Shown: one piece after another, positions 1-64,000 of the stretch
How positions within the stretch are numbered: the first letter of the stretch is position 1
How the letters are laid out: every line of letters begins with the position of its first letter
Source: Cyanobium sp. Morenito 9A2
Lineage (GTDB): Bacteria > Cyanobacteriota > Cyanobacteriia > PCC-6307 > Cyanobiaceae
DNA: 64,000 nucleotides
Assembly: GCF_024345575.1 (NCBI RefSeq)
Contig: NZ_JAGQBJ010000002.1
Span: forward strand, 124,001-188,000
Direction: 5' to 3'
Position numbers and translations under genes: made by a program
The notes under the pieces: generated by a model
The model's database searches: none
What the model was told of the DNA's origin: nothing
Seen by the model: only the letters and a program-made list of their open reading frames with translations

Positions 1-1037
1 GCTGTGACCGCCGCCTGCTGCAGGCGCGGCGCTTGCTGGAGCGGGGGGAGGCCCACCGGCCCCTGCCCCTGGCCCTGCGGCAGCCCCCCTCCGCGCTGGC
101 CCTTGATCCCACCACCGCCGCCCTGTTGGCCCGGGATCCCACCGGCGACCTGCGCGACTGGCTGATGGCCCCCCAGAAGCACTGGTTGCGGCAGCTGGGG
201 CTCCATCCCGGCGAGTGGCACACGCCAGTGGAGGACCTGGAGGATCTGACCCTCGACGAACGACAGAGGGCCGCGCTGCTGCGCGGTCAACTGGAGGAGC
301 GAACGAGCGCAGCTCCGCAGGATGGCGATGGGCCGGATTGGTTGGGGCTGGACCGAGGCCGGGGCCGCTTCCCTGCTGGATCGGCAGGGGAGCTGGAGGG
401 GATGGTGATGGGCGGTCGCTGGCGCACGCTTGGGGCCGTGCTGGAAGGGCTCGGGAAGCCCCACACCGGCGTCAGCTGTTGGCAGGGGCTCAGCCTCGAG
501 CTCGATTGGCGTGGACAACTGGTCGTGCTCAGCCACACCGCCAAGGAAGGGGTGGCCCAGCGCCTGGACCTCTGGCTGCGGGTGCTGCTGGCCGCCGCCG
601 CCGGGGAGGCCCCTGCCGGCGGGGTGCTGGTGGCCCGCAGCAGCAAGGACCAATTCGCGGTGGAGCTGCGGCTGGAGCCCCCGGAGGCCGACCAGGCCGT
701 TTTGGAGCTGGAGGCGCTCCTTGCCCTGCGCGAGCAGCTGGGCGGGGCCTGCTGGCCCGTGCCGCCCAGGACAGGCTGGGCGTTCGTGGAGGCCGAGCGC
801 AAGGCGGCGGGCAGCGGCCCAGCCAAGGCGGCCGCAGCCTGGGAAGGGGGCATCCTGTTTCCAGGGGAACGGGAGAGTCCCGTGCTGGCGACCTGTTTCG
901 GCGCCGACACCCCGATCGACGCACTGCTGGGCGGGAGCTTTTCGGCAGCGGCTGAGGCCCTCTATGGGCCCGTCCTCGAGCGGGTGAGCAAGGAAAGGAC
1001 GCGCAAGCAGAAGCCTGGCAAGGAGAAGGGGCGATGA
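1..1037 (+). CDS. recC: RecBCD enzyme subunit RecC (C-terminal part, 5' end outside window)
   Basis: The reading frame is open from the first bases, so the start lies upstream; only about the last 345 residues are present. This is the C-terminal region of the gamma chain of exodeoxyribonuclease V, the subunit that scans for the recombination hotspot and holds RecB and RecD together. There is no catalytic motif to point to in this part. The call rests on its position, with its stop overlapping the recB start by four bases (ATGA), and on its general resemblance to RecC C-termini. The recC-recB-recD order is the usual operon in picocyanobacteria. Confidence 0.85.
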   Translation, partial: CDRRLLQARRLLERGEAHRPLPLALRQPPSALALDPTTAALLARDPTGDLRDWLMAPQKHWLRQLGLHPGEWHTPVEDLEDLTLDERQRAALLRGQLEERTSAAPQDGDGPDWLGLDRGRGRFPAGSAGELEGMVMGGRWRTLGAVLEGLGKPHTGVSCWQGLSLELDWRGQLVVLSHTAKEGVAQRLDLWLRVLLAAAAGEAPAGGVLVARSSKDQFAVELRLEPPEADQAVLELEALLALREQLGGACWPVPPRTGWAFVEAERKAAGSGPAKAAAAWEGGILFPGERESPVLATCFGADTPIDALLGGSFSAAAEALYGPVLERVSKERTRKQKPGKEKGR

Positions 1038-4000
1038 GCCACCCGATGGGCAGGTTCGATGCTGACACGTTCAGCCTTGGGCCCGGGGTGCGGCTGCTGG
1101 AGGCCAGCGCCGGCACCGGCAAGACCTTCACCCTGGCGCACCTGGTGCTGCGGCTGGTGCTGGAACGCGGTTTGCCGTTGGGGGAGCTGCTGGTGGTCAC
1201 CTTCACCAACGCCGCCGCCGCCGAACTGCGCGACCGCATCGGCCGGAGGCTGCAACAGGCGCTCACGGTGTTGGAGCAGGCCGATCAGGCGCTGCGGACC
1301 TTCCCCGATCCGGTGTTGGAGCGCTGGTTCGCGCGTCAACCGATGGATCACGCCGGCCGGCGCCAGCTGATGGGCCGGCTGCTGCTGGCCCTTGATGAAC
1401 TCGATCGCGCCGATATCACCACCCTGCACGGTTTCAGCCAGCGCAGCCTGCGCCGCCAGGCCCTCGAGGCCGCCCTGGCTCCCGAAGTGGAACTCGACCC
1501 CGAAGCCCGCATCCTCGTGCGCCAGGTGGCCCATGACTACTGGCAGGCCCAGGTGGTGGCCCTGCCCGTGGAGCTGCTGGCGGGAGCCCAGTCCCTCGGG
1601 GTGACGCCCAAGGCGCTGGAGGATCTCCTCGCCCAGCTGGAGAGCGACACGGCCCTTGAGCTGGATCCAGTGCCCCTGGGCCTCGATCCGAGCGAGCCCC
1701 TGGCCCCCCAGCTGGTGGCCCTGTGGCAGCAGCGCTGGAGCCGATTTCAGGAGCTCTGGACGAAGCGGGGGGAGGGCCTCTACGAGGCCTTGAAATCCTC
1801 TGCGGCCCGATGGAGGGCGGAAGGTTTCGATCCAAAGCCCTATGCCGCCAAGCCCAGCAACGACTGGATGGGTGGAATCAACGCTTGGCTCGCGACCCAG
1901 CCGGAGCAGGGTTCCTACGCCTCCTTGCTCGAGCAGAACGCGCTGCGGAACTACTTCCACCCGGGCCCCTTCAGCGCCGCGGCCCGCAGGGCTGGTGAAA
2001 CCGATCCCTCCCTGCCCGAGCGTCCCTTGCTGCTGGCGATCGCTGATCTGGTGGAGGGGCCGGCCGAAGCGCTGCTGCTCCACGCCGCCCATTGGGGCCG
2101 CTCGGAGCTGGCCCGCCGGCGCCAGAGCAGTGGCCGCCTGGGTTATGCCCAGTTGCTGGAGGGGCTGGATCCGGGGCCCGAGGGGGAGGAGCACGCCGAG
2201 CTGCTGGAGGCACTGGGGCGCCGCTACCGCGTGGCGCTGGTGGATGAATTCCAGGACACCGATCCGATCCAGTGGCGTATCCTCCAGCGCGCCTTCACGG
2301 GTCCCGAGCACCTGCTGCTGATGGTGGGGGACCCCAAACAGGCGATCTACCGCTTCCGTGGCGGCGATCTGGACACCTACCGCGCCGCCAGGGTGTGCGC
2401 CGATTCCGTCAGTGAACTGAGCGAGAACTTCCGCTCCAGCGAGGCCCTGATCGCCAGCCTCAACGCTCTGATGGGCGCCGTGGGGCTGGCCAAGAGCAAC
2501 CTGCCGGTGCCCCAGGTGCGAGCCAATCCAGCCAAGGCGGCCCTTCACGCCCTGGAACTGCCGGCCGGGGAGTCCCCGCTGCAGTTGCTCTGGCTGGCGG
2601 GGGAGCTCACCGAGGCCGAGACGCTGACCCTGGGGGAGATCGACGCGCTCCTGCCGGCCCAGGTGGCCCAGCTGGTGCTCGATCTGTTGCGCCGCGGTCT
2701 GAACCTGCGCGAGGGCGAGGCCAGCCGCCCCCTCGCTCCCTCCGACATCGCCCTGCTGGTGAACAAGCACCGGGAAGCGGAGGCCTTGCGCCAGGCGCTG
2801 GAGCACCGGGGGATCGCCAGCCGGCTGGTGAGTCAGGGGGATGTCTTCGCCAGCGAGGGGGCCACGGTGTTGCAACGGCTGCTGGCGGCCCTGGCTGATC
2901 CGGGCAACGGCGCAGCCCTGCGGCTGTTGGCGGCCACGCCCCTGTTGGGCTGGAGTGGCGCCCAACTGGCCGGCGCCCAGGGCAGCGGGGCGGGCCCCGG
3001 CAGCCTTGAGGCCCTCAGCACCCGGATCAGTCATCTGGTGGGCGTCCTGGAGCGCGATGGCCTGCTGGCTGTCCTCGGCGACCTGCTGGGCAGCGCCGAG
3101 CTGGCGGGGCTGTCGCTCGGGGGCGGCCTGCTCGCTGACCTGCAGCAGGCAGCCCAGTTGCTGCAGGAGCAGATGCACCGGGAGGGCCTGGGGCCCGCCG
3201 CCGCCCTCGACTGGCTGCGGCGCCAGCGCTTGGAGGACGACGGTCCCGTGCCCGATGCCCACCAGCGCCACAGCGATGCCGTCAGCTCTGCGGTGGCCGT
3301 GGTGACGGTCCATAGCAGCAAGGGGCTGGAGTACCCGGTGGTGATCACGCCCACCCTCTGGCGGGGTCTTTCGACCCGATCCGGTCAGGGTTTAGGGCGC
3401 CGCTGGAGGCCGCCGAACAGCGGCGGTTCCCGCTGGGATCTGCACCTCAATGGCCAATGGGGAACAGGGTTTGCGGCCCGAGCGCAGGCCCGCGCCGCCG
3501 AGGCCCAGGAACTGGAGCGCCTGGCCTACGTGGCGGCCACCCGGGCCTGCGATCTGCTCGTGCTGGTCTGGGCGCCCGCCGGGGACCCCGCTTCCGACCC
3601 CCTGCGCCCCTGGCTGTTTGGGCGCACACGAGGGGGCACCACCTGGCGGGAGGGGCTGGCTGAGCATCTGGGGGCTTCGGGCCTGCAGCTCCAGCTGATC
3701 GAGCCTGCCGAGCTGCCTGCCCCAGCGTCACCGGCCGATCGCTGGCAGCCGCCGGCGCTGAAAGGAGCGCTGACCTGCGGACCTGTACCCCATCGCGCCC
3801 TCGATCGCCGCTGGGGCCGCAGCAGTTACTCCAGTTGGACACAGGGTGCCGCCGCGGCCCTCGGCCCCATCGCCCTTGAAGAGGGGCGGGAAACCGATGG
3901 GGCGGCCGAGCGGATGGATGAAGGGGAGGGAATAGCCGGCCGGATGAACAACGGGGCGGCCGCGGTGAGCCCCGCTGCCCCGGCGAGCGGCCAGGCGCTC

Positions 4001-4891
4001 GCCGCCGCCCCCGTTGCAAGACCGGCCTGGCCCGAGCGCGGCCCCCTGGCGGACTTCCCCCGCGGCGCCGCTGCCGGCGATGGCCTCCACCGCATCCTTG
4101 AGCAGTTCGATCACCAGCGACCCGCTGGCGATGAGATCCATCGCCAGTTGGTGCGCCGGGAGCTGGAGCGGGCCGGCCTGCCCACCACCCAACTGGAGGC
4201 AGTGCTGGAGGGGATGGAGTGGTTACGGCTCACTCCCATGGGCGGAGCTCTGGGCCGCTTCGCCCTGGCGGATCTGCCGCGGCGCCGCTGCCTCAACGAA
4301 CTGAACTTCGACCTGCCCCTGGCCGTACCCCTGGCCTTGGCCAAGGGCCAGAGCGCCCCTCTCGGCGCCCCGCGGCTCGTGAGCGCCCGGGGGCTGGCCC
4401 AGGTGTTCGCGAACCATCCGGGGGGCCGTTTCGGGGCGGCCTATGCCGAGCGACTGGCCCAGTTGGAGGTGGCCAGCAGGGGCTTCCTGACCGGTTCGAT
4501 CGATCTGCTGTTCACCGCCCCCGACGCCCAGGGTCATCCCCGTTGGTGGGTGGCCGATTGGAAGAGCAACTGGATCGGAGTGCGCGACGGCGAGAACCGG
4601 CCGCTGGCCTGCGGTCCCGCCCACTACACCGAGGCGGCGATGGAGCAGCAGATGCTGCACCACCACTACCCACTGCAGGCGCACCTCTACCTGGTGGCCC
4701 TGCACCGCTACCTGCGTTGGCGCCTGCCTGGCTATCAGCCCGAGCGTGATCTGGGCGGGTACGTCTACGTGTTCCTGCGCGGGGTAGCGGGGCCCACCAC
4801 GGCCGATCCCGTGCCGGGGATGCTGGTGGATCAGCCTCCCCTGGAGCGCCTCCTGGCCCTGGATCAGCTGCTGCGGGAGGGAAGTCCGTGA
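1034..4891 (+). CDS. recB: RecBCD enzyme subunit RecB (helicase-nuclease)
   Basis: A 1285-residue beta chain of exodeoxyribonuclease V, a 3'-5' helicase with nuclease activity that processes double-strand breaks and loads RecA. Visible motifs are the UvrD/Rep-type Walker A (ASAGTGKT, residues 24-31), the DEFQDTDPIQW motif II near residue 403, late helicase motifs (VHSSKGLEYPV, VAATRACDLL), and the C-terminal PD-(D/E)XK nuclease around residue 1175 (GSIDLLF then ADWKSNW). A Gly/Ala-rich linker of roughly 60 residues near residues 950-1000 separates helicase from nuclease. The start overlaps the recC stop and the stop overlaps the recD GTG start, implying translational coupling. Confidence 0.95.
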   Translation: MSHPMGRFDADTFSLGPGVRLLEASAGTGKTFTLAHLVLRLVLERGLPLGELLVVTFTNAAAAELRDRIGRRLQQALTVLEQADQALRTFPDPVLERWFARQPMDHAGRRQLMGRLLLALDELDRADITTLHGFSQRSLRRQALEAALAPEVELDPEARILVRQVAHDYWQAQVVALPVELLAGAQSLGVTPKALEDLLAQLESDTALELDPVPLGLDPSEPLAPQLVALWQQRWSRFQELWTKRGEGLYEALKSSAARWRAEGFDPKPYAAKPSNDWMGGINAWLATQPEQGSYASLLEQNALRNYFHPGPFSAAARRAGETDPSLPERPLLLAIADLVEGPAEALLLHAAHWGRSELARRRQSSGRLGYAQLLEGLDPGPEGEEHAELLEALGRRYRVALVDEFQDTDPIQWRILQRAFTGPEHLLLMVGDPKQAIYRFRGGDLDTYRAARVCADSVSELSENFRSSEALIASLNALMGAVGLAKSNLPVPQVRANPAKAALHALELPAGESPLQLLWLAGELTEAETLTLGEIDALLPAQVAQLVLDLLRRGLNLREGEASRPLAPSDIALLVNKHREAEALRQALEHRGIASRLVSQGDVFASEGATVLQRLLAALADPGNGAALRLLAATPLLGWSGAQLAGAQGSGAGPGSLEALSTRISHLVGVLERDGLLAVLGDLLGSAELAGLSLGGGLLADLQQAAQLLQEQMHREGLGPAAALDWLRRQRLEDDGPVPDAHQRHSDAVSSAVAVVTVHSSKGLEYPVVITPTLWRGLSTRSGQGLGRRWRPPNSGGSRWDLHLNGQWGTGFAARAQARAAEAQELERLAYVAATRACDLLVLVWAPAGDPASDPLRPWLFGRTRGGTTWREGLAEHLGASGLQLQLIEPAELPAPASPADRWQPPALKGALTCGPVPHRALDRRWGRSSYSSWTQGAAAALGPIALEEGRETDGAAERMDEGEGIAGRMNNGAAAVSPAAPASGQALAAAPVARPAWPERGPLADFPRGAAAGDGLHRILEQFDHQRPAGDEIHRQLVRRELERAGLPTTQLEAVLEGMEWLRLTPMGGALGRFALADLPRRRCLNELNFDLPLAVPLALAKGQSAPLGAPRLVSARGLAQVFANHPGGRFGAAYAERLAQLEVASRGFLTGSIDLLFTAPDAQGHPRWWVADWKSNWIGVRDGENRPLACGPAHYTEAAMEQQMLHHHYPLQAHLYLVALHRYLRWRLPGYQPERDLGGYVYVFLRGVAGPTTADPVPGMLVDQPPLERLLALDQLLREGSP

Positions 4892-6651
4892 GTCGTTCCA
4901 GTCCTGAGAGCCCCAGCGGTCGCAGCGGCACCGACACCACCTGGCTCGGTGCGCTGGGCGACGCCCTCTCCGAAGCCCTGCCCCGGCTCGCTGGAGCCAC
5001 CCCTGATCCGCTGGTGGCTGAGGCGATCGGCGCCCTGGCATGGGAGCTGGAGCGAGGGGAACTGGTATTGGCTTTGTCAGGCCCAGCTCCTGAGGGCCTC
5101 TCGGCCACGGCCTGGCCCGATGGCCACCTCCAGGCTCTGGCCGCCTCCCCCCTGGCGGCTGAGCACCCCGAGGCGCCCCTGGTGCTGCAGGGTGACCAAC
5201 TCGCCTGGCGCCGCTGGCATGGGCTCAAGGAGCAAGTGATCGGCCGCCTGATCGAGCGGGCCAACCGCCCCTGGCCGCAGGCGCCATCGGCCCAGGCCAT
5301 CCGCGACGCCGTCGCTCTGGCGGGGAAGCGGGGCGCGCTGGATGTTCGTCAGTGCCAGGCGGTGGCAGCCCTTTTGGGCCAGGGGCTGCTGCTGCTGGGG
5401 GGCGGACCCGGCACGGGCAAGACCAGCACCGTGGTGCAGTTGCTGGCGGCGGCCCTCGACCAGGATCCCCTGCTGCGCCTGCACCTAGCAGCCCCCACTG
5501 GGAAGGCCGCGGCCCGGCTGAAGGCGGCGATCGGCGAAGGGTTGGAGCGCGTCCCCGCATCCCTTGCCCATCTCCTTGCCAACGCTCCCTGCACCACCCT
5601 GCACCGATTGCTGGAGAGCAATGGCGAGCGTTATCGGCGCCATCGCCATCACCTGCTCGATCTCGATCTGCTGGTGGTGGATGAGTTGTCGATGGTGGAT
5701 CTACCCCTGATGGACGCCCTGCTGGAGGCGCTGCCGGACTCAGCGCAACTCGTGCTAGTTGGGGACCCGGCCCAGTTGCCTCCGGTGGGCCCGGGAGCTG
5801 TGCTGCTGGAACTGCAGCGGCCCGAGCACCTCCAGGCCCTTGGGTCCGCCGCCGTCGAGCTGACCACCATCTACCGCAACAACGGAGCGCTGGCGGCGGT
5901 GGCGGCCGTGCTGCGGAGCGAGGAGCGGGATCGCCCGGATCCGCACGTCCTGCGCCAGGCCCTAGAGGAAGTTGAGGCGGACGCCAACCTCCAATGGCTG
6001 ACCGCCCCGCCGGGTCGGCTCCCCCCGCTCCTGCGCCAACGCCTGGAGCAACACCTGCACCATCTGGGCCTGCTGGCGGCCCGGCTCGAGCCTCTCGAGG
6101 CCCCCGGGACGCCACCCTCGGCTCAACCATCGAATCAAGGGTCAGGGAACCGGGTGAAGGCCTTGTTGACGGAGCTGGAGAGCTGTGTACTGCTCACCCC
6201 CGTGCGCAGGGGGGCCTGGGGCGTCGAAGCGATCCATCGAACGTTGCTCGGTGAGCAGGCCATCCAGCCACCCCGGTTCTGGCCGCTGGGCACGCCACTG
6301 CTTTGCCAGCGCAACCTGGCGGAGCAGGGGCTGGCCAATGGCGATGTGGGAGTACTCGTGAACTGGGCCGGTGAGCGGCAGGTGCTGTTCGCCGCGCCAG
6401 CCGCCGAGGGGGGGTGGCGGTTGATCCATCCCGATCGGCTCCCCGGTGCTGAGCCGGCCCTGGCCCTGACGATCCATAAGTCTCAGGGCAGCCAGTACGG
6501 CGAGGTGCTGCTGCTGCTGCCGGAGCTGGCCCGCTGGGATCCCCGCTTGCTCTACACCGGCCTGACCCGCGCCCGGGAGCGGGCCCTGCTGGTCACCCCG
6601 CCGGCACCCAGCTGGTTGGCGGGCGCCCGGGAGCGGAGCCCGCTGCCTTGA
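4888..6651 (+). CDS. recD: RecBCD enzyme subunit RecD (5'-3' helicase)
   Basis: 587-residue alpha chain of exodeoxyribonuclease V, the 5'-3' SF1 helicase of the complex. Walker A (GGGPGTGKTS) lies near residues 171-180, followed by the Walker B-type VVDELSMVD, the GDPAQLPPVG motif III, and the C-terminal UvrD-like segment with TIHKSQGSQY and YTGLTRARE. The GTG start is embedded in the recB stop (GTGA), so all three subunits form one overlapping operon. Length is normal for the family. Confidence 0.95.
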   Translation: MSRSSPESPSGRSGTDTTWLGALGDALSEALPRLAGATPDPLVAEAIGALAWELERGELVLALSGPAPEGLSATAWPDGHLQALAASPLAAEHPEAPLVLQGDQLAWRRWHGLKEQVIGRLIERANRPWPQAPSAQAIRDAVALAGKRGALDVRQCQAVAALLGQGLLLLGGGPGTGKTSTVVQLLAAALDQDPLLRLHLAAPTGKAAARLKAAIGEGLERVPASLAHLLANAPCTTLHRLLESNGERYRRHRHHLLDLDLLVVDELSMVDLPLMDALLEALPDSAQLVLVGDPAQLPPVGPGAVLLELQRPEHLQALGSAAVELTTIYRNNGALAAVAAVLRSEERDRPDPHVLRQALEEVEADANLQWLTAPPGRLPPLLRQRLEQHLHHLGLLAARLEPLEAPGTPPSAQPSNQGSGNRVKALLTELESCVLLTPVRRGAWGVEAIHRTLLGEQAIQPPRFWPLGTPLLCQRNLAEQGLANGDVGVLVNWAGERQVLFAAPAAEGGWRLIHPDRLPGAEPALALTIHKSQGSQYGEVLLLLPELARWDPRLLYTGLTRARERALLVTPPAPSWLAGARERSPLP

Positions 6652-6656
6652 ACACC

Positions 6657-7918
6657 ATGCCCTGGCGGGTGTGGTGGTTGGTGAGCGCCGGCAAGTACCT
6701 CGAGGGTCTGATCGTGTTCATGGGAGGGCTCACCTTTCCCTGGCGGCCCGGGAGCTGCAGCTAGGGGACACGGGCCTGGCCGCCGCAGCGCCGCTGCTGG
6801 GCATGCTGCTGGGGGCGCCGGCCCGTGTTCATCGGTGAACTGGGGCTGCTGATGCTGGCGCTGGTGGCCGCGGCCCTCAGCCCCAACGGCCCATGGTTGC
6901 TGTGGAACCTGCTGCTGGTGGGCCTGGCCCTCGGCGCCGACAACCCCATGGGCCACCTGATGCTCTCGGAGCGCGCAGCCCCGGAGTGGCGGGCACCCTT
7001 GGTGCTCTCGTCCGTCGGTTTTCAGGCCCTCGGGGTGCTCAGAGGTGGCCTGTTGGGCCTGCCCTCGGGCCTTGGTTGGCGGCAGCTCTACCTGCTGCCA
7101 CTGCTGCCTCTGGTGGTGTTGATCCTTGGGCGGCTGGGGGTGGAGGAAACCCCCGCCTGGAGCCAGCGGCCGCCGGCGGTGCCGCCAACGGCGGGTCGTC
7201 CGCCCAGCGATCCCTTGACAGCCGTTCCCCCAGCGAAAGCCAGTCAGCGAGGAGCTCTACACCAACCCAGGGACCGAAGGCCACCGCCCCGTCGCTGGCG
7301 CCTCTGGCGCTGGCGGCTGTGCCCTGGTTTCTCCAGGACCTGGCCACCTACGGCCTCAGCATCCACCTGCCCCGGGTGCTGGGTGAAATCTTGCCGGCAG
7401 GCAGCAGCGCCGCAGTGGGCACAGTGCTGGAGGAGTCCCTGCTGGTGGCCGGCGGCGTCGGAGCCACGATGCTCTGCCGCTGGGTGGAGGTCATTCCCCA
7501 GCAGATCGCGGGCTTCTGTGGCTGCGCCTTCGCCCTTGCCCTGGCGGCCTGGGGCGCCAGGGGCGATCAGCCCCAGCCCCTGCTGCTGGCCATCGGCCTG
7601 GGTCTGTTCCTGTTCACCACCAACCTGGGGCCCAATGCCACCACCTACCTGCTGGCGGGAAACGTCTTCCCGGCGGGGGAGCGGGCCCGGGGAGCGGGCC
7701 TTGCGACCGCGGCCGGCAAGGGAGGAGCAGTGCTCACGGCTCTCCTGGTGCCGCTGGTGCTGGAGCGCTGGGGCCCGGCTCCCTTGCTGGTGGGTCTCGG
7801 GGGCAGCTCTCTGCTGGGGGCGGCGCTGACCTGGGGACTCGCCAGACAATGGAAACAGCGGCTGGATGATGCCACCCCCACGGTCGCTTACGCAACGCAA
7901 CATGCCAACGAAAAGTGA
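6657..7918 (+). pseudogene. Major facilitator superfamily transporter, broken by frameshifts
   Basis: Begins six bases after the recD stop with an ATG and a hydrophobic N-terminus, but reaches a TAG after about 35 residues. The reading continues in the next frame (LAARELQLGDTG), shifts again near 6820-6830 into PVFIGELGLL, then again between about 7150 and 7290 into the frame that runs to 7918 (APLALAAVPWFLQDLATYG to the C-terminus). Pieced together, the segments give a multi-spanning carrier resembling sugar-type MFS permeases, with the APEWRAPL and NVFPAGERARGAG stretches typical of the loops. Around 6820 codons also appear lost. At least three lesions imply a real pseudogene rather than one sequencing error. 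Confidence 0.75.
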
Positions 7919-8629
7919 ACGGCAGGGGGCGTCACTGGCCGTTGCGCCCATACTTCAATCACCGGAGGGAGGGTCACTCCAACCCCGGTCGAGGCCAGCA
8001 CCACTGGCGTCGTTTCCATCAGAGACCCTGCTCCATTAGTCTCCCCTCACGTGTGCCCTTAGGTTCCATCTGGAATCACCTTCTGCATCGATGATCTGAC
8101 GTCCTTGGATGTTAGTGAGGTGCCCCAAAGGTTACATAGGGCAGCCACTTGGAACACCCGGCCCCAGGCGTCTCTGATGACCCTTTCACCCTCGCCCCCT
8201 CGATCGCCTGAAGGCGAACGGGGGCTTGAGGTCTTGATCAACATCAGGCCCTCTGATTGCAGCATCGCTCCCCCAGCAATCACCAGCGACCAAGGAGAGG
8301 TGGTGATTGAGCTCGGTGACCGGTAACCCATGCGCTGCGATCGTTTCCAATCAGGAGACGACTCAATCAAAGCGATCGATTGAGTCGTCTCCCCTGTTCC
8401 CAGGGCCGATCCCCCCGTCAGCTCCGTTCGCTGATATGTCCCGTAGGGAAGTGAATCGCACGAAGGCTTTCAGTCTTTGGATGGTTGAATCGATCCATTG
8501 CTTGGGTGTACTAGGGACCGATCCCACGCATTTCTCAAGGCACCACGGCATCAACACCAACCTTCTGCCGCCGGCCTTGGCCCGCCACGGCATCCACGCC
8601 ACCATGGTTCAACCTCGGTGCGGTCGGCC
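7919..8629. other. Gene-poor interval of about 710 bases
   Basis: No reading frame here resembles a known protein; the short open frames on both strands lack recognisable starts, ribosome sites or domains. The stretch between about 8400 and 8620 reads like decayed coding sequence, but I cannot name its source. The one clear structure is the inverted repeat at 8354-8392, listed separately. Confidence 0.5.
8354..8392. repeat. Perfect 15-bp inverted repeat with 9-base loop
   Basis: Arms GGAGACGACTCAATC (8354-8368) and its exact reverse complement (8378-8392) flank the loop AAAGCGATC. No T-run follows on either strand, so it is not a textbook terminator. It could be a bidirectional terminator, an RNA hairpin, or the trace of a mobile repeat. 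Confidence 0.8.
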
Positions 8630-8965
8630 ATGACACGGGAAGAGCGCCCCTGGGGCTGGTTTGAGGCCCTCGGTGAAGGCCATGGCTACCTGGTCAAGCG
8701 CCTGCTGATTCACGCCGGTCAGCGCATCAGCCTCCAGCGCCACCACCACCGTGAGGAGCACTGGGTGGTGGTGGCAGGAAGCGGCTGGCTGGAGCTGGAG
8801 GGCCTCCCCCAGCCCTGCGCCGCCGGCAGCACCTTCCACGTGCCCCGGGGCAGCTTGCACCGGGCCCGGGCCGGCGATGGGGATCTGCTGATCATCGAAG
8901 TGCAACGGGGCGCAACGCTGCGGGAAGACGACATCGAGCGCATCGATGACGACTATGGCCGCTGA
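8630..8965 (+). CDS. Cupin protein, phosphomannose isomerase type II-like
   Basis: 111 residues that form a single cupin barrel resembling the C-terminal isomerase domain of GDP-mannose pyrophosphorylase/phosphomannose isomerase (ManC/AlgA type), without the nucleotidyltransferase half. Visible features are the opening RPWGWFE, YLVKRLLIHAGQRISLQRHHHREEHWV cupin motif 1 with its clustered metal-binding His residues (about residues 20-45), and the second motif around FHVPRGSLHRA. The likely substrate is a hexose phosphate, by family only. ATG at 8630 was chosen because homologous sequence begins there; an upstream in-frame extension looks unrelated. Confidence 0.8.
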   Translation: MTREERPWGWFEALGEGHGYLVKRLLIHAGQRISLQRHHHREEHWVVVAGSGWLELEGLPQPCAAGSTFHVPRGSLHRARAGDGDLLIIEVQRGATLREDDIERIDDDYGR

Positions 8966-9220
8966 CATCGCCCAGGACGGAGAAACGGCCGCCGGGAAGG
9001 GAATCCCGCAAGCAGACCCCGGCAGGAGCACGGGTCCGCGCCGCCACCGCCGGCCCGGGGATCCCAGGAGGCCAGAAGGGACCAGGATCAGGTGTTAAGA
9101 TTGCACCTCACCCTTTGATTAAGGGCAAGGCGTTTTTCTTGGAGTCCCCGTTAAGGGATCCAGCGTGTGACTGCCGGCCTGCATTGAAGGACATCCAGGC
9201 CAAGGCCCTTTTCCGAATAC

Positions 9221-11176
9221 GTGACCAACACCACTGCGTGCGAGAGCTTCGGCTGTTCAGTCGATCTCAGCGCGGCTGATCTGCCTGCCTCCGCGGGCGC
9301 CATCGAACTCGACACCACCTTGATCGGTCCGCTCGAGACGAACCTCGAAGCCACAACAACCTCCAGCCCCACCACCTCCAGTTCCGCCGAGACCGACTCC
9401 GAATCGGAGCTGAGCGCTGCCGCTACAGGGAGTTCACCGGCTGATCGCGCACCGTCCAGCGACGCCACCAGTGGTTTCGCCTCCTTTGGTTTTGCGCCCG
9501 AATTGCTGGCGGCTCTCGCCAGCGTCGGCTATCAACAGCCTTCCCCGATCCAAGCCGCCGCGATCCCTGAACTGATGCTGGGCCGCGACCTGGTGGGTCA
9601 GGCCCAGACCGGTACGGGCAAGACGGCAGCCTTCGCCCTGCCGCTGCTGGCACGCATGGACCTGCAGCAACGGAGCCCCCAGGTGCTGGTGCTGACCCCC
9701 ACCCGCGAGCTGGCCCTGCAGGTGGCTGAGGCCTTCAACAGCTATGCCATCAACCTGCCCCACATCCGTGTGCTGCCGATCTACGGCGGCGCAGATTTCC
9801 GTGACCAGATCGCCCGCCTCAAACGAGGCGTTCAGGTGGTGGTGGGCACCCCTGGCCGGGTGATGGACCACATGCGCCAGGGCACCCTCGATCTCTCGGC
9901 CCTCAAGACCCTGGTGCTTGACGAGGCCGATGAAATGCTGCGCATGGGCTTCATCGACGACGTCGAATGGGTGCTCACCCAGCTGCCCGAACAGCGTCAG
10001 GTGGTGCTGTTCTCGGCGACCATGCCCTCGGAAATCCGGCGCATCTCCCACAAGTATCTGAACGATCCCGCCGAAGTCACGATCCGCCAGAAGGGAGACG
10101 ATGCCAGCCGCATCCGCCAGCGCTACCTCTCGGTGAATGCGCCCCACAAACTGGAGGCCCTCAGCCGCGTGCTCGAGGCCGAAACCAGCGAAGGGGTGAT
10201 CATTTTTGCGCGCACCAAGGCGATCACCCTCACCGTGGCCGAATCGCTGGAGCAGAAGGGCTACGACGTCGCTGTCCTCAATGGCGATGTGCCCCAGGCC
10301 CAGCGCGAACGCACGATCGACCGGCTACGCAGCGGCAAGGTGGATGTGCTGGTGGCCACGGATGTGGCGGCCCGTGGGCTCGATGTGGAGCGCATCAGCC
10401 TGGTGATCAACTACGACATCCCCTTCGACAGCGAGGCCTATGTGCACCGCATTGGCCGCACCGGCCGGGCGGGCCGCAGCGGCAACGCCATTCTCTTCCT
10501 GACCCCCCGGGAACGCCGCTTCCTCGGCGGCCTCGAGCGCGCCGTCGGGCGTCCGATCGAGCCCATGGAGGTGCCCAGCAACGCCACCATCAACCAGAGC
10601 CGGCTCGATCGCCTGCGCCAGAAGTTGACCACCACCGTGCAGCAGCCCAGCTCCAGCGAAGAAGAGCGGGCTCTGCTGGCGGAAATCCTGCAGCGGGTCG
10701 CCCAGGAGATCGAGGTCAGCCCCGACCAACTGGCTCTGGCGGCCCTGCAGCTGGCCGTGGGCGCTGGCCCACTCCTGGTCCATGGCGATGAGAACTGGCT
10801 CCGTCAATCTTCCCCCTCCCCCCGGGATCGGGACCGTTCCGTGGCCGGTGGCCTTGATCGCCGCGGCGAACGTCCCGCCCGCTCGGCCGGCGGTCGCTTC
10901 CCCCAGCGCGCTGAGGTGGGCGACGGCCCCAGCGAAGAGAACATGGATCGTTTTCGCATCGAGGTGGGCTGGCGCGATCGGGTCAAGCCCGGCAACATCG
11001 TCGGGGCCATCGCCAACGAAGCCGGTTTGGCCGGTCGCTCGATCGGTCGGATTCAGATCTTCGACACCCACAGCACCATCGACCTGCCCACGGGCATGCC
11101 CGAAGAGGTGTTCCAGTCGCTCAAGCGCCTGAAGGTGATGAACAAGGAGCTCCAGATCACCCGATCCTCTGTGTGA
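9221..11176 (+). CDS. deaD: DEAD-box ATP-dependent RNA helicase DeaD/CsdA
   Basis: 651-residue RNA helicase, GTG start. A Ser/Thr/Ala-rich acidic extension of about 80 residues precedes the core. The core shows the Q motif (PSPIQ), Walker A AQTGTGKT (about 128-135), PTRELALQ, DEAD box (VLDEADEM, about 231-238), SAT (FSATMPSE), and HRIGRTGRAGR. The C-terminal 75 residues form a DbpA-type RNA-binding fold, typical of DeaD proteins that act in ribosome assembly and cold-stress RNA unwinding. The upstream 250 bases carry a TAAGAT-like -10 near 9097 but no convincing -35. The stop overlaps the GTG start of the next small gene. Confidence 0.93.
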   Translation: MTNTTACESFGCSVDLSAADLPASAGAIELDTTLIGPLETNLEATTTSSPTTSSSAETDSESELSAAATGSSPADRAPSSDATSGFASFGFAPELLAALASVGYQQPSPIQAAAIPELMLGRDLVGQAQTGTGKTAAFALPLLARMDLQQRSPQVLVLTPTRELALQVAEAFNSYAINLPHIRVLPIYGGADFRDQIARLKRGVQVVVGTPGRVMDHMRQGTLDLSALKTLVLDEADEMLRMGFIDDVEWVLTQLPEQRQVVLFSATMPSEIRRISHKYLNDPAEVTIRQKGDDASRIRQRYLSVNAPHKLEALSRVLEAETSEGVIIFARTKAITLTVAESLEQKGYDVAVLNGDVPQAQRERTIDRLRSGKVDVLVATDVAARGLDVERISLVINYDIPFDSEAYVHRIGRTGRAGRSGNAILFLTPRERRFLGGLERAVGRPIEPMEVPSNATINQSRLDRLRQKLTTTVQQPSSSEEERALLAEILQRVAQEIEVSPDQLALAALQLAVGAGPLLVHGDENWLRQSSPSPRDRDRSVAGGLDRRGERPARSAGGRFPQRAEVGDGPSEENMDRFRIEVGWRDRVKPGNIVGAIANEAGLAGRSIGRIQIFDTHSTIDLPTGMPEEVFQSLKRLKVMNKELQITRSSV

Positions 11177-11472
11177 ACCCCATGACACGGCCGTCCTTAT
11201 CTTTGTCCTTGCATGTCCCCCTGGCGACGGCCGTCGCTTTGGTGCTCACCGCCCATCCCCTACCGGCCGAGGCCAGTGCTCGCGAAACCATCAACCAACT
11301 TTGCCTGGCCGGCTTTTCTGCAGCGCTGAGTGCCGCCGGCAAGGAGCCGCCGGCGGGCATGGCCAGTTACGCCTGCACGTGCTTCGTTGACCAGGTCAGC
11401 CAGAACGTCAGCCTGGCGGACGCCCAGGCCAGCTGCACCAGACAGGCCAGCAGCCGTTTCAAGTTCAGCTGA
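11173..11472 (+). CDS. Small exported protein, unknown function
   Basis: 99 residues if the GTG overlapping the deaD stop (GTGA) is used, or 96 from the ATG at 11182. The N-terminus is a clear signal peptide ending near PAEASA. The mature part of about 65 residues has three or four Cys (LCLAGF, YACTCF, ASCTR) suited to disulfides in the periplasm. I do not recognise the family. Its translational coupling to an RNA helicase is odd for an exported protein. Confidence 0.7.
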   Translation: MNPMTRPSLSLSLHVPLATAVALVLTAHPLPAEASARETINQLCLAGFSAALSAAGKEPPAGMASYACTCFVDQVSQNVSLADAQASCTRQASSRFKFS

Positions 11473-11544
11473 GCTGGGGAGCCCGCTGCCCCCAAGGGGC
11501 CGGCCCCACCCGCTCACGCACCAACGAAGGCATGATCGCGGCCT

Positions 11545-11787
11545 TCAGGCGCAGAGTCCGGTGACACCGCCGGTGGAGACCATGGAAAGCTGTTCCAGGG
11601 GCATGTGTTCGATCGCGGCGATCAAGGTGGGCTGGGCAGATTGAGATTCTGAGCAGACCAGGGACTGAAAGAGGTCAAAGCGATCCTGGGGAGCCAGCTC
11701 GCCGTCGTCACTCCAAGCCAAACTCCAGGGAACGGGGCCAGCCATGACGCAGGAAACTTCGGTGTTGGTTTCCTGACAATGGAACAA
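11545..11787 (-). CDS. Hypothetical protein of about 80 residues
   Basis: A minus-strand frame of 80 codons, TTG start at best, convergent with the gene before it. It has an even amino-acid composition with two Cys (FHCQ, VSCVM), a PWSLAW stretch and an acidic middle, more protein-like than the frames on the other strand. No ribosome site is obvious, and no family is recognised. It could be non-coding. Confidence 0.4.
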   Translation of the reverse strand: MFHCQETNTEVSCVMAGPVPWSLAWSDDGELAPQDRFDLFQSLVCSESQSAQPTLIAAIEHMPLEQLSMVSTGGVTGLCA

Positions 11788-12001
11788 GAAGCTCTGGGCA
11801 GGCCGATTCGTTGGCTTTCCTTCAGGTCTCGTTCATGCTTCGCCATCTGGTTCGGCTGAACCAGGGGTAACCCTGTACGATGCTCGTGATTCAAAGGCTT
11901 TCAGGCTCCAAACGGCGCGCTCAGTTAGGACCCGCATCCGACCGGCTTTCCTTGAGGAACCCACCAGCATCGCCGAATCAGTTCCAGGTTCCCATCAAGG
12001 A

Positions 12002-12346
12002 ATGACCATTTACGTAGGCAATCTCTCGTTCCAGGCCGAACAGGAGGATCTGCTTGATCTTTTCGGCCAATACGGCGAAGTCCGTCAGTGCAGCCTTCCC
12101 CTCGATCGTGAAACTGGCCGCAAGCGCGGCTTTGCCTTCGTCGAGTTGGCGAGTGATGCGGAGGAGCAAAAAGCCATCGATGACCTCCAGGATGTGGAGT
12201 GGATGGGACGCATGATCCGCGTCAATAAAGCCACCCCTCGTGAACGCACTGGCGGTGGAGGTGGAGGTGGAGGCGGCAACCGCTCTGGCGGCTACGGCGG
12301 CGGTGGCGGTGGCGGTGGATACGGCGGTGGGGGCAACCGCTGGTGA
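12002..12346 (+). CDS. rbp: Glycine-rich RRM RNA-binding protein (Rbp)
   Basis: 114 residues: one RNA-recognition motif with RNP2 (IYVGNLS, 3-9) and RNP1 (KRGFAFVE, 41-48), then a Gly-rich tail from about residue 85 with GGYGGGG-type repeats. This is the cyanobacterial Rbp family, several members of which are cold-induced or bind thylakoid-related mRNAs. A good ribosome site (AAGGA) precedes the ATG. A TACGAT -10-like hexamer at 11877-11882 would give a leader of over 100 bases, the kind of leader associated with cold control of rbp genes. That regulation is inference. Confidence 0.92.
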   Translation: MTIYVGNLSFQAEQEDLLDLFGQYGEVRQCSLPLDRETGRKRGFAFVELASDAEEQKAIDDLQDVEWMGRMIRVNKATPRERTGGGGGGGGGNRSGGYGGGGGGGGYGGGGNRW

Positions 12347-12624
12347 ACCGCACCGGCCGAGCCGTTTCCCTGCTGCGGAGTTTGATCAGCTCCGCAGCAG
12401 GTCTGGCTCTTGCCTGGGCACTGCCTCCAGCATGGGCAGGCAGTGCCACCGCTGACTCCATCTGGAGCAACACCAATGCCTTGGAGCGCGCCCGACAAAG
12501 CCTGCCCCAGGGGATGGTGGAGATCGGTAAGCAATGCGAAAGCTTTCAGGTGCGCGGGGATTTTCGCTACCGCTGCACCGTGACCTGGGGGCCGGGGCCT
12601 GGCGTGCCAGGGCCGCAGCCTTAA
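12343..12624 (+). CDS. Small exported protein, unknown function
   Basis: 93 residues from a GTG that overlaps the rbp stop (GTGA). A signal peptide with a long hydrophobic core ends near AWAGSA. The mature part has two Cys (KQCESF and YRCTV) separated by a RGDFRY stretch. I do not recognise the family. The arrangement copies that of the deaD-linked exported protein 1 kb upstream. Confidence 0.7.
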   Translation: MNRTGRAVSLLRSLISSAAGLALAWALPPAWAGSATADSIWSNTNALERARQSLPQGMVEIGKQCESFQVRGDFRYRCTVTWGPGPGVPGPQP

Positions 12625-12660
12625 GCTCTCTGCCCCCAGGTGCGGTGTGGTCCAATCGGA

Positions 12661-12861
12661 TCAGGCGACCCTGATGACATCATCCCGATCCCTGAGCTCG
12701 GCCAATTGATCGCGCTCCCAGGCGAGACGGCGCAGATCAGCTCCAGGGGTCAGTAGGGCCAATTCACCTTCGCGGGGCTCTGGCAGGGCTGCACGCAGAT
12801 GGCGCCGGCGCATCTTGGCCGTCCAGCGATGGAAGCGATGGAACGCTCTCGAGCGGGTCAT
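12661..12861 (-). CDS. Hypothetical small basic protein
   Basis: 66 residues, ATG start preceded at the right spacing by a strong AGGAGG ribosome site on the minus strand, which is the main reason to accept it. The sequence is Arg-rich at the N-terminus (MTRSRAFHRFHRW, KMRRRHLRAAL) and acidic later (WERDQLAELRDRDDV). No domain is recognised; it is probably a cytoplasmic or membrane-surface protein. Confidence 0.65.
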   Translation of the reverse strand: MTRSRAFHRFHRWTAKMRRRHLRAALPEPREGELALLTPGADLRRLAWERDQLAELRDRDDVIRVA

Positions 12862-13102
12862 GGGAACCTCCTGGGGGGAGACTTCTCTGGTCTATCGCAA
12901 GGAACCGGAACCGCCAAGCCCCGCTTGGTGTGGGTTGCCACTGAACGGGTGATTCATCCCCACGTGCTCCCGAGCCCGTGGGGGAACACCCAGGATGTTC
13001 AGCCCTGGCGCCCTCGGTTGGCCCAAGCCCGGAGTGAAGCCCATGGGGAGATCCCCGAGCGATGGGACTGGCCCCTTGAATGGCGTTCTGCCACCGCTTG
13101 CC

Positions 13103-14923
13103 ATGGTTCCCCATTCGGCCCCCGCCCCCACAGCACGCTCGTCCAGGCCAGCACTGTCGCGCTTGCTGCTGACCCTTCGCCCCCATCGGCAGCGGGTGGC
13201 CCTGGCGGCGGCCTGTTCGGTGCTCAACAAGCTGTTCGACCTGGCGCCACCGGTGCTGATCGGCCTGGCGGTGGATGTGGTGGTCAAGCAGCAGCAGTCC
13301 TGGCTGGCCCAATTCGGTGTGGCCAGTGTGCCCGGACAGTTGACGGTGCTGGCGGTGCTCTCGTTCGTGATCTGGAGCGCGGAATCGCTGTTTGAGTACC
13401 TCTACGGGGTGCTCTGGCGCAACCTGGCCCAGACCGTGCAGCACGAACTGCGCCTCGAGGCCTACGACCATCTCCAGCAACTGGAGATGGCCTTTTTCGA
13501 GGCGGGCAGCAGCGGTCGTTTGATGGCCATCCTCAATGACGACATCAATCAGCTGGAGCGCTTTCTCGACCACGGAGCCAACGAAATCCTGCAGCTGATC
13601 ACCACGGTGTTGGCGGTGGGCGGCGCCATGGTGGTGCTCTCCCCGGGGGTGGCTGGTGTGGCCTTCCTGCCGATCCCGGTGATTCTCTGGGGATCGCTGG
13701 TGTTTCAAAAACGTCTGGCCCCCCGCTACGAAGAGGTGCGCGAACGGGCGGGCGATCTCTCCAGCCGGTTGGCCAACAATCTCGGTGGCATGCTCACCAT
13801 CAAGAGCTTCGCCGCCGAGGCCTGGGAACAGGAACGGCTCCGCTCGGACAGCGAGGCCTACCGGCTCAGCAACCGCCGGGCGATTCGTCTCTCGGCAGCC
13901 TTCATTCCCCTGATCCGTTTCGCGATCCTGTTCGCTTTTCTGGCGATTTTGGTCATCGGCGGCCTGCAGGCCTGGCGCGGGGTGATCGCCGTCGGTAGCT
14001 ACAGCTTTTTGGTGTTCATCACCCAACGGCTGCTGTGGCCGCTCACCACCCTGGGCCGCACCCTTGATGACTACCAACGAGCGATGGCCTCCACCAACCG
14101 GGTGCTGGATCTGCTCGAAACACCGATCGCCATCCCCAGCGGGCGCCGGGGTCTGGAGACCCCTGCAGTGGCCGGGCGTCTGGAGTTTCAGGGGGTCCGT
14201 TTCGCCTACCAGGGCCGGGACCCTCTGCTTGAGGGCTTTGATCTGCTGGTGCCGGCAGGCACCACCTTGGGAATCGTCGGCTCCACGGGCTCGGGCAAAA
14301 GCACAATCGTCAAATTGCTGCTGCGGCTCTACGCGATCGATCGGGGCCAGATCCTGCTCGACGGGATCCCCATCGTTGAACTGAAGCTGGCCGACCTGCG
14401 CCGCGCCATCGGCCTGGTGAGCCAGGAGGTGTTCCTGTTCCACGGCACCGTGGCCGAGAACATCGCCTACGGCAGCTTCGGGGCCAGCCGCGCGGCGATC
14501 GAGCGGGCGGCGGAGTTAGCCGAAGCCTCGGCCTTCATCGCCGCCCTGCCCGAGGGCCTCGACACGGTGGTGGGGGAGCGTGGTCAGCGCCTCTCCGGCG
14601 GCCAGCGCCAGCGCATCGCCCTGGCCCGGGCGATTCTCAAAAACCCACCTGTCCTGATTCTCGATGAGGCCACCGCCGCCGTCGACAACGAGACCGAGGC
14701 GGCAATCCAGCGCTCCCTTGAGCTGATCACAGCCGAGCGCACCACCTTGGTGATCGCCCACCGGTTGAGCACCGTGCGCCACGCCGACCGGATCGTGGTG
14801 ATGGAGCAGGGCCGCATCGTCGAAAGCGGCCACCACGACGACCTGCTGGCCCTAGGTGGGGCCTACACCAACCTCTGGCGGGTGCAGGCGGGCCTCCGCC
14901 AGGACGAAGCCCTCCAGCTTTGA
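13103..14923 (+). CDS. ABC transporter, fused permease and ATPase (MsbA/lipid-export type)
   Basis: 606 residues from the ATG at 13103; the frame stays open 36 codons further upstream to an ATG at 12995, so the start is uncertain. An N-terminal type-1 exporter membrane domain of six helices (about residues 20-320) is followed by an ATPase domain with Walker [10 protein letters not shown] near 392, signature LSGGQRQ near 496, Walker [12 protein letters not shown], and a switch His (VIAHRLS). The half-transporter would act as a homodimer. Substrate is unknown; lipid or drug export is the usual guess for this architecture. No neighbouring gene narrows it. Confidence 0.9.
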
Positions 14924-15030
14924 GGGTGACCTGGCCGGGGTTGAGTGTTTGTTCAGGCCAGCGTTGGAAGTGGTCGTGGCGCCGGCCGTGTTTGAACGGC
15001 GTGGCGGATGGGATGAAATAAGTTCAGAAA

Positions 15031-15954
15031 ATGAAAAGTTCTGCCTTGAAAAAGCGCGGCGGCTTGAATCCGGTGCTGCTGGCCTCTGTCCTGGGGCTCA
15101 CTGGCGGTTTGGTGCTGGCGGGCCCCCTCTCAGGCTGGATCAAGGGTGATCTGCTCGATAAGAACCACTCCCTCGGCAATCCTTTTGCTGCCTGGGCCGG
15201 CCTGGGGGACCAGGAATTGGTGGTGCTCGGCACCGATGTGGGCGGTGGCAACACCGATGTGATGTACGTGGTGAAGGTGCAGAACGGAGTCACGAGCCTC
15301 ACCCAGGTCCCCCGGGACACCTACATCGATTCCAACGGTTTCGGGCCGCTCAAGGCCAATGCCCTCTACAGCCTCGGGGGCACCGAGGCGGTGAAGCACG
15401 AGCTTTCCCGTCAGCTGGGCCGGCCGATCGAGCACCACATGGTGGTCAATCTCTCGGCGATTCGCCGTCTTGGCGATCAGCTGGGGGGCCTGGAGGTGAA
15501 CGTGCCCAAGCGCATGTACTACGTCGACAACAGCCAGGGGCTCTACATCGACCTCCAGCCCGGTCTGCAGACCCTCAAGGGCCGGGATCTCGAGGGCTTC
15601 ATCCGCTACCGCCACGACGAACTCGGAGACATCGGCCGCCTCGAACGGCAGAAGCTGCTGCTCAGCGCTCTCTTCGCCAAGCTCACCCGTCCTGAGAATT
15701 TGCTCCGGCTTCCCAGCCTGATCGCCTCGGCCGGCAAGGACCTCAACACCGATCTGGGGCCGATGGAGATCGGTGGATTGGTCACCGCCATGGCCACCAC
15801 CCAGTTCCACACCAAGCGCCTGGGGGGCCGTCCGTTTGATCGCAACGGCATCAGCTACTGGGAAGCGGAATGGCCCAAAGCCGAGGCACCCGTTGAAGCC
15901 GCCCATGGCGGTTCCAGTGGCGAGGGCTCGAACCGCTTCAAGTTTCTGTTCTGA
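15031..15954 (+). CDS. LytR-CpsA-Psr (LCP) family glycopolymer transferase
   Basis: 307 residues. One N-terminal transmembrane helix (about 10-32) anchors an extracytoplasmic LCP domain. Family landmarks are the Asp-containing LGTDVGGGNTD start of the domain, VPRDTYID, and the arginine-rich FIRYRHDELGDIGR motif that binds the polyprenyl-pyrophosphate head group. LCP enzymes transfer glycopolymers from undecaprenyl carriers to the cell wall. An uppS gene for that carrier lies elsewhere in the window. The gene stands alone. Confidence 0.88.
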   Translation: MKSSALKKRGGLNPVLLASVLGLTGGLVLAGPLSGWIKGDLLDKNHSLGNPFAAWAGLGDQELVVLGTDVGGGNTDVMYVVKVQNGVTSLTQVPRDTYIDSNGFGPLKANALYSLGGTEAVKHELSRQLGRPIEHHMVVNLSAIRRLGDQLGGLEVNVPKRMYYVDNSQGLYIDLQPGLQTLKGRDLEGFIRYRHDELGDIGRLERQKLLLSALFAKLTRPENLLRLPSLIASAGKDLNTDLGPMEIGGLVTAMATTQFHTKRLGGRPFDRNGISYWEAEWPKAEAPVEAAHGGSSGEGSNRFKFLF

Positions 15955-15996
15955 TCAGCCCCGGCTTGGACCAATCGTGAGCTCTGCGGCCTTGGC

Positions 15997-16239
15997 CTAA
16001 TCAACCTTGGGCGGAGTTCCGTAGCTCGCCGGCACCAGCACCAGGAACAGCAGCCACCAGAGCAGTACCACCAGACCCAATGGGGCGGTGATCCACCAAC
16101 GTTGCAGCAGCAACCAACTAGCGGATGGCACCAGCACTCCTGTGAGCAGGATGCTCCAGGGCTGGCACCACCAGGGCTTGAGGTGCCAGAAGGAGGCCTC
16201 CTTCCCTGCTGGTGCTGCCGTGGTCGGTTCAGCGCTCAT
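15997..16239 (-). CDS. DUF6737-type small membrane protein
   Basis: 80 residues from the ATG at 16239; the open frame extends upstream but the conserved part starts here. Features are FWHLKPWWCQPWSI, then two hydrophobic helices (about 30-50 and 53-75). This Trp-rich signature recurs in cyanobacterial proteins of unknown function that I recall as DUF6737. It is divergent from the FUSC gene that follows. Confidence 0.75.
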   Translation of the reverse strand: MSAEPTTAAPAGKEASFWHLKPWWCQPWSILLTGVLVPSASWLLLQRWWITAPLGLVVLLWWLLFLVLVPASYGTPPKVD

Positions 16240-16330
16240 CGCTCGGGGCTCACTGCGGCCATTCTCCTTGATGTCGATGGGATCAGGGCCTTCAGCAGGT
16301 CCAGCCCGGTTCGCCGTGGAAGCAACCGCA

Positions 16331-17413
16331 GTGACGCCGAGGGCGGTGGTGAGCCAGATCGAGGCGGAGCTCTGGGAGGGTCCCGGCACCTGCGGGCTAC
16401 CGGCACGGTTGCTGGGGTGGCGGAGCCATGGTTCCGGAGCTGATGGCCTGGACCAGCCGGGCGCCATAGCCTTGGGCCTGTCTGGGCCAAGGTGGCGGGC
16501 ATTGCAATCTCAGCTGGTACGCAACAGCCTCCGGCTGGGGCTGAGTGTGTTGTTCACGGCCTCGATCGCCCTGTGGTGCCAGCGGATCGAGTTCGTCTGG
16601 TATCCCCTGTTGGCAGTGATCTTCGTCGTTGATGACAACGATGAACTCACCCTCAGGGCCGCCCGCTCGCGCCTCTTCGGAACAGTGGCGGGGGGGCTGG
16701 TGGCCTTTCTGGTGCACACCATCTGCCAGGGCTGGCCGGCTGTGTTGCTGAGCCTGGTGATCACCGTGCCGCTGCTGCGGCTGCTGGGTTGGCAGGGGGG
16801 GCTCTCCACGGCGGCCACGATCACCCTGCTGTTTCTGCTCGTGCCCCGGTACAGCGCCTTGAACTGGGACTACGTGTTCAACCGCAGCCTCGACACCAGC
16901 GTCGGCATCGTGCTGGCGATCGGCGTCAGCCTGTTGTTCTGGCCCCGCGACCGCCTCGCCCGGATCGAGGGCCTCGACCGCGACCTCCATGGGGCCCTGG
17001 AGGAGCGGCTGAGGCTCTGGCGGCACTGGCGCCAGGGCAGCGGCCCCCGGCCGCCCCAGGTGAACCCCCGCGGGGCGACCGGCAGCCTCCTGGAACTGGA
17101 GCGGTTGGTGGGCATTGAGCGCAGCGGCCACGCCCGCCAGGCGATTCTTCGCGAGCGCTGGAGCCAGCGGCTGTTGCTGTGGAGCACCATCCACCACCAC
17201 TGGTTCCAGCTGGAGCGACTGCTGGAACGCCAGCCGGAGGCGCCCGCGCAGGCCAGTCCACTGCTGCGCCTGGCCCTGGAGGAGGAGCAGAAACGGCTGG
17301 ACCTGGCCTTGCGCGCCCAGAGGCGCTGCGAGCGCCATCCCCGCACCGATCGGGACCTCGGCCGGGCGAGGGATCGGGTTCCCCCCCCCCAGGAAAGCCC
17401 GGTGGCCGGATGA
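16331..17413 (+). CDS. FUSC-family membrane protein (aromatic acid exporter-like), first of two
   Basis: About 360 residues. The N-terminal half has FUSC helices (residues about 60-200: ASIALWCQRIEFVWYPLLAVIFVV, LFGTVAGGLVAFLV, GIVLAIGVSLLFWP), followed by a cytoplasmic Arg/Leu-rich helical region. The fold resembles half of AaeB/YccS-type proteins. The start is unclear: GTG codons at 16331 and 16349 and TTG at 16472 are all possible, and the frame is open back to 16088, where it would overlap the antisense gene. The stop overlaps the next FUSC gene's ATG (ATGA). Confidence 0.8.
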   Translation: MTPRAVVSQIEAELWEGPGTCGLPARLLGWRSHGSGADGLDQPGAIALGLSGPRWRALQSQLVRNSLRLGLSVLFTASIALWCQRIEFVWYPLLAVIFVVDDNDELTLRAARSRLFGTVAGGLVAFLVHTICQGWPAVLLSLVITVPLLRLLGWQGGLSTAATITLLFLLVPRYSALNWDYVFNRSLDTSVGIVLAIGVSLLFWPRDRLARIEGLDRDLHGALEERLRLWRHWRQGSGPRPPQVNPRGATGSLLELERLVGIERSGHARQAILRERWSQRLLLWSTIHHHWFQLERLLERQPEAPAQASPLLRLALEEEQKRLDLALRAQRRCERHPRTDRDLGRARDRVPPPQESPVAG

Positions 17414-18498
17414 CCCTGTTCAGGCGCGAGGAACTGCGGTTGGCCGTGGTGTGCGGTCTGTGCGCTGGGCTCGCTGCGCTCGCGCCGATCCCGGACGGGT
17501 ACTACATGCCCATGGCGGTGGTGGCGGTGATGGCCGGAAGCTATGGAGGCTCCTATCGGCTGGGCCTACAGCGGCTGCAGGGAACCCTGCTCGGGGCGGC
17601 GATCCTGCTGGTGTGCCAGGCCGGGTTGACGGTGCCCCTGCCGCTGGCGCTGGCCCTTGCCCTCCTGCTCACCCGTCTGCTGGGGGGACTTCTGGGGCTG
17701 GAGGTCGGCTACAAGGTGGCCGGATTCGTGGTGGTCATGGGCTGGTTGGTGCATGACACCAACCTCAGCAGCTGGTTGCCCCTGCGGCTCTTCTGGACCT
17801 GCCTGGGGATCCTGATCGGTCTGCTGGCGCTGCAGTTGTTCTGGCCCAGCCGGGCGATCGCCATCCGCCACCGGGCCTGCGGCCGCCTGCTCGTCCAGGT
17901 CGCCGCTGAGCTGCGGCAGCAGGCCGGACGTCTCGATGACGCCGACCCGCCCCTGGAGGCGCCCATGCTCACCCCCCAGGAACGGCGCGCCGCGCACCGT
18001 CGCGACCTGACGGCGCTGATGGAGCTGCGCCGCACCCTGGGGGAGGCGGTCACGGAGCTCGGGCCGAACCCGGAAGCTCAGGCGCTTCTTCCCTTCTGGC
18101 GGCAGCTCGATGGCTGCCTGTCGCTGTTGCTGGGCTCCCTCGACAGCCTGCGCAACCTGCGCCCGCCCTTGCGGGCGCTGCCGATCCTCGATCGGGTGCA
18201 TCGGGCCGAGTCCGAGCTGTTGCGGGCCGTGGCCGATCGCCTCAGTCTCTGGGTCGAGGTGTTGCCCCACGTCCGGAAACTCGACCGGGTGGTGGACGCC
18301 ACGGGTGCGGCGCTGGCCTCACCGCTAGCTCCCCAGTTGGAGCGCCTGCGGGCGGAGGAGGCGGACCTGTTCAGCAGGCCAATCCCCGAGCTGGGCGCCA
18401 CCCGGGAGCGCCAGATCGCTGAACGGCTGATGCTCTGCCATCAGGCGGCGGGCGCTGTGGAGCGGATGGAGCAGCGGTGGCGGGAGCTGGATCCGTGA
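17410..18498 (+). CDS. FUSC-family membrane protein, second of two
   Basis: 362 residues with N-terminal FUSC helices (LAVVCGLCAGLAAL, GYYMPMAVVAVMAGSYGG, GTLLGAAILLVC, LFWTCLGILIGLLALQLFWPS) and a helical cytoplasmic tail. It is the same architecture as the gene before it but diverged. The ATGA overlap upstream and the GTGA overlap with the TolC-type gene downstream make a three-gene unit, so the two probably form a heteromeric inner-membrane pump feeding that channel (inference). Confidence 0.85.
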   Translation: MTLFRREELRLAVVCGLCAGLAALAPIPDGYYMPMAVVAVMAGSYGGSYRLGLQRLQGTLLGAAILLVCQAGLTVPLPLALALALLLTRLLGGLLGLEVGYKVAGFVVVMGWLVHDTNLSSWLPLRLFWTCLGILIGLLALQLFWPSRAIAIRHRACGRLLVQVAAELRQQAGRLDDADPPLEAPMLTPQERRAAHRRDLTALMELRRTLGEAVTELGPNPEAQALLPFWRQLDGCLSLLLGSLDSLRNLRPPLRALPILDRVHRAESELLRAVADRLSLWVEVLPHVRKLDRVVDATGAALASPLAPQLERLRAEEADLFSRPIPELGATRERQIAERLMLCHQAAGAVERMEQRWRELDP

Positions 18499-20252
18499 GT
18501 CCGGGCCGAGCCCGTTGGGGGCTGATCGTTTCCCTGCTGGTGCCGTCGCCCGGGCTGGCCGCGCTGGCTCCCCTGGGGGCTGGGATCGCCCCAGCTCCGT
18601 CGGCCGGCACGACGCCTGGCGCCGCTTTCGCCCCAACTCGGCTTCTGGCCCAGGCAACCTCCATTCAGCCGCCGGCGCGGGGAACCGGAGCTGGAAGCCC
18701 CCAGGCCAGCACAGCTGTGCTGGAGCGCTCCTGGCAACGGCTGGATCGGGAGTTGCAGCTGCTCGATGGGGTGCTCAGCGACGACCGGCAGGATCCGCCC
18801 CTGGCCCTCCCCACCGCCCAGGGGCTGGAACCCTCCCCCCCCCAGGACATCAGCCTGGAGCAGGCCCTGGCGATTGGTTTCGCCCAGAGCCCTGAACTGC
18901 AGATCCAGAGGCTGGAGGTGGCGGCGGCCCTGGCCCTGCTGCAGGCGCGCCTCGGCGCCTACTGGCCCCAGCTGGCCCTGGTGGGCGGCCTCGACCTGGA
19001 CCAGAGTGCCACCAACTATGCCGTTCCCCGGGGCAATGAGAGCCTTGGTTTCGGCCCCAACTTCGCTGCCGGCGGGGCCTTCGCCGTGCCCAGCGGTGCG
19101 CGGGCCTACCTGAACCAGGGCACGGGCTCGGCCGGCGGCGGACTGGAGCTGCGCTATGCCTTGCTCGATTTCGCCCGCGCCCCGGCGGTGGAAGCGGCCC
19201 GATTCAGCCTGCGCCAGGCCCGCCAGACCTACGCCAATGGTCTGCGCCTGCTGCAACTTTCGATCACCGAGGCCTACTACCAACTGCAGCGCAACGACGA
19301 GTTGGTGCGCATCCGTGAAGCGGACCTGCGCAGCGATGCGGTCGTGCTGCAGGACGTGCTCGCCCTCAAGCAAGCGGGGCTGGTGCCCCGGCTCGATCTG
19401 CTGCGCCGCCGGGCGATCGAAGCCGAAGCGGAGGAGCGCCTGGTGCAGGCCCGGGCTGACCGCGCCATCGCCCGGCGACGCCTGGCGGTGCTGCTCAACC
19501 TGCCGCTAGATCGGGTGCCCCGGGCCAGCGATGCGATTCAGTTGCAGCCCGCCTGGCCGCTGGATCTGGAGGCGAGCCTGCTGGCGGCCTACCGCGACAA
19601 CCCTGAGCTGGAGGCGCTGCTGGCGGCCCGCGAGGCCCTGGGGAGGCAAAAGGATGGGCTGGCCGCAGCCCTGTTGCCCAGGCTGAGCCTGGTCGCCGGA
19701 GGGGGCGCTCTGGGCACACGAACGAGCCAGTGGAACGCCAGTGGCAACTGCTGCGGCTCCACGGTGATCCCGCTGCTGAACACCGACGGCGCCCAATGGG
19801 GGGTGGGCCTCACCTTCCGCTGGCTGTTGTTCGATGGCGGCAGCAGCGCGGCGGAGGTGCGCGCCCTGGCCAGCCGGGAGGCGGCGAGTGCCCAGCGCTA
19901 CGTCGCCAGCCGGAACGACATCCGCCTGCGGCTGGAGTCGGCGTTCTTCAACCACAGGGCCAGCCTGGAGAAAGTGGTCTCGGCAAGGCGCGCCGTGGCC
20001 GCCAGCCTGGAGGCCTTTCGCGATGCCCGCCTGCGCTACCAGAGCGGCCTCTCCAACGAGGTGACCCTCTCGCTCACCCAGGACCGCCTGATTGACAGCC
20101 TCGTCCGGCGACTCAACGCCACCATCGACGTCAACCTCACCTATGCCCAACTGCTGCGGGAGCTGCTGCCAGTGCCACGGGATCCGGCCGCGCCGCTCCT
20201 TCCTCACCTTCAGTGGCCGCTACCGCCGGAGAGGAACCGCTCAACCCGGTAG
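18495..20252 (+). CDS. TolC-type outer-membrane efflux protein
   Basis: 585 residues from the GTG that overlaps the FUSC stop. A signal peptide is followed by a Pro/Ala-rich stretch, then two OEP repeats. Typical elements are ISLEQALAIGFAQSPELQ opening repeat 1, long amphipathic helices, and the second repeat with FRWLLFDGG and QSGLSNEVTLSLTQDRL near the C-terminus. As a trimer it would form the outer-membrane exit duct for the FUSC pair and possibly other pumps in the window. Its last 43 bases overlap the convergent small gene. Confidence 0.9.
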   Translation: MSPGRARWGLIVSLLVPSPGLAALAPLGAGIAPAPSAGTTPGAAFAPTRLLAQATSIQPPARGTGAGSPQASTAVLERSWQRLDRELQLLDGVLSDDRQDPPLALPTAQGLEPSPPQDISLEQALAIGFAQSPELQIQRLEVAAALALLQARLGAYWPQLALVGGLDLDQSATNYAVPRGNESLGFGPNFAAGGAFAVPSGARAYLNQGTGSAGGGLELRYALLDFARAPAVEAARFSLRQARQTYANGLRLLQLSITEAYYQLQRNDELVRIREADLRSDAVVLQDVLALKQAGLVPRLDLLRRRAIEAEAEERLVQARADRAIARRRLAVLLNLPLDRVPRASDAIQLQPAWPLDLEASLLAAYRDNPELEALLAAREALGRQKDGLAAALLPRLSLVAGGGALGTRTSQWNASGNCCGSTVIPLLNTDGAQWGVGLTFRWLLFDGGSSAAEVRALASREAASAQRYVASRNDIRLRLESAFFNHRASLEKVVSARRAVAASLEAFRDARLRYQSGLSNEVTLSLTQDRLIDSLVRRLNATIDVNLTYAQLLRELLPVPRDPAAPLLPHLQWPLPPERNRSTR

Positions 20253-20398
20253 GCCAGCACCACCAGAAGCACCACCAGCCAGAACCACAGCTCCGGAGCG
20301 TTGGCGTTCGCCAGGACCACCAGCAGCACCACCTCGGCCACCAACCAAGGAAGCTCCTGGCGCAGCAAAGGGTTGGGCCGCCAGGAGAACGGTTTCAC
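20210..20398 (-). CDS. Small membrane protein after the HlyD gene
   Basis: 62 residues from a GTG overlapping the HlyD stop (GTGA). There are two hydrophobic segments (WLVAEVVLLVVLANA and LWFWLVVLLVVLAYRV) with a positively charged end. It is too short for a known transporter domain. The coupling to the adaptor gene suggests a small accessory subunit. Its 3' end overlaps the TolC-type gene on the other strand. Confidence 0.65.
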   Translation of the reverse strand: MKPFSWRPNPLLRQELPWLVAEVVLLVVLANANAPELWFWLVVLLVVLAYRVERFLSGGSGH

Positions 20399-21696
20399 CA
20401 ACGGGCTGCTCCCCCCTGACGCAGGTCGCCAGCGGCCTGGCGGTCGATGCGGCCACTGCGGAAGCCGCCGGTGAGGGTGCGCAACCCCGGCAGCACGTAG
20501 GAGAGCGGCGTGCGCCACTCCACGTAGGCGTGGCTTTCCACCGTGAGCCCCTCGCGCACGGGGAACACGCGGCTTCCCTCCGAAAGGGTCCAACGGAAGC
20601 CATCAACGCTTCCGGGGTCGCGGCGAAGTTCGATTTCGGTGCGCATCACCGGGCCGGAGGCCACCAGGGCCTTGGCCAGCTGGGGGTTGCCGATGGTGGT
20701 GGAGATGTCGTCCTCGGTGGCGGGCAGCAGATTCACGCGCACCACCCTGCCGACGATGCCACCGAAGCGTCCACGCTGGTCCCACTGGGGCACCACCTCG
20801 ACGGCCATCCCAGGTTTGAGCCTCCGGGCATCCGCCGGGGCGTAATAGGACACGGCGCGCAGGGGGCCGGCCTGGGTGGGGCGGCCGATGGTGCCGAGCC
20901 GCTGGCCCAGGTGCACGGTTTGGCCCGGAATCACCTGCAGGTCCAGGACTTGCCCGTCCCGGTCGGCCAGCAGCTGGCCGTCAAAGGCCCGACGAGCCTC
21001 GGTGACGCGCAGTTGTCTTGCCAGGTCGTCGATGCGGTAACGGCGCTGCAGGGCCTCGGTTTCGATCTGGAGCTTCACCTGTTGGTAGGCGCTCAGCAGG
21101 CGCTTCTCCTCGATGCGCACCTGATCGAGGCTGACGCTGGTGTTGGTGAGCCCCTGCTCCACTCCGACCACCTCCGCTGAGAGGGGCGCCACCACCTCCC
21201 GGGCCGCCAGCCAATCGAGCTGTTTGAGCTTGCTGAGGTAGGTGCCCTGGAGGGTTCCGAAGCGGGTGCGGTCGTTGGCAAGCTTGGCCAAGGCCGTGGC
21301 CACCGCCTGCTTTTCGGCCCTGAGCCTGAGCCGATCGCGGCCACCCAGGGCCTCGTTCTGACGCACCAACTGACGCAGGTTGGCGCGCTGTTGCTCCAGC
21401 TGACGATCGAGCACGGGCAGGTAGAGCTCGACCAGCACCTGGCCGCGGCGCACCGCATCGCCGCTGGCCACATGCACCCGGCGCACCTGGCCAGGGGCGC
21501 GGGCATCCAGCAGACCCGCGTTGTCGGGTTGGAGCAGCACCCCCTGGCCCACCACCTCCGTGGGCACCAGCCAGAAGGCTCCCCAGAGACCGACGGCACC
21601 TGCCATCGCCGCCAGGCACCAGCCCACCTGGCGGCGGCCCCCGCCCTTGGCCTGCGGCGGATCGGACGGAACGGTGGCCTGCATGGGCGCCAGCAT
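20395..21696 (-). CDS. HlyD-family membrane fusion (adaptor) protein
   Basis: 433 residues. One N-terminal transmembrane helix (about 25-45), a biotinyl-lipoyl-like half (DARAPGQVRRVHVASGDAV, RRGQVLVEL), a coiled-coil of about 150 residues, the second lipoyl half (GQVLDLQVIPGQTVHLGQ), then a beta-barrel domain (RRLKPGMAVEVVP). The N-terminal layout is like adaptors of NHLP-type peptide export systems, but no peptidase-ABC transporter or leader peptide gene is nearby. It more likely bridges the FUSC pump and TolC channel encoded just downstream on the other strand (inference). Confidence 0.85.
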   Translation of the reverse strand: MLAPMQATVPSDPPQAKGGGRRQVGWCLAAMAGAVGLWGAFWLVPTEVVGQGVLLQPDNAGLLDARAPGQVRRVHVASGDAVRRGQVLVELYLPVLDRQLEQQRANLRQLVRQNEALGGRDRLRLRAEKQAVATALAKLANDRTRFGTLQGTYLSKLKQLDWLAAREVVAPLSAEVVGVEQGLTNTSVSLDQVRIEEKRLLSAYQQVKLQIETEALQRRYRIDDLARQLRVTEARRAFDGQLLADRDGQVLDLQVIPGQTVHLGQRLGTIGRPTQAGPLRAVSYYAPADARRLKPGMAVEVVPQWDQRGRFGGIVGRVVRVNLLPATEDDISTTIGNPQLAKALVASGPVMRTEIELRRDPGSVDGFRWTLSEGSRVFPVREGLTVESHAYVEWRTPLSYVLPGLRTLTGGFRSGRIDRQAAGDLRQGGAARW

Positions 21697-21783
21697 GGAG
21701 CCAAATGGTTCCTCTGTCAGCAGGTCTGGGTCCGGCTGCCGCAGGGGAAATCCCAGCGCTCCGCTCGCCCAGCGGCCACGGTC

Positions 21784-22833
21784 TCAGGGGGACGCCGTGA
21801 CCGCGGCCAGGGAGGAGAGGGCCCCGGCATCGCCGCCGAGGGCTGCGGCGAGCAACGGAGCCAGGGGTGGCACCAGGGCGAAGGGGCCGCTGAAGCCGCT
21901 GAACACCCACAGCCCGGGGCTGCCGGCAACGGGCCCCACCAACGGCCGCCCACAGGTGGTGAACGTGACCGGCGCCTGCAGGAAACGGGCCGGCTGGGCC
22001 GCCAGCTCGGGCCAGAGCCTATTCAGCTCCTCGCGGAGGGCGGCCTCCAGCGGAGCCTTTGCCGGTGGCTCCCCCACCCCGGCGCCCGGTCGCACCAGGG
22101 TGGTCTGACCCAGCAGGAGCCCCGCGCCGCGGGGGGCCAGGCCCCCATCCACCACCCACTGCTCGGAGCTGAGGGCGAGGGCCTGGGCTTCCAGGGCCTG
22201 GCGCCGGCCCTCCAGGGGCATCACGATCGCGCCGTCAGGTTCGTTGCAGGGGAAACCGTGCCACGGGAGCCTTGTTGCGGGTGGCAGCTCTTCGATGTGC
22301 AACACCCCGGCCCAGCTCACCAGCAATCTGCCGGCCAGGGCAGGCCAGAGCGCCAGGTTGCCCGCTCCTGCCGCCAGCGCGATCTGATCGGCGCTCAGGG
22401 ACGGGGCGTCGACCCTCCCCACGGTCCAGCCCCCACTCCGCCTGGGCAGCAGGCCCGTGGCGGCGCCGCTGATCCGCCTCACACCCGCCCGCTCCAGGGC
22501 CGCCGGCAGGGCGGTGGCGAAGCGCTCGCCATCGAGCCGGGCGTAGGGGTGACGCTCCAGGCGGCCGCCGGGGCCATGGAGCAGCAGCGCGCAGGACCGC
22601 CAGCCCAGGGGCCCGTGGCGCCGCTCCAGGGCCTGCCAACAGTCCGGGGCGGTGGCCATCAGCGCCCCGACCGGCCCCGGGGGACCGGCCCACCAGGGCA
22701 CGCCGCCGTAGCTCAGCTCCGTCGCCGAGGGGCCCTGGCCACTCAGCAGCTCCACAGTGGAGCCGCGCTCCGCCAGGGCCAGGGCCAGCAGGCCGCCGGC
22801 CAGCCCGCCACCGATCACAAGCACCTCAGCCAA
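21784..22833 (-). CDS. FAD-dependent oxidoreductase (DadA/glycine oxidase-like)
   Basis: 349 residues. The N-terminus has the dinucleotide-binding GxGxxG (VLVIGGGLAGGLLALALAE, residues 4-22) and the C-terminus has the FAD-contact segment (GRPLVGPVAGSPGLWVFSGF). The fold is that of amine/amino-acid oxidases such as glycine oxidase; the substrate cannot be read from sequence. It starts three bases after the psbP stop, so the two are co-transcribed. Confidence 0.85.
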   Translation of the reverse strand: MAEVLVIGGGLAGGLLALALAERGSTVELLSGQGPSATELSYGGVPWWAGPPGPVGALMATAPDCWQALERRHGPLGWRSCALLLHGPGGRLERHPYARLDGERFATALPAALERAGVRRISGAATGLLPRRSGGWTVGRVDAPSLSADQIALAAGAGNLALWPALAGRLLVSWAGVLHIEELPPATRLPWHGFPCNEPDGAIVMPLEGRRQALEAQALALSSEQWVVDGGLAPRGAGLLLGQTTLVRPGAGVGEPPAKAPLEAALREELNRLWPELAAQPARFLQAPVTFTTCGRPLVGPVAGSPGLWVFSGFSGPFALVPPLAPLLAAALGGDAGALSSLAAVTASP

Positions 22834-22836
22834 GAC

Positions 22837-23415
22837 TCAGCTGGTGAGGTTGAACGAGCCGATCACCTGCTCGAACAGGCCCTGAACCTTGCCCCAGCGC
22901 AGGTCGTTGGTGCTGGCCGAAAGCGTGTAGAGACGGCCCCGGTCGGCCACCACCGTGGCCAGCTCATGGCGCTGGCGATCGCTCAGCTGCACCGTGTACT
23001 CCAGGTCGTAGAAGGTGCGGCCCTCCTGCTGCCGTTCGCGGGCGGCCACCAGCTCCGCGCTGCGGTCGCCGCCCGCAGGGGCGATCGCCGTGCTGAGAAG
23101 GCGCTCCCCCACCGCCTGGGCGCCCGCCTCCTCTGCGGCCTCATTGGCGGGGGTCACCGGGGCCACCATCAGGCTCAGGGTCTCGTCGGTGTGGATCAGG
23201 TCGTGGAACACCACCTGGGGGCCGCCGCTCACCTGCACCCGGGTCCAACCGGTGGGATACAGGAACGCATAGCGGCCATCGGGGCTGCGGTAGGCATTCA
23301 GACCCGCCGCCGAGGCGCTGCACCCCACCACAACCAGGGCCAGCATCAGAGGCAGCAGCCAACCCGTGAGCCGGGCCCGAAGCTTGCCGGGCAGGTGATG
23401 ACGGAAAGGGTCCAT
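22837..23415 (-). CDS. psbP: PsbP-like photosystem II lipoprotein
   Basis: 192 residues from the ATG at 23415. The signal peptide ends in a lipobox (VVVGCSAS, Cys about residue 31), so the protein is predicted to be lipid-anchored on the lumenal side, as cyanobacterial PsbP is. The PsbP domain follows (YRSPDGRYAFLYPTGW, then VVFHDLIH, ETLSLMVAPV and a C-terminal VIGSFNLTS). It stabilises the oxygen-evolving complex. The frame extends upstream, but that extension overlaps the divergent gene and lacks homology. Confidence 0.92.
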   Translation of the reverse strand: MDPFRHHLPGKLRARLTGWLLPLMLALVVVGCSASAAGLNAYRSPDGRYAFLYPTGWTRVQVSGGPQVVFHDLIHTDETLSLMVAPVTPANEAAEEAGAQAVGERLLSTAIAPAGGDRSAELVAARERQQEGRTFYDLEYTVQLSDRQRHELATVVADRGRLYTLSASTNDLRWGKVQGLFEQVIGSFNLTS

Positions 23416-23521
23416 GGCGATCCGGGGCGGCAGGGCTTTCGCCATTCTCCAGCCCGGGTGCGATGGGTGAGCGCAGGGCCCGGCCGCCCAGCATGGGGTT
23501 TCCGTCAACGCAGCGCCACCG

Positions 23522-24274
23522 ATGACCGCCAGCCCAGTCACCCCAGGCCCTCGCCCCCAGCGGCGCAGGAGCTGGGCCCAGATCCAGCGCGAACAGCAGC
23601 AGCGATGGTTTTACCGTCTGCTGGATCGCTCGTTCGGTTTCCGTCTGCTGGTGGCCCTCGGGTCAGCGATCCTGCTGCTCGGCGCCGTCAATCGCTGGGA
23701 GCAGTGCCGGGATCACGGCGTCAGCGCGGCCTGCGTCCTGCGCGATGCCGGCGGCATCATCAGCGTCAGCAACATCGAATCGCTGAGCATTGTCACCGCG
23801 GCTTTCCTTTATGTGCTGGAGGGCAGCAAGCGGCGTCAGCGTGAGAACCAGGAGGCCATGGAGGTGATCCTCACTTTCCAGCAGGCCGGCGCCAAGCTCA
23901 GCTATGCCCGCAACAGTGCCCTGGAGCGGCTCAGCGAGAGCGGCCTCTGGCTGGATGGTCTCGACCTGAGCCGCACCCACCTGGATGAGCTTCAGGCGGC
24001 CGGCGGCCGCTGGCGGGAGGTGAACCTGAGCCGCGCCAGCCTGCGCCATGCCTGCTTTGAGGATGCCGATCTGCGCGGGGCCGATCTCAGCGAGGCCGAC
24101 CTCAGCGACGCCAACCTGCGCCATGCCGACCTGCGGGGAGCGAGCCTCCGCGGCGCAGACCTGAGCGACGCGGACCTGCGGGGTGCCGATCTCACGGGAG
24201 CCAGCACCGAAGGAGCTCGGCTCAGCGGCACCCGGCTCGAAGGGGCGGCCCTCGGGGACCGCGCTCTGGGCTGA
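23522..24274 (+). CDS. Membrane protein with pentapeptide repeats
   Basis: 250 residues. A basic N-terminus precedes two hydrophobic segments (about 38-55 and 80-100). After a helical linker, at least 14 pentapeptide repeats of the A(D/N)Lxx type run from about residue 165 to 240 ([18 protein letters not shown] and so on), which fold as a right-handed quadrilateral beta-helix. Several Synechococcus ion-channel-like proteins share this layout. Function is unknown. The stop is about 30 bases before the recR start. Confidence 0.8.
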
Positions 24275-24306
24275 GCGCCTAGATTCCGCCCAGTTGCCCC
24301 AGGCTC

Positions 24307-24909
24307 CTGAGCGGCTTCACCCGGCCCCTGGCCCGCCTGATCGACCAGTTCGAGCGACTTCCAGGGATCGGACCGCGCACGGCCCAGCGGCTGGCCCTGC
24401 ACGTGCTGCGGCAGCCGGAGGAGCAGATCCGCAGCTTCGCCGATGCCCTGATGGCGGCCCGCACCCAGGTGGGCCAGTGCCAGCGCTGCTTCCACCTCTC
24501 GGCCGAACCCCTCTGCGAAATCTGCCGCAATGAGGAGCGCCGCACCGGCGTGCTCTGCGTGGTGGCCGATTCCCGCGACCTGCTCGCCCTCGAGCGCACG
24601 CGTGAGTTCAAGGGCGGCTACCACGTGCTCGGCGGCCTGATCTCGCCCATGGATGGGATCGGCCCCGAGTTGCTGCATGTCAAGCCGTTGGTGGAGCGCG
24701 TCGATCGCGATGGCATCAGCGAGGTGATCCTGGCCCTCACCCCCAGCGTCGAAGGCGACACCACCAGCCTCTACCTGGCGCGGCTGCTGCGGCCGTTCAC
24801 CTTGGTGAGCCGCATCGCCTACGGCCTGCCGGTGGGCAGCGAACTGGAGTTCGCCGACGAGGTCACCCTGGCCCGGGCCCTGGAGGGGCGCCGGCGCATG
24901 GATGAGTAG
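24307..24909 (+). CDS. recR: Recombination mediator RecR (non-standard start)
   Basis: 200 residues if translation begins at CTG 24307. RecR forms a clamp that with RecO loads RecA at gaps. Conserved parts are the N-terminal helix-hairpin-helix ([20 protein letters not shown]), the four-Cys zinc finger ([16 protein letters not shown]), and the Toprim domain ([36 protein letters not shown]). The essential N-terminal part is in frame, but no ATG, GTG or TTG lies between the in-frame TAG at 24280 and GTG 24403. An AGG at 24301-24303 sits just before CTG 24307. The stop overlaps the lipA start by eight bases. Confidence 0.85.
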
Positions 24910-25846
24910 CTCCCTTCCTGAACCAGCCATGGCCCCCCGCTCCTCCCGCTACAGCACCATCCCCCCGGCCGAGCGGCTGCCGGAGTGGCTGCGCCAGCCG
25001 ATCGGCAACGCCTCCCAGCTGGAGAGGGTGCAGGGGATCGTCAAGGGCCAGCGGCTGCACACCATCTGCGAGGAGGGCCGCTGCCCCAACCGAGCTGAGT
25101 GCTATGCCGCCGGGACGGCCACCTTTCTGCTGGGGGGGCCGATCTGCACGCGCAGCTGCGCCTTCTGCCAGGTGGACAAGGGACAGGCGCCGGCGCCCTT
25201 CGATGCCGGCGAGGCCGAGCGCGTGGCCGGCGCGGTGGAGCAGATGGGGTTGCGCTATGTGGTGCTCACCGCCGTCGCCCGCGATGATCTCGCGGACCAT
25301 GGCGCCGGCCTGTTCACCGCCACCATGGAGGCGATCCGACGCCGCAACCCGCTGGTGGCGATCGAAGTGCTCACCCCCGACTTCTGGGGGGGCCACCGGG
25401 GCGAGGCGGAGGGGTTGGCGGCCCAACGGCAACGGCTCACCGTGGTGTTGGCCGCAAGGCCGGTGTGCTTCAACCACAATCTCGAAACCGTGCGCCGGCT
25501 GCAGGGGGAGGTGCGCCGCGGCGCCACCTATGCGCGATCCCTTGGGCTGCTGGAGGCGGCCCGGGAACTGACGCCGCAGATTCCCACCAAATCCGGGCTG
25601 ATGCTGGGGCTCGGGGAGACCTTCGCGGAGCTGGTGGAGGCGCTGGAGGATCTGCGCGCCGTGGATTGCCAGCGGCTCACCCTGGGCCAGTACCTGCGGC
25701 CCTCGCTGGCCCACCTGCCGGTGCAGCGCTACTGGGAACCCGCCGACTTCGAGCGGCTGGGGGCGATCGCCCGGGAGCTGGGCTTCGCCCAGGTGCGCAG
25801 TGGCCCGCTGGTGCGCAGCAGTTACCACGCCGGAGCGGAGTCCTAG
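24902..25846 (+). CDS. lipA: Lipoyl synthase LipA
   Basis: 314 residues. A radical SAM enzyme that inserts two sulfurs into octanoyl chains on lipoyl domains. The auxiliary-cluster Cys triad is at 56, 61 and 67 ([12 protein letters not shown]), and the radical SAM CxxxCxxC at 82, 86 and 89 (CTRSCAFC). The C-terminal RSSYHAG motif is present. Its start lies inside the recR stop. Cyanobacteria often carry two lipA copies. Confidence 0.95.
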
Positions 25847-27055
25847 ATGGGCGTTCAACTGGAGAGCTTCGCCACCTTCAACGTCGCGATCGTGGTGCTG
25901 GCGGCGGGCCAATGGCTCAACCGGCGCGTTCCCTTGCTCTCGGCGTACAACATCCCCGAGCCCGTGAGCAGCGGTCTGCTGGTGTGTGTGCTGCTGGCGC
26001 TGGTGCATGGGATCTGGGGGCTGGAGGTGAGTTTCAACCTCGCCACCCGTGATTTCCTGCTGCTTTATTTCTTTGCCGCCATCGGCCTCAATGCCGATGT
26101 GCGCACCCTGCTGGCCGGTGGCCGCCCCCTGGCGCTGCTGGTGGCCCTGACCGCCGCTTACGTCGTCCTACAGAACCTCACGGGACTTGGCGTGGCCAGC
26201 CTGCTGGGGCTCAATCCCCTGGTGGGCTTGCTGGGTGGGTCGGTGTCGCTGTTGGGGGGCCATGGCACGGCCATCGCCTGGGCACCGCGCTTCGCTGAGA
26301 CCCACGGCATCGCCAATGCCATGGAGATCGCGATCGCCTGCGCCACCCTCGGTTTGGTGCTGGCTTCGCTGGTCGGGGGGCCGATCGCCCGCTTCCTGAT
26401 CGGGCGCCACAAGCTCAAACCCCGGGGACGGGCCAGGGAGGAACTGGAACGCCAGGGAGACGAGGGCGCAGAGGTGGCCGCGATCGATGGCTCCAGCTTC
26501 CTGCAGACCCTCTTCTGGCTGAACATGAGCCTGGCGGCAGGGGAGCTGCTGTACGAGTTGCTGCAGGCTTCCGGCAGCAACCTGCCGCGCTTCGTCTGCA
26601 GCCTGTTCGGGGCGATCCTGATCACCAACATCGTGCCGCGGCTGCTGCCAGTGATCCCCTGGCCGGCGGAGTCCAGGTCGCTGGCGTTGGTGAGCGAGGT
26701 TTCCCTCGGCATCTTCCTGACGATGTCGCTGATGAGCCTGCAGCTGTGGACCATCGCCGAGCTGGCGGGCCCGATCCTGGCGATCCTGCTGGCCCAGTTC
26801 CTGATCGCGTCGCTGTTCACCGTGTTTGTGGTCTTCCTGGTGATGGGCCGCGACTACGAGGCGGCGGTGATCTGTTCAGGCTTCGGTGGCTTCGCCCTGG
26901 GGGCCACCCCCACGGCGATCGCCAACATGACGTCGGTGGCGAAGCGCTATGGCCCCGCCCACCGGGCCTTCATCGTCGTGCCGCTGGTGTCGGGCTTCTT
27001 CGTCGACATCATCAACGCCGTCGTGATCCAGCGGTTCCTGACGTTGTTCGGCTGA
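25847..27055 (+). CDS. gltS: Sodium/glutamate symporter GltS
   Basis: 402 residues, 10-12 hydrophobic helices, ATG immediately after the lipA stop. Family landmarks are VPLLSAYNIPEPV near the N-terminus, the hairpin loop with LLGGHGTAIAWAP in the first half, and CSGFGGFALGATPTAIANM in the second, with the closing RFLTLFG. It would import L-glutamate with Na+. The two inverted halves are separated by a charged loop near residues 185-210. Confidence 0.93.
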   Translation: MGVQLESFATFNVAIVVLAAGQWLNRRVPLLSAYNIPEPVSSGLLVCVLLALVHGIWGLEVSFNLATRDFLLLYFFAAIGLNADVRTLLAGGRPLALLVALTAAYVVLQNLTGLGVASLLGLNPLVGLLGGSVSLLGGHGTAIAWAPRFAETHGIANAMEIAIACATLGLVLASLVGGPIARFLIGRHKLKPRGRAREELERQGDEGAEVAAIDGSSFLQTLFWLNMSLAAGELLYELLQASGSNLPRFVCSLFGAILITNIVPRLLPVIPWPAESRSLALVSEVSLGIFLTMSLMSLQLWTIAELAGPILAILLAQFLIASLFTVFVVFLVMGRDYEAAVICSGFGGFALGATPTAIANMTSVAKRYGPAHRAFIVVPLVSGFFVDIINAVVIQRFLTLFG

Positions 27056-27220
27056 AGGCCCTGGGCGGCCGTGACGAAGCGACAACGGGGCTTGCTACTG
27101 AACGTCCGCATGATCAGGATGAACTGAGATTCCGTTGTCATCAGCGGCCGAGTCGAGGGGAACGTCTGTGAGAGGTTCATGGGAACCAGATGGTCCTGAA
27201 AACTCAATGGTGAGCCGGGA

Positions 27221-29002
27221 ATGGTGCAGCAGGGGGAGGTTCGCAGGGGCATCGGCACTGGAACTGGCACGGGAACTGCCACCGGAGCCGGCACGGCAGC
27301 TGAAACCTTGATCGCCCTGCTTCCGGGCCTGAACCGATGGAAGGTCTATCGGCCCGAGTGGTTGCGGGGCGATCTGCTGGCCGGCCTCACCGTGGCGGCC
27401 TACCTGATCCCCCAGTGCATGGCCTACGCGGAGCTGGCAGGTGTGGCGCCGGTGGCAGGGCTGTGGGCGATCCTGCCGCCGATGCTGCTCTATGCCCTGA
27501 TCGGCTCCTCGCCCCAGCTCTCGGTGGGCCCGGAGTCGACCACGGCGGTGATGACGGCGGCGGCGATCGGCCCGATGGCCGCTGGAGATGCGGGCCTCTA
27601 CGCCAGCCTCGCCAGCCTGCTGGCCCTGGTGGTGGGCCTGATCTGTTTTCTGGGGGCCTGGGGCCGACTGGGGTTCCTCGCCGACCTGCTGTCCAAGCCC
27701 ATCCTGGTGGGCTACATGGCCGGGGTGGCGGTGATCATGATTGCCGGCCAGATCGGCAAGATCAGCGGCCTGTCGATGGAGGCCGACGGGCTGTTGAGTC
27801 AGGTGCTGGAACTGGTGCGTCGTCACGATGAGATCCACGGGCCCACCGTGCTGCTGGCCATCGGGGTGCTGGTGTTCCTGCTGCTGATCCAGCGCCGCTA
27901 TCCCCAGGCCCCCGGTCCGCTGCTGGCGGTGCTGCTGGCGGTGGCCGCCGTCTCCCTGCTGGATCTCGATCAGCGGGGCGTCGCCGTGATCGGAGCGATC
28001 CCCGCCGGGTTGCCGAGTTTCGCTCTGCCGGCCGCCGTGTCCCCGCTGCAGCTGAAGTACCTGGGGGCGACCGCCGTGGGCATCGCGCTGGTGGGCTACT
28101 CCGACAACGTGCTCACCGCCAGGGCTTTTGCGGCCCGGGGCGGCTACCGCATCGACGCCAACCAGGAGCTGCTGGCCCTGGGGGCGGTGAACGTGGGCAA
28201 CGGACTGATGCAGGGGTTCCCGGTCAGCAGCAGCGGCAGCCGCACCGCCATCGGTGATTCCCTCGGCAGCCGCTCCCAGTTGTTCTCGCTGGTGGCCTTC
28301 GCGGTGGTGCTGGTGGTGCTGCTGTTCCTGCGGCCGGTGCTGGCGTTGTTCCCCAAGGCGGCCCTCGGCGCGATCGTGATCTATGCCGCCCTGCGCTTGA
28401 TCGACATCCCGGAGTTCCAGCGGATGCGGCGCTTCAAGCTGAGCGAGTTCCGCCTGGCACTGGTCACCTGCGCCGGGGTGTTGCTCACGGACATCCTGGT
28501 GGGTGTGGCCCTGGCGGTGGCGCTGTCGGTGGTGGATCTCTTCGCCCGCCTCGTGCGGCCCCATGACGCGGTCCTGGGCAACGTGCCCAACCTGGCGGGG
28601 CTCCACGACGTGGGTGATTGGGAAGGCGCCACCACCATCCCAGGGCTGCTGCTCTACCGCTACGACGCACCCCTCTGCTTCGCCAATGCCGAGGATTTCC
28701 ACCGCCGCGTCCTTGGGGCCATCGCCGCCGAGCAGCATCCGGTGCGCTGGATCGTGCTGAATGCCGAGGCGATCGTGGAGATCGACATCACCGCCGTGGA
28801 CATGCTGCTTGAACTCCAGGTCGAACTGACCGGCATGGGGATCGTCATGGCCATGGCCCGGGTCAAGCAGGGGCTCTATCAGCAGCTCTCAAGGGCTGGG
28901 GTGGCGGAGCGGATCGGAACGGATCGCTTCTACGCCACCCAATCAACGGCGATCGTCGCCTTTCAGGCCATGGGCACCGTCGCCACAGGCGGTACGCCGT
29001 GA
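27221..29002 (+). CDS. SulP-family anion transporter with STAS domain
   Basis: 593 residues. A Gly/Thr-rich N-terminal stretch (alternating GT) precedes the SulP core (GDLLAGLTVAAYLIPQCMAYAELAGV is the sulfate-transporter signature, about 47-72; SVGPESTTAVMT follows), with 12-14 helices, then a cytoplasmic STAS domain from about residue 470 (ITAVDMLLELQVEL). SulP carriers move sulfate, bicarbonate or other anions with Na+ or H+. The core looks unlike BicA, so I leave the substrate open. The stop overlaps the start of the RND gene. Confidence 0.88.
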   Translation: MVQQGEVRRGIGTGTGTGTATGAGTAAETLIALLPGLNRWKVYRPEWLRGDLLAGLTVAAYLIPQCMAYAELAGVAPVAGLWAILPPMLLYALIGSSPQLSVGPESTTAVMTAAAIGPMAAGDAGLYASLASLLALVVGLICFLGAWGRLGFLADLLSKPILVGYMAGVAVIMIAGQIGKISGLSMEADGLLSQVLELVRRHDEIHGPTVLLAIGVLVFLLLIQRRYPQAPGPLLAVLLAVAAVSLLDLDQRGVAVIGAIPAGLPSFALPAAVSPLQLKYLGATAVGIALVGYSDNVLTARAFAARGGYRIDANQELLALGAVNVGNGLMQGFPVSSSGSRTAIGDSLGSRSQLFSLVAFAVVLVVLLFLRPVLALFPKAALGAIVIYAALRLIDIPEFQRMRRFKLSEFRLALVTCAGVLLTDILVGVALAVALSVVDLFARLVRPHDAVLGNVPNLAGLHDVGDWEGATTIPGLLLYRYDAPLCFANAEDFHRRVLGAIAAEQHPVRWIVLNAEAIVEIDITAVDMLLELQVELTGMGIVMAMARVKQGLYQQLSRAGVAERIGTDRFYATQSTAIVAFQAMGTVATGGTP

Positions 29003-32000
29003 GCCTCTCGGATCGCTTCATTCGGGGCCCCGTCCTGACCACGGTGTGCTCCCTGGTGATCCTGCTCCTGGGTGCGATCTCCATTCCCCTGTTGCCGCTG
29101 GAGAAACTGCCCCAGCTCGCCCCCACCCAGATCAATGTTTCAGCGGTGAACATCGGTGCCGACGCCCGCACCACCGTGGACACCGTGACGAATCCACTGG
29201 AGGAGGAGATCAACGGGGTCGAGAACATGAAATTCATGTACTCCAACACCTCCTCCGATGGGATCGCCAACATCACGGTCGCCTTTCCGGTGGCGGTTGA
29301 TCGGAACATTGCCCAGGTGAATGTCCAGAACCGGGTCAGTCAGGCCACACCGGGCCTCCCCGATGCGGTCAAGCAGACCGGTGTGACGGTGGAGGCGGCC
29401 TCCCCGAGCCTGTTGTTGGCCTTCGGCTTCTATGCCGACACCGATGCCCAGGGCAAGCCCCTCTACGACCCGCTCTTCATGAGCAACTTCATCGACCAGA
29501 ACCTGATCAATGAGGTGCGCCGGATCCCTGGTATCGGCAACACCGTGATCATCGGCGAGCGAACATTCGCCCTGCGCATCTGGCTGGATCCCCAGAAACT
29601 CGCTGCCTACGGCCTCACGCCCCTCGATGTGGAGCGGGCCCTCAAGGAACAGAACATCCAGTCAGGTGCGGGCCGCATCGGCCAGGAGCCGATGGTTCCG
29701 GGTCAGCAGGTCGCCATTCCCCTCAAGGCGGAGAGCCGTTTCCGCAACGTCGCCGACGCCGAAAACCTGGTTCTCAAGGTCGGTGAATCCGGCCAGACCA
29801 CCAAAATCAGTGATGTCGGCCGTGTCGAACTCGGCGCTGAGAACTACGACCTGATCGCCAGCCTCGGGGGGCGGCCCTCGGCGGGCCTGGCCCTCTATCA
29901 GCTGCCCGGCGCCAACGCCCTCGACACCGGCAACCGGGCGAAGGCGCTGGTGGAGAAGCTGGCGGCTGAATTCCCGCCTGGTCTGCACTACGAGATCCCC
30001 TACGACTCCACCCTGTTCGTGACCACGTCGCTGAAGGATGTGACCTCGAACCTCCTCCAGGCGATCGTGATGGCGGTGCTCACGATCCTGCTTTTCCTGC
30101 AGGACTGGCGCTCCACGATCGTGCCGGCCCTGGCGATGCCGGTGGCGATGATCGGTGCCATGTCCGTGGTGCTGGGGTTCCACTTCAGCCTCAATCAGCT
30201 CACGATGTTCGGCATCATCCTGGCGATCGGCACCGTCACCGACGACGCTGTGGTGATCGTGCAGGCCGTCAAGGACAAGCTCGGCCAGGGGATGCGGCCG
30301 ATGCAGGCGGCCCTTGATTCGATGAACGAGCTGGCCACGCCCACCATCACGGCGGCCCTTGTGCAGCTGGCGGTGTTCATTCCTGTGTCGTTCTTCCCCG
30401 GCACCACCGGCATCGTCTACCGCCAGTTCGCCATCACCCTGGCGGCCGCGATCGTGTTCTCCACCTTCAATGCTCTCACGTTCTCCCCCACGATTGCGGC
30501 CTTGTTCCTCAAGCCGGAGGGGGCCCCACCGGGGGCCATAGACCGGGCGATCAACGTTCTGCTCGGCTGGATTTTCCGCCCCTTCAACAGGGGCTTCGCC
30601 GCGCTGTTCGCCTGGTACGGGCGAACGATCGAGTGGCTGGTGAGCTATCGCTACGCGGTGATGGCGGTGTTCGTGGCCGGGCTGCTGGCCACGGTGATGA
30701 TGCTGAAGATCGTCCCCACCGGCTTCATCCCTGAGGAAGACCAGGGCCTGATGATCCTGCTGGGTGAGGCCCCTCCGAGCGCCTCGCTGGGGTACACCCA
30801 GAAGCAGGTGGAGCAGGTGAATGGAATTCTTGCGGACTTCAAGCCTGAGGTTGAGAGCTATCTGGGAGCGGCGGGATTCGGCCTGGAGGGCAACAGCTAC
30901 AACAAATACCTGTTTTTCATCCGTCTCAGCGCCTGGGATCAAAGGCCCAACGCCGATCAATCGGTGTTCAGCATCCTGGCTCGGCTGAACCAGCGGTTGC
31001 GCAAGGAGGTGAACGGGTCGTTGGCGTTTGCCACCAATGTGCCCCCGGTCGATGGCGTCGGAGCGACCGGGGGCCTGGAGTTCCAGCTGCAGAACCGCGG
31101 TGGCTTGCCCACCGCAGCCCTGCTCAAGAACCTCAACACCATGATCGAGGCAGCTCAGAAGCGCCCCGAACTGGATCGGGTCACCACCACCTTCACCCCT
31201 GGCGTGGAGCAGTTGTCGATCCAGGTCGATCGCAACATGGCCAAAACCCTCGACATCGACATCAGCGAGGTCTTCGGCACCCTGCAGGCCTACATGGGTG
31301 GCCGCTATGTGAATGATTTCATCTTTGACAAGGACCAATACCGGGTCTATGTGCAAGCAGATAGTCCGTTCCGCACCGACCCCAGCGTTCTCTCGTCCTT
31401 CTTTGTTCGCTCCCGCAAGGGTGATCTGGTCCAGTTCAAGGATCTGGTGACCACGGAGCGTTTCTTCGCCCCCCCCACGATCACCCGCTACAACGTCTAC
31501 GAGTCGATCAAGATTCAGGCCACACCCGCGCCTGGCTACAGCTCCGGCCAGGGGATCGCTGCCATGGAAGCGGTGGCCGCCGAGGTGCTCGACCCGGGCT
31601 TCGGGTACGAGTGGACCGGTCTTTCCCTTGAGGAACGCTCAGCGGGAGGCGCCACTGGCGCTATTTTCGCGCTGGCGACCGTGCTGGTGTTTCTTGTGAT
31701 GGCGGCCCAGTACGGCAGTTACATCGATCCGCTGATCATCCTGCTCACCGTCCCCCTGGCCGCACTCGGAGCCATGTCGGCGATCTGGTTCCGTGCCAAC
31801 GCCCTGCAGGCGGGTAGCTTCTGGCCGGTGATCAGCAACGACATCTTCACCCAGGTGGGGTTGCTGATGTTGATCGGAATGGCCAGCAAGAATGCCATCT
31901 TGATCGTCGAGCAGGCCAACGAATACCTGCGCCTTGGCATGTCCATCAGCCAGGCAGGGATCTCCGCCGCCAAGGCCCGTTTCCAACCGATCGTGATGAC

Positions 32001-32199
32001 CGCCGCCTCAGGTCTGGTGGGCTACATCCCGCTGATGACCGCCTCCGGCGCCGGTGCGATCAGCCGCTGGTCGATCGGCACCGTGAGCTTCGGCGGCTAT
32101 CTGGTGGCCACCGTGCTCAGCCTGGGGGTGGCACCGGTGTTGTTCATCGTGATCAAGGGGCTGGAGCGCACCTATCTGCTCAAAACCGCTGAGCCGTGA
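28999..32199 (+). CDS. RND-family efflux pump (HAE1/AcrB type)
   Basis: 1066 residues from a GTG overlapping the SulP stop. A full-length inner-membrane RND pump: TM1 near the N-terminus, a large periplasmic porter domain (NVQNRVSQATPGLP), the proton-relay Asp pair in TM4 (GTVTDDAVVIV, about 415-416), a second periplasmic loop, and C-terminal helices with GMASKNAILIVE. It would need an adaptor and an outer-membrane channel; neither is adjacent, but HlyD- and TolC-type genes lie 8-9 kb upstream. Substrate is unknown. Confidence 0.92.
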   Translation: MSLSDRFIRGPVLTTVCSLVILLLGAISIPLLPLEKLPQLAPTQINVSAVNIGADARTTVDTVTNPLEEEINGVENMKFMYSNTSSDGIANITVAFPVAVDRNIAQVNVQNRVSQATPGLPDAVKQTGVTVEAASPSLLLAFGFYADTDAQGKPLYDPLFMSNFIDQNLINEVRRIPGIGNTVIIGERTFALRIWLDPQKLAAYGLTPLDVERALKEQNIQSGAGRIGQEPMVPGQQVAIPLKAESRFRNVADAENLVLKVGESGQTTKISDVGRVELGAENYDLIASLGGRPSAGLALYQLPGANALDTGNRAKALVEKLAAEFPPGLHYEIPYDSTLFVTTSLKDVTSNLLQAIVMAVLTILLFLQDWRSTIVPALAMPVAMIGAMSVVLGFHFSLNQLTMFGIILAIGTVTDDAVVIVQAVKDKLGQGMRPMQAALDSMNELATPTITAALVQLAVFIPVSFFPGTTGIVYRQFAITLAAAIVFSTFNALTFSPTIAALFLKPEGAPPGAIDRAINVLLGWIFRPFNRGFAALFAWYGRTIEWLVSYRYAVMAVFVAGLLATVMMLKIVPTGFIPEEDQGLMILLGEAPPSASLGYTQKQVEQVNGILADFKPEVESYLGAAGFGLEGNSYNKYLFFIRLSAWDQRPNADQSVFSILARLNQRLRKEVNGSLAFATNVPPVDGVGATGGLEFQLQNRGGLPTAALLKNLNTMIEAAQKRPELDRVTTTFTPGVEQLSIQVDRNMAKTLDIDISEVFGTLQAYMGGRYVNDFIFDKDQYRVYVQADSPFRTDPSVLSSFFVRSRKGDLVQFKDLVTTERFFAPPTITRYNVYESIKIQATPAPGYSSGQGIAAMEAVAAEVLDPGFGYEWTGLSLEERSAGGATGAIFALATVLVFLVMAAQYGSYIDPLIILLTVPLAALGAMSAIWFRANALQAGSFWPVISNDIFTQVGLLMLIGMASKNAILIVEQANEYLRLGMSISQAGISAAKARFQPIVMTAASGLVGYIPLMTASGAGAISRWSIGTVSFGGYLVATVLSLGVAPVLFIVIKGLERTYLLKTAEP

Positions 32200-32441
32200 A
32201 CCTGCGCCTCGTCGCCTTCGCCGCGCTGATCACCGCCCTTCTGGGCGCCTTGTTCGGCTCCACCCTTTCGTATCTCGGGCAACCGGATCAGGGCCGTCTT
32301 CTCTATCAGAGTGCCTTCTACCGCAACCTCTATGACCTGATGCCCATGATCGGCGCCGCCCTTGGTGCCGTCTTCGGCGCCGGTTTCGCCGTGATCGCTC
32401 AGAGCGCACGCCGTCGCGATGCGCCTAGAAACCGGCGGTGA
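32196..32441 (+). CDS. Small membrane protein coupled to the RND pump
   Basis: 81 residues from a GTG overlapping the RND stop (GTGA). Two hydrophobic helices (about 5-27 and 48-70) flank a loop (QPDQGRLLYQSAFYRNLYDLM), with a basic C-terminus. No known family is recognised. Its coupling to the pump suggests a small accessory subunit, as AcrZ is for AcrB, but it has two helices rather than one and no visible similarity. The last 17 bases overlap the convergent GUN4-like gene. Confidence 0.7.
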   Translation: MNLRLVAFAALITALLGALFGSTLSYLGQPDQGRLLYQSAFYRNLYDLMPMIGAALGAVFGAGFAVIAQSARRRDAPRNRR

Positions 32442-33006
32442 TCAGCCGCGCCAGGATCAGGTTGGTGATCTTCATGCCGTAGGGCGTGCTCCAGCAGCGC
32501 CGGGGCAGGGCCCCGGTGGCGGCGGTTTCGGAAACGTCCTGATCCTGCGGTTCGATGGGCTGCCCGTTTCGGCTCCAGCCGATGCGCTCACAGAACGCCC
32601 GGTGGAGCTCCACATCCTGGGCGATCAGGGTGTCGATCGTTCCGCCCAACTCGCGGTAAATCCTTAGCTGAACCCCGAAGCCGAAGCGGTCGCCGCTGTG
32701 GCTTCGCCAGATCTGATCGAGGATGCGCAGGGGGGTAACCGGAAAGGTCTCGATGTCCTCCGGGGTGACGTCATCCAGGCTCGAGTTGATGCAGTCGAAG
32801 AGGATCCGCTCGGTCTGCTCGTCGGCCTCCTGGATTCGGCCGGCTGCCAACAGATCCCGCAGGGGGGTGTAACGGGCCACATCGCTCACCAGTGAGAGGT
32901 TCTCCTCGTGCTGGTGCACTTGTGACGTCAGGCTCTCGAGTCGCCCGGTGAGGGCGGCCAGGGCGGCCTCCAGCGCGGCCAGCCGCCGCTCGATGGGGTC
33001 GGTCAT
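32425..33006 (-). CDS. GUN4-domain protein with N-terminal coiled coil
   Basis: 193 residues from the ATG at 33006. Residues 1-45 are a heptad-rich coiled coil (RRLAALEAALAALTGRLESL). The GUN4 core follows (YTPLRDLLAAGRIQEADEQT, LDQIWRSHSGDRFGFGVQL, CERIGWS). GUN4 domains bind porphyrins and stimulate Mg-chelatase, and many cyanobacterial paralogues have other, unknown partners. The coiled-coil front suggests a paralogue acting as an oligomer rather than the housekeeping Gun4. Confidence 0.82.
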   Translation of the reverse strand: MTDPIERRLAALEAALAALTGRLESLTSQVHQHEENLSLVSDVARYTPLRDLLAAGRIQEADEQTERILFDCINSSLDDVTPEDIETFPVTPLRILDQIWRSHSGDRFGFGVQLRIYRELGGTIDTLIAQDVELHRAFCERIGWSRNGQPIEPQDQDVSETAATGALPRRCWSTPYGMKITNLILARLITAGF

Positions 33007-33236
33007 CGTTGGAGGGGGCTGGATTTGGCCATGGGTGGAAGGGACTTGTGATGCCTGATCGAGCACCCCCCATCCTGCGCGCTCAGGGCGGCGATGCGTT
33101 GGGCGGTTGATCCAGGGATTGGTTGATCCAGGAATCGGCTGTCAGGGTGACCATCCGACCAGATCGACGCGTTTCCCTGAGAAGCCTCTGGATGGATGGA
33201 CGGAGTTGGTGAGGGGCTGGAGTTGGCCGCCCGGCC

Positions 33237-33788
33237 TCACTCGGCTGCCGCCCCCAGAAACAGGCCGCTGACGCGGCCCGCGCGCACGGTCACGATCAGC
33301 CCGCCGTAGATCGAGCCGACCACCAGGCTGCCGGCCTGGCTTTCCTGGGCATTGAGGTCAGCCCCGTAGACCCGCCGCACCTGGGCTTCGGGGCTGCCGA
33401 TGCCGATCCCGCCCGCGCTGCGCCAGGGGCTGGGGGCGCCCAGGCGGATCGAGCCCACCACGGGCGGCGGCCCGGGCCGCTCACTCACCAGATCGAGCTC
33501 GAGGCCGCAGGCCGGTGCCCGCCAGCGCTGGTGCAGGGCTCCATCGGCGGCCCAGAGCGTGGCCGGGCCCCGCTGGATCGGGCAGGCCACCGCCCGGCGC
33601 ACCTCGGCGGCCGTGCTGCCGATCCGCAGCGGGCCGAGACGTTCGCGGCTGAGCACGGGGAAAGGCTCGGTGGCGGCGGTGGGGAGCGGCGTCGCAACGG
33701 CCAGCGCCCACGGGAGGGTGGCGCCTGTGCCGGCAGACAGCAGGGCGATCACAGCTGCGGTGGTGCGGCAACGGGAAGCAGGGCTCAT
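33237..33788 (-). CDS. Exported protein of unknown function
   Basis: 183 residues with a signal peptide (hydrophobic run at about 10-30). The mature part shows a repeated theme: LGPLRIGSTAAEVRRAV near residue 52 and IGIGSPEAQVRRVYG near residue 125. I read these as two copies of a short module seen in periplasmic proteins where an 'IG.s..ev' turn opens each repeat. Its ATG overlaps the stop of the M23 peptidase gene upstream. Confidence 0.7.
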   Translation of the reverse strand: MSPASRCRTTAAVIALLSAGTGATLPWALAVATPLPTAATEPFPVLSRERLGPLRIGSTAAEVRRAVACPIQRGPATLWAADGALHQRWRAPACGLELDLVSERPGPPPVVGSIRLGAPSPWRSAGGIGIGSPEAQVRRVYGADLNAQESQAGSLVVGSIYGGLIVTVRAGRVSGLFLGAAAE

Positions 33789-35077
33789 GGCGTAGGGGTG
33801 GTGGGGAAATCCAGCACCGAGAAGAACAGGGGGAACTGATTGGCGCGCGGCGCTGGGGTGGGCAACAGCGTTTGGTTCCAGGCCCCTTTGAAGCCATAGA
33901 AGGCGTCGGCCTGCGCTTCTGGGATCTGGCCCGCGAGCTTGAACTGGTCGATCACGTAGGGCAGGCCATCGGAGCCCAGGCTGGGCCCGCGCATCAGGTG
34001 GAAATGCAGGTGGGGCGCCGAGGAATGGCCGCTGTTGCCCAGCAGGCCCAGGGGCTGGCCGCGCCTGACCCGCTCGCCGGCGCGCACCCGCACCGATCCG
34101 GGCTGCAGGTGGGCGTAGACGGCGTAGGCCTCGGGGCCCACCTGCAGGATCACGTGGTTGCCGAGCACCGTGGCCAAGGACACCGTGCTGGGGGCCGGCA
34201 GGTTGGGGGGCACCTGCTCCGGCAGGTCGTTGCGGACATCGACGACGGTGCCATCGGCCACGGCGATCACCTCGGCGCCGAAGGAGGGGTAGCTGCCCAC
34301 CTTGCTGAGGTCGCCGTTGGCGAGGCGCCCCTGGCCATCGAGGCGCATCCAGTCGATGGCGAAGCGCTGGGCGAAGGCGAGCCGGCCATCGATCGGCAAT
34401 CCCGTGCTGCGGTGGCCCCCATCGGGGCGGCAGCAGCCGTTGATCGCCACCCAGCCCTTACCGCCCAGGGGTGGTCCGAGCACGAACAGTTGGGGTTCGA
34501 TGGCGATCGGCGCCACGTCGTAGCTGACGGCCCCCGCCTTCCCCGGAGCCGGGCCGGTGGAGCCACTGACCTTGAGCCGGTGCAGGAGCCGGGCGGGCAA
34601 GGGACCGCCGGGTGGAAGGCTGAGATTGATCAGCACCAGGCGGGCCTGATCGAAGGGGATCACCGGATCGGTGGCGGCGCCGTTGCCCAGTGTGCGCAGG
34701 CGGGCGAGCAGCTCAGGCCCCGTGAAGGTGGCCAGCACGCGCTCGGGGCGCGTGCCATGGCGCACCTCGAGGGACTCCAGGCGGGCGGGGCTGCGGGTGG
34801 CATTGAGCAGCTCGAGTTCGTAGACCAGATGCCGTTGCCCATCCACCCCTGGCACCGCCGGGGCCAGGGGCGTGAGGGTGCGCCCCACCAATGGGGTCCA
34901 CAGGATCGAAGCCTGGGTTGCTTGAGCCTCCGTGCCTCGGCTGGTGGGTCTGATGATGGTCGGAAGCGGGATCGCCGTCGGGGGGGCCATCGGCTGAGCC
35001 CTGATCGGGGCAGGTCCGAGCGCGAGCACCCCCCCGAGGGCCGCGAGGGTCAGGGGCCGCGCCGACGGACGTGCCAT
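33785..35077 (-). CDS. Exported M23-family (LytM) metallopeptidase
   Basis: 430 residues with an N-terminal signal peptide. The first two thirds are a beta-rich domain without catalytic motifs. The C-terminal peptidase has GAEVIAVADGTVVDV, YAHLQPGSV, RVRRGQPLGLLGNSG and the metal-binding HLHFHL (His-x-His), with HSSAP just before it. The substrate is likely peptidoglycan cross-bridges or a surface peptide. The upstream metal-ligand H/D pair is less clear, so activity should be treated as probable. The gene runs into the following exported gene with a four-base overlap. Confidence 0.85.
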   Translation of the reverse strand: MARPSARPLTLAALGGVLALGPAPIRAQPMAPPTAIPLPTIIRPTSRGTEAQATQASILWTPLVGRTLTPLAPAVPGVDGQRHLVYELELLNATRSPARLESLEVRHGTRPERVLATFTGPELLARLRTLGNGAATDPVIPFDQARLVLINLSLPPGGPLPARLLHRLKVSGSTGPAPGKAGAVSYDVAPIAIEPQLFVLGPPLGGKGWVAINGCCRPDGGHRSTGLPIDGRLAFAQRFAIDWMRLDGQGRLANGDLSKVGSYPSFGAEVIAVADGTVVDVRNDLPEQVPPNLPAPSTVSLATVLGNHVILQVGPEAYAVYAHLQPGSVRVRAGERVRRGQPLGLLGNSGHSSAPHLHFHLMRGPSLGSDGLPYVIDQFKLAGQIPEAQADAFYGFKGAWNQTLLPTPAPRANQFPLFFSVLDFPTTPTP

Positions 35078-35153
35078 GGCGACAGGAGCAGGCAGGCACC
35101 AACCTAGGGAAGGCCGCTGAACGGCAGGTTCAGGCAGGCCTGGATCGTCGCCC

Positions 35154-35702
35154 CTAGATGGCTGTGGCCTCGGACCGCTCCTGGGCCGCCAGGCGCCGCC
35201 CGCAGCGCCTCAGGCCCTCGCGGCAGTCGCCCTCCATCAGCAGCCCCGAGCCGCCCCAGATCAGCCGTGGCCCCAGGTCCAGCACCCCTGCCCCGAGCTC
35301 CCGCAGGGGCGCAAAACCGAGCCCCCGGAAGTAGCGCACCAGGCGCCGGTGCTGGCGAGCGTCGTCGCGGATCGCCAGCAGGCGGGCCTGGCGGCAGGGG
35401 CTGGCCTCCAGGGCCCAGGCGAAGGTGGCGGCCCAGATCAGCGGTCCCACCCCGGCGGTGTCGTGGCCCTGCACCCGCATCGTGTCCAGGTGCAGCCCCC
35501 GGGCGGTGGGCAGGGCCCAGCCCTTCAGCTCTCCCAGCAACAGGGGTGCCTGAGCGGGCCGGGGCCTGGCCACCACGACACGCAGGCCCCGCAGGGCGAT
35601 GGGTCCACTGAGGCGCAGCCGCAGCAGCAATCCCCGCTCAGCGGCCCTGGCCTCGATCGATTCCAGGGTGAGCGGAGCTCCAACGACAGTGGCCTCGATC
35701 AT
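35154..35702 (-). CDS. GNAT-like protein, uncharacterised
   Basis: 182 residues from the ATG at 35702, which overlaps the stop of the GST-DUF952 gene (ATGA). The central part has features of an acetyltransferase fold: a hydrophobic strand followed by ARLLAIRDDARQHRRLVRYFRGLGF, matching the end of GNAT domains where a helix precedes a 'lGF' strand. A clear acetyl-CoA loop is missing, so the function is a guess. It is the last gene of the long minus-strand run. Confidence 0.65.
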   Translation of the reverse strand: MIEATVVGAPLTLESIEARAAERGLLLRLRLSGPIALRGLRVVVARPRPAQAPLLLGELKGWALPTARGLHLDTMRVQGHDTAGVGPLIWAATFAWALEASPCRQARLLAIRDDARQHRRLVRYFRGLGFAPLRELGAGVLDLGPRLIWGGSGLLMEGDCREGLRRCGRRLAAQERSEATAI

Positions 35703-36718
35703 GGGTAGGACTCCACGGCCACCACCGCGTCGATCGGCAGAGGGCCGTGGATGTGGGGAAACAGCTCGACGCCGCCTGGGGCCGCCTCCAGGGCCAGGGG
35801 CACCGCCAGGCGAGCCGGGTTGATCACCAGTTGCAGCAGCTCGGGGACATCGGCATAGAAGCGGGCGTGGGTGGCCGCCAGCTGGTGCTCGAAGCTGGCG
35901 TGGATGAACCCCACCTGCTCCAGCGACAGGCCGCGGGTGGAGCGTTCGTAGACGCCGGCGCGCTCGGCGGCTCGCCACTCCTCGGCCAGGGCCAGGTGAT
36001 GGATCAAGCGCCCCTTGGGGAACAGCCGCGGCGACTCACCTGGAGCCCAGGGCGGCTCCCGCTCCATCACCACCGCCAGCTCGGGGCTGGCCAGGAAGCG
36101 TCCCAGCCAGGTGTGAAGGGGGGCCAGATCGGGGAGGCGATCGAACCAGCCGGCATCGGCCTGGCGGAACTGGCGCACGAAGGGCAGCAGGGCGATGTCC
36201 GCCAGGGAGGGGCGCCCCCCCAGAAGCCAGCCCCCCAGCTCCAGCCGGGCATTCCAATCGCGCAGGATGTCCAGGGCGGCCTGGCGGTGGGCCAGGGGAT
36301 CGGCGCCAGCGAAGCGATGGGCGTACTTGTAGCGATCCAGATGGACCTTGAACGGACCATCGTTGACATCGATCAGGGCGGTGATCTGCGCTCGTTGGTT
36401 TGCGGCGGCCGTGCCGTCGCCGGCGCGGCGCCAGTCGCCGGGATCGTGCTGGCCCAGGGCCCAGGCCATCACCGCCAGGCTCTCCTCGATCACCTCGCCA
36501 GTGGGGAGCACCAGCACCGGCACGGTGCCCTTGGGGGAGGCCGCGAGCAGCTCGGCGGGCTTGGCCTTCAGCTCCAGCTCCCGCAACTCCACCAGCAAGC
36601 CAGCCGCTTCGATCGCCAGCCGGGCGCGGATGGCGTAGGGGCAGCGCCGGAAGCTGTAGAGGATCGGCAAGCAAGGGGGCATCGGAGCAGGCCGGTGAGG
36701 CGCCCGGTCGTTGGCCAT
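35699..36718 (-). CDS. Glutathione S-transferase fused to DUF952
   Basis: 339 residues from the ATG at 36718. Residues about 15-210 are a GST: thioredoxin-like half with LYSFRRCPYAIRARLA and the cis-Pro region (KGTVPVL), then an all-helical half. Residues about 235-335 match DUF952 (LALAEEWRAAERAGVY, GFIHASFEHQLAATHARFY, ELFPHIHGPLPIDAVV), a small domain of unknown biochemistry. Substrate is unknown. The Cys-Pro-Tyr start suggests a glutaredoxin- or omega-like GST. Confidence 0.88.
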   Translation of the reverse strand: MANDRAPHRPAPMPPCLPILYSFRRCPYAIRARLAIEAAGLLVELRELELKAKPAELLAASPKGTVPVLVLPTGEVIEESLAVMAWALGQHDPGDWRRAGDGTAAANQRAQITALIDVNDGPFKVHLDRYKYAHRFAGADPLAHRQAALDILRDWNARLELGGWLLGGRPSLADIALLPFVRQFRQADAGWFDRLPDLAPLHTWLGRFLASPELAVVMEREPPWAPGESPRLFPKGRLIHHLALAEEWRAAERAGVYERSTRGLSLEQVGFIHASFEHQLAATHARFYADVPELLQLVINPARLAVPLALEAAPGGVELFPHIHGPLPIDAVVAVESYP

Positions 36719-36776
36719 GGGCAGGGAGGACTCTCTCGAGGCTTCAAGGATGGGCTGCGCTGCCGCCTGGCCGCGC

Positions 36777-37241
36777 TCAGAAGAAGGCAAAGCTGAGGGC
36801 CACCAGGGCCGAGAGGAAGAGGCAACCCAATCCCAGCATCGCGAAGGTGATGAAGCCATCGAGGTTGTTTTCGAAGCAGCTGCCGAGGCTGATCAGCAGC
36901 AAGACGGAGCCACCGATGGCGAGCCCTGCCACCAGGTAGCCCCGTTGCCGCTCGAATCGCCTGGGGCGCGCCACCTGGCCGAAGGGCGTGAGGGAACGCC
37001 GCTGCCGAGCCGTGGGTGTCACACCGCTGCCGAGCCCTTCCTGGCGACTCCATTCCGCCTGCAGGTCATCGAGCAGGTAGCGGCCGATCACCGCACCATC
37101 GCGGTCGATGAGGATGTAGGTGAGATCCGTGGCGCGACAGAGGGCCTCGTCGGCCGCCTCGGCCGAGGGAATCCTGCCTTGCCTCAAGGCCAGGGAAACG
37201 GCAGCCGCAAAACAATCCTGGCGCCAGCTCGCTTCCGTCAT
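36777..37241 (-). CDS. Two-helix membrane protein following the radical SAM gene
   Basis: 154 residues. The N-terminal half is soluble (SWRQDCFAAAVSLALRQGRI, DLTYILIDRDGAVIGRYLLDDL), the C-terminal quarter has two transmembrane helices (LVAGLAIGGSVLLLISL and FITFAMLGLGCLFLSALVAL). The ATG overlaps the radical SAM stop (ATGA), so it is co-translated with that enzyme. No family is recognised. Confidence 0.75.
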   Translation of the reverse strand: MTEASWRQDCFAAAVSLALRQGRIPSAEAADEALCRATDLTYILIDRDGAVIGRYLLDDLQAEWSRQEGLGSGVTPTARQRRSLTPFGQVARPRRFERQRGYLVAGLAIGGSVLLLISLGSCFENNLDGFITFAMLGLGCLFLSALVALSFAFF

Positions 37242-38716
37242 GGCGTGGCGGTTGGGTCTGCCAAAACCAGGTCGGGTTCGCTCCAGGTTGTCGTTGTGGC
37301 GGCTTGGTTCAAAGCTGCAATCACTCCCTCCCCCGCACTGCCTTCACGATAAAAGAGGTTGTAGGTGTCGAAGGGAATCAGGCGGCCATCGGGGTGGACG
37401 ATGTGGATGCAGGAGCGCTTCACCGAGCGCACATCGAAGTTGTAGGCATCCATGAACTGCACGATCATCACCCGGAACACGTTGGTGTAGGTGAGGCCCT
37501 CGGGCACCTGCATCAGCGGCAGGCAGCAGAGCAGTTGCTTCAGGGACGTGGCCGCCGAGGCCGGCGAATGGCTGGTGGAGTAGAGATCGAGGATCCTCTG
37601 CTTCAGCTCCGGTTGCTGTTCGTAGATGATCGCGTTGGGCACCATCTCCACATACGACGAGGCATCGAAGAGGCCCGTCAGCGGCACCACCTGGTCGCCG
37701 AGTTTGAGCGCATAGGCCATCGCCAGGGCGTCGGGGTGGCAGGGCACGGGCAGCAGATCCTGGGGCTTGAAGTGGGGGCTCTGCTCGAGAATCGCCCGGC
37801 GCACTTCGCTGAGGGTGTAGCGGTCGCGTTCCGGCTCAAAGCCCTCCAGTCGCCCGGCCGCCTGGATCGGCTGGAAGGTCACCCCGCGCACGCAGGGTTG
37901 GGCCAGGGCGTAGTCGATGATGCGACCGATCTCGTGGTCGTTGAGGCCTTTTTTGAGGGTCACCACCAAGGTGGTGGAAAGGCCCAGGGCATTGAGCCGC
38001 TCGATCGCCTGCTGGCGCACGCTGCGCAGGTCCGCGCCACGCAGCTCCCGCAGGGCAGCCTCCTCGAAACTGTCGAACTGCAGGTAGATCTCCAGGCCCG
38101 GGGCGTAGCCCGCCAGGGTCTCGGCAAAGGTGGGATCGTGGGCGATCCGGATCCCATTGGTGTTCACCATCAGGTGCTTGATCGGCCGCGCCTTGGCCAG
38201 ATCCAGCACGTTGAAAAATTCCGGGTGGATCGTTGGTTCACCGCCGCTGAGTTGAACCACCTGGGGTTCCCCTTCGTTGGCCACGACCGCATCGAGCATG
38301 CGCTCGATCGTGGCCAGGTCGCGGTGGCGACGAATCTGCTGGTGGCTGTCGGTTTGATCGCTACCGGAATCGGCGTAGCAGATGGGGCAATTGAGGTTGC
38401 AGCGGTCGGTCAGCTCGATCAGGGTCAGGCAGCTGTGCTGTTCGTGATCAGGGCAGAGGCCGCAGTCGTAGGGGCAGCCGTGGCGGATCGGTGTGTTGAA
38501 GCGCAGGGGCATGTCGCCCGGTTTGATGAACGCCTGGGTCTGGCGGTAGTAGTCGATGTCATCGGCGATCAGCACCTGCTCGCGGCCGTGCACGGGACAG
38601 TGCTTGAGCAGATGCACGCCCCCGTCTTGAAAGATGATCTTGGCTTCCACTTTTCCCAGGCAGCGGGAGCAGAGGCTGTTGGTCAGGCCATGGAACAGGT
38701 AGGGGCGGGTCGGCAT
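37238..38716 (-). CDS. Radical SAM protein resembling the tetraether-lipid-synthase (Tes, MJ0619) group
   Basis: 492 residues. The N-terminal 100 residues are Cys-rich: CSRC at 16-19, HCPVHG at 40-44, CPYDCGLCPDH at 81-91, C96. The radical SAM CxxxCxxC (CNLNCPIC) is at 106-113. This pattern, with the 'C..C...HCP.HG' preface, is the hallmark of the MJ0619/Tes family, whose archaeal member joins lipid tails by C-C coupling. Other members modify different substrates, so the reaction is unknown. An SPASM-like Cys-rich end is absent, though LLCCLPLMQVP sits near residue 402. It lies 31 bases after an Lgt paralogue. Confidence 0.82.
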   Translation of the reverse strand: MPTRPYLFHGLTNSLCSRCLGKVEAKIIFQDGGVHLLKHCPVHGREQVLIADDIDYYRQTQAFIKPGDMPLRFNTPIRHGCPYDCGLCPDHEQHSCLTLIELTDRCNLNCPICYADSGSDQTDSHQQIRRHRDLATIERMLDAVVANEGEPQVVQLSGGEPTIHPEFFNVLDLAKARPIKHLMVNTNGIRIAHDPTFAETLAGYAPGLEIYLQFDSFEEAALRELRGADLRSVRQQAIERLNALGLSTTLVVTLKKGLNDHEIGRIIDYALAQPCVRGVTFQPIQAAGRLEGFEPERDRYTLSEVRRAILEQSPHFKPQDLLPVPCHPDALAMAYALKLGDQVVPLTGLFDASSYVEMVPNAIIYEQQPELKQRILDLYSTSHSPASAATSLKQLLCCLPLMQVPEGLTYTNVFRVMIVQFMDAYNFDVRSVKRSCIHIVHPDGRLIPFDTYNLFYREGSAGEGVIAALNQAATTTTWSEPDLVLADPTATP

Positions 38717-38747
38717 GGGCCCAGGGAGAACAACACCAGCGATGACC

Positions 38748-39491
38748 TCAGCTTGACGGGCCTGAGAGGCGTTTCAATCTGGGGCGGCAATAGAACACCA
38801 GAGCCAGCAGGCAGGCGATCTGGATGGCGCTCAGCCCCAGCAGGGGATGGAACGCAGGCTTCAAAAAGTCAACCAGGAAGCGAAAGCTGAGGTATGTCGC
38901 CAGGAAGATCTGAAACAGCAACCCGTTGCGCTGGGGCCGGCGGCTCAGCACCTGGATGGCCAACGCCAGCAGGCCGAGGAACAACACCTCATAGAGCTGG
39001 GTGGGATGGCGCGGAATGCCGTCGCCGAAATCCACGCCCCAGGGCAGGCCGGTGGCGATGCCGTAGGTGCGATCGCTCAGCCCCGTGAGGAAGCAACCGA
39101 GGCGCCCGATCGCCATGCCGGCGATCAGTGGCAGCACGAACACATCCCCCGTGGCCTGCCTAATCCCAAGCAGCTTCTTGGTCAGCTCCACCCCCAGCAC
39201 GCCCCCCAGCAGCGCCCCCACCACGGTTTTCCCCTCCAGTGCCTCGACCAGATCCTGAACGCCGCCGGCGGCGATCAGATCGACATGCTGGATCAGCGCC
39301 AGGCCCTTGGCCCCCAGCAGCGCCCCCACCAGGCCGCCGGCCATCACCGAGAGCCGCTGGGAGCGATCGAGCACGTCGACCCGGCGACTGCGCAGGATCA
39401 ACTGGAACGCCACGCTGTAGCCCAGGGCTTCGAACAGCAGGTGGGGGTGGATCCTCCAGGGCCCCAGGCCGATGTAAACGGGGAAGTCCAC
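38748..39491 (-). CDS. Prolipoprotein diacylglyceryl transferase (Lgt) paralogue
   Basis: 247 residues, GTG start, about seven hydrophobic helices. It resembles Lgt: an N-terminal IHPHLLFEALGY, the GRLGCFLTGL segment matching the Lgt signature's GR.G.F.NGE (the Asn-Gly-Glu end is not kept), and RHPTQLYEVLFL matching the R.PSQLYEA motif. The loss of some signature residues suggests a paralogue with a different acceptor, not the housekeeping enzyme. Such paralogues are known beside radical SAM genes of this kind in other bacteria, as far as I recall. It starts 33 bases after the cupin fusion gene. Confidence 0.78.
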   Translation of the reverse strand: MDFPVYIGLGPWRIHPHLLFEALGYSVAFQLILRSRRVDVLDRSQRLSVMAGGLVGALLGAKGLALIQHVDLIAAGGVQDLVEALEGKTVVGALLGGVLGVELTKKLLGIRQATGDVFVLPLIAGMAIGRLGCFLTGLSDRTYGIATGLPWGVDFGDGIPRHPTQLYEVLFLGLLALAIQVLSRRPQRNGLLFQIFLATYLSFRFLVDFLKPAFHPLLGLSAIQIACLLALVFYCRPRLKRLSGPSS

Positions 39492-39524
39492 GGCTCTCAG
39501 GTTGGCTGGCCCGCGGGCTGAGGC

Positions 39525-40421
39525 TCAGCTGCTGCCATAGGGGCGGCCGTCCTTGTGGCTGAACCGCCAGGCCCCCTCCACCAGCTCCGCGCTCAGATCG
39601 TCGTCGGGGTAGCTGGCGCCGTCGCCGGGGCTGCGATCGCCGATCTCCAGCAGCACCACATCCATCGCCGTGCGGTTGACCAGATGGTGGGCGTTGCCAT
39701 TGCCGGCGGCAAAGCCCGCCGCCAGCCCTGGTGCCAGTTCCCGCTCGCCGTCGTTGGTGATCAAGGTGGGATGGCCCTCCAGCACGTAGACCAATTCGTC
39801 CTGTTGGCTGTGGGCATGGCGCAGGGCGGTGCGGGCCCCCGGCGCCAGTCGGGTCTGGTTGACGCCGAAATTCCGCAGCCCAAAGCTCTCCCCCAGCACC
39901 CGTTTCTCCCGGCCCTTCATCAGGGCAGCGAATGGGGCGGGGTAGTGGCTGCCCCGGGGGCGTGGCGGCGCCGCGGCGGCCCAGAGGGCCTTGGGCCCCA
40001 GGTCGGGCTCCAGCCAGCTACGGCGCGCCTCGATCGATTTCAGGCGCCCGGGGCTGTAGGCGGCCAGGGGCCAGTCGCGCTCCGCCAGGGGGGAAGCCAG
40101 CAAGGCGGCCAGGGAATCGGCCAGGGGCCAGCCGGGGTGGCGGGCGATGTGGCCACCCACCCCGCGCAGGAAGTGGACCGTGAGCGTTTCGTGGTAGCCG
40201 GAGTGATCGCTGTTGGCGGTGCCCGTGGCTTCGTTGTAGGCGCGGATGCGGGTGCGCAGATGGGTGAGGGCGGCACTGAAGGGGCGCTGCTCCAGGGTCT
40301 TGAGGGCCACCACCAGGTGGGCTTCGTGGGTCCAGCGAGCCTTGGGCAGGGTGCCGACTTCGAAGGCGCCCACCAGCGCTTCGATATCCGCCGCCGTGGT
40401 GGGCCGCTCCAGGGCGCTCAT
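39525..40421 (-). CDS. Two-domain protein: uncharacterised helical domain plus cupin
   Basis: 298 residues. Residues 1-150 match an uncharacterised bacterial domain (TLPKARWTHEAHLVVAL, NSDHSGYHETLTVHFL) with conserved His residues. Residues about 175-298 are a cupin (LAPGARTALRHAHSQQDELVYVLEG, then FAAGNGNAHHLVN) ending in SAELVEGAWRFSHKDG, as seen in stand-alone cupins of alpha-proteobacteria. The fusion could be a dioxygenase-type metal enzyme or a sensor. Its ATG overlaps the methyltransferase stop. Confidence 0.78.
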   Translation of the reverse strand: MSALERPTTAADIEALVGAFEVGTLPKARWTHEAHLVVALKTLEQRPFSAALTHLRTRIRAYNEATGTANSDHSGYHETLTVHFLRGVGGHIARHPGWPLADSLAALLASPLAERDWPLAAYSPGRLKSIEARRSWLEPDLGPKALWAAAAPPRPRGSHYPAPFAALMKGREKRVLGESFGLRNFGVNQTRLAPGARTALRHAHSQQDELVYVLEGHPTLITNDGERELAPGLAAGFAAGNGNAHHLVNRTAMDVVLLEIGDRSPGDGASYPDDDLSAELVEGAWRFSHKDGRPYGSS

Positions 40422-41185
40422 GGGGTGGGGGTCTCCCGGCGGATGGCGCGAAAGCGCAGGCGCACGTAGTCGGCCCGCCAGAGGCCATCGGCCCCCAACA
40501 ACTGAGGCCGCAGGGCTTCGACCACTTCTGCCACGAACGTCGGCCGCTCCTTGGGCGGCAGCGGTGCCAGGAAGCCGTGGGCAAAGGTGGTGATCCAGTC
40601 GCCGACATCGCCGGGCAGGGGCGTGGGACGGGGAATCAGTGCGATTGATTCCACGTTGAAGCCGCCTGCCACCAGCAGGGAGGCGTAGTGCTCCGGGGTG
40701 GGGAAGAAGGTGTCGTGGGGGGCCGCCAGCCCCCGGACGTCCAGGGCCCGCTCCAGGGTGCCGTGGATCGCGGCCACGTTGCCCTGTCCCCCCAGCTCGG
40801 CCACGAACCGCCCCCCCGGCACCAGGGCCCGGTGCACCCCGGCGATCACCCGCTCGCTCTGCAGCATCCAGTGCAGGGCGGCGTTGGAGAACACCGCCTC
40901 GAAGGCGGCCTCAAACGCCAGCGCCTGGCCATCGAGCACCTGGGCCTCCAGCCCCCGGGCGCGGGCGCCTGCCACCATCGCGGCGCAGGCATCGACGCCG
41001 ATCACCCGGGCCCCCAGGGCCACCAGCTGCTCGGTGAGCGCCCCATCGCCACAGCCCAGATCCAGCACGCGCTCGCCGGGCCTGGGATCGAGCAGGGTCA
41101 GCACCGGGGCCCCCAGATCGGAGACGAAGCGGCCCCTGGCCGCGTAGCTCTCGGGGTGCCATTGCTGCTCGGAAGGATCGCTCAT
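40418..41185 (-). CDS. Class I SAM-dependent methyltransferase (trans-aconitate methyltransferase-like)
   Basis: 255 residues from the ATG at 41185. The Rossmann fold shows motif I VLDLGCGDGALTEQL (about 41-55), motif II VIGVDACAAMV, and motif IV FEAVFSNAALHWM, a Trp-containing loop shared with Tam and other small-acid methyltransferases. Substrate is unknown. The gene starts five bases after the small exported protein's stop. Confidence 0.85.
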   Translation of the reverse strand: MSDPSEQQWHPESYAARGRFVSDLGAPVLTLLDPRPGERVLDLGCGDGALTEQLVALGARVIGVDACAAMVAGARARGLEAQVLDGQALAFEAAFEAVFSNAALHWMLQSERVIAGVHRALVPGGRFVAELGGQGNVAAIHGTLERALDVRGLAAPHDTFFPTPEHYASLLVAGGFNVESIALIPRPTPLPGDVGDWITTFAHGFLAPLPPKERPTFVAEVVEALRPQLLGADGLWRADYVRLRFRAIRRETPTP

Positions 41186-41190
41186 GGCGA

Positions 41191-41547
41191 TCAGCTCGCG
41201 GGGCTGACCCCAAGGCTCACCCGCACGGGCACGGCGGGGCCCTTGGGCTGGAAACTGCGCTGGGGCTCGACGCTCTCCAGGGTCAGGGCCTGGCCCTGGA
41301 GCACCAGCCTGCTTGTCATTGCTGAGGTTTGAAGCGGAGGCTGGCTGAGCACCACCTGCCGGATCGCCTGGCCCGGTGCCTCGCGCACGCCCAGCGTTGC
41401 CGCCACGTAGCCCGCCCAGACGCACTGCACACCCTTGGGGCAGCGGTGATCCTCCACAGACTCCAGCCTGACGGTGGCGGTCGTGCCGGGCACGACCACG
41501 GTTTGGCCCAGGCCCAGCAGCAGCAGGATCAGGGCCGTCGAACTCAT
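41191..41547 (-). CDS. Small exported protein with a Cys-Trp-Ala-Gly motif
   Basis: 118 residues from the ATG at 41547, overlapping the trhO stop (ATGA). A short signal peptide precedes a beta-rich domain with VRLESVEDHRCPKGVQCVWAG: the spaced Cys pair before Trp-Ala-Gly recurs in many small bacterial exported proteins of unknown function. The C-terminus is a Pro/Val-rich strand (PAVPVRVSLGV). Confidence 0.72.
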   Translation of the reverse strand: MSSTALILLLLGLGQTVVVPGTTATVRLESVEDHRCPKGVQCVWAGYVAATLGVREAPGQAIRQVVLSQPPLQTSAMTSRLVLQGQALTLESVEPQRSFQPKGPAVPVRVSLGVSPAS

Positions 41548-42488
41548 GGTTCCACCGGGGCGCTGCGCTGCCGCTGCCTCTGAAGAAGCATCTGCCGCTG
41601 GCGCTCGGCAAACCGCTGGCGATCGCTGTCGCTGAAGCGGCTGAGGCAATGGCGGCAGCTCACCCCCACCACGTAGCTCTCCAGGGCGCGATCCTCCGGG
41701 CCCAGGGGCAGCCCGCAGGCATGGCATTGGCTGTGGGTGCCGGGCTGGAGACGGTGGTTGAGGGCCACGCGCCGATCGAACACGTAGCACTCGCCGTGCC
41801 AGCGGCTGCGGGCTTCGGGGGTGTCCTGCAGGTACCGCAGGATGCCGCCCTGCAGCTGGTGCACCCCCTCAAAACCCTGCTGGCGCAGGTAGGTGGTGGC
41901 CTTCTCGCAGCGGATGCCGCCGGTGCAGAACAGCGCCAGGCGCTCGGGCTGGCGCTCGGCCACCAGGGGGCGTAGCTCCTGCTCCACCCAGGCGGGAAAG
42001 TCGCGGAAGCTTTCGGTGCCGGGATCGATCGCCCCGTCGAAACTGCCGATCGCCACCTCATAGGCGTTGCGGGTGTCGATCACCAAGGTGGTGGGATCGT
42101 CGATCAGTGCATTCCAGGCTTCCGACGGCACGTTGGTGCCCGCGTCCTGGGTCGGGTCGAGCCCCTCGATGCCGAGGGTCACGATCTCGCGCTTCAGGCG
42201 CACCTTGAGCCGCTGGAAGCTGGCCACGGCGCTCCAGCTGGTCTTCAGCTCCAGCTCCGCCAGCCCGGTGCCCGCTTGGAGTGCGCTCAGCAGGGCCTCC
42301 ACCGCCTCCGGCTCACCGCTGATCGTGCCGTTCACCCCCTCTGGGGCCAGCAGCACCGTGCCGAGCACGCCTGTGGCGCGGCCCAGCTGCTGCAGCTGCT
42401 CGCGCAGGGCCGGCAGAACTCCAGCGTTCAGGGCGCCGAAGCGGTAGAAGGCCGCCACCTGCTGGGCCGCTGGCGCTGCGCTCAACAC
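41544..42488 (-). CDS. trhO: tRNA uridine(34) hydroxylase TrhO (rhodanese-domain)
   Basis: 314 residues, the YceA/TrhO family that hydroxylates U34 of some tRNAs as a step towards 5-methoxyuridine derivatives. An N-terminal ferredoxin-like domain (APEGVNGTISG) precedes the rhodanese domain (VIDTRNAYEVAIGSFDGAI) with the Cys loop FCTGGIRCEK (Cys 188 and 194). A C-terminal Cys-rich tail (QCHACGLPLGPEDR, CRHCLSRF) is standard in this family. It starts ten bases after the bioB stop. Confidence 0.93.
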   Translation of the reverse strand: MLSAAPAAQQVAAFYRFGALNAGVLPALREQLQQLGRATGVLGTVLLAPEGVNGTISGEPEAVEALLSALQAGTGLAELELKTSWSAVASFQRLKVRLKREIVTLGIEGLDPTQDAGTNVPSEAWNALIDDPTTLVIDTRNAYEVAIGSFDGAIDPGTESFRDFPAWVEQELRPLVAERQPERLALFCTGGIRCEKATTYLRQQGFEGVHQLQGGILRYLQDTPEARSRWHGECYVFDRRVALNHRLQPGTHSQCHACGLPLGPEDRALESYVVGVSCRHCLSRFSDSDRQRFAERQRQMLLQRQRQRSAPVEP

Positions 42489-42498
42489 GGGAGCGGCC

Positions 42499-43485
42499 TC
42501 AGCCAGGGGCCACCTCCAGGGTCTTCACCCCAGCAGCGGCCAGCAGTTCCCGGTCGGCTTCCACGGCGGGGTTGCTGGTAGTGAGCAGGGTGTCGCCGTA
42601 GAAGATCGAATCGGCCCCCGCCAGCAGGCACAGCAGCTGGGCCTCCCGGTTCATCTGCTCGCGCCCGGCGCTGAGCCGCACGCGGCTGAAGGGCATCAGG
42701 ATCCGGGCGGTGGCGACCATGCGCACCAGATCGAGGGGATCAAAGGAGGTCTGATCCTCAAGGGGGGTGCCCTCCACAGCCACCAGGCCGTTGATCGGCA
42801 CGCTCTCGGGGTGGGGATCAAGATTGGAGAGCACCTGCAGCAGGCCGGCGCGGTCCCGCACCGATTCCCCCAGGCCGATGATGCCGCCGCAGCAGAGGTC
42901 GATGCCGGCGGCGCGCACGCGGCCCAGGGTTTCCAGCCGCTCCTGGTAGCTGCGCGTGCTGATGATCTGTCCGTAGTGCTCGGGGCTGGTGTCGAGGTTG
43001 TGGTTGTAGGCGGTGAGACCGGCTTCGGCCAACCGCGCCGCCTGGGTGTCGGTGAGCATGCCGGCGGTGACGCAGGCCTCAAGCCCCAGCTCCCTCACCC
43101 CCCGCACCATCGCCAGCATCGCCTCGAAGGGGGCGCCATCGCGGATGTCGCGCCAGGCCCAGCCCATGCAGAAGCGGTGGGCGCCAGCCTGCCTGGCCGC
43201 CCGGGCCCGTTCCAGCACAGGTTCCACCGCCAATGTGGGCCGTGCGGCCACGTCGGCGCTGTGGTGCATCGACTGGGGGCAGTAGGCGCAGTCTTCTTCG
43301 CAGCCGCCGGTCTTGACACTCAGCAGGGAGGCCAGTTGCACGTGGTAGCCGGGGTTGGCGGCCCGGTGCACCTGCTGGGCTTCGAACAGCAGATCCATCA
43401 AGGGCCGCTCCAGCAAGGTCTGGATCTCTGCGACACTCCAGTCGTGGCGCAGGCTGAGCGGCTTGGCAGGGGCGGTGACGGTCAA
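42499..43485 (-). CDS. bioB: Biotin synthase BioB
   Basis: 328 residues from a TTG at 43485, ten bases after the uppS stop; an upstream in-frame extension of about 80 codons lies inside uppS and looks like non-coding shadow. A radical SAM enzyme that inserts sulfur into dethiobiotin. The CxxxCxxC is at residues 62-69 (CEEDCAYC), followed by [18 protein letters not shown] and [11 protein letters not shown], all standard for BioB, with the C-terminal [12 protein letters not shown]. It sits between uppS and trhO in the same operon. Confidence 0.93.
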
Positions 43486-43495
43486 GGGCGGGGCT

Positions 43496-44302
43496 CTAAC
43501 GGCTGGGGTCGACACCGCCGAAACGGCGTCTGCGGCCCTGGTAGTCCAGCAGGGCGGCCAGCAGGGCGGCTTCGTCGAAATCGGGCCAGAGCACATCGGT
43601 GATGTGGAGCTCGGCGTAGGCGAGTTGCCAGAGCAGGAAGTTGCTGATGCGGAACTCACCGCTGGTGCGAATGAGCAAATCGGGGTCGGACTCACCGGCG
43701 GTGTGCAGCCCGGCGGCAAAGGCCTCTTCATCAATGGCGGCCGGATCGAGTTCGCCCCGGGCCACCTGCTCCGCCAGCCGTCGGGCGGCCTGCACCAGCT
43801 CGCGGCGGCCGCCGTAGTTGGTGCAGACGTTGAAATGAATGCCGTCGTTGGTGGCGGTGCGGGCGGTGGCTTCGGCGATCAACTCCTGCAGACCCGGCGG
43901 CAGCTGGTGCAGGTCGCCCAGAAAACGGATCCGCACCCGTTCGCGGTCGAGGCCGTCGATCTCCCGTGCCAGCACGCGCTCGAACAGGGTCATCAGGAAA
44001 CTCACCTCCTCCCCTGGACGGTTCCAGTTCTCGGTGGAGAAGGCGTAGGCAGTGAGGGCGCCGATGCCCCAGTCGCTGCAGAGCCTCAGGGTGCGCTTGA
44101 GCGACTGCACCCCCTCGCGGTGTCCCAGCACCCGCGGCAGTCCGCGTTGGCGGGCCCAGCGACCGTTCCCATCCATGATCACGGCCACGTGGGCGGGCAA
44201 GCGGATCGGGTCCAGGGCGCTGGGCAAGTCCAGGTCCATCGACTGGTCGGTGGGCGCTCCGGTGGTCGAGAACGGTTCGGTGGTCGCCAGGGAGCGACTC
44301 AT
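43496..44302 (-). CDS. uppS: Isoprenyl transferase UppS (undecaprenyl diphosphate synthase type)
   Basis: 268 residues. A cis-prenyltransferase that makes the undecaprenyl carrier for cell-wall and glycopolymer synthesis. The first 30 residues are an extra, polar extension. Catalytic [10 protein letters not shown] (Asp 44) starts the core, followed by [16 protein letters not shown], and [17 protein letters not shown] near the C-terminus. The start overlaps the cdaA stop by four bases. Picocyanobacterial order cdaA-uppS-bioB is conserved. Confidence 0.94.
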
Positions 44303-45222
44303 GCGCGGGGCTCTGGCTTGTCTTTGGCCACGCTACGACCCCCAGGAAGGGCCGCCACTGCGGTCCCGGGGGGGGGCAGTGTCAGGAGCGGTTTGGCTTC
44401 CTGCTTGGCGGGGGCCTTGGTCGCCACCTTCGCGCTCGCCTTGGCGGAGGTGGCTGCGGCCAGGGCAGCGCTGAGCAGCTCCTGCAGGCGGCCGCTGGTG
44501 ATCGGCCGCTCCAGGCGCCCCTGGCTGGCCAGCGAGATGGTGCCCGTTTCCTCCGAAACCACCACGCACAGGCAGCGGTCGAAGCGTTCGGTGAGGCCCA
44601 GGGCGGCAAGGTGCCGAGTGCCGTAGCGGTTCTCGCCCTGGCGGGAGAGGGGCAGGATCACGCCGGCCGATTCGATGCGGTTGCCCTTGAGCAGGACCGC
44701 TCCGTCGTGCAGCGGGGTGTCGGTGGAGAACAGGTTGAGCAGCAGGTCCACCGACAGCTGGGCATCAAGGCTGATGCCTGGGTTGAGGAAATCCTCCGGA
44801 CGCAGGTCGCTGCCGAGGTCAAGCACGATCAGGCCCCCCCGACGGGCCTTCGAGAGCCGCCCGGCGGCCTCCGCCAGCAAGCTCGCCGTGCCGGCACCCA
44901 TGGATTCGGCCCTGTTGCTGCCGAACAGCACCCCCAGCCGGCCGGTGCCCAGCAATTCCATCAGTCGCCGCAGTTCCCCTTGCCAAAGGATCGCCAGGGC
45001 GAGGCTGCAGGCCAGCACCACCGCATCGACCAGTTTGCTGGTGAGAGGCAAGAAGGCGTAACGCTGGACGAACCAGGCCAGGGCCACCAGAAACAGATAA
45101 CCGCGCAGCAGCCAGAGGGTGCGCGCTTCGTTGACGCGTGAAAGGAGCAGCACCCCGAGGGCGGAGGCGAACAAAAGATCGAGCAGCAGCAGGCGCGCGT
45201 CCCAGAGGTGCTGCCAGATCAC
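44299..45222 (-). CDS. cdaA: Diadenylate cyclase CdaA (c-di-AMP synthase)
   Basis: 307 residues. Three N-terminal transmembrane helices (about 10-80) anchor the DAC domain. Catalytic DGA (173-175) and the RHLAA box (203-207, usually RHRAA) with GLTE are present. The last 60 residues are an Ala/Lys/Pro-rich tail, longer than in Firmicutes homologues and probably disordered. c-di-AMP controls K+ and osmotic balance and carbon metabolism in cyanobacteria. The start is 25 bases after the lysA stop. Confidence 0.93.
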
Positions 45223-45247
45223 GGTGTCGGCCCCCTCCTGCGTGGGC

Positions 45248-46735
45248 TCAGGTTACCGACGAGAACCGTTCGGGCAGCAGGTCGTAGCGCAGCAGTTCGT
45301 CCGGCTGCTCCCGCCGCTGCACCAGCTCTGACTGCCCCCCCCCCACGATCACGGCCGCGGGCCGGGGGATGCGGTTGTAGTTGGAGGCCATCGAGGCGTT
45401 GTAGGCACCGGTGGCGAACACCGCCAGCACGTCGCCGGGGGCCGCCGGGGGCAGGGACAGGTCCTTGAGAAGCACGTCACCGGATTCGCAGTGCTTGCCC
45501 GCCAGCGTCACGGTTTCGCTGGCTTCGACCAGGGGGCGGTCCGCCAGCACGGCCGTGTAGGCCGATTGGTAGGTGATCGGCCGCGGGTTGTCGCTCATGC
45601 CCCCATCCACCGACAGATAGGTGCGCAGGCCGGCGATGTCCTTGCGGCTGCCCACGGCATAGAGCGTGACCCCGGCAGTGGCCACCAGGGAGCGACCGGG
45701 CTCGCAGAGCAGTCGAGGCAACTCCAGCTGCCGCTCCCGGCACGCCGAGGCCACCGCTTCGGCCACCGTGCGCACCCACTCCTGTATCGACGGGGGGTCG
45801 TCGGAGACCACGTAGCGGATGCCCAGGCCGCCGCCCACGTTGAGATCGGTGCAGGGGTGGCCGAGGGAGCGGGCCAGGGCGAGGGCATCGGCCATCACCC
45901 CGGCCAGGTCCTGGTGAGGCTGGAGTTCGAAGATCTGGGAGCCGATGTGGGCGTGCAGGCCACGCAGCAGCCCCCAGCTGCAGCCGCTCAGGTGCCGCAG
46001 CACCGTCTCCAGCTGGTCGGGATCGAAGCCGAACTTGCTGTCCAGGTGGCCGGTGCGGATGTACTCGTGCGTGTGGCACTCGATCCCTGGGGTGAAGCGC
46101 AGCAGCAGGGGCACGGGAGCCTCGGGGCTGGCACCGGCGGCGGGGGCCAGTTCACTGAGCAGCTCGATGTCGCGCCAGTTGTCGAGCACCACGGTGACGC
46201 CGCGCTCCAGGGCGAGAGCCAACTCATCCGCGGATTTGTTGTTGCCATGGAAGACGATGCGCTCGGCCGGCATGCCACCGTTCAGCGCCGTGAGCAGCTC
46301 GCCGGCTGACACAGCATCAAGCCCCAGGCCCTCGGAGGCCACCAGGGCGCTGATCGCCAGGCTGCTGTTGGCCTTGGAGGCGTAGAGGGCCAGTGAAGGC
46401 CCGGGGTAGTGGGCTTCGAGGGCGCCTCTGTAGGCCTGGCAGGTGGCCCGCAGGCTGGCCTCATCGAGCACATACAAAGGCGTTCCGTAGCGCTGGGCCA
46501 ACGCCGAGAGGGCGACGCCCCCCACCTCCAGGCGCCCCTGGGCGTCGAGGTCGGTGGTGATCGGGGTGAGGTTGCGGTTAGGGCTGAGCAGGTCACGACT
46601 GGGCTCAAAGGCCCGTCCGACGAGGGAGCCGGTCGCTGGGCCAGTGGACACGGCCACGGTTTCGGTGCCCATGGCTTGAGCGGCTACAGCTTGTTCACTG
46701 GGAACAGCGCTTTGACTGGGTACAGCCGTGGTCAT
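45248..46735 (-). CDS. lysA: Diaminopimelate decarboxylase LysA
   Basis: 495 residues from the ATG at 46735 (another ATG 13 codons upstream is possible). The PLP enzyme makes lysine from meso-diaminopimelate. After a 45-residue Ser/Ala-rich extension, the barrel shows the PLP lysine in LYASKANSSLA, IVFHGNNKS, HAHIGSQI, NVGGGLGI, and the Cys-containing KHCESGD and YNASMASNYN at the C-terminus. It heads the long minus-strand run. Confidence 0.94.
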   Translation of the reverse strand: MTTAVPSQSAVPSEQAVAAQAMGTETVAVSTGPATGSLVGRAFEPSRDLLSPNRNLTPITTDLDAQGRLEVGGVALSALAQRYGTPLYVLDEASLRATCQAYRGALEAHYPGPSLALYASKANSSLAISALVASEGLGLDAVSAGELLTALNGGMPAERIVFHGNNKSADELALALERGVTVVLDNWRDIELLSELAPAAGASPEAPVPLLLRFTPGIECHTHEYIRTGHLDSKFGFDPDQLETVLRHLSGCSWGLLRGLHAHIGSQIFELQPHQDLAGVMADALALARSLGHPCTDLNVGGGLGIRYVVSDDPPSIQEWVRTVAEAVASACRERQLELPRLLCEPGRSLVATAGVTLYAVGSRKDIAGLRTYLSVDGGMSDNPRPITYQSAYTAVLADRPLVEASETVTLAGKHCESGDVLLKDLSLPPAAPGDVLAVFATGAYNASMASNYNRIPRPAAVIVGGGQSELVQRREQPDELLRYDLLPERFSSVT

Positions 46736-46877
46736 GGGATGTGGGTTCAGCAGCGGGACGTCAATTCGAAGCAATGTAAGGAAGACCGTTGGGCGCGATG
46801 GTGATCAATGAACGTCCCTGGGCCCGCTTGGGGCAGGACCAGCACGATTCGAAGGCACAGCAGCCGGAGGGAGGCCC

Positions 46878-47405
46878 GTGTCGGAGGCTCAATTGAACCC
46901 CCTTGACTCGACCGGCGGCGTTCCGGCCCAGGTGCCCCCACCGGAGACCTCACCCGACACCATCACCGGAGATCTGGGCGAGGCCCAGCTGGCGGGCTGC
47001 CTGGCCCTGGATCAGGCCGCCCTCGGGGGCTTCTGGAGCGCGGGCCAGTGGGCCACGGAACTGGTCGATCCGCGCCGACCCGGTCTGGGGCTCTGGCGGC
47101 AGGGGGCATTGGTGGCGATGGCCTGCGGCTGGCTGATCGTCGATGAGCTGCACCTTTCCCTGGTGGTGGTGGACCCCCGTCAGCGGCGCCAGGGGCTGGG
47201 CCGCCGGGTGGTGGAGGCGCTGCTGGAGCGGGCCGAGGGCCTGGGGGCGAAGCGCGCCACCCTCGAGGTGGCCGCCGACAACGTCGCCGCCCTAGGGCTT
47301 TATGGGGCCCTTGGATTCCAAACCGCAGGCCGACGTTGCGGTTACTACCGCGATGGTCGGGACGCTCTGATCCAATGGCGCAACCTCGGCCGTGGTGGGG
47401 GCTGA
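46878..47405 (+). CDS. rimI: Ribosomal protein alanine N-acetyltransferase RimI
   Basis: 175 residues from a GTG. GNAT fold with the acetyl-CoA loop RRQGLGRRVVEAL (about 98-110) and the closing AALGLYGALGFQTAGRRCGYYRDGRDAL, typical of RimI. The first 30 residues are a disordered extension. Acetylates the N-terminus of ribosomal protein S18 in E. coli; the cyanobacterial target is assumed to be the same. It is divergent from lysA. Confidence 0.87.
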   Translation: MSEAQLNPLDSTGGVPAQVPPPETSPDTITGDLGEAQLAGCLALDQAALGGFWSAGQWATELVDPRRPGLGLWRQGALVAMACGWLIVDELHLSLVVVDPRQRRQGLGRRVVEALLERAEGLGAKRATLEVAADNVAALGLYGALGFQTAGRRCGYYRDGRDALIQWRNLGRGGG

Positions 47406-47550
47406 AACCGACGGTTGAGCGGGTACGGATTGCCGACCATTGTTGTTGCAATCACCCCCACATTTTCGGGGAATTGGTTGTTTCTTCTTTTGCAGCGGCC
47501 CCAGATGCCGCAAGGGGTCTGAGCATTCCTGCTTGTAAGTGCGCAGCCCT

Positions 47551-47575
47551 CACCCAATCCTGATAGGTTGGGGTG
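47551..47575 (+). promoter_or_regulatory. Hairpin in the clpC leader, just upstream of the start
   Basis: The stretch CACCCAATCC-TGAT-AGGTTGGGGTG can fold into a stem of about ten pairs with one bulge and a four-base loop. It ends 20 bases before the clpC ATG, where it could occlude or position ribosome binding. I see no matching known riboswitch. Confidence 0.4.
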
Positions 47576-47595
47576 ACCTGCAATTGGCACCGCAC

Positions 47596-50178
47596 ATGTT
47601 CGAGCGGTTTACCGAGAAGGCCATCAAGGTGATCATGCTGGCCCAGGAGGAGGCCCGCCGCCTTGGCCACAACTTCGTTGGAACGGAACAGATCCTGTTG
47701 GGGCTGATCGGCGAAGGCACCGGTGTGGCCGCCAAGGTGCTCAAGTCGATGGGGGTGAACCTCAAGGACGCCCGGGTTGAGGTTGAGAAGATCATCGGCC
47801 GTGGCTCCGGCTTCGTGGCTGTGGAGATTCCCTTCACACCCCGGGCCAAGCGGGTCCTGGAGCTTTCCCTGGAGGAGGCGCGCCAGTTGGGGCACAACTA
47901 CATCGGCACTGAGCATCTGCTGCTGGGCCTGATCCGCGAGGGCGAAGGTGTTGCCGCGCGGGTGCTCGAAAATCTCGGCGTCGACCTGGCCAAGGTGCGC
48001 ACCCAGGTGATCCGCATGCTCGGCGAGACCGCCGAAGTGAGCTCAGGCGGTGGCGGCGGCAAAGGGTCCACCAAGACCCCCACCCTGGATGAGTTCGGCA
48101 GCAACCTCACCCAGCTGGCGGCTGACGCCAAGCTCGACCCGGTGGTGGGCCGTCACAACGAGATTGACCGGGTGATCCAGATCCTGGGCCGCCGCACCAA
48201 GAACAACCCTGTGCTGATCGGCGAACCGGGCGTCGGCAAGACCGCCATCGCCGAGGGGCTGGCCCAGCGCATCCACCTGGGCGAGGTTCCCGACATCCTC
48301 GAGGACAAACGCGTCCTCACCCTCGACATCGGGCTGCTGGTGGCTGGCACCAAGTACCGGGGCGAGTTCGAGGAGCGCCTGAAGAAAATCATGGAGGAGA
48401 TCCGCAGCGCCGGAAACGTCATTCTCGTGATTGATGAGGTCCACACCCTGATCGGCGCGGGGGCCGCCGAGGGGGCGATCGATGCGGCCAACATCCTCAA
48501 GCCGGCCCTGGCCCGCGGTGAACTGCAATGCATCGGTGCCACCACACTTGATGAGTACCGCAAGCACATCGAGCGCGATGCGGCCCTGGAGCGGCGTTTC
48601 CAGCCGGTGATGGTGGGCGAGCCTTCCGTGGCTGACACCATCGAGATTCTGCTCGGCCTGCGCGAGCGCTACGAGCAGCACCACCGCCTCAAGATCAGCG
48701 ATGAGGCTGTCGTGGCCGCCGCCACCCTGGGCGATCGTTACATCAGCGACCGCTTCCTCCCCGACAAGGCGATCGATTTGATCGACGAGGCCGGCAGCCG
48801 CGTGCGCCTGCTCAATTCCAAGTTGCCGCCTGCCGCCAAGGAGCTCGACAAGCAACTGCGTGACGTGCAGAAGCAGAAGGAGACCTCCGTACGCGAGCAG
48901 GACTACAGCAAGGCCGGCGAACTGCGCGACAAAGAAGTGGAGCTGCGCGAGCAGATCCGCTCGATCCTCCAGGCCCGCCGGGACGAGGAGCCCAGTGCCG
49001 CCAATGCCGAAGCGGAGGCCGTTGCTGCCGCCACCGCTGTCCTGGCTGGGGATGCGGGCAGCGCCTTCAGCGGCACCACCACCGATGGCGATGGGGACCG
49101 CACTCCCGTGGTCACCGAAGAGGACATCGCCCACATCGTCGCCTCCTGGACGGGCGTGCCCGTCCAGAAGCTCACCGAGAGCGAGTCGGTGAAGCTGCTC
49201 AACATGGAGGAGACCCTGCACCAGCGGCTGATCGGCCAGGACGAAGCCGTCAAGGCCGTGTCCAAAGCGATCCGGCGGGCTCGGGTGGGGTTGAAAAACC
49301 CCAACCGGCCGATCGCAAGCTTCATCTTCTCCGGTCCCACGGGTGTCGGCAAGACAGAGCTCACCAAGGCCTTGGCCGCTTACTTCTTCGGCAGCGAAGA
49401 GTCAATGATCAGGCTCGACATGTCGGAGTTCATGGAGCGCCACACGGTCAGCAAGCTCATCGGATCACCTCCGGGCTATGTGGGGTTCAACGAGGGCGGA
49501 CAACTCACCGAAGCAGTGCGGCGTCGGCCCTACACCGTGGTGCTGTTCGACGAAATCGAAAAGGCCCACCCGGATGTGTTCAACCTGCTGCTGCAGCTTC
49601 TGGAAGACGGCCGGCTGACCGATTCCAAGGGACGCACGGTGGACTTCAAGAACACCCTGATCATCATGACCTCGAACATCGGCTCGAAGGTGATTGAAAA
49701 GGGCGGCGGTGGTCTGGGCTTTGAGTTCTCTGGCGCAGGAGCTGAGGAGACAAACTACAACCGCATCCGCTCGCTGGTGAACGAGGAGCTGAAGCAGTAC
49801 TTCCGCCCCGAGTTCCTCAACCGGCTTGATGAGATCATCGTCTTCCGCCAGCTCAGCCGCGACGAGGTGAAGCTGATCGCCGAGATCATGCTGCGGGAGG
49901 TGTTTGCGCGCATGCAGGAGAAGGGCATCACCCTCTCGGTCACCGAGGCGTTCAAGGAGCGCCTGGTGGAGGAGGGCTACAACCCCAGCTACGGGGCCCG
50001 TCCCCTGCGGCGCGCCGTGATGCGCCTGCTCGAAGACAGCTTGGCCGAGGAGTTCCTCTCCGGCCGCCTCAAGGACGGCGACTCTGCCCTTGTGGATGTT
50101 AACGAGGACAAGCAGGTCTACATCCGCCACCAGACCGTGCTTCCACCTCTACCCGAGCTGGCAGGAGCGAGTGCTTAA
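47596..50178 (+). CDS. clpC: ATP-dependent Clp protease ATP-binding subunit ClpC
   Basis: 860 residues from the ATG at 47596 ([12 protein letters not shown], the conserved start). Two Clp-N repeats (about 1-145) bind adaptors; the first AAA+ module has GEPGVGKT near 209-216; a UVR/coiled-coil middle domain follows ([13 protein letters not shown]); the second AAA+ module has GPTGVGKT near 580-587. Clp unfoldase for ClpP/R proteases, essential in cyanobacteria. An acidic-Ala insert ([21 protein letters not shown]) near residues 475-500 is longer than in plastid ClpC. Confidence 0.97.
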
Positions 50179-50202
50179 AGGGGCGTAGAGCGCTCTTGAT
50201 TC

Positions 50203-50237
50203 AGGACTCAGGGTCCTCAGGGGCCCCCTCTTTTTTT
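50203..50237 (+). terminator. Probable rho-independent terminator after clpC
   Basis: AGGAC-TCAGG-GTCCT (stem 50203-50207 with 50213-50217) followed by the GC-rich palindrome GGGGCCCC and seven T residues (50231-50237), 25 bases after the clpC stop. The first stem is short and the T-run is some distance from it, so confidence is moderate. Confidence 0.45.
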
Positions 50238-50239
50238 GA

Positions 50240-50482
50240 GTGTTGGCGGCTGGGGATGTGAACAGTCTCCCCTCTCGTAGTGGTTTGCTTCTGCAGCGGA
50301 GCTATGGGGGGGGGGCAGGGAAAGACTGATGAGAGATTCCATGCCAGAGAGTAGAAGCACCAAATCCCACAAGCCAGTGGTTCTGGGTGTTTGATTCCCC
50401 CAAGCTCAGCGGCGCATGAGTCCTCAAGACGCTGTAAAGATTCAGCAAATCAGATCGGAGTGAAGAGGTCCGACAGTGTTAG
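50240..50482. other. Spacer between clpC and the first IS end
   Basis: About 240 bases of lower-G+C sequence with no recognisable gene. The G-run at 50306-50315 and the mixed composition mark the change from core genome to accessory island. It ends in TTAG (50479-50482), the presumed target duplication of the first IS5-type element. Confidence 0.5.
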
Positions 50483-50650
50483 GGAGACTCTGGGCAACGC
50501 CGTCCGTACAAGCACCAACAACAGCACGATGTCCAAATGAGAACACCTATGGGCATCAAAGCTTTGTTTAGTGAGTTACTGCTAATTTCGTCATAAATCT
50601 GTCCTGATCTTTGCCCTGATCGGTGCCCAATGGGCACACCGATCTCCCGT

Positions 50651-51098
50651 TCAGCTTGTCAGCAGCAGTTGGCCACGGGCCAAGAACAAATGAGTCAGTG
50701 CGGCCAGCACATTGATCCTGCAGCGGTTCTGGTCATGCACCGCAGCCGGGTTCTGTGAAAGCAGAACTGCTGCTTGATCACTCGGAAAGGATGTTCCACC
50801 TTGGCCCGCATGGGAGCCTTGGCAGCCTCGAGCACATTCTCCAGCCGGCCTTCGGGTGTATCAGGTAAAGCCCGGCGTTTGCCGGGCGCATGGCATTCCG
50901 AAACTTGGCGGCATTGCCCTCCATCTCCTACCGTTTCTCAAGTCCTTGTTAGCCAGCGTCCGCATAAACCACCTCCTCCACGCCGTGCAGCAGGTATTCT
51001 GCTGGAGAGAGGTCGAACACATTGGCGGCAGTAGTCGCCACCGAGTGGATGAGGCCTGTGTGCTTGTCCACCCCCATGTGGACTTTCATCCCATAGGC
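50651..51098 (-). pseudogene. IS5-type transposase, 3' fragment of the outer element
   Basis: Reads as the C-terminal half of an IS5-type DDE transposase (MKVHMGVDKHTGLIHSV, EEVVYADAG, then to LFLARGQLLL) but with several stops and frameshifts. It matches the corresponding part of the inner element at 51270-51770 and has no insertion where that copy has one (near 50798), giving an empty-site comparison. Confidence 0.75.
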
Positions 51099-51419
51099 TT
51101 AGGGAAGCTCTGAGCAGCATGGGTTTGAGAAGCTGCTGAGCTCAAATCCACCATGTCGGACTGCATTTTGAGTGAACAGGACACCCATCAGTGCTCTGCC
51201 GTTTAATCCTTCTCTTTTTTCGGGGTTTTCGAGGTTCAATCAGGCCCTCCAGTCACACCATTCGCTCGTTCATGTCGCCGCAAGCAACAAGCGGCGCGCC
51301 AGGAACAGATTTGTGAGCGCCGCGATCACGCTGACCTTGCAGCGGTTCTTGGCCATGCCACGCAGCCGGGTCTTCTGAAAACCGAACTGCTGCTTGATCA
51401 CTCTGAATGGATGCTCGAC

Positions 51420-51457
51420 CTAGTGGCTCCGCCACGCTCGGCCATCGGCCTCGGTAT
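51420..51457 (-). repeat. Small two-hairpin insert, copy 1
   Basis: 38 bases from CTAG at 51420. On the minus strand it reads as hairpin GGCC-GAT-GGCC, the spacer GAGC, hairpin GTGGC-GGA-GCCAC, and TAG. The homologous place in the outer element (near 50798) reads straight through as CC-AAG-GTG, so 35 bases were added here, shifting the frame. Confidence 0.8.
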
Positions 51458-52234
51458 GGAGCGGATGTGTGCCTTGGCCGTCTCGACCAGATCCTGCAGC
51501 CTCCCTTCCGACGTATCGGGCAGGGCCTTGCGTTTTCCGGGGCGCATCGCCACTCGAAACGTCGTCGTCTTGCCAGCCATCTCCGCTCTCTTGGCGATGC
51601 CCTGGTAACCAGCATCGCCATAGACCACTTCCTCATCGCCATGCAACAGTTCAGCTGCTGACGTGAGGTCATGCACGTTGGCGGCAGTAGTGACGACTGA
51701 GTGGATCAGGCCTGAGTCCTTGTCGACGCCGATATGGACTTTCATCCCGTAATACCACTGATTGCCCTTCTTGGTCTGGTGCATCTCTGGATCCCGTTTC
51801 CCGTCCTTGTTTTTGGTGGAACTGGCCGCCGCGATCAAGGTGGCATCGACGATCGTTCCCTAGCGCATCGTCATGCCACGCGCGCTGAGATGGACTGTGA
51901 CGGTTTCAAAAATCTGCACGCCCAGCTCATGCTTCTCCAGCAGGTGCCGGAAGGCAAGGATTGTGCTCTCATCTGGGATCCGCTCACTGATCAGGTCGAT
52001 GCCGGCAAAGCGGCGCATGGTCGGCACCTCAATCAGGGCCTCTTCCATAGCGGGATCACTGAGCGAATACCACTGCTGCAGTAGGTGTACGCGCAACATC
52101 GTCGCCAGTGGGTACGGGGGCCGGCCGCCCTTCTTGCTGGCTTTTGGGTAGTGCGGCTCAATCAGATCAATGAGCGCCTGCCACGGAACCACCTGCTCCA
52201 TCTCGGCGAGGAATTTCTCGCGCTTGGTGCGCTT

Positions 52235-52273
52235 CTAGTGGCTCCGCCACGCTCGCCCTGCGGGCTCGGCAAG
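52235..52273 (-). repeat. Small two-hairpin insert, copy 2
   Basis: 39 bases. On the minus strand the first hairpin is GCCC-GCA-GGGC, a paired change against copies 1 and 3 that keeps the stem; the second is GTGGC-GGA-GCCAC ending CTAG. It adds an in-frame TAG after ELTTA of the transposase. There is no empty copy in this window because that part of the outer element is missing. Confidence 0.75.
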
Positions 52274-52393
52274 GGCCGTGGTCAGCTCGTAGTCAGAAAA
52301 TCCGAGCTGCTTGCCACCCATCACCCCAGTCCTGGCCTGCGATCACGCCTCCATTGTTGCGCGGGTGTCCTGAGTTTTCCAGAGTCTCCTTAG

Positions 52394-52695
52394 CCTTCCG
52401 CGCAGTAGTGATACCACTGCTTGCCCTTCCAGGTCTGGTTCATCTCCGGAACCCCCTTCCCAGCTTTGCTCTAGTGCCTCCGCCACGCTCGGCCTGCGGC
52501 CTCGGCAGGGGTGGCACACTGTGCCGCGATCCAGGTGGCATCGATGATCGTGCCCTGCTTCTTGAGATGGGCTCTCACCGTTTCAGAGATCTGCTCTCCC
52601 AGGTTGTGCTTCTCCAGCAGGTACCGGAAAGCCAGAATCATCGTCTTATCGGGGATCCGGTCGCTGATCACGTCGATCCCCGCGAAACGGCGCCT
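52394..52695 (-). pseudogene. IS5-type transposase, middle fragment of the outer element
   Basis: On the minus strand it reads RRFAGIDVISDRIPDKTM to GKQWY, where the inner element's target site begins. It has an in-frame TAG from hairpin insert copy 3. The left part is missing from 52696 outwards. Confidence 0.75.
52471..52509 (-). repeat. Small two-hairpin insert, copy 3
   Basis: 39 bases. First hairpin GGCC-GCA-GGCC, second GTGGC-GGA-GGCAC (one mismatch), ending CTAG. The inner element at the same codon (near 51805) has no insert: ATC-GCG-GCG...ACC-AAA there, against ACC-insert-AGC here. The net addition is 36 bases, in frame, bringing a TAG. Confidence 0.8.
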
Positions 52696-52761
52696 TGGGG
52701 TTGCCCCGGTTTCGTGGACAGGTCGATAGGAGTCACGCCATGACCCTCAGACTGTCCATTG

Positions 52762-53062
52762 ATGACCAACCCAACCAAGACCAGGCGCCGGTTCACGGCC
52801 CAGCAGAAGCAGGAGGCCATTGAGCTTTGCCTCAGTGAGGGGCTCAGCTGCACGGCTGATGTTCAGCGACTTGGCCTCCCTGTCAGCAGCCTGGCCAAGT
52901 GGGGTCTGACAGACCCGCATTGACCGGGGTGATTACGGCCCTGCAGATCAGGGGCAGCTCACCGGCGAGGAGAGGGCTGAGCTGGCCTGGCTGCGCAAGG
53001 AGAACCGTGAGCTCCGGAGCGAGAAGGATTTTTTAAGGCTGGCGGCAGCGCACTTTGCGTAG
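52762..53062 (+). pseudogene. IS3-family OrfA (helix-turn-helix) remnant
   Basis: Starts MTNPTKTRRRFTAQQKQEA with the HTH core (SCTADVQRLGLPVSSLAKW), then meets TGA at about 52921. The rest continues in another frame (RIDRGDYGPADQGQLTGEE, AWLRKENRELRSEKDFL) to a TAG at 53060 supplied by the palindromic insert. Confidence 0.75.
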
Positions 53063-53082
53063 CCCGTAGGGCTTCCCTTTGC
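53053..53082 (+). repeat. 18-nt palindromic insert with 6-bp duplication
   Basis: CTTTGC occurs at 53053-53058 and 53077-53082, flanking GTAGCCCGTAGGGCTTCC. The insert folds as AGCCC-GTA-GGGCT, a five-pair stem with a three-base loop. Removing one CTTTGC plus the 18 bases restores the expected AAHFAVRAA transposase reading. It brings in TAG. Confidence 0.75.
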
Positions 53083-53083
53083 G

Positions 53084-53880
53084 GTGAGAGCAGCTGCCGC
53101 CGAGAGGTTTCGCCTGATTGAGACCCTGTCGGATCGCTTTTCTGTGTCCTGGCTGTGCAAACAGCTGGGTGTGGCCCGGAGAGGTTTCTATGCCTGGCGG
53201 CAGCGGCAGCAGAACCCGGGTCGAGGGGCCCGGGAGAACGGGGCCATCACCCCTGAAGTTCCCGCGGTGTTCGAGCAGCACCGCGGCTTCTACGGCGCCC
53301 CACGGATCCACCAGGAACTGAGGGCCACTGGTCGATTGGTGGGCCGGCACCGCGTCGCCCAGCTCCTGCACAAGGCCGCACTCAAGGCCAAGACTCGACG
53401 TGGGTACAGGCCATGACGCAACAGCAACAGCAACAGCAAAGCCGCCGGGTGGTCGGCTGGGCCATGGGCGCCACCATGGAGGCCTCCTTGGTGCTGGAGG
53501 CCCTGAACCGGGCCCTGGGCCATCGCCCGATCGAACCCGATCAACTCCTGATCCGCACCGATCAGGGCAGCCAGTACCGCGCTACGGCCTACCGACAGCG
53601 GCTGGAGGACCACAAGATCAGCTGCAGCATGTCGACCAAGGGCTGCTGCTGGGACAACGCTGAGGTGGAAAGCTATTTCTCCACCCTCAAACACGAGCTC
53701 AACCTTGATGATGACTCTGAGGCCCTGCACACGCCCGAGCATCTGCAGCGTGATCTGGCCATCTGGATCGACGGTGACTGCAACCGTGAGCGACGTCACT
53801 CAACGATCGGCTACCTCAGCCCGATCGACTACGAGCAGCAGTTCATAACAACCCATAAACTCACCCCCGCAAGGCCCTGA
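53084..53880 (+). pseudogene. IS3-family OrfB transposase, internally deleted
   Basis: The frame begins VRAAAAERFRLIETLSDRF with the HTH_21 region to KTRRGYRP at 53413, stops, and resumes SRRVVGWAMGATMEASLVLE to the end (RRHSTIGYLSPIDYE). About 45-50 residues of the integrase core, including the first catalytic Asp, are missing at the junction. Instead there is a CAACAG repeat (53419-53440). The second Asp (RTDQGSQY) and final Glu (DNAEVESYFSTLK) remain. Confidence 0.85.
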
Positions 53881-54186
53881 TCACGATCCACTGAATCGGG
53901 GTAACCCCATAAACCCAGAACCATCGTTACGCCTACATTCTGTGTGTCAGCCATGATCAGAGATAGAGAGGCGAGTGTCTCCAAGAAGCTAAAGCCGCAA
54001 TCTACATTGTGTGTTGACGATCAACCAGAGAGACTGATTGTGTGTGTCTGCGGGGGGGGTCACCGTATCAACAGCGCTGAAGCTCATTCCATCGCTTCAT
54101 ACGGTCATCAAAGCCGGCTTTGCAAGGCTTTCCTTCTTGCCATAAAGTAAGTTGAATCATTTTGCTCATGAATGGTGTCGCTCCCA

Positions 54187-55686
54187 ATGACTCATACAAT
54201 CGATCGTAAGGTGAGCCACGCGTTTCGAGCCGGGCTGATCAGCTTGCTGCTCGTGTCGATGCCTATGCTTGGCGCCTGTGGGAAGCGCGACGACGCGGTC
54301 AGTCAGGCGGCTCAGCAGGACGTTGTGGTCGGGATCACGGCGCCTGGCATCGAGGAGACGAAGCGCATCGCCCAGCAGGCCTACATCTACGGCTTTCCGA
54401 TGATCGCTGCCTACAAGGCGATGCATGAGTTCAACGTCGATCGGGCGTCGCCGCAGTTCAAAACCGGCTTCAACCAAGTCTGGAATGACTCCAAGACCTT
54501 CACACCCAAGGACACGGCGATCCCGACGCCCAATGCAGATACGCCTTATTCGATGATCCAGGCCGACCTGCGCGCCGAGCCTCTGGTGTTCTGTGTGCCT
54601 GAGGTCGATAAGGGGCGCTACTTCTCAGTGCAGCTGGCCGACCTCTATTCGTTCAACTACGGCTATGCTGGAAGCCGTACGACCGGCAACGTCTCGGGCT
54701 GCTACTTGGTCGCTGGCCCCAACTGGAAGGGCGACAAGCCCGAAGGGATCGCCAAGGTGTTTCGCTCAGAGACGCAGTTCAGCTTGATCATCTTCCGCAC
54801 CCAACTTTTCAATGCCGCCGACATCGACAACGTGAAGAAGGTACAGGCCGACCTCCTCGCCGAGCCACTGTCAACCTTCCTGAAGCAGCCGGCGCCACCC
54901 GCTGCGCCGGCGATCGATTTTCTGCCCTTCGCGGGGCAGAACCCGTTCAAGACCGACTTTGCGGCCACCCTCGACTTCCTGCTCCAGTTCGCGCCCGTGG
55001 TAGCAGAAGAGAAGGAGTTGCGCGCCAAGTTCGCCAGTATCGGCATCGGCCCGGGCAAGACCTTCGACTTCAAGGACCTTTCAATCGAACACAAAGCGGC
55101 GGTGGGCCTGGCCGTGAAGCAGGGTTATGAGGCGATCAAGAAGCGGCGTGACAAGATCGGCAAGGATGTCAACGGCTGGCTCATCGGTGCAGCATTCGGC
55201 GATCGCGCCTTTTTCAAGGGTGACTACGAGCTTCGTGCCGCCGCCGCGCTGGCCGGCATTTACGGCAACGATGCCGCCGAGGCCATGTACCCGCTGGCTA
55301 AGACCGATAACACCGGCGCCGCACTCGACGGCAGCAAGCACCGCTATACGCTGACGTTCGGCAAGAACCAGCTGCCGCCGGTGAATTCGTTCTGGTCGGT
55401 AACGATGTACGACGGCAAGACACAGTTGCTGATCGATAACCCGATCAACCGGTATCTGATCAACTCGCCGATGCTGCCCCAGCTGAAAAGGAACACGGAC
55501 GAATCGCTTACGCTCTACATACAGAAGGATTCGCCTGGCAAAGGCAAGGAAGCCAACTGGCTGCCCGCGCCGAACGGGCCGATCTACATGGTGATGCGCC
55601 TTTACTGGCCAAAGCCCACGCCGCCATCGATTCTGCCGCCCGGCACAGGCAGCTGGAAACCGCCTGCGGTGATGCAGACTCAATGA
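54187..55686 (+). CDS. DUF1254/DUF1214 lipoprotein
   Basis: 499 residues from the ATG at 54187. The signal peptide ends in a lipobox (MLGACGKRD), so it is membrane-anchored outside the inner membrane. DUF1254 spans about 60-190 (AYIYGFPMIAAYKAM, PNADTPYSMIQADL, RYFSVQLADLYSFNYGYAG), and DUF1214 about 360-480 (PVNSFWSVTMYDG, LPAPNGPIYMVMRLYWP). The family is widespread in proteobacteria and of unknown biochemistry. Codon use (more A/T at third positions than nearby core genes) and its location in the island suggest transfer. An exported partner follows 89 bases on. Confidence 0.88.
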   Translation: MTHTIDRKVSHAFRAGLISLLLVSMPMLGACGKRDDAVSQAAQQDVVVGITAPGIEETKRIAQQAYIYGFPMIAAYKAMHEFNVDRASPQFKTGFNQVWNDSKTFTPKDTAIPTPNADTPYSMIQADLRAEPLVFCVPEVDKGRYFSVQLADLYSFNYGYAGSRTTGNVSGCYLVAGPNWKGDKPEGIAKVFRSETQFSLIIFRTQLFNAADIDNVKKVQADLLAEPLSTFLKQPAPPAAPAIDFLPFAGQNPFKTDFAATLDFLLQFAPVVAEEKELRAKFASIGIGPGKTFDFKDLSIEHKAAVGLAVKQGYEAIKKRRDKIGKDVNGWLIGAAFGDRAFFKGDYELRAAAALAGIYGNDAAEAMYPLAKTDNTGAALDGSKHRYTLTFGKNQLPPVNSFWSVTMYDGKTQLLIDNPINRYLINSPMLPQLKRNTDESLTLYIQKDSPGKGKEANWLPAPNGPIYMVMRLYWPKPTPPSILPPGTGSWKPPAVMQTQ

Positions 55687-55775
55687 TCAGATTCTCCAAT
55701 CTCGATTTCTGATCAGTGCCAATATCTTTATTAAATCTCGATTCCCCCTCACCCAATCAACCGAAAGGATCGATC

Positions 55776-56594
55776 ATGAAAAGTATTCAGAACCTCCTGT
55801 CTGCCTTTCTTACAACTGGAGTGCTTGCCACAGCGGTGGGCTGGCATCCCACTGCGCAAGCGCAAGCCACTGCCCAAAAGGCAGCTGCCCCTCCATCAAC
55901 ACCTCCAGCCGGCCTGTCGAAACCTTGTCCCGTCAAGGGAGAGAACTGGCGCGGAAAGGCCTTTTACGAAATCCTCTTCATGAACCGCGAAGCCAACGGC
56001 GGCGGGATAGGCAACTACTACAACTCTCTCGGAAATAGCTTTGACATATCCAACGAAGTCGTGGATGCACGCTTCCGGTCCCTCCAGGCGGAGTCGTTGA
56101 AAAAGGAATACGGAAGTGACGGGGTTTTCTTCAATGGCCCGAGACGATTCGTCGCCAACGGATTCACTGCTGTATCTTACAACGACTGCACGAAGAGGGC
56201 AATCAATACGATTCCCTTGTACTTATACGGTACGTTTGAAGTCCCAAGTTTCAACGAGTTCGTTGCGGGACCGCCGGTAGCCTACAAGGTATTAGTCTCA
56301 AAACGTACCAATACCTTCATTTTCAAGGCTGGCGAGCAGGTCAACGAGCTAATCACTCCCGAAGGCGCCGTTTACACGATGTTCAGTCTCTCGCTGAAAG
56401 CGGATCCCACTAACACCATCGAAAACCTCCCGAACCTTGGTAAGCGCCTGACCTTGCCGACGGGATGGAGGTACCGGACGCGCACGCTGGAAAGGGACAT
56501 GATCCTGTCGTCCAGCTATGATGCCAACCCTCCCAACACGATCGTTCTCGATCAGTTCGAGGGCAACTACCAGCACAACCCTGGTGCCAGATAG
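55776..56594 (+). CDS. Exported protein downstream of the DUF1254 gene
   Basis: 272 residues from the ATG at 55776, with a good ribosome site (GAAAGGA). The signal peptide ends near TAQAQA, followed by a Pro/Ala linker and a globular domain (WRGKAFYEILFMNREANGGGIGNYYNSLG and so on) with two Cys (CPVK, NDCTK). No family is recognised. Codon use is A/T-rich compared with the core genes, as in the gene before it, so the pair probably arrived together. Confidence 0.78.
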   Translation: MKSIQNLLSAFLTTGVLATAVGWHPTAQAQATAQKAAAPPSTPPAGLSKPCPVKGENWRGKAFYEILFMNREANGGGIGNYYNSLGNSFDISNEVVDARFRSLQAESLKKEYGSDGVFFNGPRRFVANGFTAVSYNDCTKRAINTIPLYLYGTFEVPSFNEFVAGPPVAYKVLVSKRTNTFIFKAGEQVNELITPEGAVYTMFSLSLKADPTNTIENLPNLGKRLTLPTGWRYRTRTLERDMILSSSYDANPPNTIVLDQFEGNYQHNPGAR

Positions 56595-58270
56595 CAGCTT
56601 ATGCAGGGCCTCCTGAGAACGTGAGTCTGGGACTCAACTGGCAACAACAGGTGATTTCTAACACCATACTGGTTGATTCTCAGACCACAGCAGGCTGACC
56701 ACTCAGCAGCGCCTGCTGCGAGTTCCAGGCTGCTCCAAGATGGGCCAAGAGCAACTCTTGGCAACAAGACTACATCACAAAAAGAAGATCAAAGGGCTTC
56801 CCAAGGTTCATGCGAGAACATTCAACGCCATCGCTGAACCACGGGTGACGGCAAGCTTCTCCTGGATCAAATCCCATCGATACAGCCGGTTTCCCTGGTC
56901 CAGCGTGCCCTCGACGGCATTCCATTGACGCTGGTCGTCAAGATACGGCTGCTCAGCCCCCTCTGCCAACGCAGGATCGCTCTTGGGACGGCGGAGACGC
57001 GGGCCACCCACGACAATGCCATGGCGCTGCCAACGGCCTGATTGGCGAAGGTTTGATCAGTTTGATCTGCACAGATTACTTGGGAAATGTGACACTTCGG
57101 CGACGGTAAACTGAGCCTTCGGGTCTTCTTCTTCATGGCAGAAGGTATGGCTCAGCCGATGAAGGAAGGTCACGTCCCCTCCACGCCTTCGAAGCAGCTT
57201 TCGGCTAAAGTGAGTAAATATCGCGCAGATCCTGGGCGAAGCTTCTCGAGATCCTTTATCTTGACCATCCTCAACGCCGGAGTGGCCTTGGCAGCCTGAC
57301 GCCAGCGTCTCTTCTGCAGCCCCCCGCGCGCGGCAGGAGCTGATTACCTCGGTGGCGGCGTCAGACCCAGCGGTCTTCAGCACCACCGTGGCCTTGTCGG
57401 CAGCGCTCCAAGCATCTGGTTTTCCTTCATCTGCTGAGGATGATCACCTCGACGGCCAGTTCATCTGGAATCAGGACCAGGCTCTGCCGGTGGAGCCGGC
57501 TCATCCGCCTCATCACATCAGACCACTGTTGCGCAAAAGCCATCGGCCAGATGGCTTCGCTGCATGGGCGCATTGGCATGTTTTCAACACCCTGGGTGTG
57601 CCGATGAGAGGGATTACATCTTTCATGAACCCGGTCCTGCCAAGGCCCAGTGCTTGTCCTGGCGAGGCATTCATGGGGTGGGGCTGCTGGGGTTCGGCTG
57701 CTCCCTCCACGACAGGTCTGGCTGGAGTACGGAAGCATCCCACTGCCGATGCTTCAATCGGCGACCTCACAAAAGTGTGCACCGCAGCCCACGTCTCATT
57801 CGGTCCGGTGGTAACGGCTTTCACTTGAGTCCTTCCTGCCACGGTTGATCTGAGGCTCCCCTGCTTCCCCTGTCGGCGTCCAGGATGCACCCCACGACTC
57901 CACTTGCAACGAGTTAGTTTCAGGGGTGTTCAGAGCACACCTGCGCAAGGGAGTAGGGAGTAAGGGAGCAGGGAACTCCAGCATCAAAGTTGCACCCAGC
58001 ACCCCGTCCAGGTCGTTGGACTCCTCGACCAGTTGGCCCTCAACCCCTCCAATCGCTGACGACAAGAGTGTTGCTGGCAAGGTGTCTCCACTGTCCACAG
58101 TCTCCTGTGCATCACGTCGGGCAACGCTCATCGAGGGCCTGGTCCTGTTGCTGTGGTATGGGCAGCTTCTGCGTCACGAAACAATCGAGCAGCAGGACCT
58201 ACCCTCGCGCTGATTGGGGGCGTTCTCAGCCCAATGAGCAGTTGTTTAGTGGTCTAAAGGTTGACCATAC
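56595..58270. other. Decayed interval with a transposase remnant
   Basis: No intact gene is supported over nearly 1.7 kb. The part at 56808-57060 is a transposase relic (separate entry). The open frames near 57352-57890 and 57800-58213 are low in protein character on both strands and I cannot assign them. Confidence 0.5.
56808..57060 (-). pseudogene. DDE transposase C-terminal remnant (IS5-type)
   Basis: On the minus strand a fragment reads GGPRLRRPKSDPA, then DDQRQWNAVEGTLDQGNRLYR, WDLIQEKLAVTRG and MALNVLA. This is the end of a transposase of the kind with GPPLGRP, R-N-x-EG-x-GQG and a closing 'A...L.MNL' stretch. It lacks the rest and is shifted in frame. It is a different lineage from the two IS5-type elements upstream. 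Confidence 0.55.
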
Positions 58271-59341
58271 TCAGCGAAACAGGGATTGAATCAGGTTGAG
58301 TACGCCGCCCAGAGCAGGGTTGACCGCGCCACCACTGTACGGGCCGCTGCCATTAGGACTGCCGTTGTAGGGCATCTCGCTGGTCCCTTGTCGTGTGGCC
58401 GAAAGCTGTACATCCCGCCAGCGGAATAGGCCTGTGTTTCCCTGATTCGAGATCGTCACGGGCCAGGTCCCGTAACTATCAATCAACTGAAACTGTCCGC
58501 TTCGGTTGGAGAAGTTGTAAGTGGTGCCGTTAGTGAGCCTGACCACGTAACGGGTGGTTCCACTCTGGCTCACCAGACTCAGTCCGCAGCCTCCGCTGAA
58601 CAGCGCGACCCCACCTTGGCTCAATGTGCACAAACCATCCTCCTTGGTGATGCTCCTGCCTGCAGTGGTGGTTTCTGCATTGAACAGCCGATTGGAAAGT
58701 ACCGTATCCGGCTGCCGGCGGTTCCAGCCATCACTCCAGCAGCGTCGATCGGCGAGGTTGCAATAGACCCCGTTGCTCAACACAAACTGCTGCTGGGGCG
58801 CACGGCCGGCAAGGCTGCTGCTCAGCCGCTGGGCCGCCAGGGAACCGAAGTAGGTCTGGGTGAGAGGGATTGAGCCCCCCCGCTGGTCGTAGCAGATGGA
58901 CGCACCCCCATCGCAAAGAACTCCGAGAGCAGGGAAGTTCAACCCGGCGGGGCTGGGGGTTCCTGTCCCGCTGGTGTCGGTCATGAACAAGCGCTCGGTG
59001 AGCGCAGGATCGAGCTGGCGAGGTTTCCAGCACCGTCGATCGGTGAGGCTGCAAGAAGCCCCGTTGCTCATCTGAAACTGCTGCAGAGGGGCGCGGCCAG
59101 CAAGGCTGCTGCTGAGACGCTGGGCCGCAAAAGACCCCAGATATCTCGCGGTCAGGGGGATGGAGGCACCACGCTGGTCGTAACAGATGGATGCACCAGG
59201 ATCACAAAGCACGCCAGCGGCTGGGAACTGCAGCTCAGCAGCGGAGCCTGGAGCTGGATGAGCGAGGGCCAGGCCACAAACCCCTAGAGCTAGAAACAGA
59301 CCGCGGCTGGATGACACAGGCATTGAAGAAGTTAGTTGCAT
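58271..59341 (-). CDS. Exported protein with tandem Fels1/YcgJ-type domains
   Basis: 356 residues with a signal peptide ending near PGSAAE. Residues about 38-105 and 135-202 are near-identical repeats 97 residues apart (GVLCDPGASICYDQRG versus GVLCDGGASICYDQRG; RLSSSLAGRAPLQQF versus RLSSSLAGRAPQQQF), each with four Cys. Their shape, Cys-x-D, CYD-x-RG, 'SIPLT..Y.G..AAQRL', resembles the Fels1/YcgJ prophage-linked domain of unknown function. The C-terminal 120 residues form a third, unrelated-looking beta-rich part. ATG at 59341 or 59323. Confidence 0.78.
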   Translation of the reverse strand: MQLTSSMPVSSSRGLFLALGVCGLALAHPAPGSAAELQFPAAGVLCDPGASICYDQRGASIPLTARYLGSFAAQRLSSSLAGRAPLQQFQMSNGASCSLTDRRCWKPRQLDPALTERLFMTDTSGTGTPSPAGLNFPALGVLCDGGASICYDQRGGSIPLTQTYFGSLAAQRLSSSLAGRAPQQQFVLSNGVYCNLADRRCWSDGWNRRQPDTVLSNRLFNAETTTAGRSITKEDGLCTLSQGGVALFSGGCGLSLVSQSGTTRYVVRLTNGTTYNFSNRSGQFQLIDSYGTWPVTISNQGNTGLFRWRDVQLSATRQGTSEMPYNGSPNGSGPYSGGAVNPALGGVLNLIQSLFR

Positions 59342-59829
59342 ACGATCACTCTAGCCTCATTTCATCGACTTGAAAGCAATTGATTTGCTCACATCTTTCC
59401 ACTGCTGAGTTGCAATTGGGTCGCATCTATATCAACGGCTATTCTGCTCACCAACTGCCTCCCTGGCGCGTTCCTTGTGATCAGCCCTTCGTCGACCTTC
59501 CGGCTGACCAGCATGTCTGCCAAACTGAAGCCCAGAAACTGGACCTTTCGCCCAGCGGGCTTCTCCAGGCAAGCAAGCCCGCGCACCAGAAAGCCCCATG
59601 AAACGCAGAGACACACCGCTGGGGCCGTGAAGGTCTGCGGAGGTATCTTGATCACCAGCCAACTGCTCACCGCCGAACCACTGATGGGCCTCAGTGGGTC
59701 CTTCCGATCCAGTTGTCACAGGACCTGAGCCCAAGAACACACGAAGTGGTTTGGACCGCCGCCTGGACGAAACGTGGTGGTGCTACGGGCAACAAACTCC
59801 TAGGGTTTGATCACCTGCTGCCCCACTCC
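59342..59829. other. Intergenic interval of about 490 bases
   Basis: Several short frames overlap on both strands. One minus-strand frame (to 59389) has a plausible ending (GRQLVSRIAVDIDATQLQL), but it has no start or ribosome site that I trust. I see nothing else in it. Confidence 0.45.
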
Positions 59830-60090
59830 ATGCAAAAGCTGCCTCTCGGCCTGGCCACTGTGCTCCTGGGTCTCCCCTTGCTGCTCCCCGAGGCAACGTT
59901 GGCTCAAAAGCGGATTCCCAAACTCCCGGGAAATGACCAATGTCCGCTGGGGTATGTGAATGACCTGAAGCAGCATTGCAATTCACCCATCTACTACCAG
60001 GTGAAGCCAACTTATGGAAAGCCCTGTGACTCTGGATGGATGAACATTGGAGCTGGCTACTGCAAAAAGAAAACCCTGTGGATTTTCTGA
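59830..60090 (+). CDS. Small exported Cys-containing protein
   Basis: 86 residues from the ATG at 59830. The signal peptide (about 25 residues) ends near EATLA. The mature part has four Cys (NDQCPLGY, KQHCNSP, GKPCDSGW, GYCKKK) spaced as in small disulfide-bonded secreted proteins of this group. No family is recognised. Confidence 0.65.
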   Translation: MQKLPLGLATVLLGLPLLLPEATLAQKRIPKLPGNDQCPLGYVNDLKQHCNSPIYYQVKPTYGKPCDSGWMNIGAGYCKKKTLWIF

Positions 60091-61140
60091 TCAGCTGGCA
60101 AGCTGAGAACCCAGCGGTTGGCATCTCTTGCACGCGTCAGAGCCCGATTGGCTTTATCTGCCGTCGTGGCCGACCCCAGGCACCGGTGAGCTCTGGCCAT
60201 CCATCAGCACTGATCGCAGCAGGGCCACCGTTGGGGGCCGATTCCGTGGCGCTAGGGACATGAAAGAACCCCTCGCAAAAGCCCAGGCTGACTCGTCTCC
60301 CGTTGGTGGAGCGCCTCTTGCCTGCTTCCGCCAGCCAGCGCTGGAGTCAGTTGGAGTGGGCGGGTCCTACAGAGGAACCCCTGGCATCCAAGGTCACCAT
60401 CGCCATGGGCACCACCACAACCGTGATCAGGCGATTGATGGCTGTTGAGCCATCGGCGGATAGGCTGTTCAGCCCAGAACGATCTGGGCCAGGAGGCCTT
60501 GGCCTGTCAGCAGTTCAGCACCCATGCCGATCACGAATCCGAGCCTGGCCAGGCAGGCGGCCGTTACAGGTTTCAGCAAAAGCAACAAAACCAAAGCGGG
60601 CAGTTCAAGCAGCCATGGCTGCAAGGCATGACTTGTCCATTTGCAACAGCCGGTAACGAGCTTCCGGGACTTGGCCCGCCCGCCCGGCGGTTGCCCCAGT
60701 TCTGGAGTTCCTCCTGGCAGGGCATTGAGGTCCTGTTGGGCCACCTGGGACCCCCCACTGGCCAGAGCAAGACGCCTCCCTGGCCCATGTGCAGGAGTTC
60801 ACCGCCCGCGCTCCAGCCGCTGCCGCCACGACTCCTGCCCCTGGCCTGCTGAGGCCAGCGAGGTTCCCCAGGCCAACACACGACGCCATCGACTCGATGA
60901 GCGATCTGAACCAGGTTCTGGTGGTGGACCCCAGCCTGTCCCCGCGACCCGGTCGTTCCATACGAGCCTGGCAAAGGGTGGGGTGTTCCATGCGCTCCAT
61001 CGCCTCGACAAGGACACTCACAGGGGAGGCCAGCCATGGACTGGACGCATCCCGATGCCCCATCAAAACGGCACGACTCGAATCCTGTTCAGCCTCAAAT
61101 CAATGGCGCAGCAATGGTTCTGAGCAAAGCAGGTGATCCC
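60091..61140. other. Decayed interval with a dead hli gene
   Basis: Just over 1 kb without intact genes. Apart from the hli relic (60469-60632), I recognise nothing; minus-strand frames at 60605-61066 have biased composition. Confidence 0.5.
60469..60632 (-). pseudogene. High-light-inducible protein gene (hli), frameshifted
   Basis: On the minus strand, pieces in three frames join into a canonical HLIP end: HALQPWLLELP, then RFGFVAFAETCNGRL, then ARLGFVIGMGAELLTGQG and LLAQIVLG, stop at 60469. The chlorophyll-binding E-x-x-N-G-R-x-A helix signature and TGQG are kept. One base is missing in the CCCGC before RFGF, and CCTG is duplicated near 60550-60557 just after NGRL. HLIPs bind chlorophyll and carotenoid and protect photosystems under strong light. 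An N-terminal start could not be placed. Confidence 0.7.
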
Positions 61141-61180
61141 AGGCCTGCGGAGGGTCAGCGGTTCAAATCCGCTGGGCTCC
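61141..61180 (+). other. tRNA-like 3' end fragment
   Basis: AGCGG-TTCAAAT-CCGCT (61157-61173) is a perfect T-arm, followed by GGGCTCC (61174-61180) as a would-be acceptor strand. No matching GGAGCCC 5' strand, D-arm or well-formed anticodon arm precedes it. It may be the leftover of an attachment site at the right edge of the island. Confidence 0.5.
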
Positions 61181-61427
61181 CTTGAAGGAACCAGGCCAGG
61201 CCAGGGTTCTTTGGGGTCTGCTGCCGGGGCCCGTGGGGCGTGCAGCCAGGACCGCGATGCCTTGGCGAAGGCTTCTGGCGACCCATCGGAGCCGCGCCGC
61301 GCTCCGAACCTGGGGGTCTTCACCATCGCCATGGCCGACGGAGGCAACAGCCACGGGAAGGCTTCTGCTCAAAGCTGTTCAGCACGCAGACCTTCCACCA
61401 GACCACAGGTCGCCGGAGCAAGACGAC

Positions 61428-62924
61428 CTACGTGCCGCCCACCCTGCCGCCTCTGTTCCTGTAGACCCGCATGACCACCACCCCGCCAAGCGCCAACCAC
61501 AACGGAGCGTCACCCCAGCGGTCGTAAGGGGTGAGGGAGCGGAGCGGCTGAAGCTCCATCACGCCGGTGCGGGTACGGCCGGCCTCCAGGCGCCTCTGAA
61601 CCCGGCCCTGGGCATCCACCACGAGCGAGGGGCCTGTGTTGGCCGAGCTCACCAGCCAGCGGCCGGTTTCGATGGCCCGCAGGCGGGCCAGGGCCACGAA
61701 TTGGTCCTGCAGCTGGGCCGGGTACGGATCAAGGTTGGCGCTGGCCAGCAGCCAACCGGCGCCGCCGCGCACGGCGTCGGCCAGGGCGGCCCCATCGCTG
61801 AGCTCGTAGCAGATGGCCACCCCGATGGCCCCAACGGGGCTGGAGCCCTGCGCCGCCAGCAGGCGCGAGGGCACTCCCGGCGTGACGCCGCCCACGGCCG
61901 AGAGCCCCGCCCAGCGGAACCAGTCGGCGAAAGGCACCCACTCGCCGAGGGGCACCAAGCGGTGCTTGTCGACCCAGTGCCCGGGGAGCTGCTCGCCCGG
62001 GGAAAAGCGCAGCAGGCTGCTGCGCAGCTGCTCACTGGCGTAGCGAAAGCCCCCGCCCAGCACCACCGCTTCGGTCCGCAAGGGCAAGGGCTGGCCCAGC
62101 GGCAGGGCCCCCTCAGGCAGCACCAGGCCGTCGACGTGACGCTGGTCGGCCTCTCGCTGGGCCATGGCCAGCAGATCGAGTAGACGCTGCTGCTGGCTGA
62201 AGCGAAACTTCTCCCGGGTGGGGATGGCAGGTTGCAGCACCAGCAGCCGCACGGGCGGCAGGGCCGCCGTTGCTGGCGCTGCCCCGGAAGGGGCCAAGGC
62301 CCCCACCAGGTGAAACGTCAGCACCAGAGCCCCCAGCACCGTCCAGCGCCGCCACGGGGACCCCACGGCCCCGAAGGCGCGCGCCAGGGCCCAAGCCATC
62401 AGCAGTTGAGCCGCGGCCACCAGGGCACTCCCCCCCAGGGCCGCCAGCCCCGCCAGGGGCGGATCACCCGGAAGCGCCGCTGCCCCCAGGCCGATCCAGA
62501 ACAAGGGCCCTTTCGCCAGGAGTGTCTCAGCGAGCCCCCAAAGCAAGGCCCCGATCAGGGCCGTGCTGAAGCGCTCGCTCCCCAGGCGCTCCACCAACAG
62601 GCGCCAAACGCCCACCAGCAGTCCCCCCAGCAGGCCAAGACCGATCCAAAGCGCGGTCACGAGCGGCAGACTCAAGGGCAACGGCACCCCCACCCAATCG
62701 AGGGGATGCAGCGCCAGCAGCCAACGGTGGGAAACCAGCACCGCGGCGAAACCCCAGAAACAGCCCACCAGAAACGGCCGGGGCCTCGGGCCCACGGACT
62801 CCCTCCACAGGGGCACCAGCGCCAGCCAGAGCAGGGGCGGCCATCCCAGTGGCGGCAGAGCGACACCGGCCAGCAGCCCCCCCCCCAGGGCGGTGAGCCC
62901 CCCCATACGCCGGTCATTGCCCAT
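61428..62924 (-). CDS. lnt: Apolipoprotein N-acyltransferase Lnt
   Basis: 498 residues. N-terminal membrane helices (about 8-210) and a periplasmic carbon-nitrogen hydrolase domain with the catalytic triad Glu 271 (LPEGALPL), Lys 320 (WVDKHRLVPLGEWVPF), and Cys 372 (ICYELSDG). It N-acylates lipoproteins after Lgt and LspA have acted. It matches the presence of lipobox proteins here (PsbP, DUF1254). ATG at 62924. Confidence 0.92.
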   Translation of the reverse strand: MGNDRRMGGLTALGGGLLAGVALPPLGWPPLLWLALVPLWRESVGPRPRPFLVGCFWGFAAVLVSHRWLLALHPLDWVGVPLPLSLPLVTALWIGLGLLGGLLVGVWRLLVERLGSERFSTALIGALLWGLAETLLAKGPLFWIGLGAAALPGDPPLAGLAALGGSALVAAAQLLMAWALARAFGAVGSPWRRWTVLGALVLTFHLVGALAPSGAAPATAALPPVRLLVLQPAIPTREKFRFSQQQRLLDLLAMAQREADQRHVDGLVLPEGALPLGQPLPLRTEAVVLGGGFRYASEQLRSSLLRFSPGEQLPGHWVDKHRLVPLGEWVPFADWFRWAGLSAVGGVTPGVPSRLLAAQGSSPVGAIGVAICYELSDGAALADAVRGGAGWLLASANLDPYPAQLQDQFVALARLRAIETGRWLVSSANTGPSLVVDAQGRVQRRLEAGRTRTGVMELQPLRSLTPYDRWGDAPLWLALGGVVVMRVYRNRGGRVGGT

Positions 62925-62990
62925 CGCAAGGGACGCTAGGGAGCGCCAGGGTCAACCCACGTCCCTTCACCGCCCTCAGGCACCCACCCC

Positions 62991-63338
62991 ATGGCCATGG
63001 ATCGTGACAACCTTCTCCAGCAAGTGCTGCTCCGGGGTCTGGGGACCACCTCCTTGGTCGCCGATCGCTTGCGGCATGTCACCCAGGACTGGGTCAGCAG
63101 CGGACGGCTGGATCCCTCCCAGGCCGCCACCTTGGTGGACGCGGTGCTGACGGGGCTGCGCGGGGAGGATCCCGAGGTGCAGAAGCAGGTGGAGCGAGAC
63201 TTGGAGCGCAACCTGGATCACTTCCTTCAAGACGTGGGCCTGGCCCGGCAGAAGGAAGTCGATGAGCTCCGCGGTCGGATCGATCGCCTCGAACAACTCC
63301 TGCGCAACCGACTGGATCGCAGTGAGGTCCCCGATTGA
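62991..63338 (+). CDS. Phasin-like / polyhydroxyalkanoate granule-associated type protein
   Basis: 115 residues, ATG at 62991 or 62997. All-helical and charged: RLRHVTQDWVSSGRLDP, EVQKQVERDLERNLDHFL, then a C-terminal coiled coil KEVDELRGRIDRLEQLL. The layout resembles the PhaF/phasin-like family of small helical proteins found in cyanobacteria. A PHA role is not shown; it could be a general coiled-coil organiser. Confidence 0.65.
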   Translation: MAMDRDNLLQQVLLRGLGTTSLVADRLRHVTQDWVSSGRLDPSQAATLVDAVLTGLRGEDPEVQKQVERDLERNLDHFLQDVGLARQKEVDELRGRIDRLEQLLRNRLDRSEVPD

Positions 63339-63424
63339 TGCTCCGGATCGACCAGCACCCTTGAAGCTGATGGGCCGATGAAGCTGACTGGCAGAATCGG
63401 GCCCACTTGCAGTGGGCCCAGGCC

Positions 63425-64000
63425 ATGCGCGACATCCTGATCAGCTCCGGCGTTTGCGTGGCCTGCCTGCTGCTCGCCCTGGTGAGCCAGCTCGTGGCCC
63501 CGACGGCGGTGAACGCCAGCGCCGTCAACGGGGGCGTTACGCAACCGGCCGTTGCCCTCACCTCCACGGCCCTGGCCGGCGGCGGTGCTCCGGGCGCCCC
63601 TGCCCAGCCGGCCCTGGGCCGCTTCGAGCTCGATCCCAATGACCCCAACCCCTCCCTGTTCACCATGGCCTCAGACCTCAGCTCCGACTCCAGCGCAACC
63701 GCCACCGAGATCGCCCAGGCCGGCGCCCTCGGCGGCGACCTCACTGCGGCCAAGGAGCGGGTCACCCCCAGCGGACTGCGCATCACCGATCTGGTGGTCG
63801 GCACCGGTGACGAAGCCGTCGCAGGACAGGCGGTGGTGGTGAACTACCGGGGCACCCTGCCCGATGGCAAGGAGTTCGACAGCAGCTACAGCCGTAACCA
63901 ACCCTTCAGCTTCCCCCTCGGCGGCGGCCGGGTGATCAAAGGCTGGGACGAGGGGGTGGCCGGCATGAAGGTGGGCGGCAAGCGCAAGCTGGTGATTCCC
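63425..64000 (+). CDS. FKBP-type peptidyl-prolyl cis-trans isomerase, exported (3' end outside window)
   Basis: 192 codons present, no stop before the window end. A signal peptide (hydrophobic run about 8-25) and an Ala/Gly/Pro-rich linker of about 70 residues precede the FKBP domain from residue 110 ([44 protein letters not shown]). The missing end should be about 20 residues. It would assist protein folding in the periplasm or thylakoid lumen. Confidence 0.9.

Follow-up and report, generated by a model that had tools for sequence, protein, structure and literature searches.

In E. coli, the proton gradient powers the exporter AaeAB. The aaeXAB genes encode together a small membrane protein, an adaptor of the HlyD type, and a FUSC protein of the inner membrane. 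Among relatives that have an HlyD, AaeAB is named as an exporter of p-hydroxybenzoate (pHBA) (PMC8277102), and another is described as exporting fusaric acid (PMC7682875). In the latter paper, bucl8-fusC-fusD-fusE of Burkholderia is presented as a putative fusaric acid pump, proposed by the authors to consist of four parts (PMC7682875). The small partners of FUSC pumps, AaeX and FusD, still go by the label of 'DUF' proteins.

The genes considered here lie within a stretch of 64,000 nucleotides from the picocyanobacterium Cyanobium sp. Morenito 9A2, referred to below as the window. Five genes make up the locus (Table 1). As originally predicted, the two FUSC genes and the TolC gene overlap by start and stop (ATGA, GTGA) over 16331-20252 of the + strand, and an HlyD gene on the opposite strand overlaps (GTGA) the gene of a 62-residue membrane protein. 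Since the 3' ends of the TolC gene and the small gene overlap by 43 bases, the FUSC1-FUSC2-TolC set and the HlyD-small set converge. The start of FUSC1 is uncertain and may lie further in. The TolC protein matches Pfam OEP in two stretches (167.9 bits), and the HlyD protein matches Pfam HlyD_3 (28.9 bits), its sequence finding only weak matches in PDB. No regulator or biosynthetic gene was recognized among the neighbors scanned at the locus. No description of the five-gene system was recognized among the matches listed from open-licence PMC literature (PMC10490231 and PMC3140520 among them), and one may be in print elsewhere.

Table 1. Genes of the locus, with positions in the window
Gene product	Positions	Strand	Remarks
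FUSC1, half-size FUSC_2/ArAE inner-membrane subunit	16331-17413	+	360 codons as called; GTG start
FUSC2, half-size FUSC_2 inner-membrane subunit	17410-18498	+	362 codons; overlaps FUSC1 by ATGA
TolC-type outer-membrane channel (TolC/OEP)	18495-20252	+	585 codons; overlaps FUSC2 by GTGA
Small membrane protein, unnamed family	20210-20398	-	62 codons; GTG start; signature P-E-L-W-F-W
HlyD-family periplasmic adaptor	20395-21696	-	433 codons; overlaps the small gene by GTGA

The five genes probably encode a single trans-envelope exporter, driven by FUSC proteins and akin to AaeXAB/FusCDE. In such an exporter, FUSC1 and FUSC2 would form an inner-membrane hetero-oligomer of ALMT-like fold, and each subunit would contribute helices in the membrane and a helical bundle in the cytosol. 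A small organic anion would be passed outward, driven by the inside-negative membrane potential, the proton gradient, or both. The HlyD adaptor would sit on the FUSC pair and link it to the TolC-type channel, so that the substrate would exit across both membranes. The 62-residue protein would be a fourth inner-membrane subunit working with the adaptor, perhaps by stabilizing it or helping it dock to the pump, and would take the position of AaeX and FusD in proteobacteria. As to the substrate, one may guess from the family that it is an organic, possibly aromatic, acid.

The start/stop overlaps in both sets speak for a single system, as does the combination of like parts in E. coli aaeX-aaeA-aaeB and Burkholderia bucl8-fusC-fusD-fusE, and further support comes from related genomes. 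Sixty of the 84 other genomes that carry the genes were sampled, giving with the window 61 loci. From a BLAST comparison of ORFs, only long rows of high identity were used, because many antisense ORFs also score in it. At least one FUSC gene converges on HlyD and the small gene in 59 of the 61 loci, and the same number have HlyD, the small gene, and FUSC together, in varying order. Fifty-eight loci contain a TolC gene (L124 and L125 show none), which lies on one side of HlyD or the other depending on the locus. The small gene lies directly 3' of HlyD in all 61 and in 79 of the 80 loci that were named. The co-location of HlyD, small gene, and FUSC is far beyond chance. Among 251 genomes of the host's family, in a presence table compiled by hand from separate searches, HlyD has strong matches in 85, the small protein has them in 87, and FUSC2 in 84, while 81 genomes match all three. 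HlyD lacks a strong FUSC2 match in only four of its 85 genomes (G064, G122, G117, and G235); in the first two, a weaker FUSC pair adjoins HlyD (L070 and L069), and in G117 the contig ends at the HlyD locus. Genomes without the pump lack the HlyD-small and FUSC sets together, and in all six that hold both flanking genes, a distance of 0.1-1.8 kb separates these, as against 6.9 kb in the window. The convergent sets behave as a single unit. The original prediction, that a pair of FUSC subunits forms one system with a channel, an adaptor, and a small protein, thus gains support from linkage and from joint absence: the neighborhood survey finds both convergent units conserved, and the frequent separation of HlyD from FUSC that would speak against it is not seen with HlyD of the window's type.

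Perhaps, instead, the convergent sets are two independent systems: one a FUSC pair that has its own TolC, the other an HlyD-small pair serving several of the cell's pumps. That is unlikely, but some loci do point this way. A paralogous HlyD (52-57% identity) has its own small gene and TolC, and no FUSC gene is near them in any of the 10 loci fetched (of about 35, with flanks of 6-9 kb); the tightest unit is therefore HlyD plus the small protein. FUSC pairs stand apart from HlyD in L138, L139, L141, and L142, and in L116 the pair is about 31 kb from HlyD (L140). In L205, about 9 kb of flank beside HlyD and the small gene shows no FUSC, nor does L269 over the 3.7 kb that follow TolC, and the variable side on which TolC is found fits two systems as well. 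Against these observations stand the joint presence and absence over the 251 genomes, the closeness of the flanks where the set is absent, and operons elsewhere in which HlyD, small gene, and FUSC run in one direction. Such operons, in that order, occur in cyanobacteria of three further families (L184-L188: f21, f15, and f22). The host's own family has them too, in a third and more distant HlyD group (L173-L182, L190, and L191), where 11 of 12 loci have a divergent TolC (L190 is cut).

Other irregular loci also stand against a single system. Eighteen of the 80 named loci show no FUSC gene, most of them short contigs, paralogue loci, or layouts in which FUSC may lie beyond the flank. In L252, the only FUSC sequence is a stretch of 93 residues, and L183, outside the host's family, has the small gene and FUSC with no detectable HlyD. 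The six neighbors scanned beside FUSC-less HlyD-small-TolC loci include no common pump: the five in L127, L130, and L132 are MutS2 (two), a GMC oxidoreductase (one), and proteins of no family (two), and the one in L133 is an EamA transporter. A weak match in G011 (L189) was set aside, as none of the five pump genes is there. The clusters of some relatives contain inserted genes, whose products are channel-like proteins, a GAF-GGDEF protein, and a porin of the OprB type; among four inserted genes scanned, there was no biosynthetic enzyme that might hint at the substrate.

Both FUSC proteins exceed the Pfam cut-off of 25.6 bits for FUSC_2 (PF13515), FUSC1 with 39.6 and FUSC2 with 47.6, and FUSC1 exceeds that for ArAE_1 as well (31.6 bits). 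For the full-length FUSC family in Pfam, PF04632, FUSC1 reaches 16.2 bits against a cut-off of 30.9, and FUSC2 gives no row. The locus had been called a split system resembling AaeAB. A layout like a split AaeXAB is indeed present, but the idea that FUSC1 and FUSC2 are the N- and C-halves of an AaeB cut in two is not supported, as both resemble the N-half of full-length FUSC. Profiles match the N-half of a full-length cyanobacterial FUSC with probabilities of 97.4% (FUSC1) and 96.8% (FUSC2); with the N-half of AaeB, the values are 92.4% for FUSC1 and just 13.7% for FUSC2. Matches to C-halves are weak for both, the best being that of FUSC2 to the cyanobacterial C-half (49.2%). In a tree, FUSC genes split fully by their position in the pair, 78 first genes from 78 second genes, and FUSC1 of the window groups with all 78 first genes; the group of second genes has low support (0.22).

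By sequence, FUSC2 finds no match in PDB at E <= 1. Its AlphaFold2 model (pLDDT 91.9) matches plant ALMT1 over the whole chain (Z 22.1, rmsd 6.0, 348 aligned residues), a result that pertains to FUSC2 only, and ALMT9 and ALMT12 also match over the whole length; the ALMT match is structural, at 11-14% identity. FUSC2 is thus predicted to fold like the ALMT anion channels of plants, and the constant two-chain pair would by this predicted fold link a bacterial pump to those channels. One might then suppose that the pair is itself an ALMT-like anion channel or regulator serving osmotic or pH balance, HlyD and TolC just widening the outlet. Besides the fold, the cytosolic bundle of the FUSC2 model has a PhoU-like match (Z 13-16, which in helical bundles may reflect a common arrangement only), and the clusters of some relatives include channel-like proteins (L082:8888-9847 and L090:12925-13689; weak). 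Nonetheless, an ion-balance channel would need neither an adaptor nor an outer-membrane tube, and the relatives that bear an HlyD are listed or tested as exporters of acids (PMC8277102, PMC7682875). We consider this function improbable and retain the exporter.

The small protein is predicted to form a helical hairpin, with helices at 10-31 and 34-58 (AlphaFold2 model, pLDDT 75.3). When its gene is compared with 72 relatives whose core length is identical, 821, 347, and 1354 differences fall on codon positions 1, 2, and 3, a pattern that makes a genuine gene very likely. The protein matches no family of Pfam or NCBIfam above cut-off. Kinship with DUF1656 is unsupported: the Pfam model (PF07869) gives no row at E <= 1, DUF1656 was found in none of 77 cyanobacterial genomes (the E. 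coli control was positive), and there was no profile match to a single AaeX sequence standing in for the family. The protein holds the place that AaeX (DUF1656) has in E. coli aaeXAB, and it is a candidate fourth subunit. That an apparently unrelated small protein occupies the place of AaeX and FusD suggests that the slot itself matters, and the PELWFW protein offers a second, independent handle on it. A bolder proposal, to which we give somewhat less than even chances, is that the PELWFW hairpin is an obligate fourth subunit for one whole branch of HlyD adaptors in cyanobacteria, acting on the adaptor and not the pump and filling the DUF1656 slot by independent evolution, and that FUSC1 and FUSC2 form a constant heteromeric conduit, an ALMT-like pseudo-dimer beneath a TolC tube. 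The adaptor would be the target rather than the pump because the hairpin protein accompanies HlyD also in loci that have no FUSC near them.

The adaptor had been credited with NHLP-like features, a part of the original prediction that probably needs correcting. It does pass the NCBIfam equivalog model TIGR03794 ('NHLP secretion') with 187.4 bits against a cut-off of 156.2, the only place in the host genome to do so, and NCBIfam gives no row for the AaeA model at E <= 1. An ABC exporter gene lies at 12995-14923. From these one might argue that the adaptor and TolC belong to an ABC-driven exporter of NHLP bacteriocin peptides, the FUSC pair being a mere neighbor. However, FUSC-linked adaptors of other cyanobacterial families also exceed the TIGR03794 cut-off (213 and 205 bits), and of the adaptors tested, four lie above it (window, L127, L184, and L187) and a fifth (L173) below. 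Of the two ABC models of the system, TIGR03796 and TIGR03797, the search for an ABC partner covered the first, that of the NHLM peptidase/ABC transporter. The best match in the host genome reaches 459.9 bits, far from the cut-off of 853.3, which is passed in two of 61 genomes (G045 and G071). Both of these genomes have an HlyD immediately upstream of the TIGR03796 gene that is 28-29% identical to that of the window, over partial length, and in neither does the small protein have a match. With FUSC genes converging on HlyD as regularly as they do, NHLP peptide export is rejected as the main reading, given the TIGR03794 calls on other FUSC-linked adaptors and the lack of a TIGR03796 match above cut-off in the host genome, and we regard it as very improbable. 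Most likely, the adaptor does not belong to an NHLP exporter. The label looks like an over-call, and the adaptors above the cut-off suggest that 'NHLP bacteriocin secretion protein' falls on the adaptors of cyanobacterial FUSC pumps and their paralogues.

The exporter proposed here can be set beside several known systems. With NHLP bacteriocin export, it has in common an adaptor above the TIGR03794 cut-off; it differs in having FUSC genes beside that adaptor and no TIGR03796 protein above cut-off in the genome. With plant ALMT1, ALMT9, and ALMT12, it shares the predicted whole-chain fold of FUSC2. ALMTs are channels, act as dimers, and are not known to have an adaptor or outer-membrane channel. 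The cyanobacterial operons mentioned above (L184-L188 and L173-L182) share a related HlyD and small protein in the order HlyD-small-FUSC, but they have one FUSC chain, on the same strand, in open frames of about 720-810 or 370-550 codons, and their TolC is divergent (L187 and L173-L182) or was not found in the stretch fetched (L184-L186 and L188). The Burkholderia set Bucl8-FusC-FusD-FusE has the same four kinds of part and a linked outer-membrane channel; it differs in a single FusC of 733 residues, a DUF protein of 67 residues (FusD), a collagen-like region on the channel, and a regulator, fusR (PMC7682875). In E. coli, AaeB is one chain of 655 residues, where the window has two FUSC chains of about 360, and AaeX is a DUF1656 protein, which the small protein of the window is not. 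Over the 8 kb viewed in E. coli there is no TolC gene, and a regulator gene, aaeR, lies divergently, whereas the window has a linked TolC gene, two converging sets, and no regulator that was seen. The locus therefore departs from AaeXAB proper in the full-length FUSC (about 650 residues), the AaeA model, and DUF1656, but it keeps the AaeXAB-like layout of FUSC, HlyD, and small membrane protein, linked and inherited together. If the five genes do form one pump, it would be a new form of the FUSC/HlyD type already known.

Five genes in two convergent sets, one encoding two half-size inner-membrane FUSC subunits and a TolC-type channel, the other an HlyD periplasmic adaptor and a 62-residue membrane protein, probably make up a conserved FUSC-type exporter. 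It is unusual in its constant two-chain FUSC pair and in the unnamed small-protein family that occupies the slot of AaeX. The source genome (G000, 3.1 Mb) is 99.8% complete. The ORF coordinates confirm the start/stop overlaps and the convergence first proposed: ATGA or GTGA overlaps, frequent between coupled genes, join adjacent genes within each set, and the 3' ends of the TolC and small genes share 43 bases. The exact start of FUSC1 is uncertain, since similarity sets in only some 55-65 codons after the start of the called ORF; the divergent DUF6737 gene limits how far upstream it could reach. Elsewhere in the window, a sulfate permease gene is followed by the gene of a separate RND pump of AcrB type.

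Features of the cluster, its surroundings and related loci (bare coordinates refer to the window)
Feature	Position	Strand	Remarks
LytR-CpsA-Psr gene	15031-15954		flank of cluster
DUF6737 gene	15997-16239	-	72.8 bits
FUSC1	16331-17413	+	FUSC_2 (Pfam/NCBIfam)
FUSC2	17410-18498	+	FUSC_2 (Pfam/NCBIfam)
TolC type	18495-20252	+	OEP (Pfam/NCBIfam)
Small gene	20210-20398	-	no family over cut-off (Pfam, NCBIfam)
HlyD	20395-21696	-	HlyD (Pfam/NCBIfam)
FAD oxidoreductase and PsbP gene	21784-23541		other flank of cluster
Sulfate permease gene	27221-29002
AcrB-type RND pump gene	28999-32199
OprB-type porin	L079:7235-8686		Pfam OprB, 60.9 bits
OprB-type porin	L090:9425-10996		likeness to L079 copy judged by eye only
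GAF-GGDEF gene	L079:12056-13147
Channel-like membrane protein	L090:12925-13689		weak Ion_trans_2 match, below cut-off
Channel-like membrane protein	L082:8888-9847		no Ion_trans_2 match
Paralogous HlyD-small-TolC set	L127:9111-10699
Partial second small gene	L185:2464-3792
FUSC2-like stretch	L252:16150-16428		93 residues, 86% identity

The 5-20 kb around HlyD, taken from 60 of the 84 other genomes with HlyD, gave with the window 61 loci, which were scanned with profiles built from the window proteins and iterated on those same loci. In all 61 the small gene comes immediately after HlyD, and at least one FUSC gene converges on the two in 59, in keeping with the original prediction of one split efflux system; the others are L073 (contig end) and L116 (pair about 31 kb off, in L140). 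TolC is present in 58 and absent from view in L073, L124 and L125. With each locus oriented so that HlyD lies on the minus strand (F, FUSC; T, TolC), 22 loci share the window's order, F F T small HlyD; 15 read F F T F F small HlyD, 13 read F F small HlyD T and 5 read T F F small HlyD, and 6 are arranged otherwise. When whole genomes were searched with an alignment of 21 small proteins, E-values at such loci were about 1e-28 to 1e-34. In some relatives the cluster has additional genes: one for an OprB-type porin separating FUSC2 from TolC, one for a GAF-GGDEF protein (diguanylate cyclase) that lies between TolC and the small gene, or one for a channel-like membrane protein.

In a second sample of 80 named loci, found through HlyD alone, HlyD has the small gene behind it in 79 (the exception, L245, breaks off at a contig end), and 62 show one or more FUSC genes. 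The other 18 are mostly short contigs, loci of a paralogous type (L274-L278) or loci whose FUSC genes may lie past the flank. No FUSC gene occurs within the roughly 9 kb of flank of L205 or in the 3.7 kb beyond TolC in L269, while L252 has a decayed or broken FUSC gene at the expected site of the pair, beside HlyD-small and TolC. These three loci slightly lowered our confidence in the exporter. One record, L202, is titled Bifidobacterium breve (MAG), yet holds the picocyanobacterial cluster and is probably mislabelled or a mixed bin.

Among 251 genomes of the family, a tally compiled by hand, with strong-match thresholds placed where E-values fall, found HlyD in 85, the small protein in 87, FUSC2 in 84 and all three in 81. 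Of the HlyD-positive genomes, G235 lacks a strong small-protein match, and four lack strong FUSC2: G235, G117 (contig stops 0.4 kb beyond HlyD), and G064 and G122, where a weaker FUSC pair adjoins HlyD (L070, L069). Strong HlyD is missing from G090, G214 and G250, which have the small protein, and from G090, G132 and G214, which have FUSC2. Most of the named records with the nearest loci belong to Cyanobium, Synechococcus and Vulcanococcus, which places the source among the picocyanobacteria of that group.

The flanking LytR and PsbP ORFs, each with matches in 50 of the other loci retrieved, lie 6.9 kb apart in the source genome. Six of seven pump-less genomes hold both (G071 has no LytR match), separated by 1.8 kb in G001, of the same genus, with flanks 86 and 92% identical, and by 1.2 (G046), 1.1 (G087), 1.4 (G061), 0.1 (G050) and 0.3 kb (G045). 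Gaps so short imply that both convergent sets are absent together. Judging gap contents by length, those under 1 kb must lack the FAD oxidoreductase as well, so no single clean excision explains them.

A tree of 167 FUSC sequences, some of them from loci of the same genome, keeps the 78 first and 78 second genes of pairs apart, with support of 0.83 for the first group and 0.22 for the second, which does not fix the root. This constant pairing of sequences argues for a putative hetero-oligomer. Profile comparison relates FUSC1 to FUSC2 (99.2%) and both to the N-terminal half of full-length cyanobacterial FUSC proteins (97.4 and 96.8%); their matches to C-terminal halves are weaker. For an AlphaFold2 model of FUSC2, made with 43 relatives (pLDDT 91.9), all eight Foldseek matches with E below 0.001 are plant ALMT chains, and VIA-align superimposes it on AtALMT1 (Z 22.1, rmsd 6.0, 348 residues). 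For residues of about 145-362, PhoU-like proteins rank next after ALMT, at Z 13-16, values that for helical bundles may reflect shared arrangement only.

Three groups of HlyD are each followed by related small genes. A paralogous adaptor, 52-57% identical to the window type, has its own small gene and a convergent TolC gene, and FUSC is absent from the 6-9 kb flanks of all ten loci fetched (L127-L136) of about 35. Its small gene occurs in 36 genomes, 35 of which, by eye, also hold the FUSC-linked small gene; the remaining one, G235, holds the FUSC-linked HlyD. In the third group identity is about 30-42% and covers part of the length; all 12 loci have operons of the order HlyD-small-FUSC, 11 of them with a divergent TolC gene (L190 is truncated). 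The small protein's persistence beside HlyD in loci lacking FUSC suggests an action on the adaptor.

The prediction had also credited the adaptor with NHLP-like features. It does pass the model for NHLP bacteriocin secretion, TIGR03794, but so do FUSC-linked adaptors from other families (213 and 205 bits) and the FUSC-less paralogue of L127 (171 bits); that of L173, in the third group, fails (108 bits). The partner peptidase/ABC transporter model, TIGR03796, exceeds its cut-off in two of 61 genomes, neither carrying the five-gene FUSC system, and sections of PMC3140520 describe cyanobacterial bacteriocin clusters as pairing HlyD with C39-peptidase ABC transporters. The NHLP label therefore looks like an over-call.

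Differences between 72 relatives and the window copy of the small gene number 821, 347 and 1354 at codon positions 1, 2 and 3, so the gene is conserved as a protein. Its core reads E-x-P-W-L...N-A-N-A/P-P-E-L-W-F-W...Y-R-x-E-R, and AlphaFold2 predicts two helices, 10-31 and 34-58 (pLDDT 75). In a phylum sample of 386 genomes, own family included, it was matched in eight genomes outside the family; of the six fetched, five (L184-L188) have HlyD, small gene and full-length FUSC in succession, and L183 has small gene and FUSC with HlyD not detected. A wider alignment added one weak match, in G390. In L185 (genome G567) a second, partial copy lies between the small gene and FUSC.

From AaeXAB, the p-hydroxybenzoate efflux system of E. 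coli, and Bucl8-FusCDE, a putative fusaric acid pump of Burkholderia (as treated in sections of PMC7682875), we infer by analogy the assembly, direction, energy source and substrate. FUSC1 and FUSC2 would hand an organic anion on from the cytoplasm into the conduit formed by adaptor and channel, driven by the inside-negative potential or a proton gradient, and the hairpin-shaped small protein would be an inner-membrane neighbour of HlyD. AaeX belongs to DUF1656, a family found in none of 77 cyanobacterial genomes (the E. coli control was positive), whereas the small protein, in the same slot, matches neither DUF1656 nor, by profile comparison, AaeX itself. A common origin could lie beyond detection in proteins so short; the missing match makes the small-protein family, as far as sequence goes, a candidate for a functional counterpart of AaeX that arose separately.
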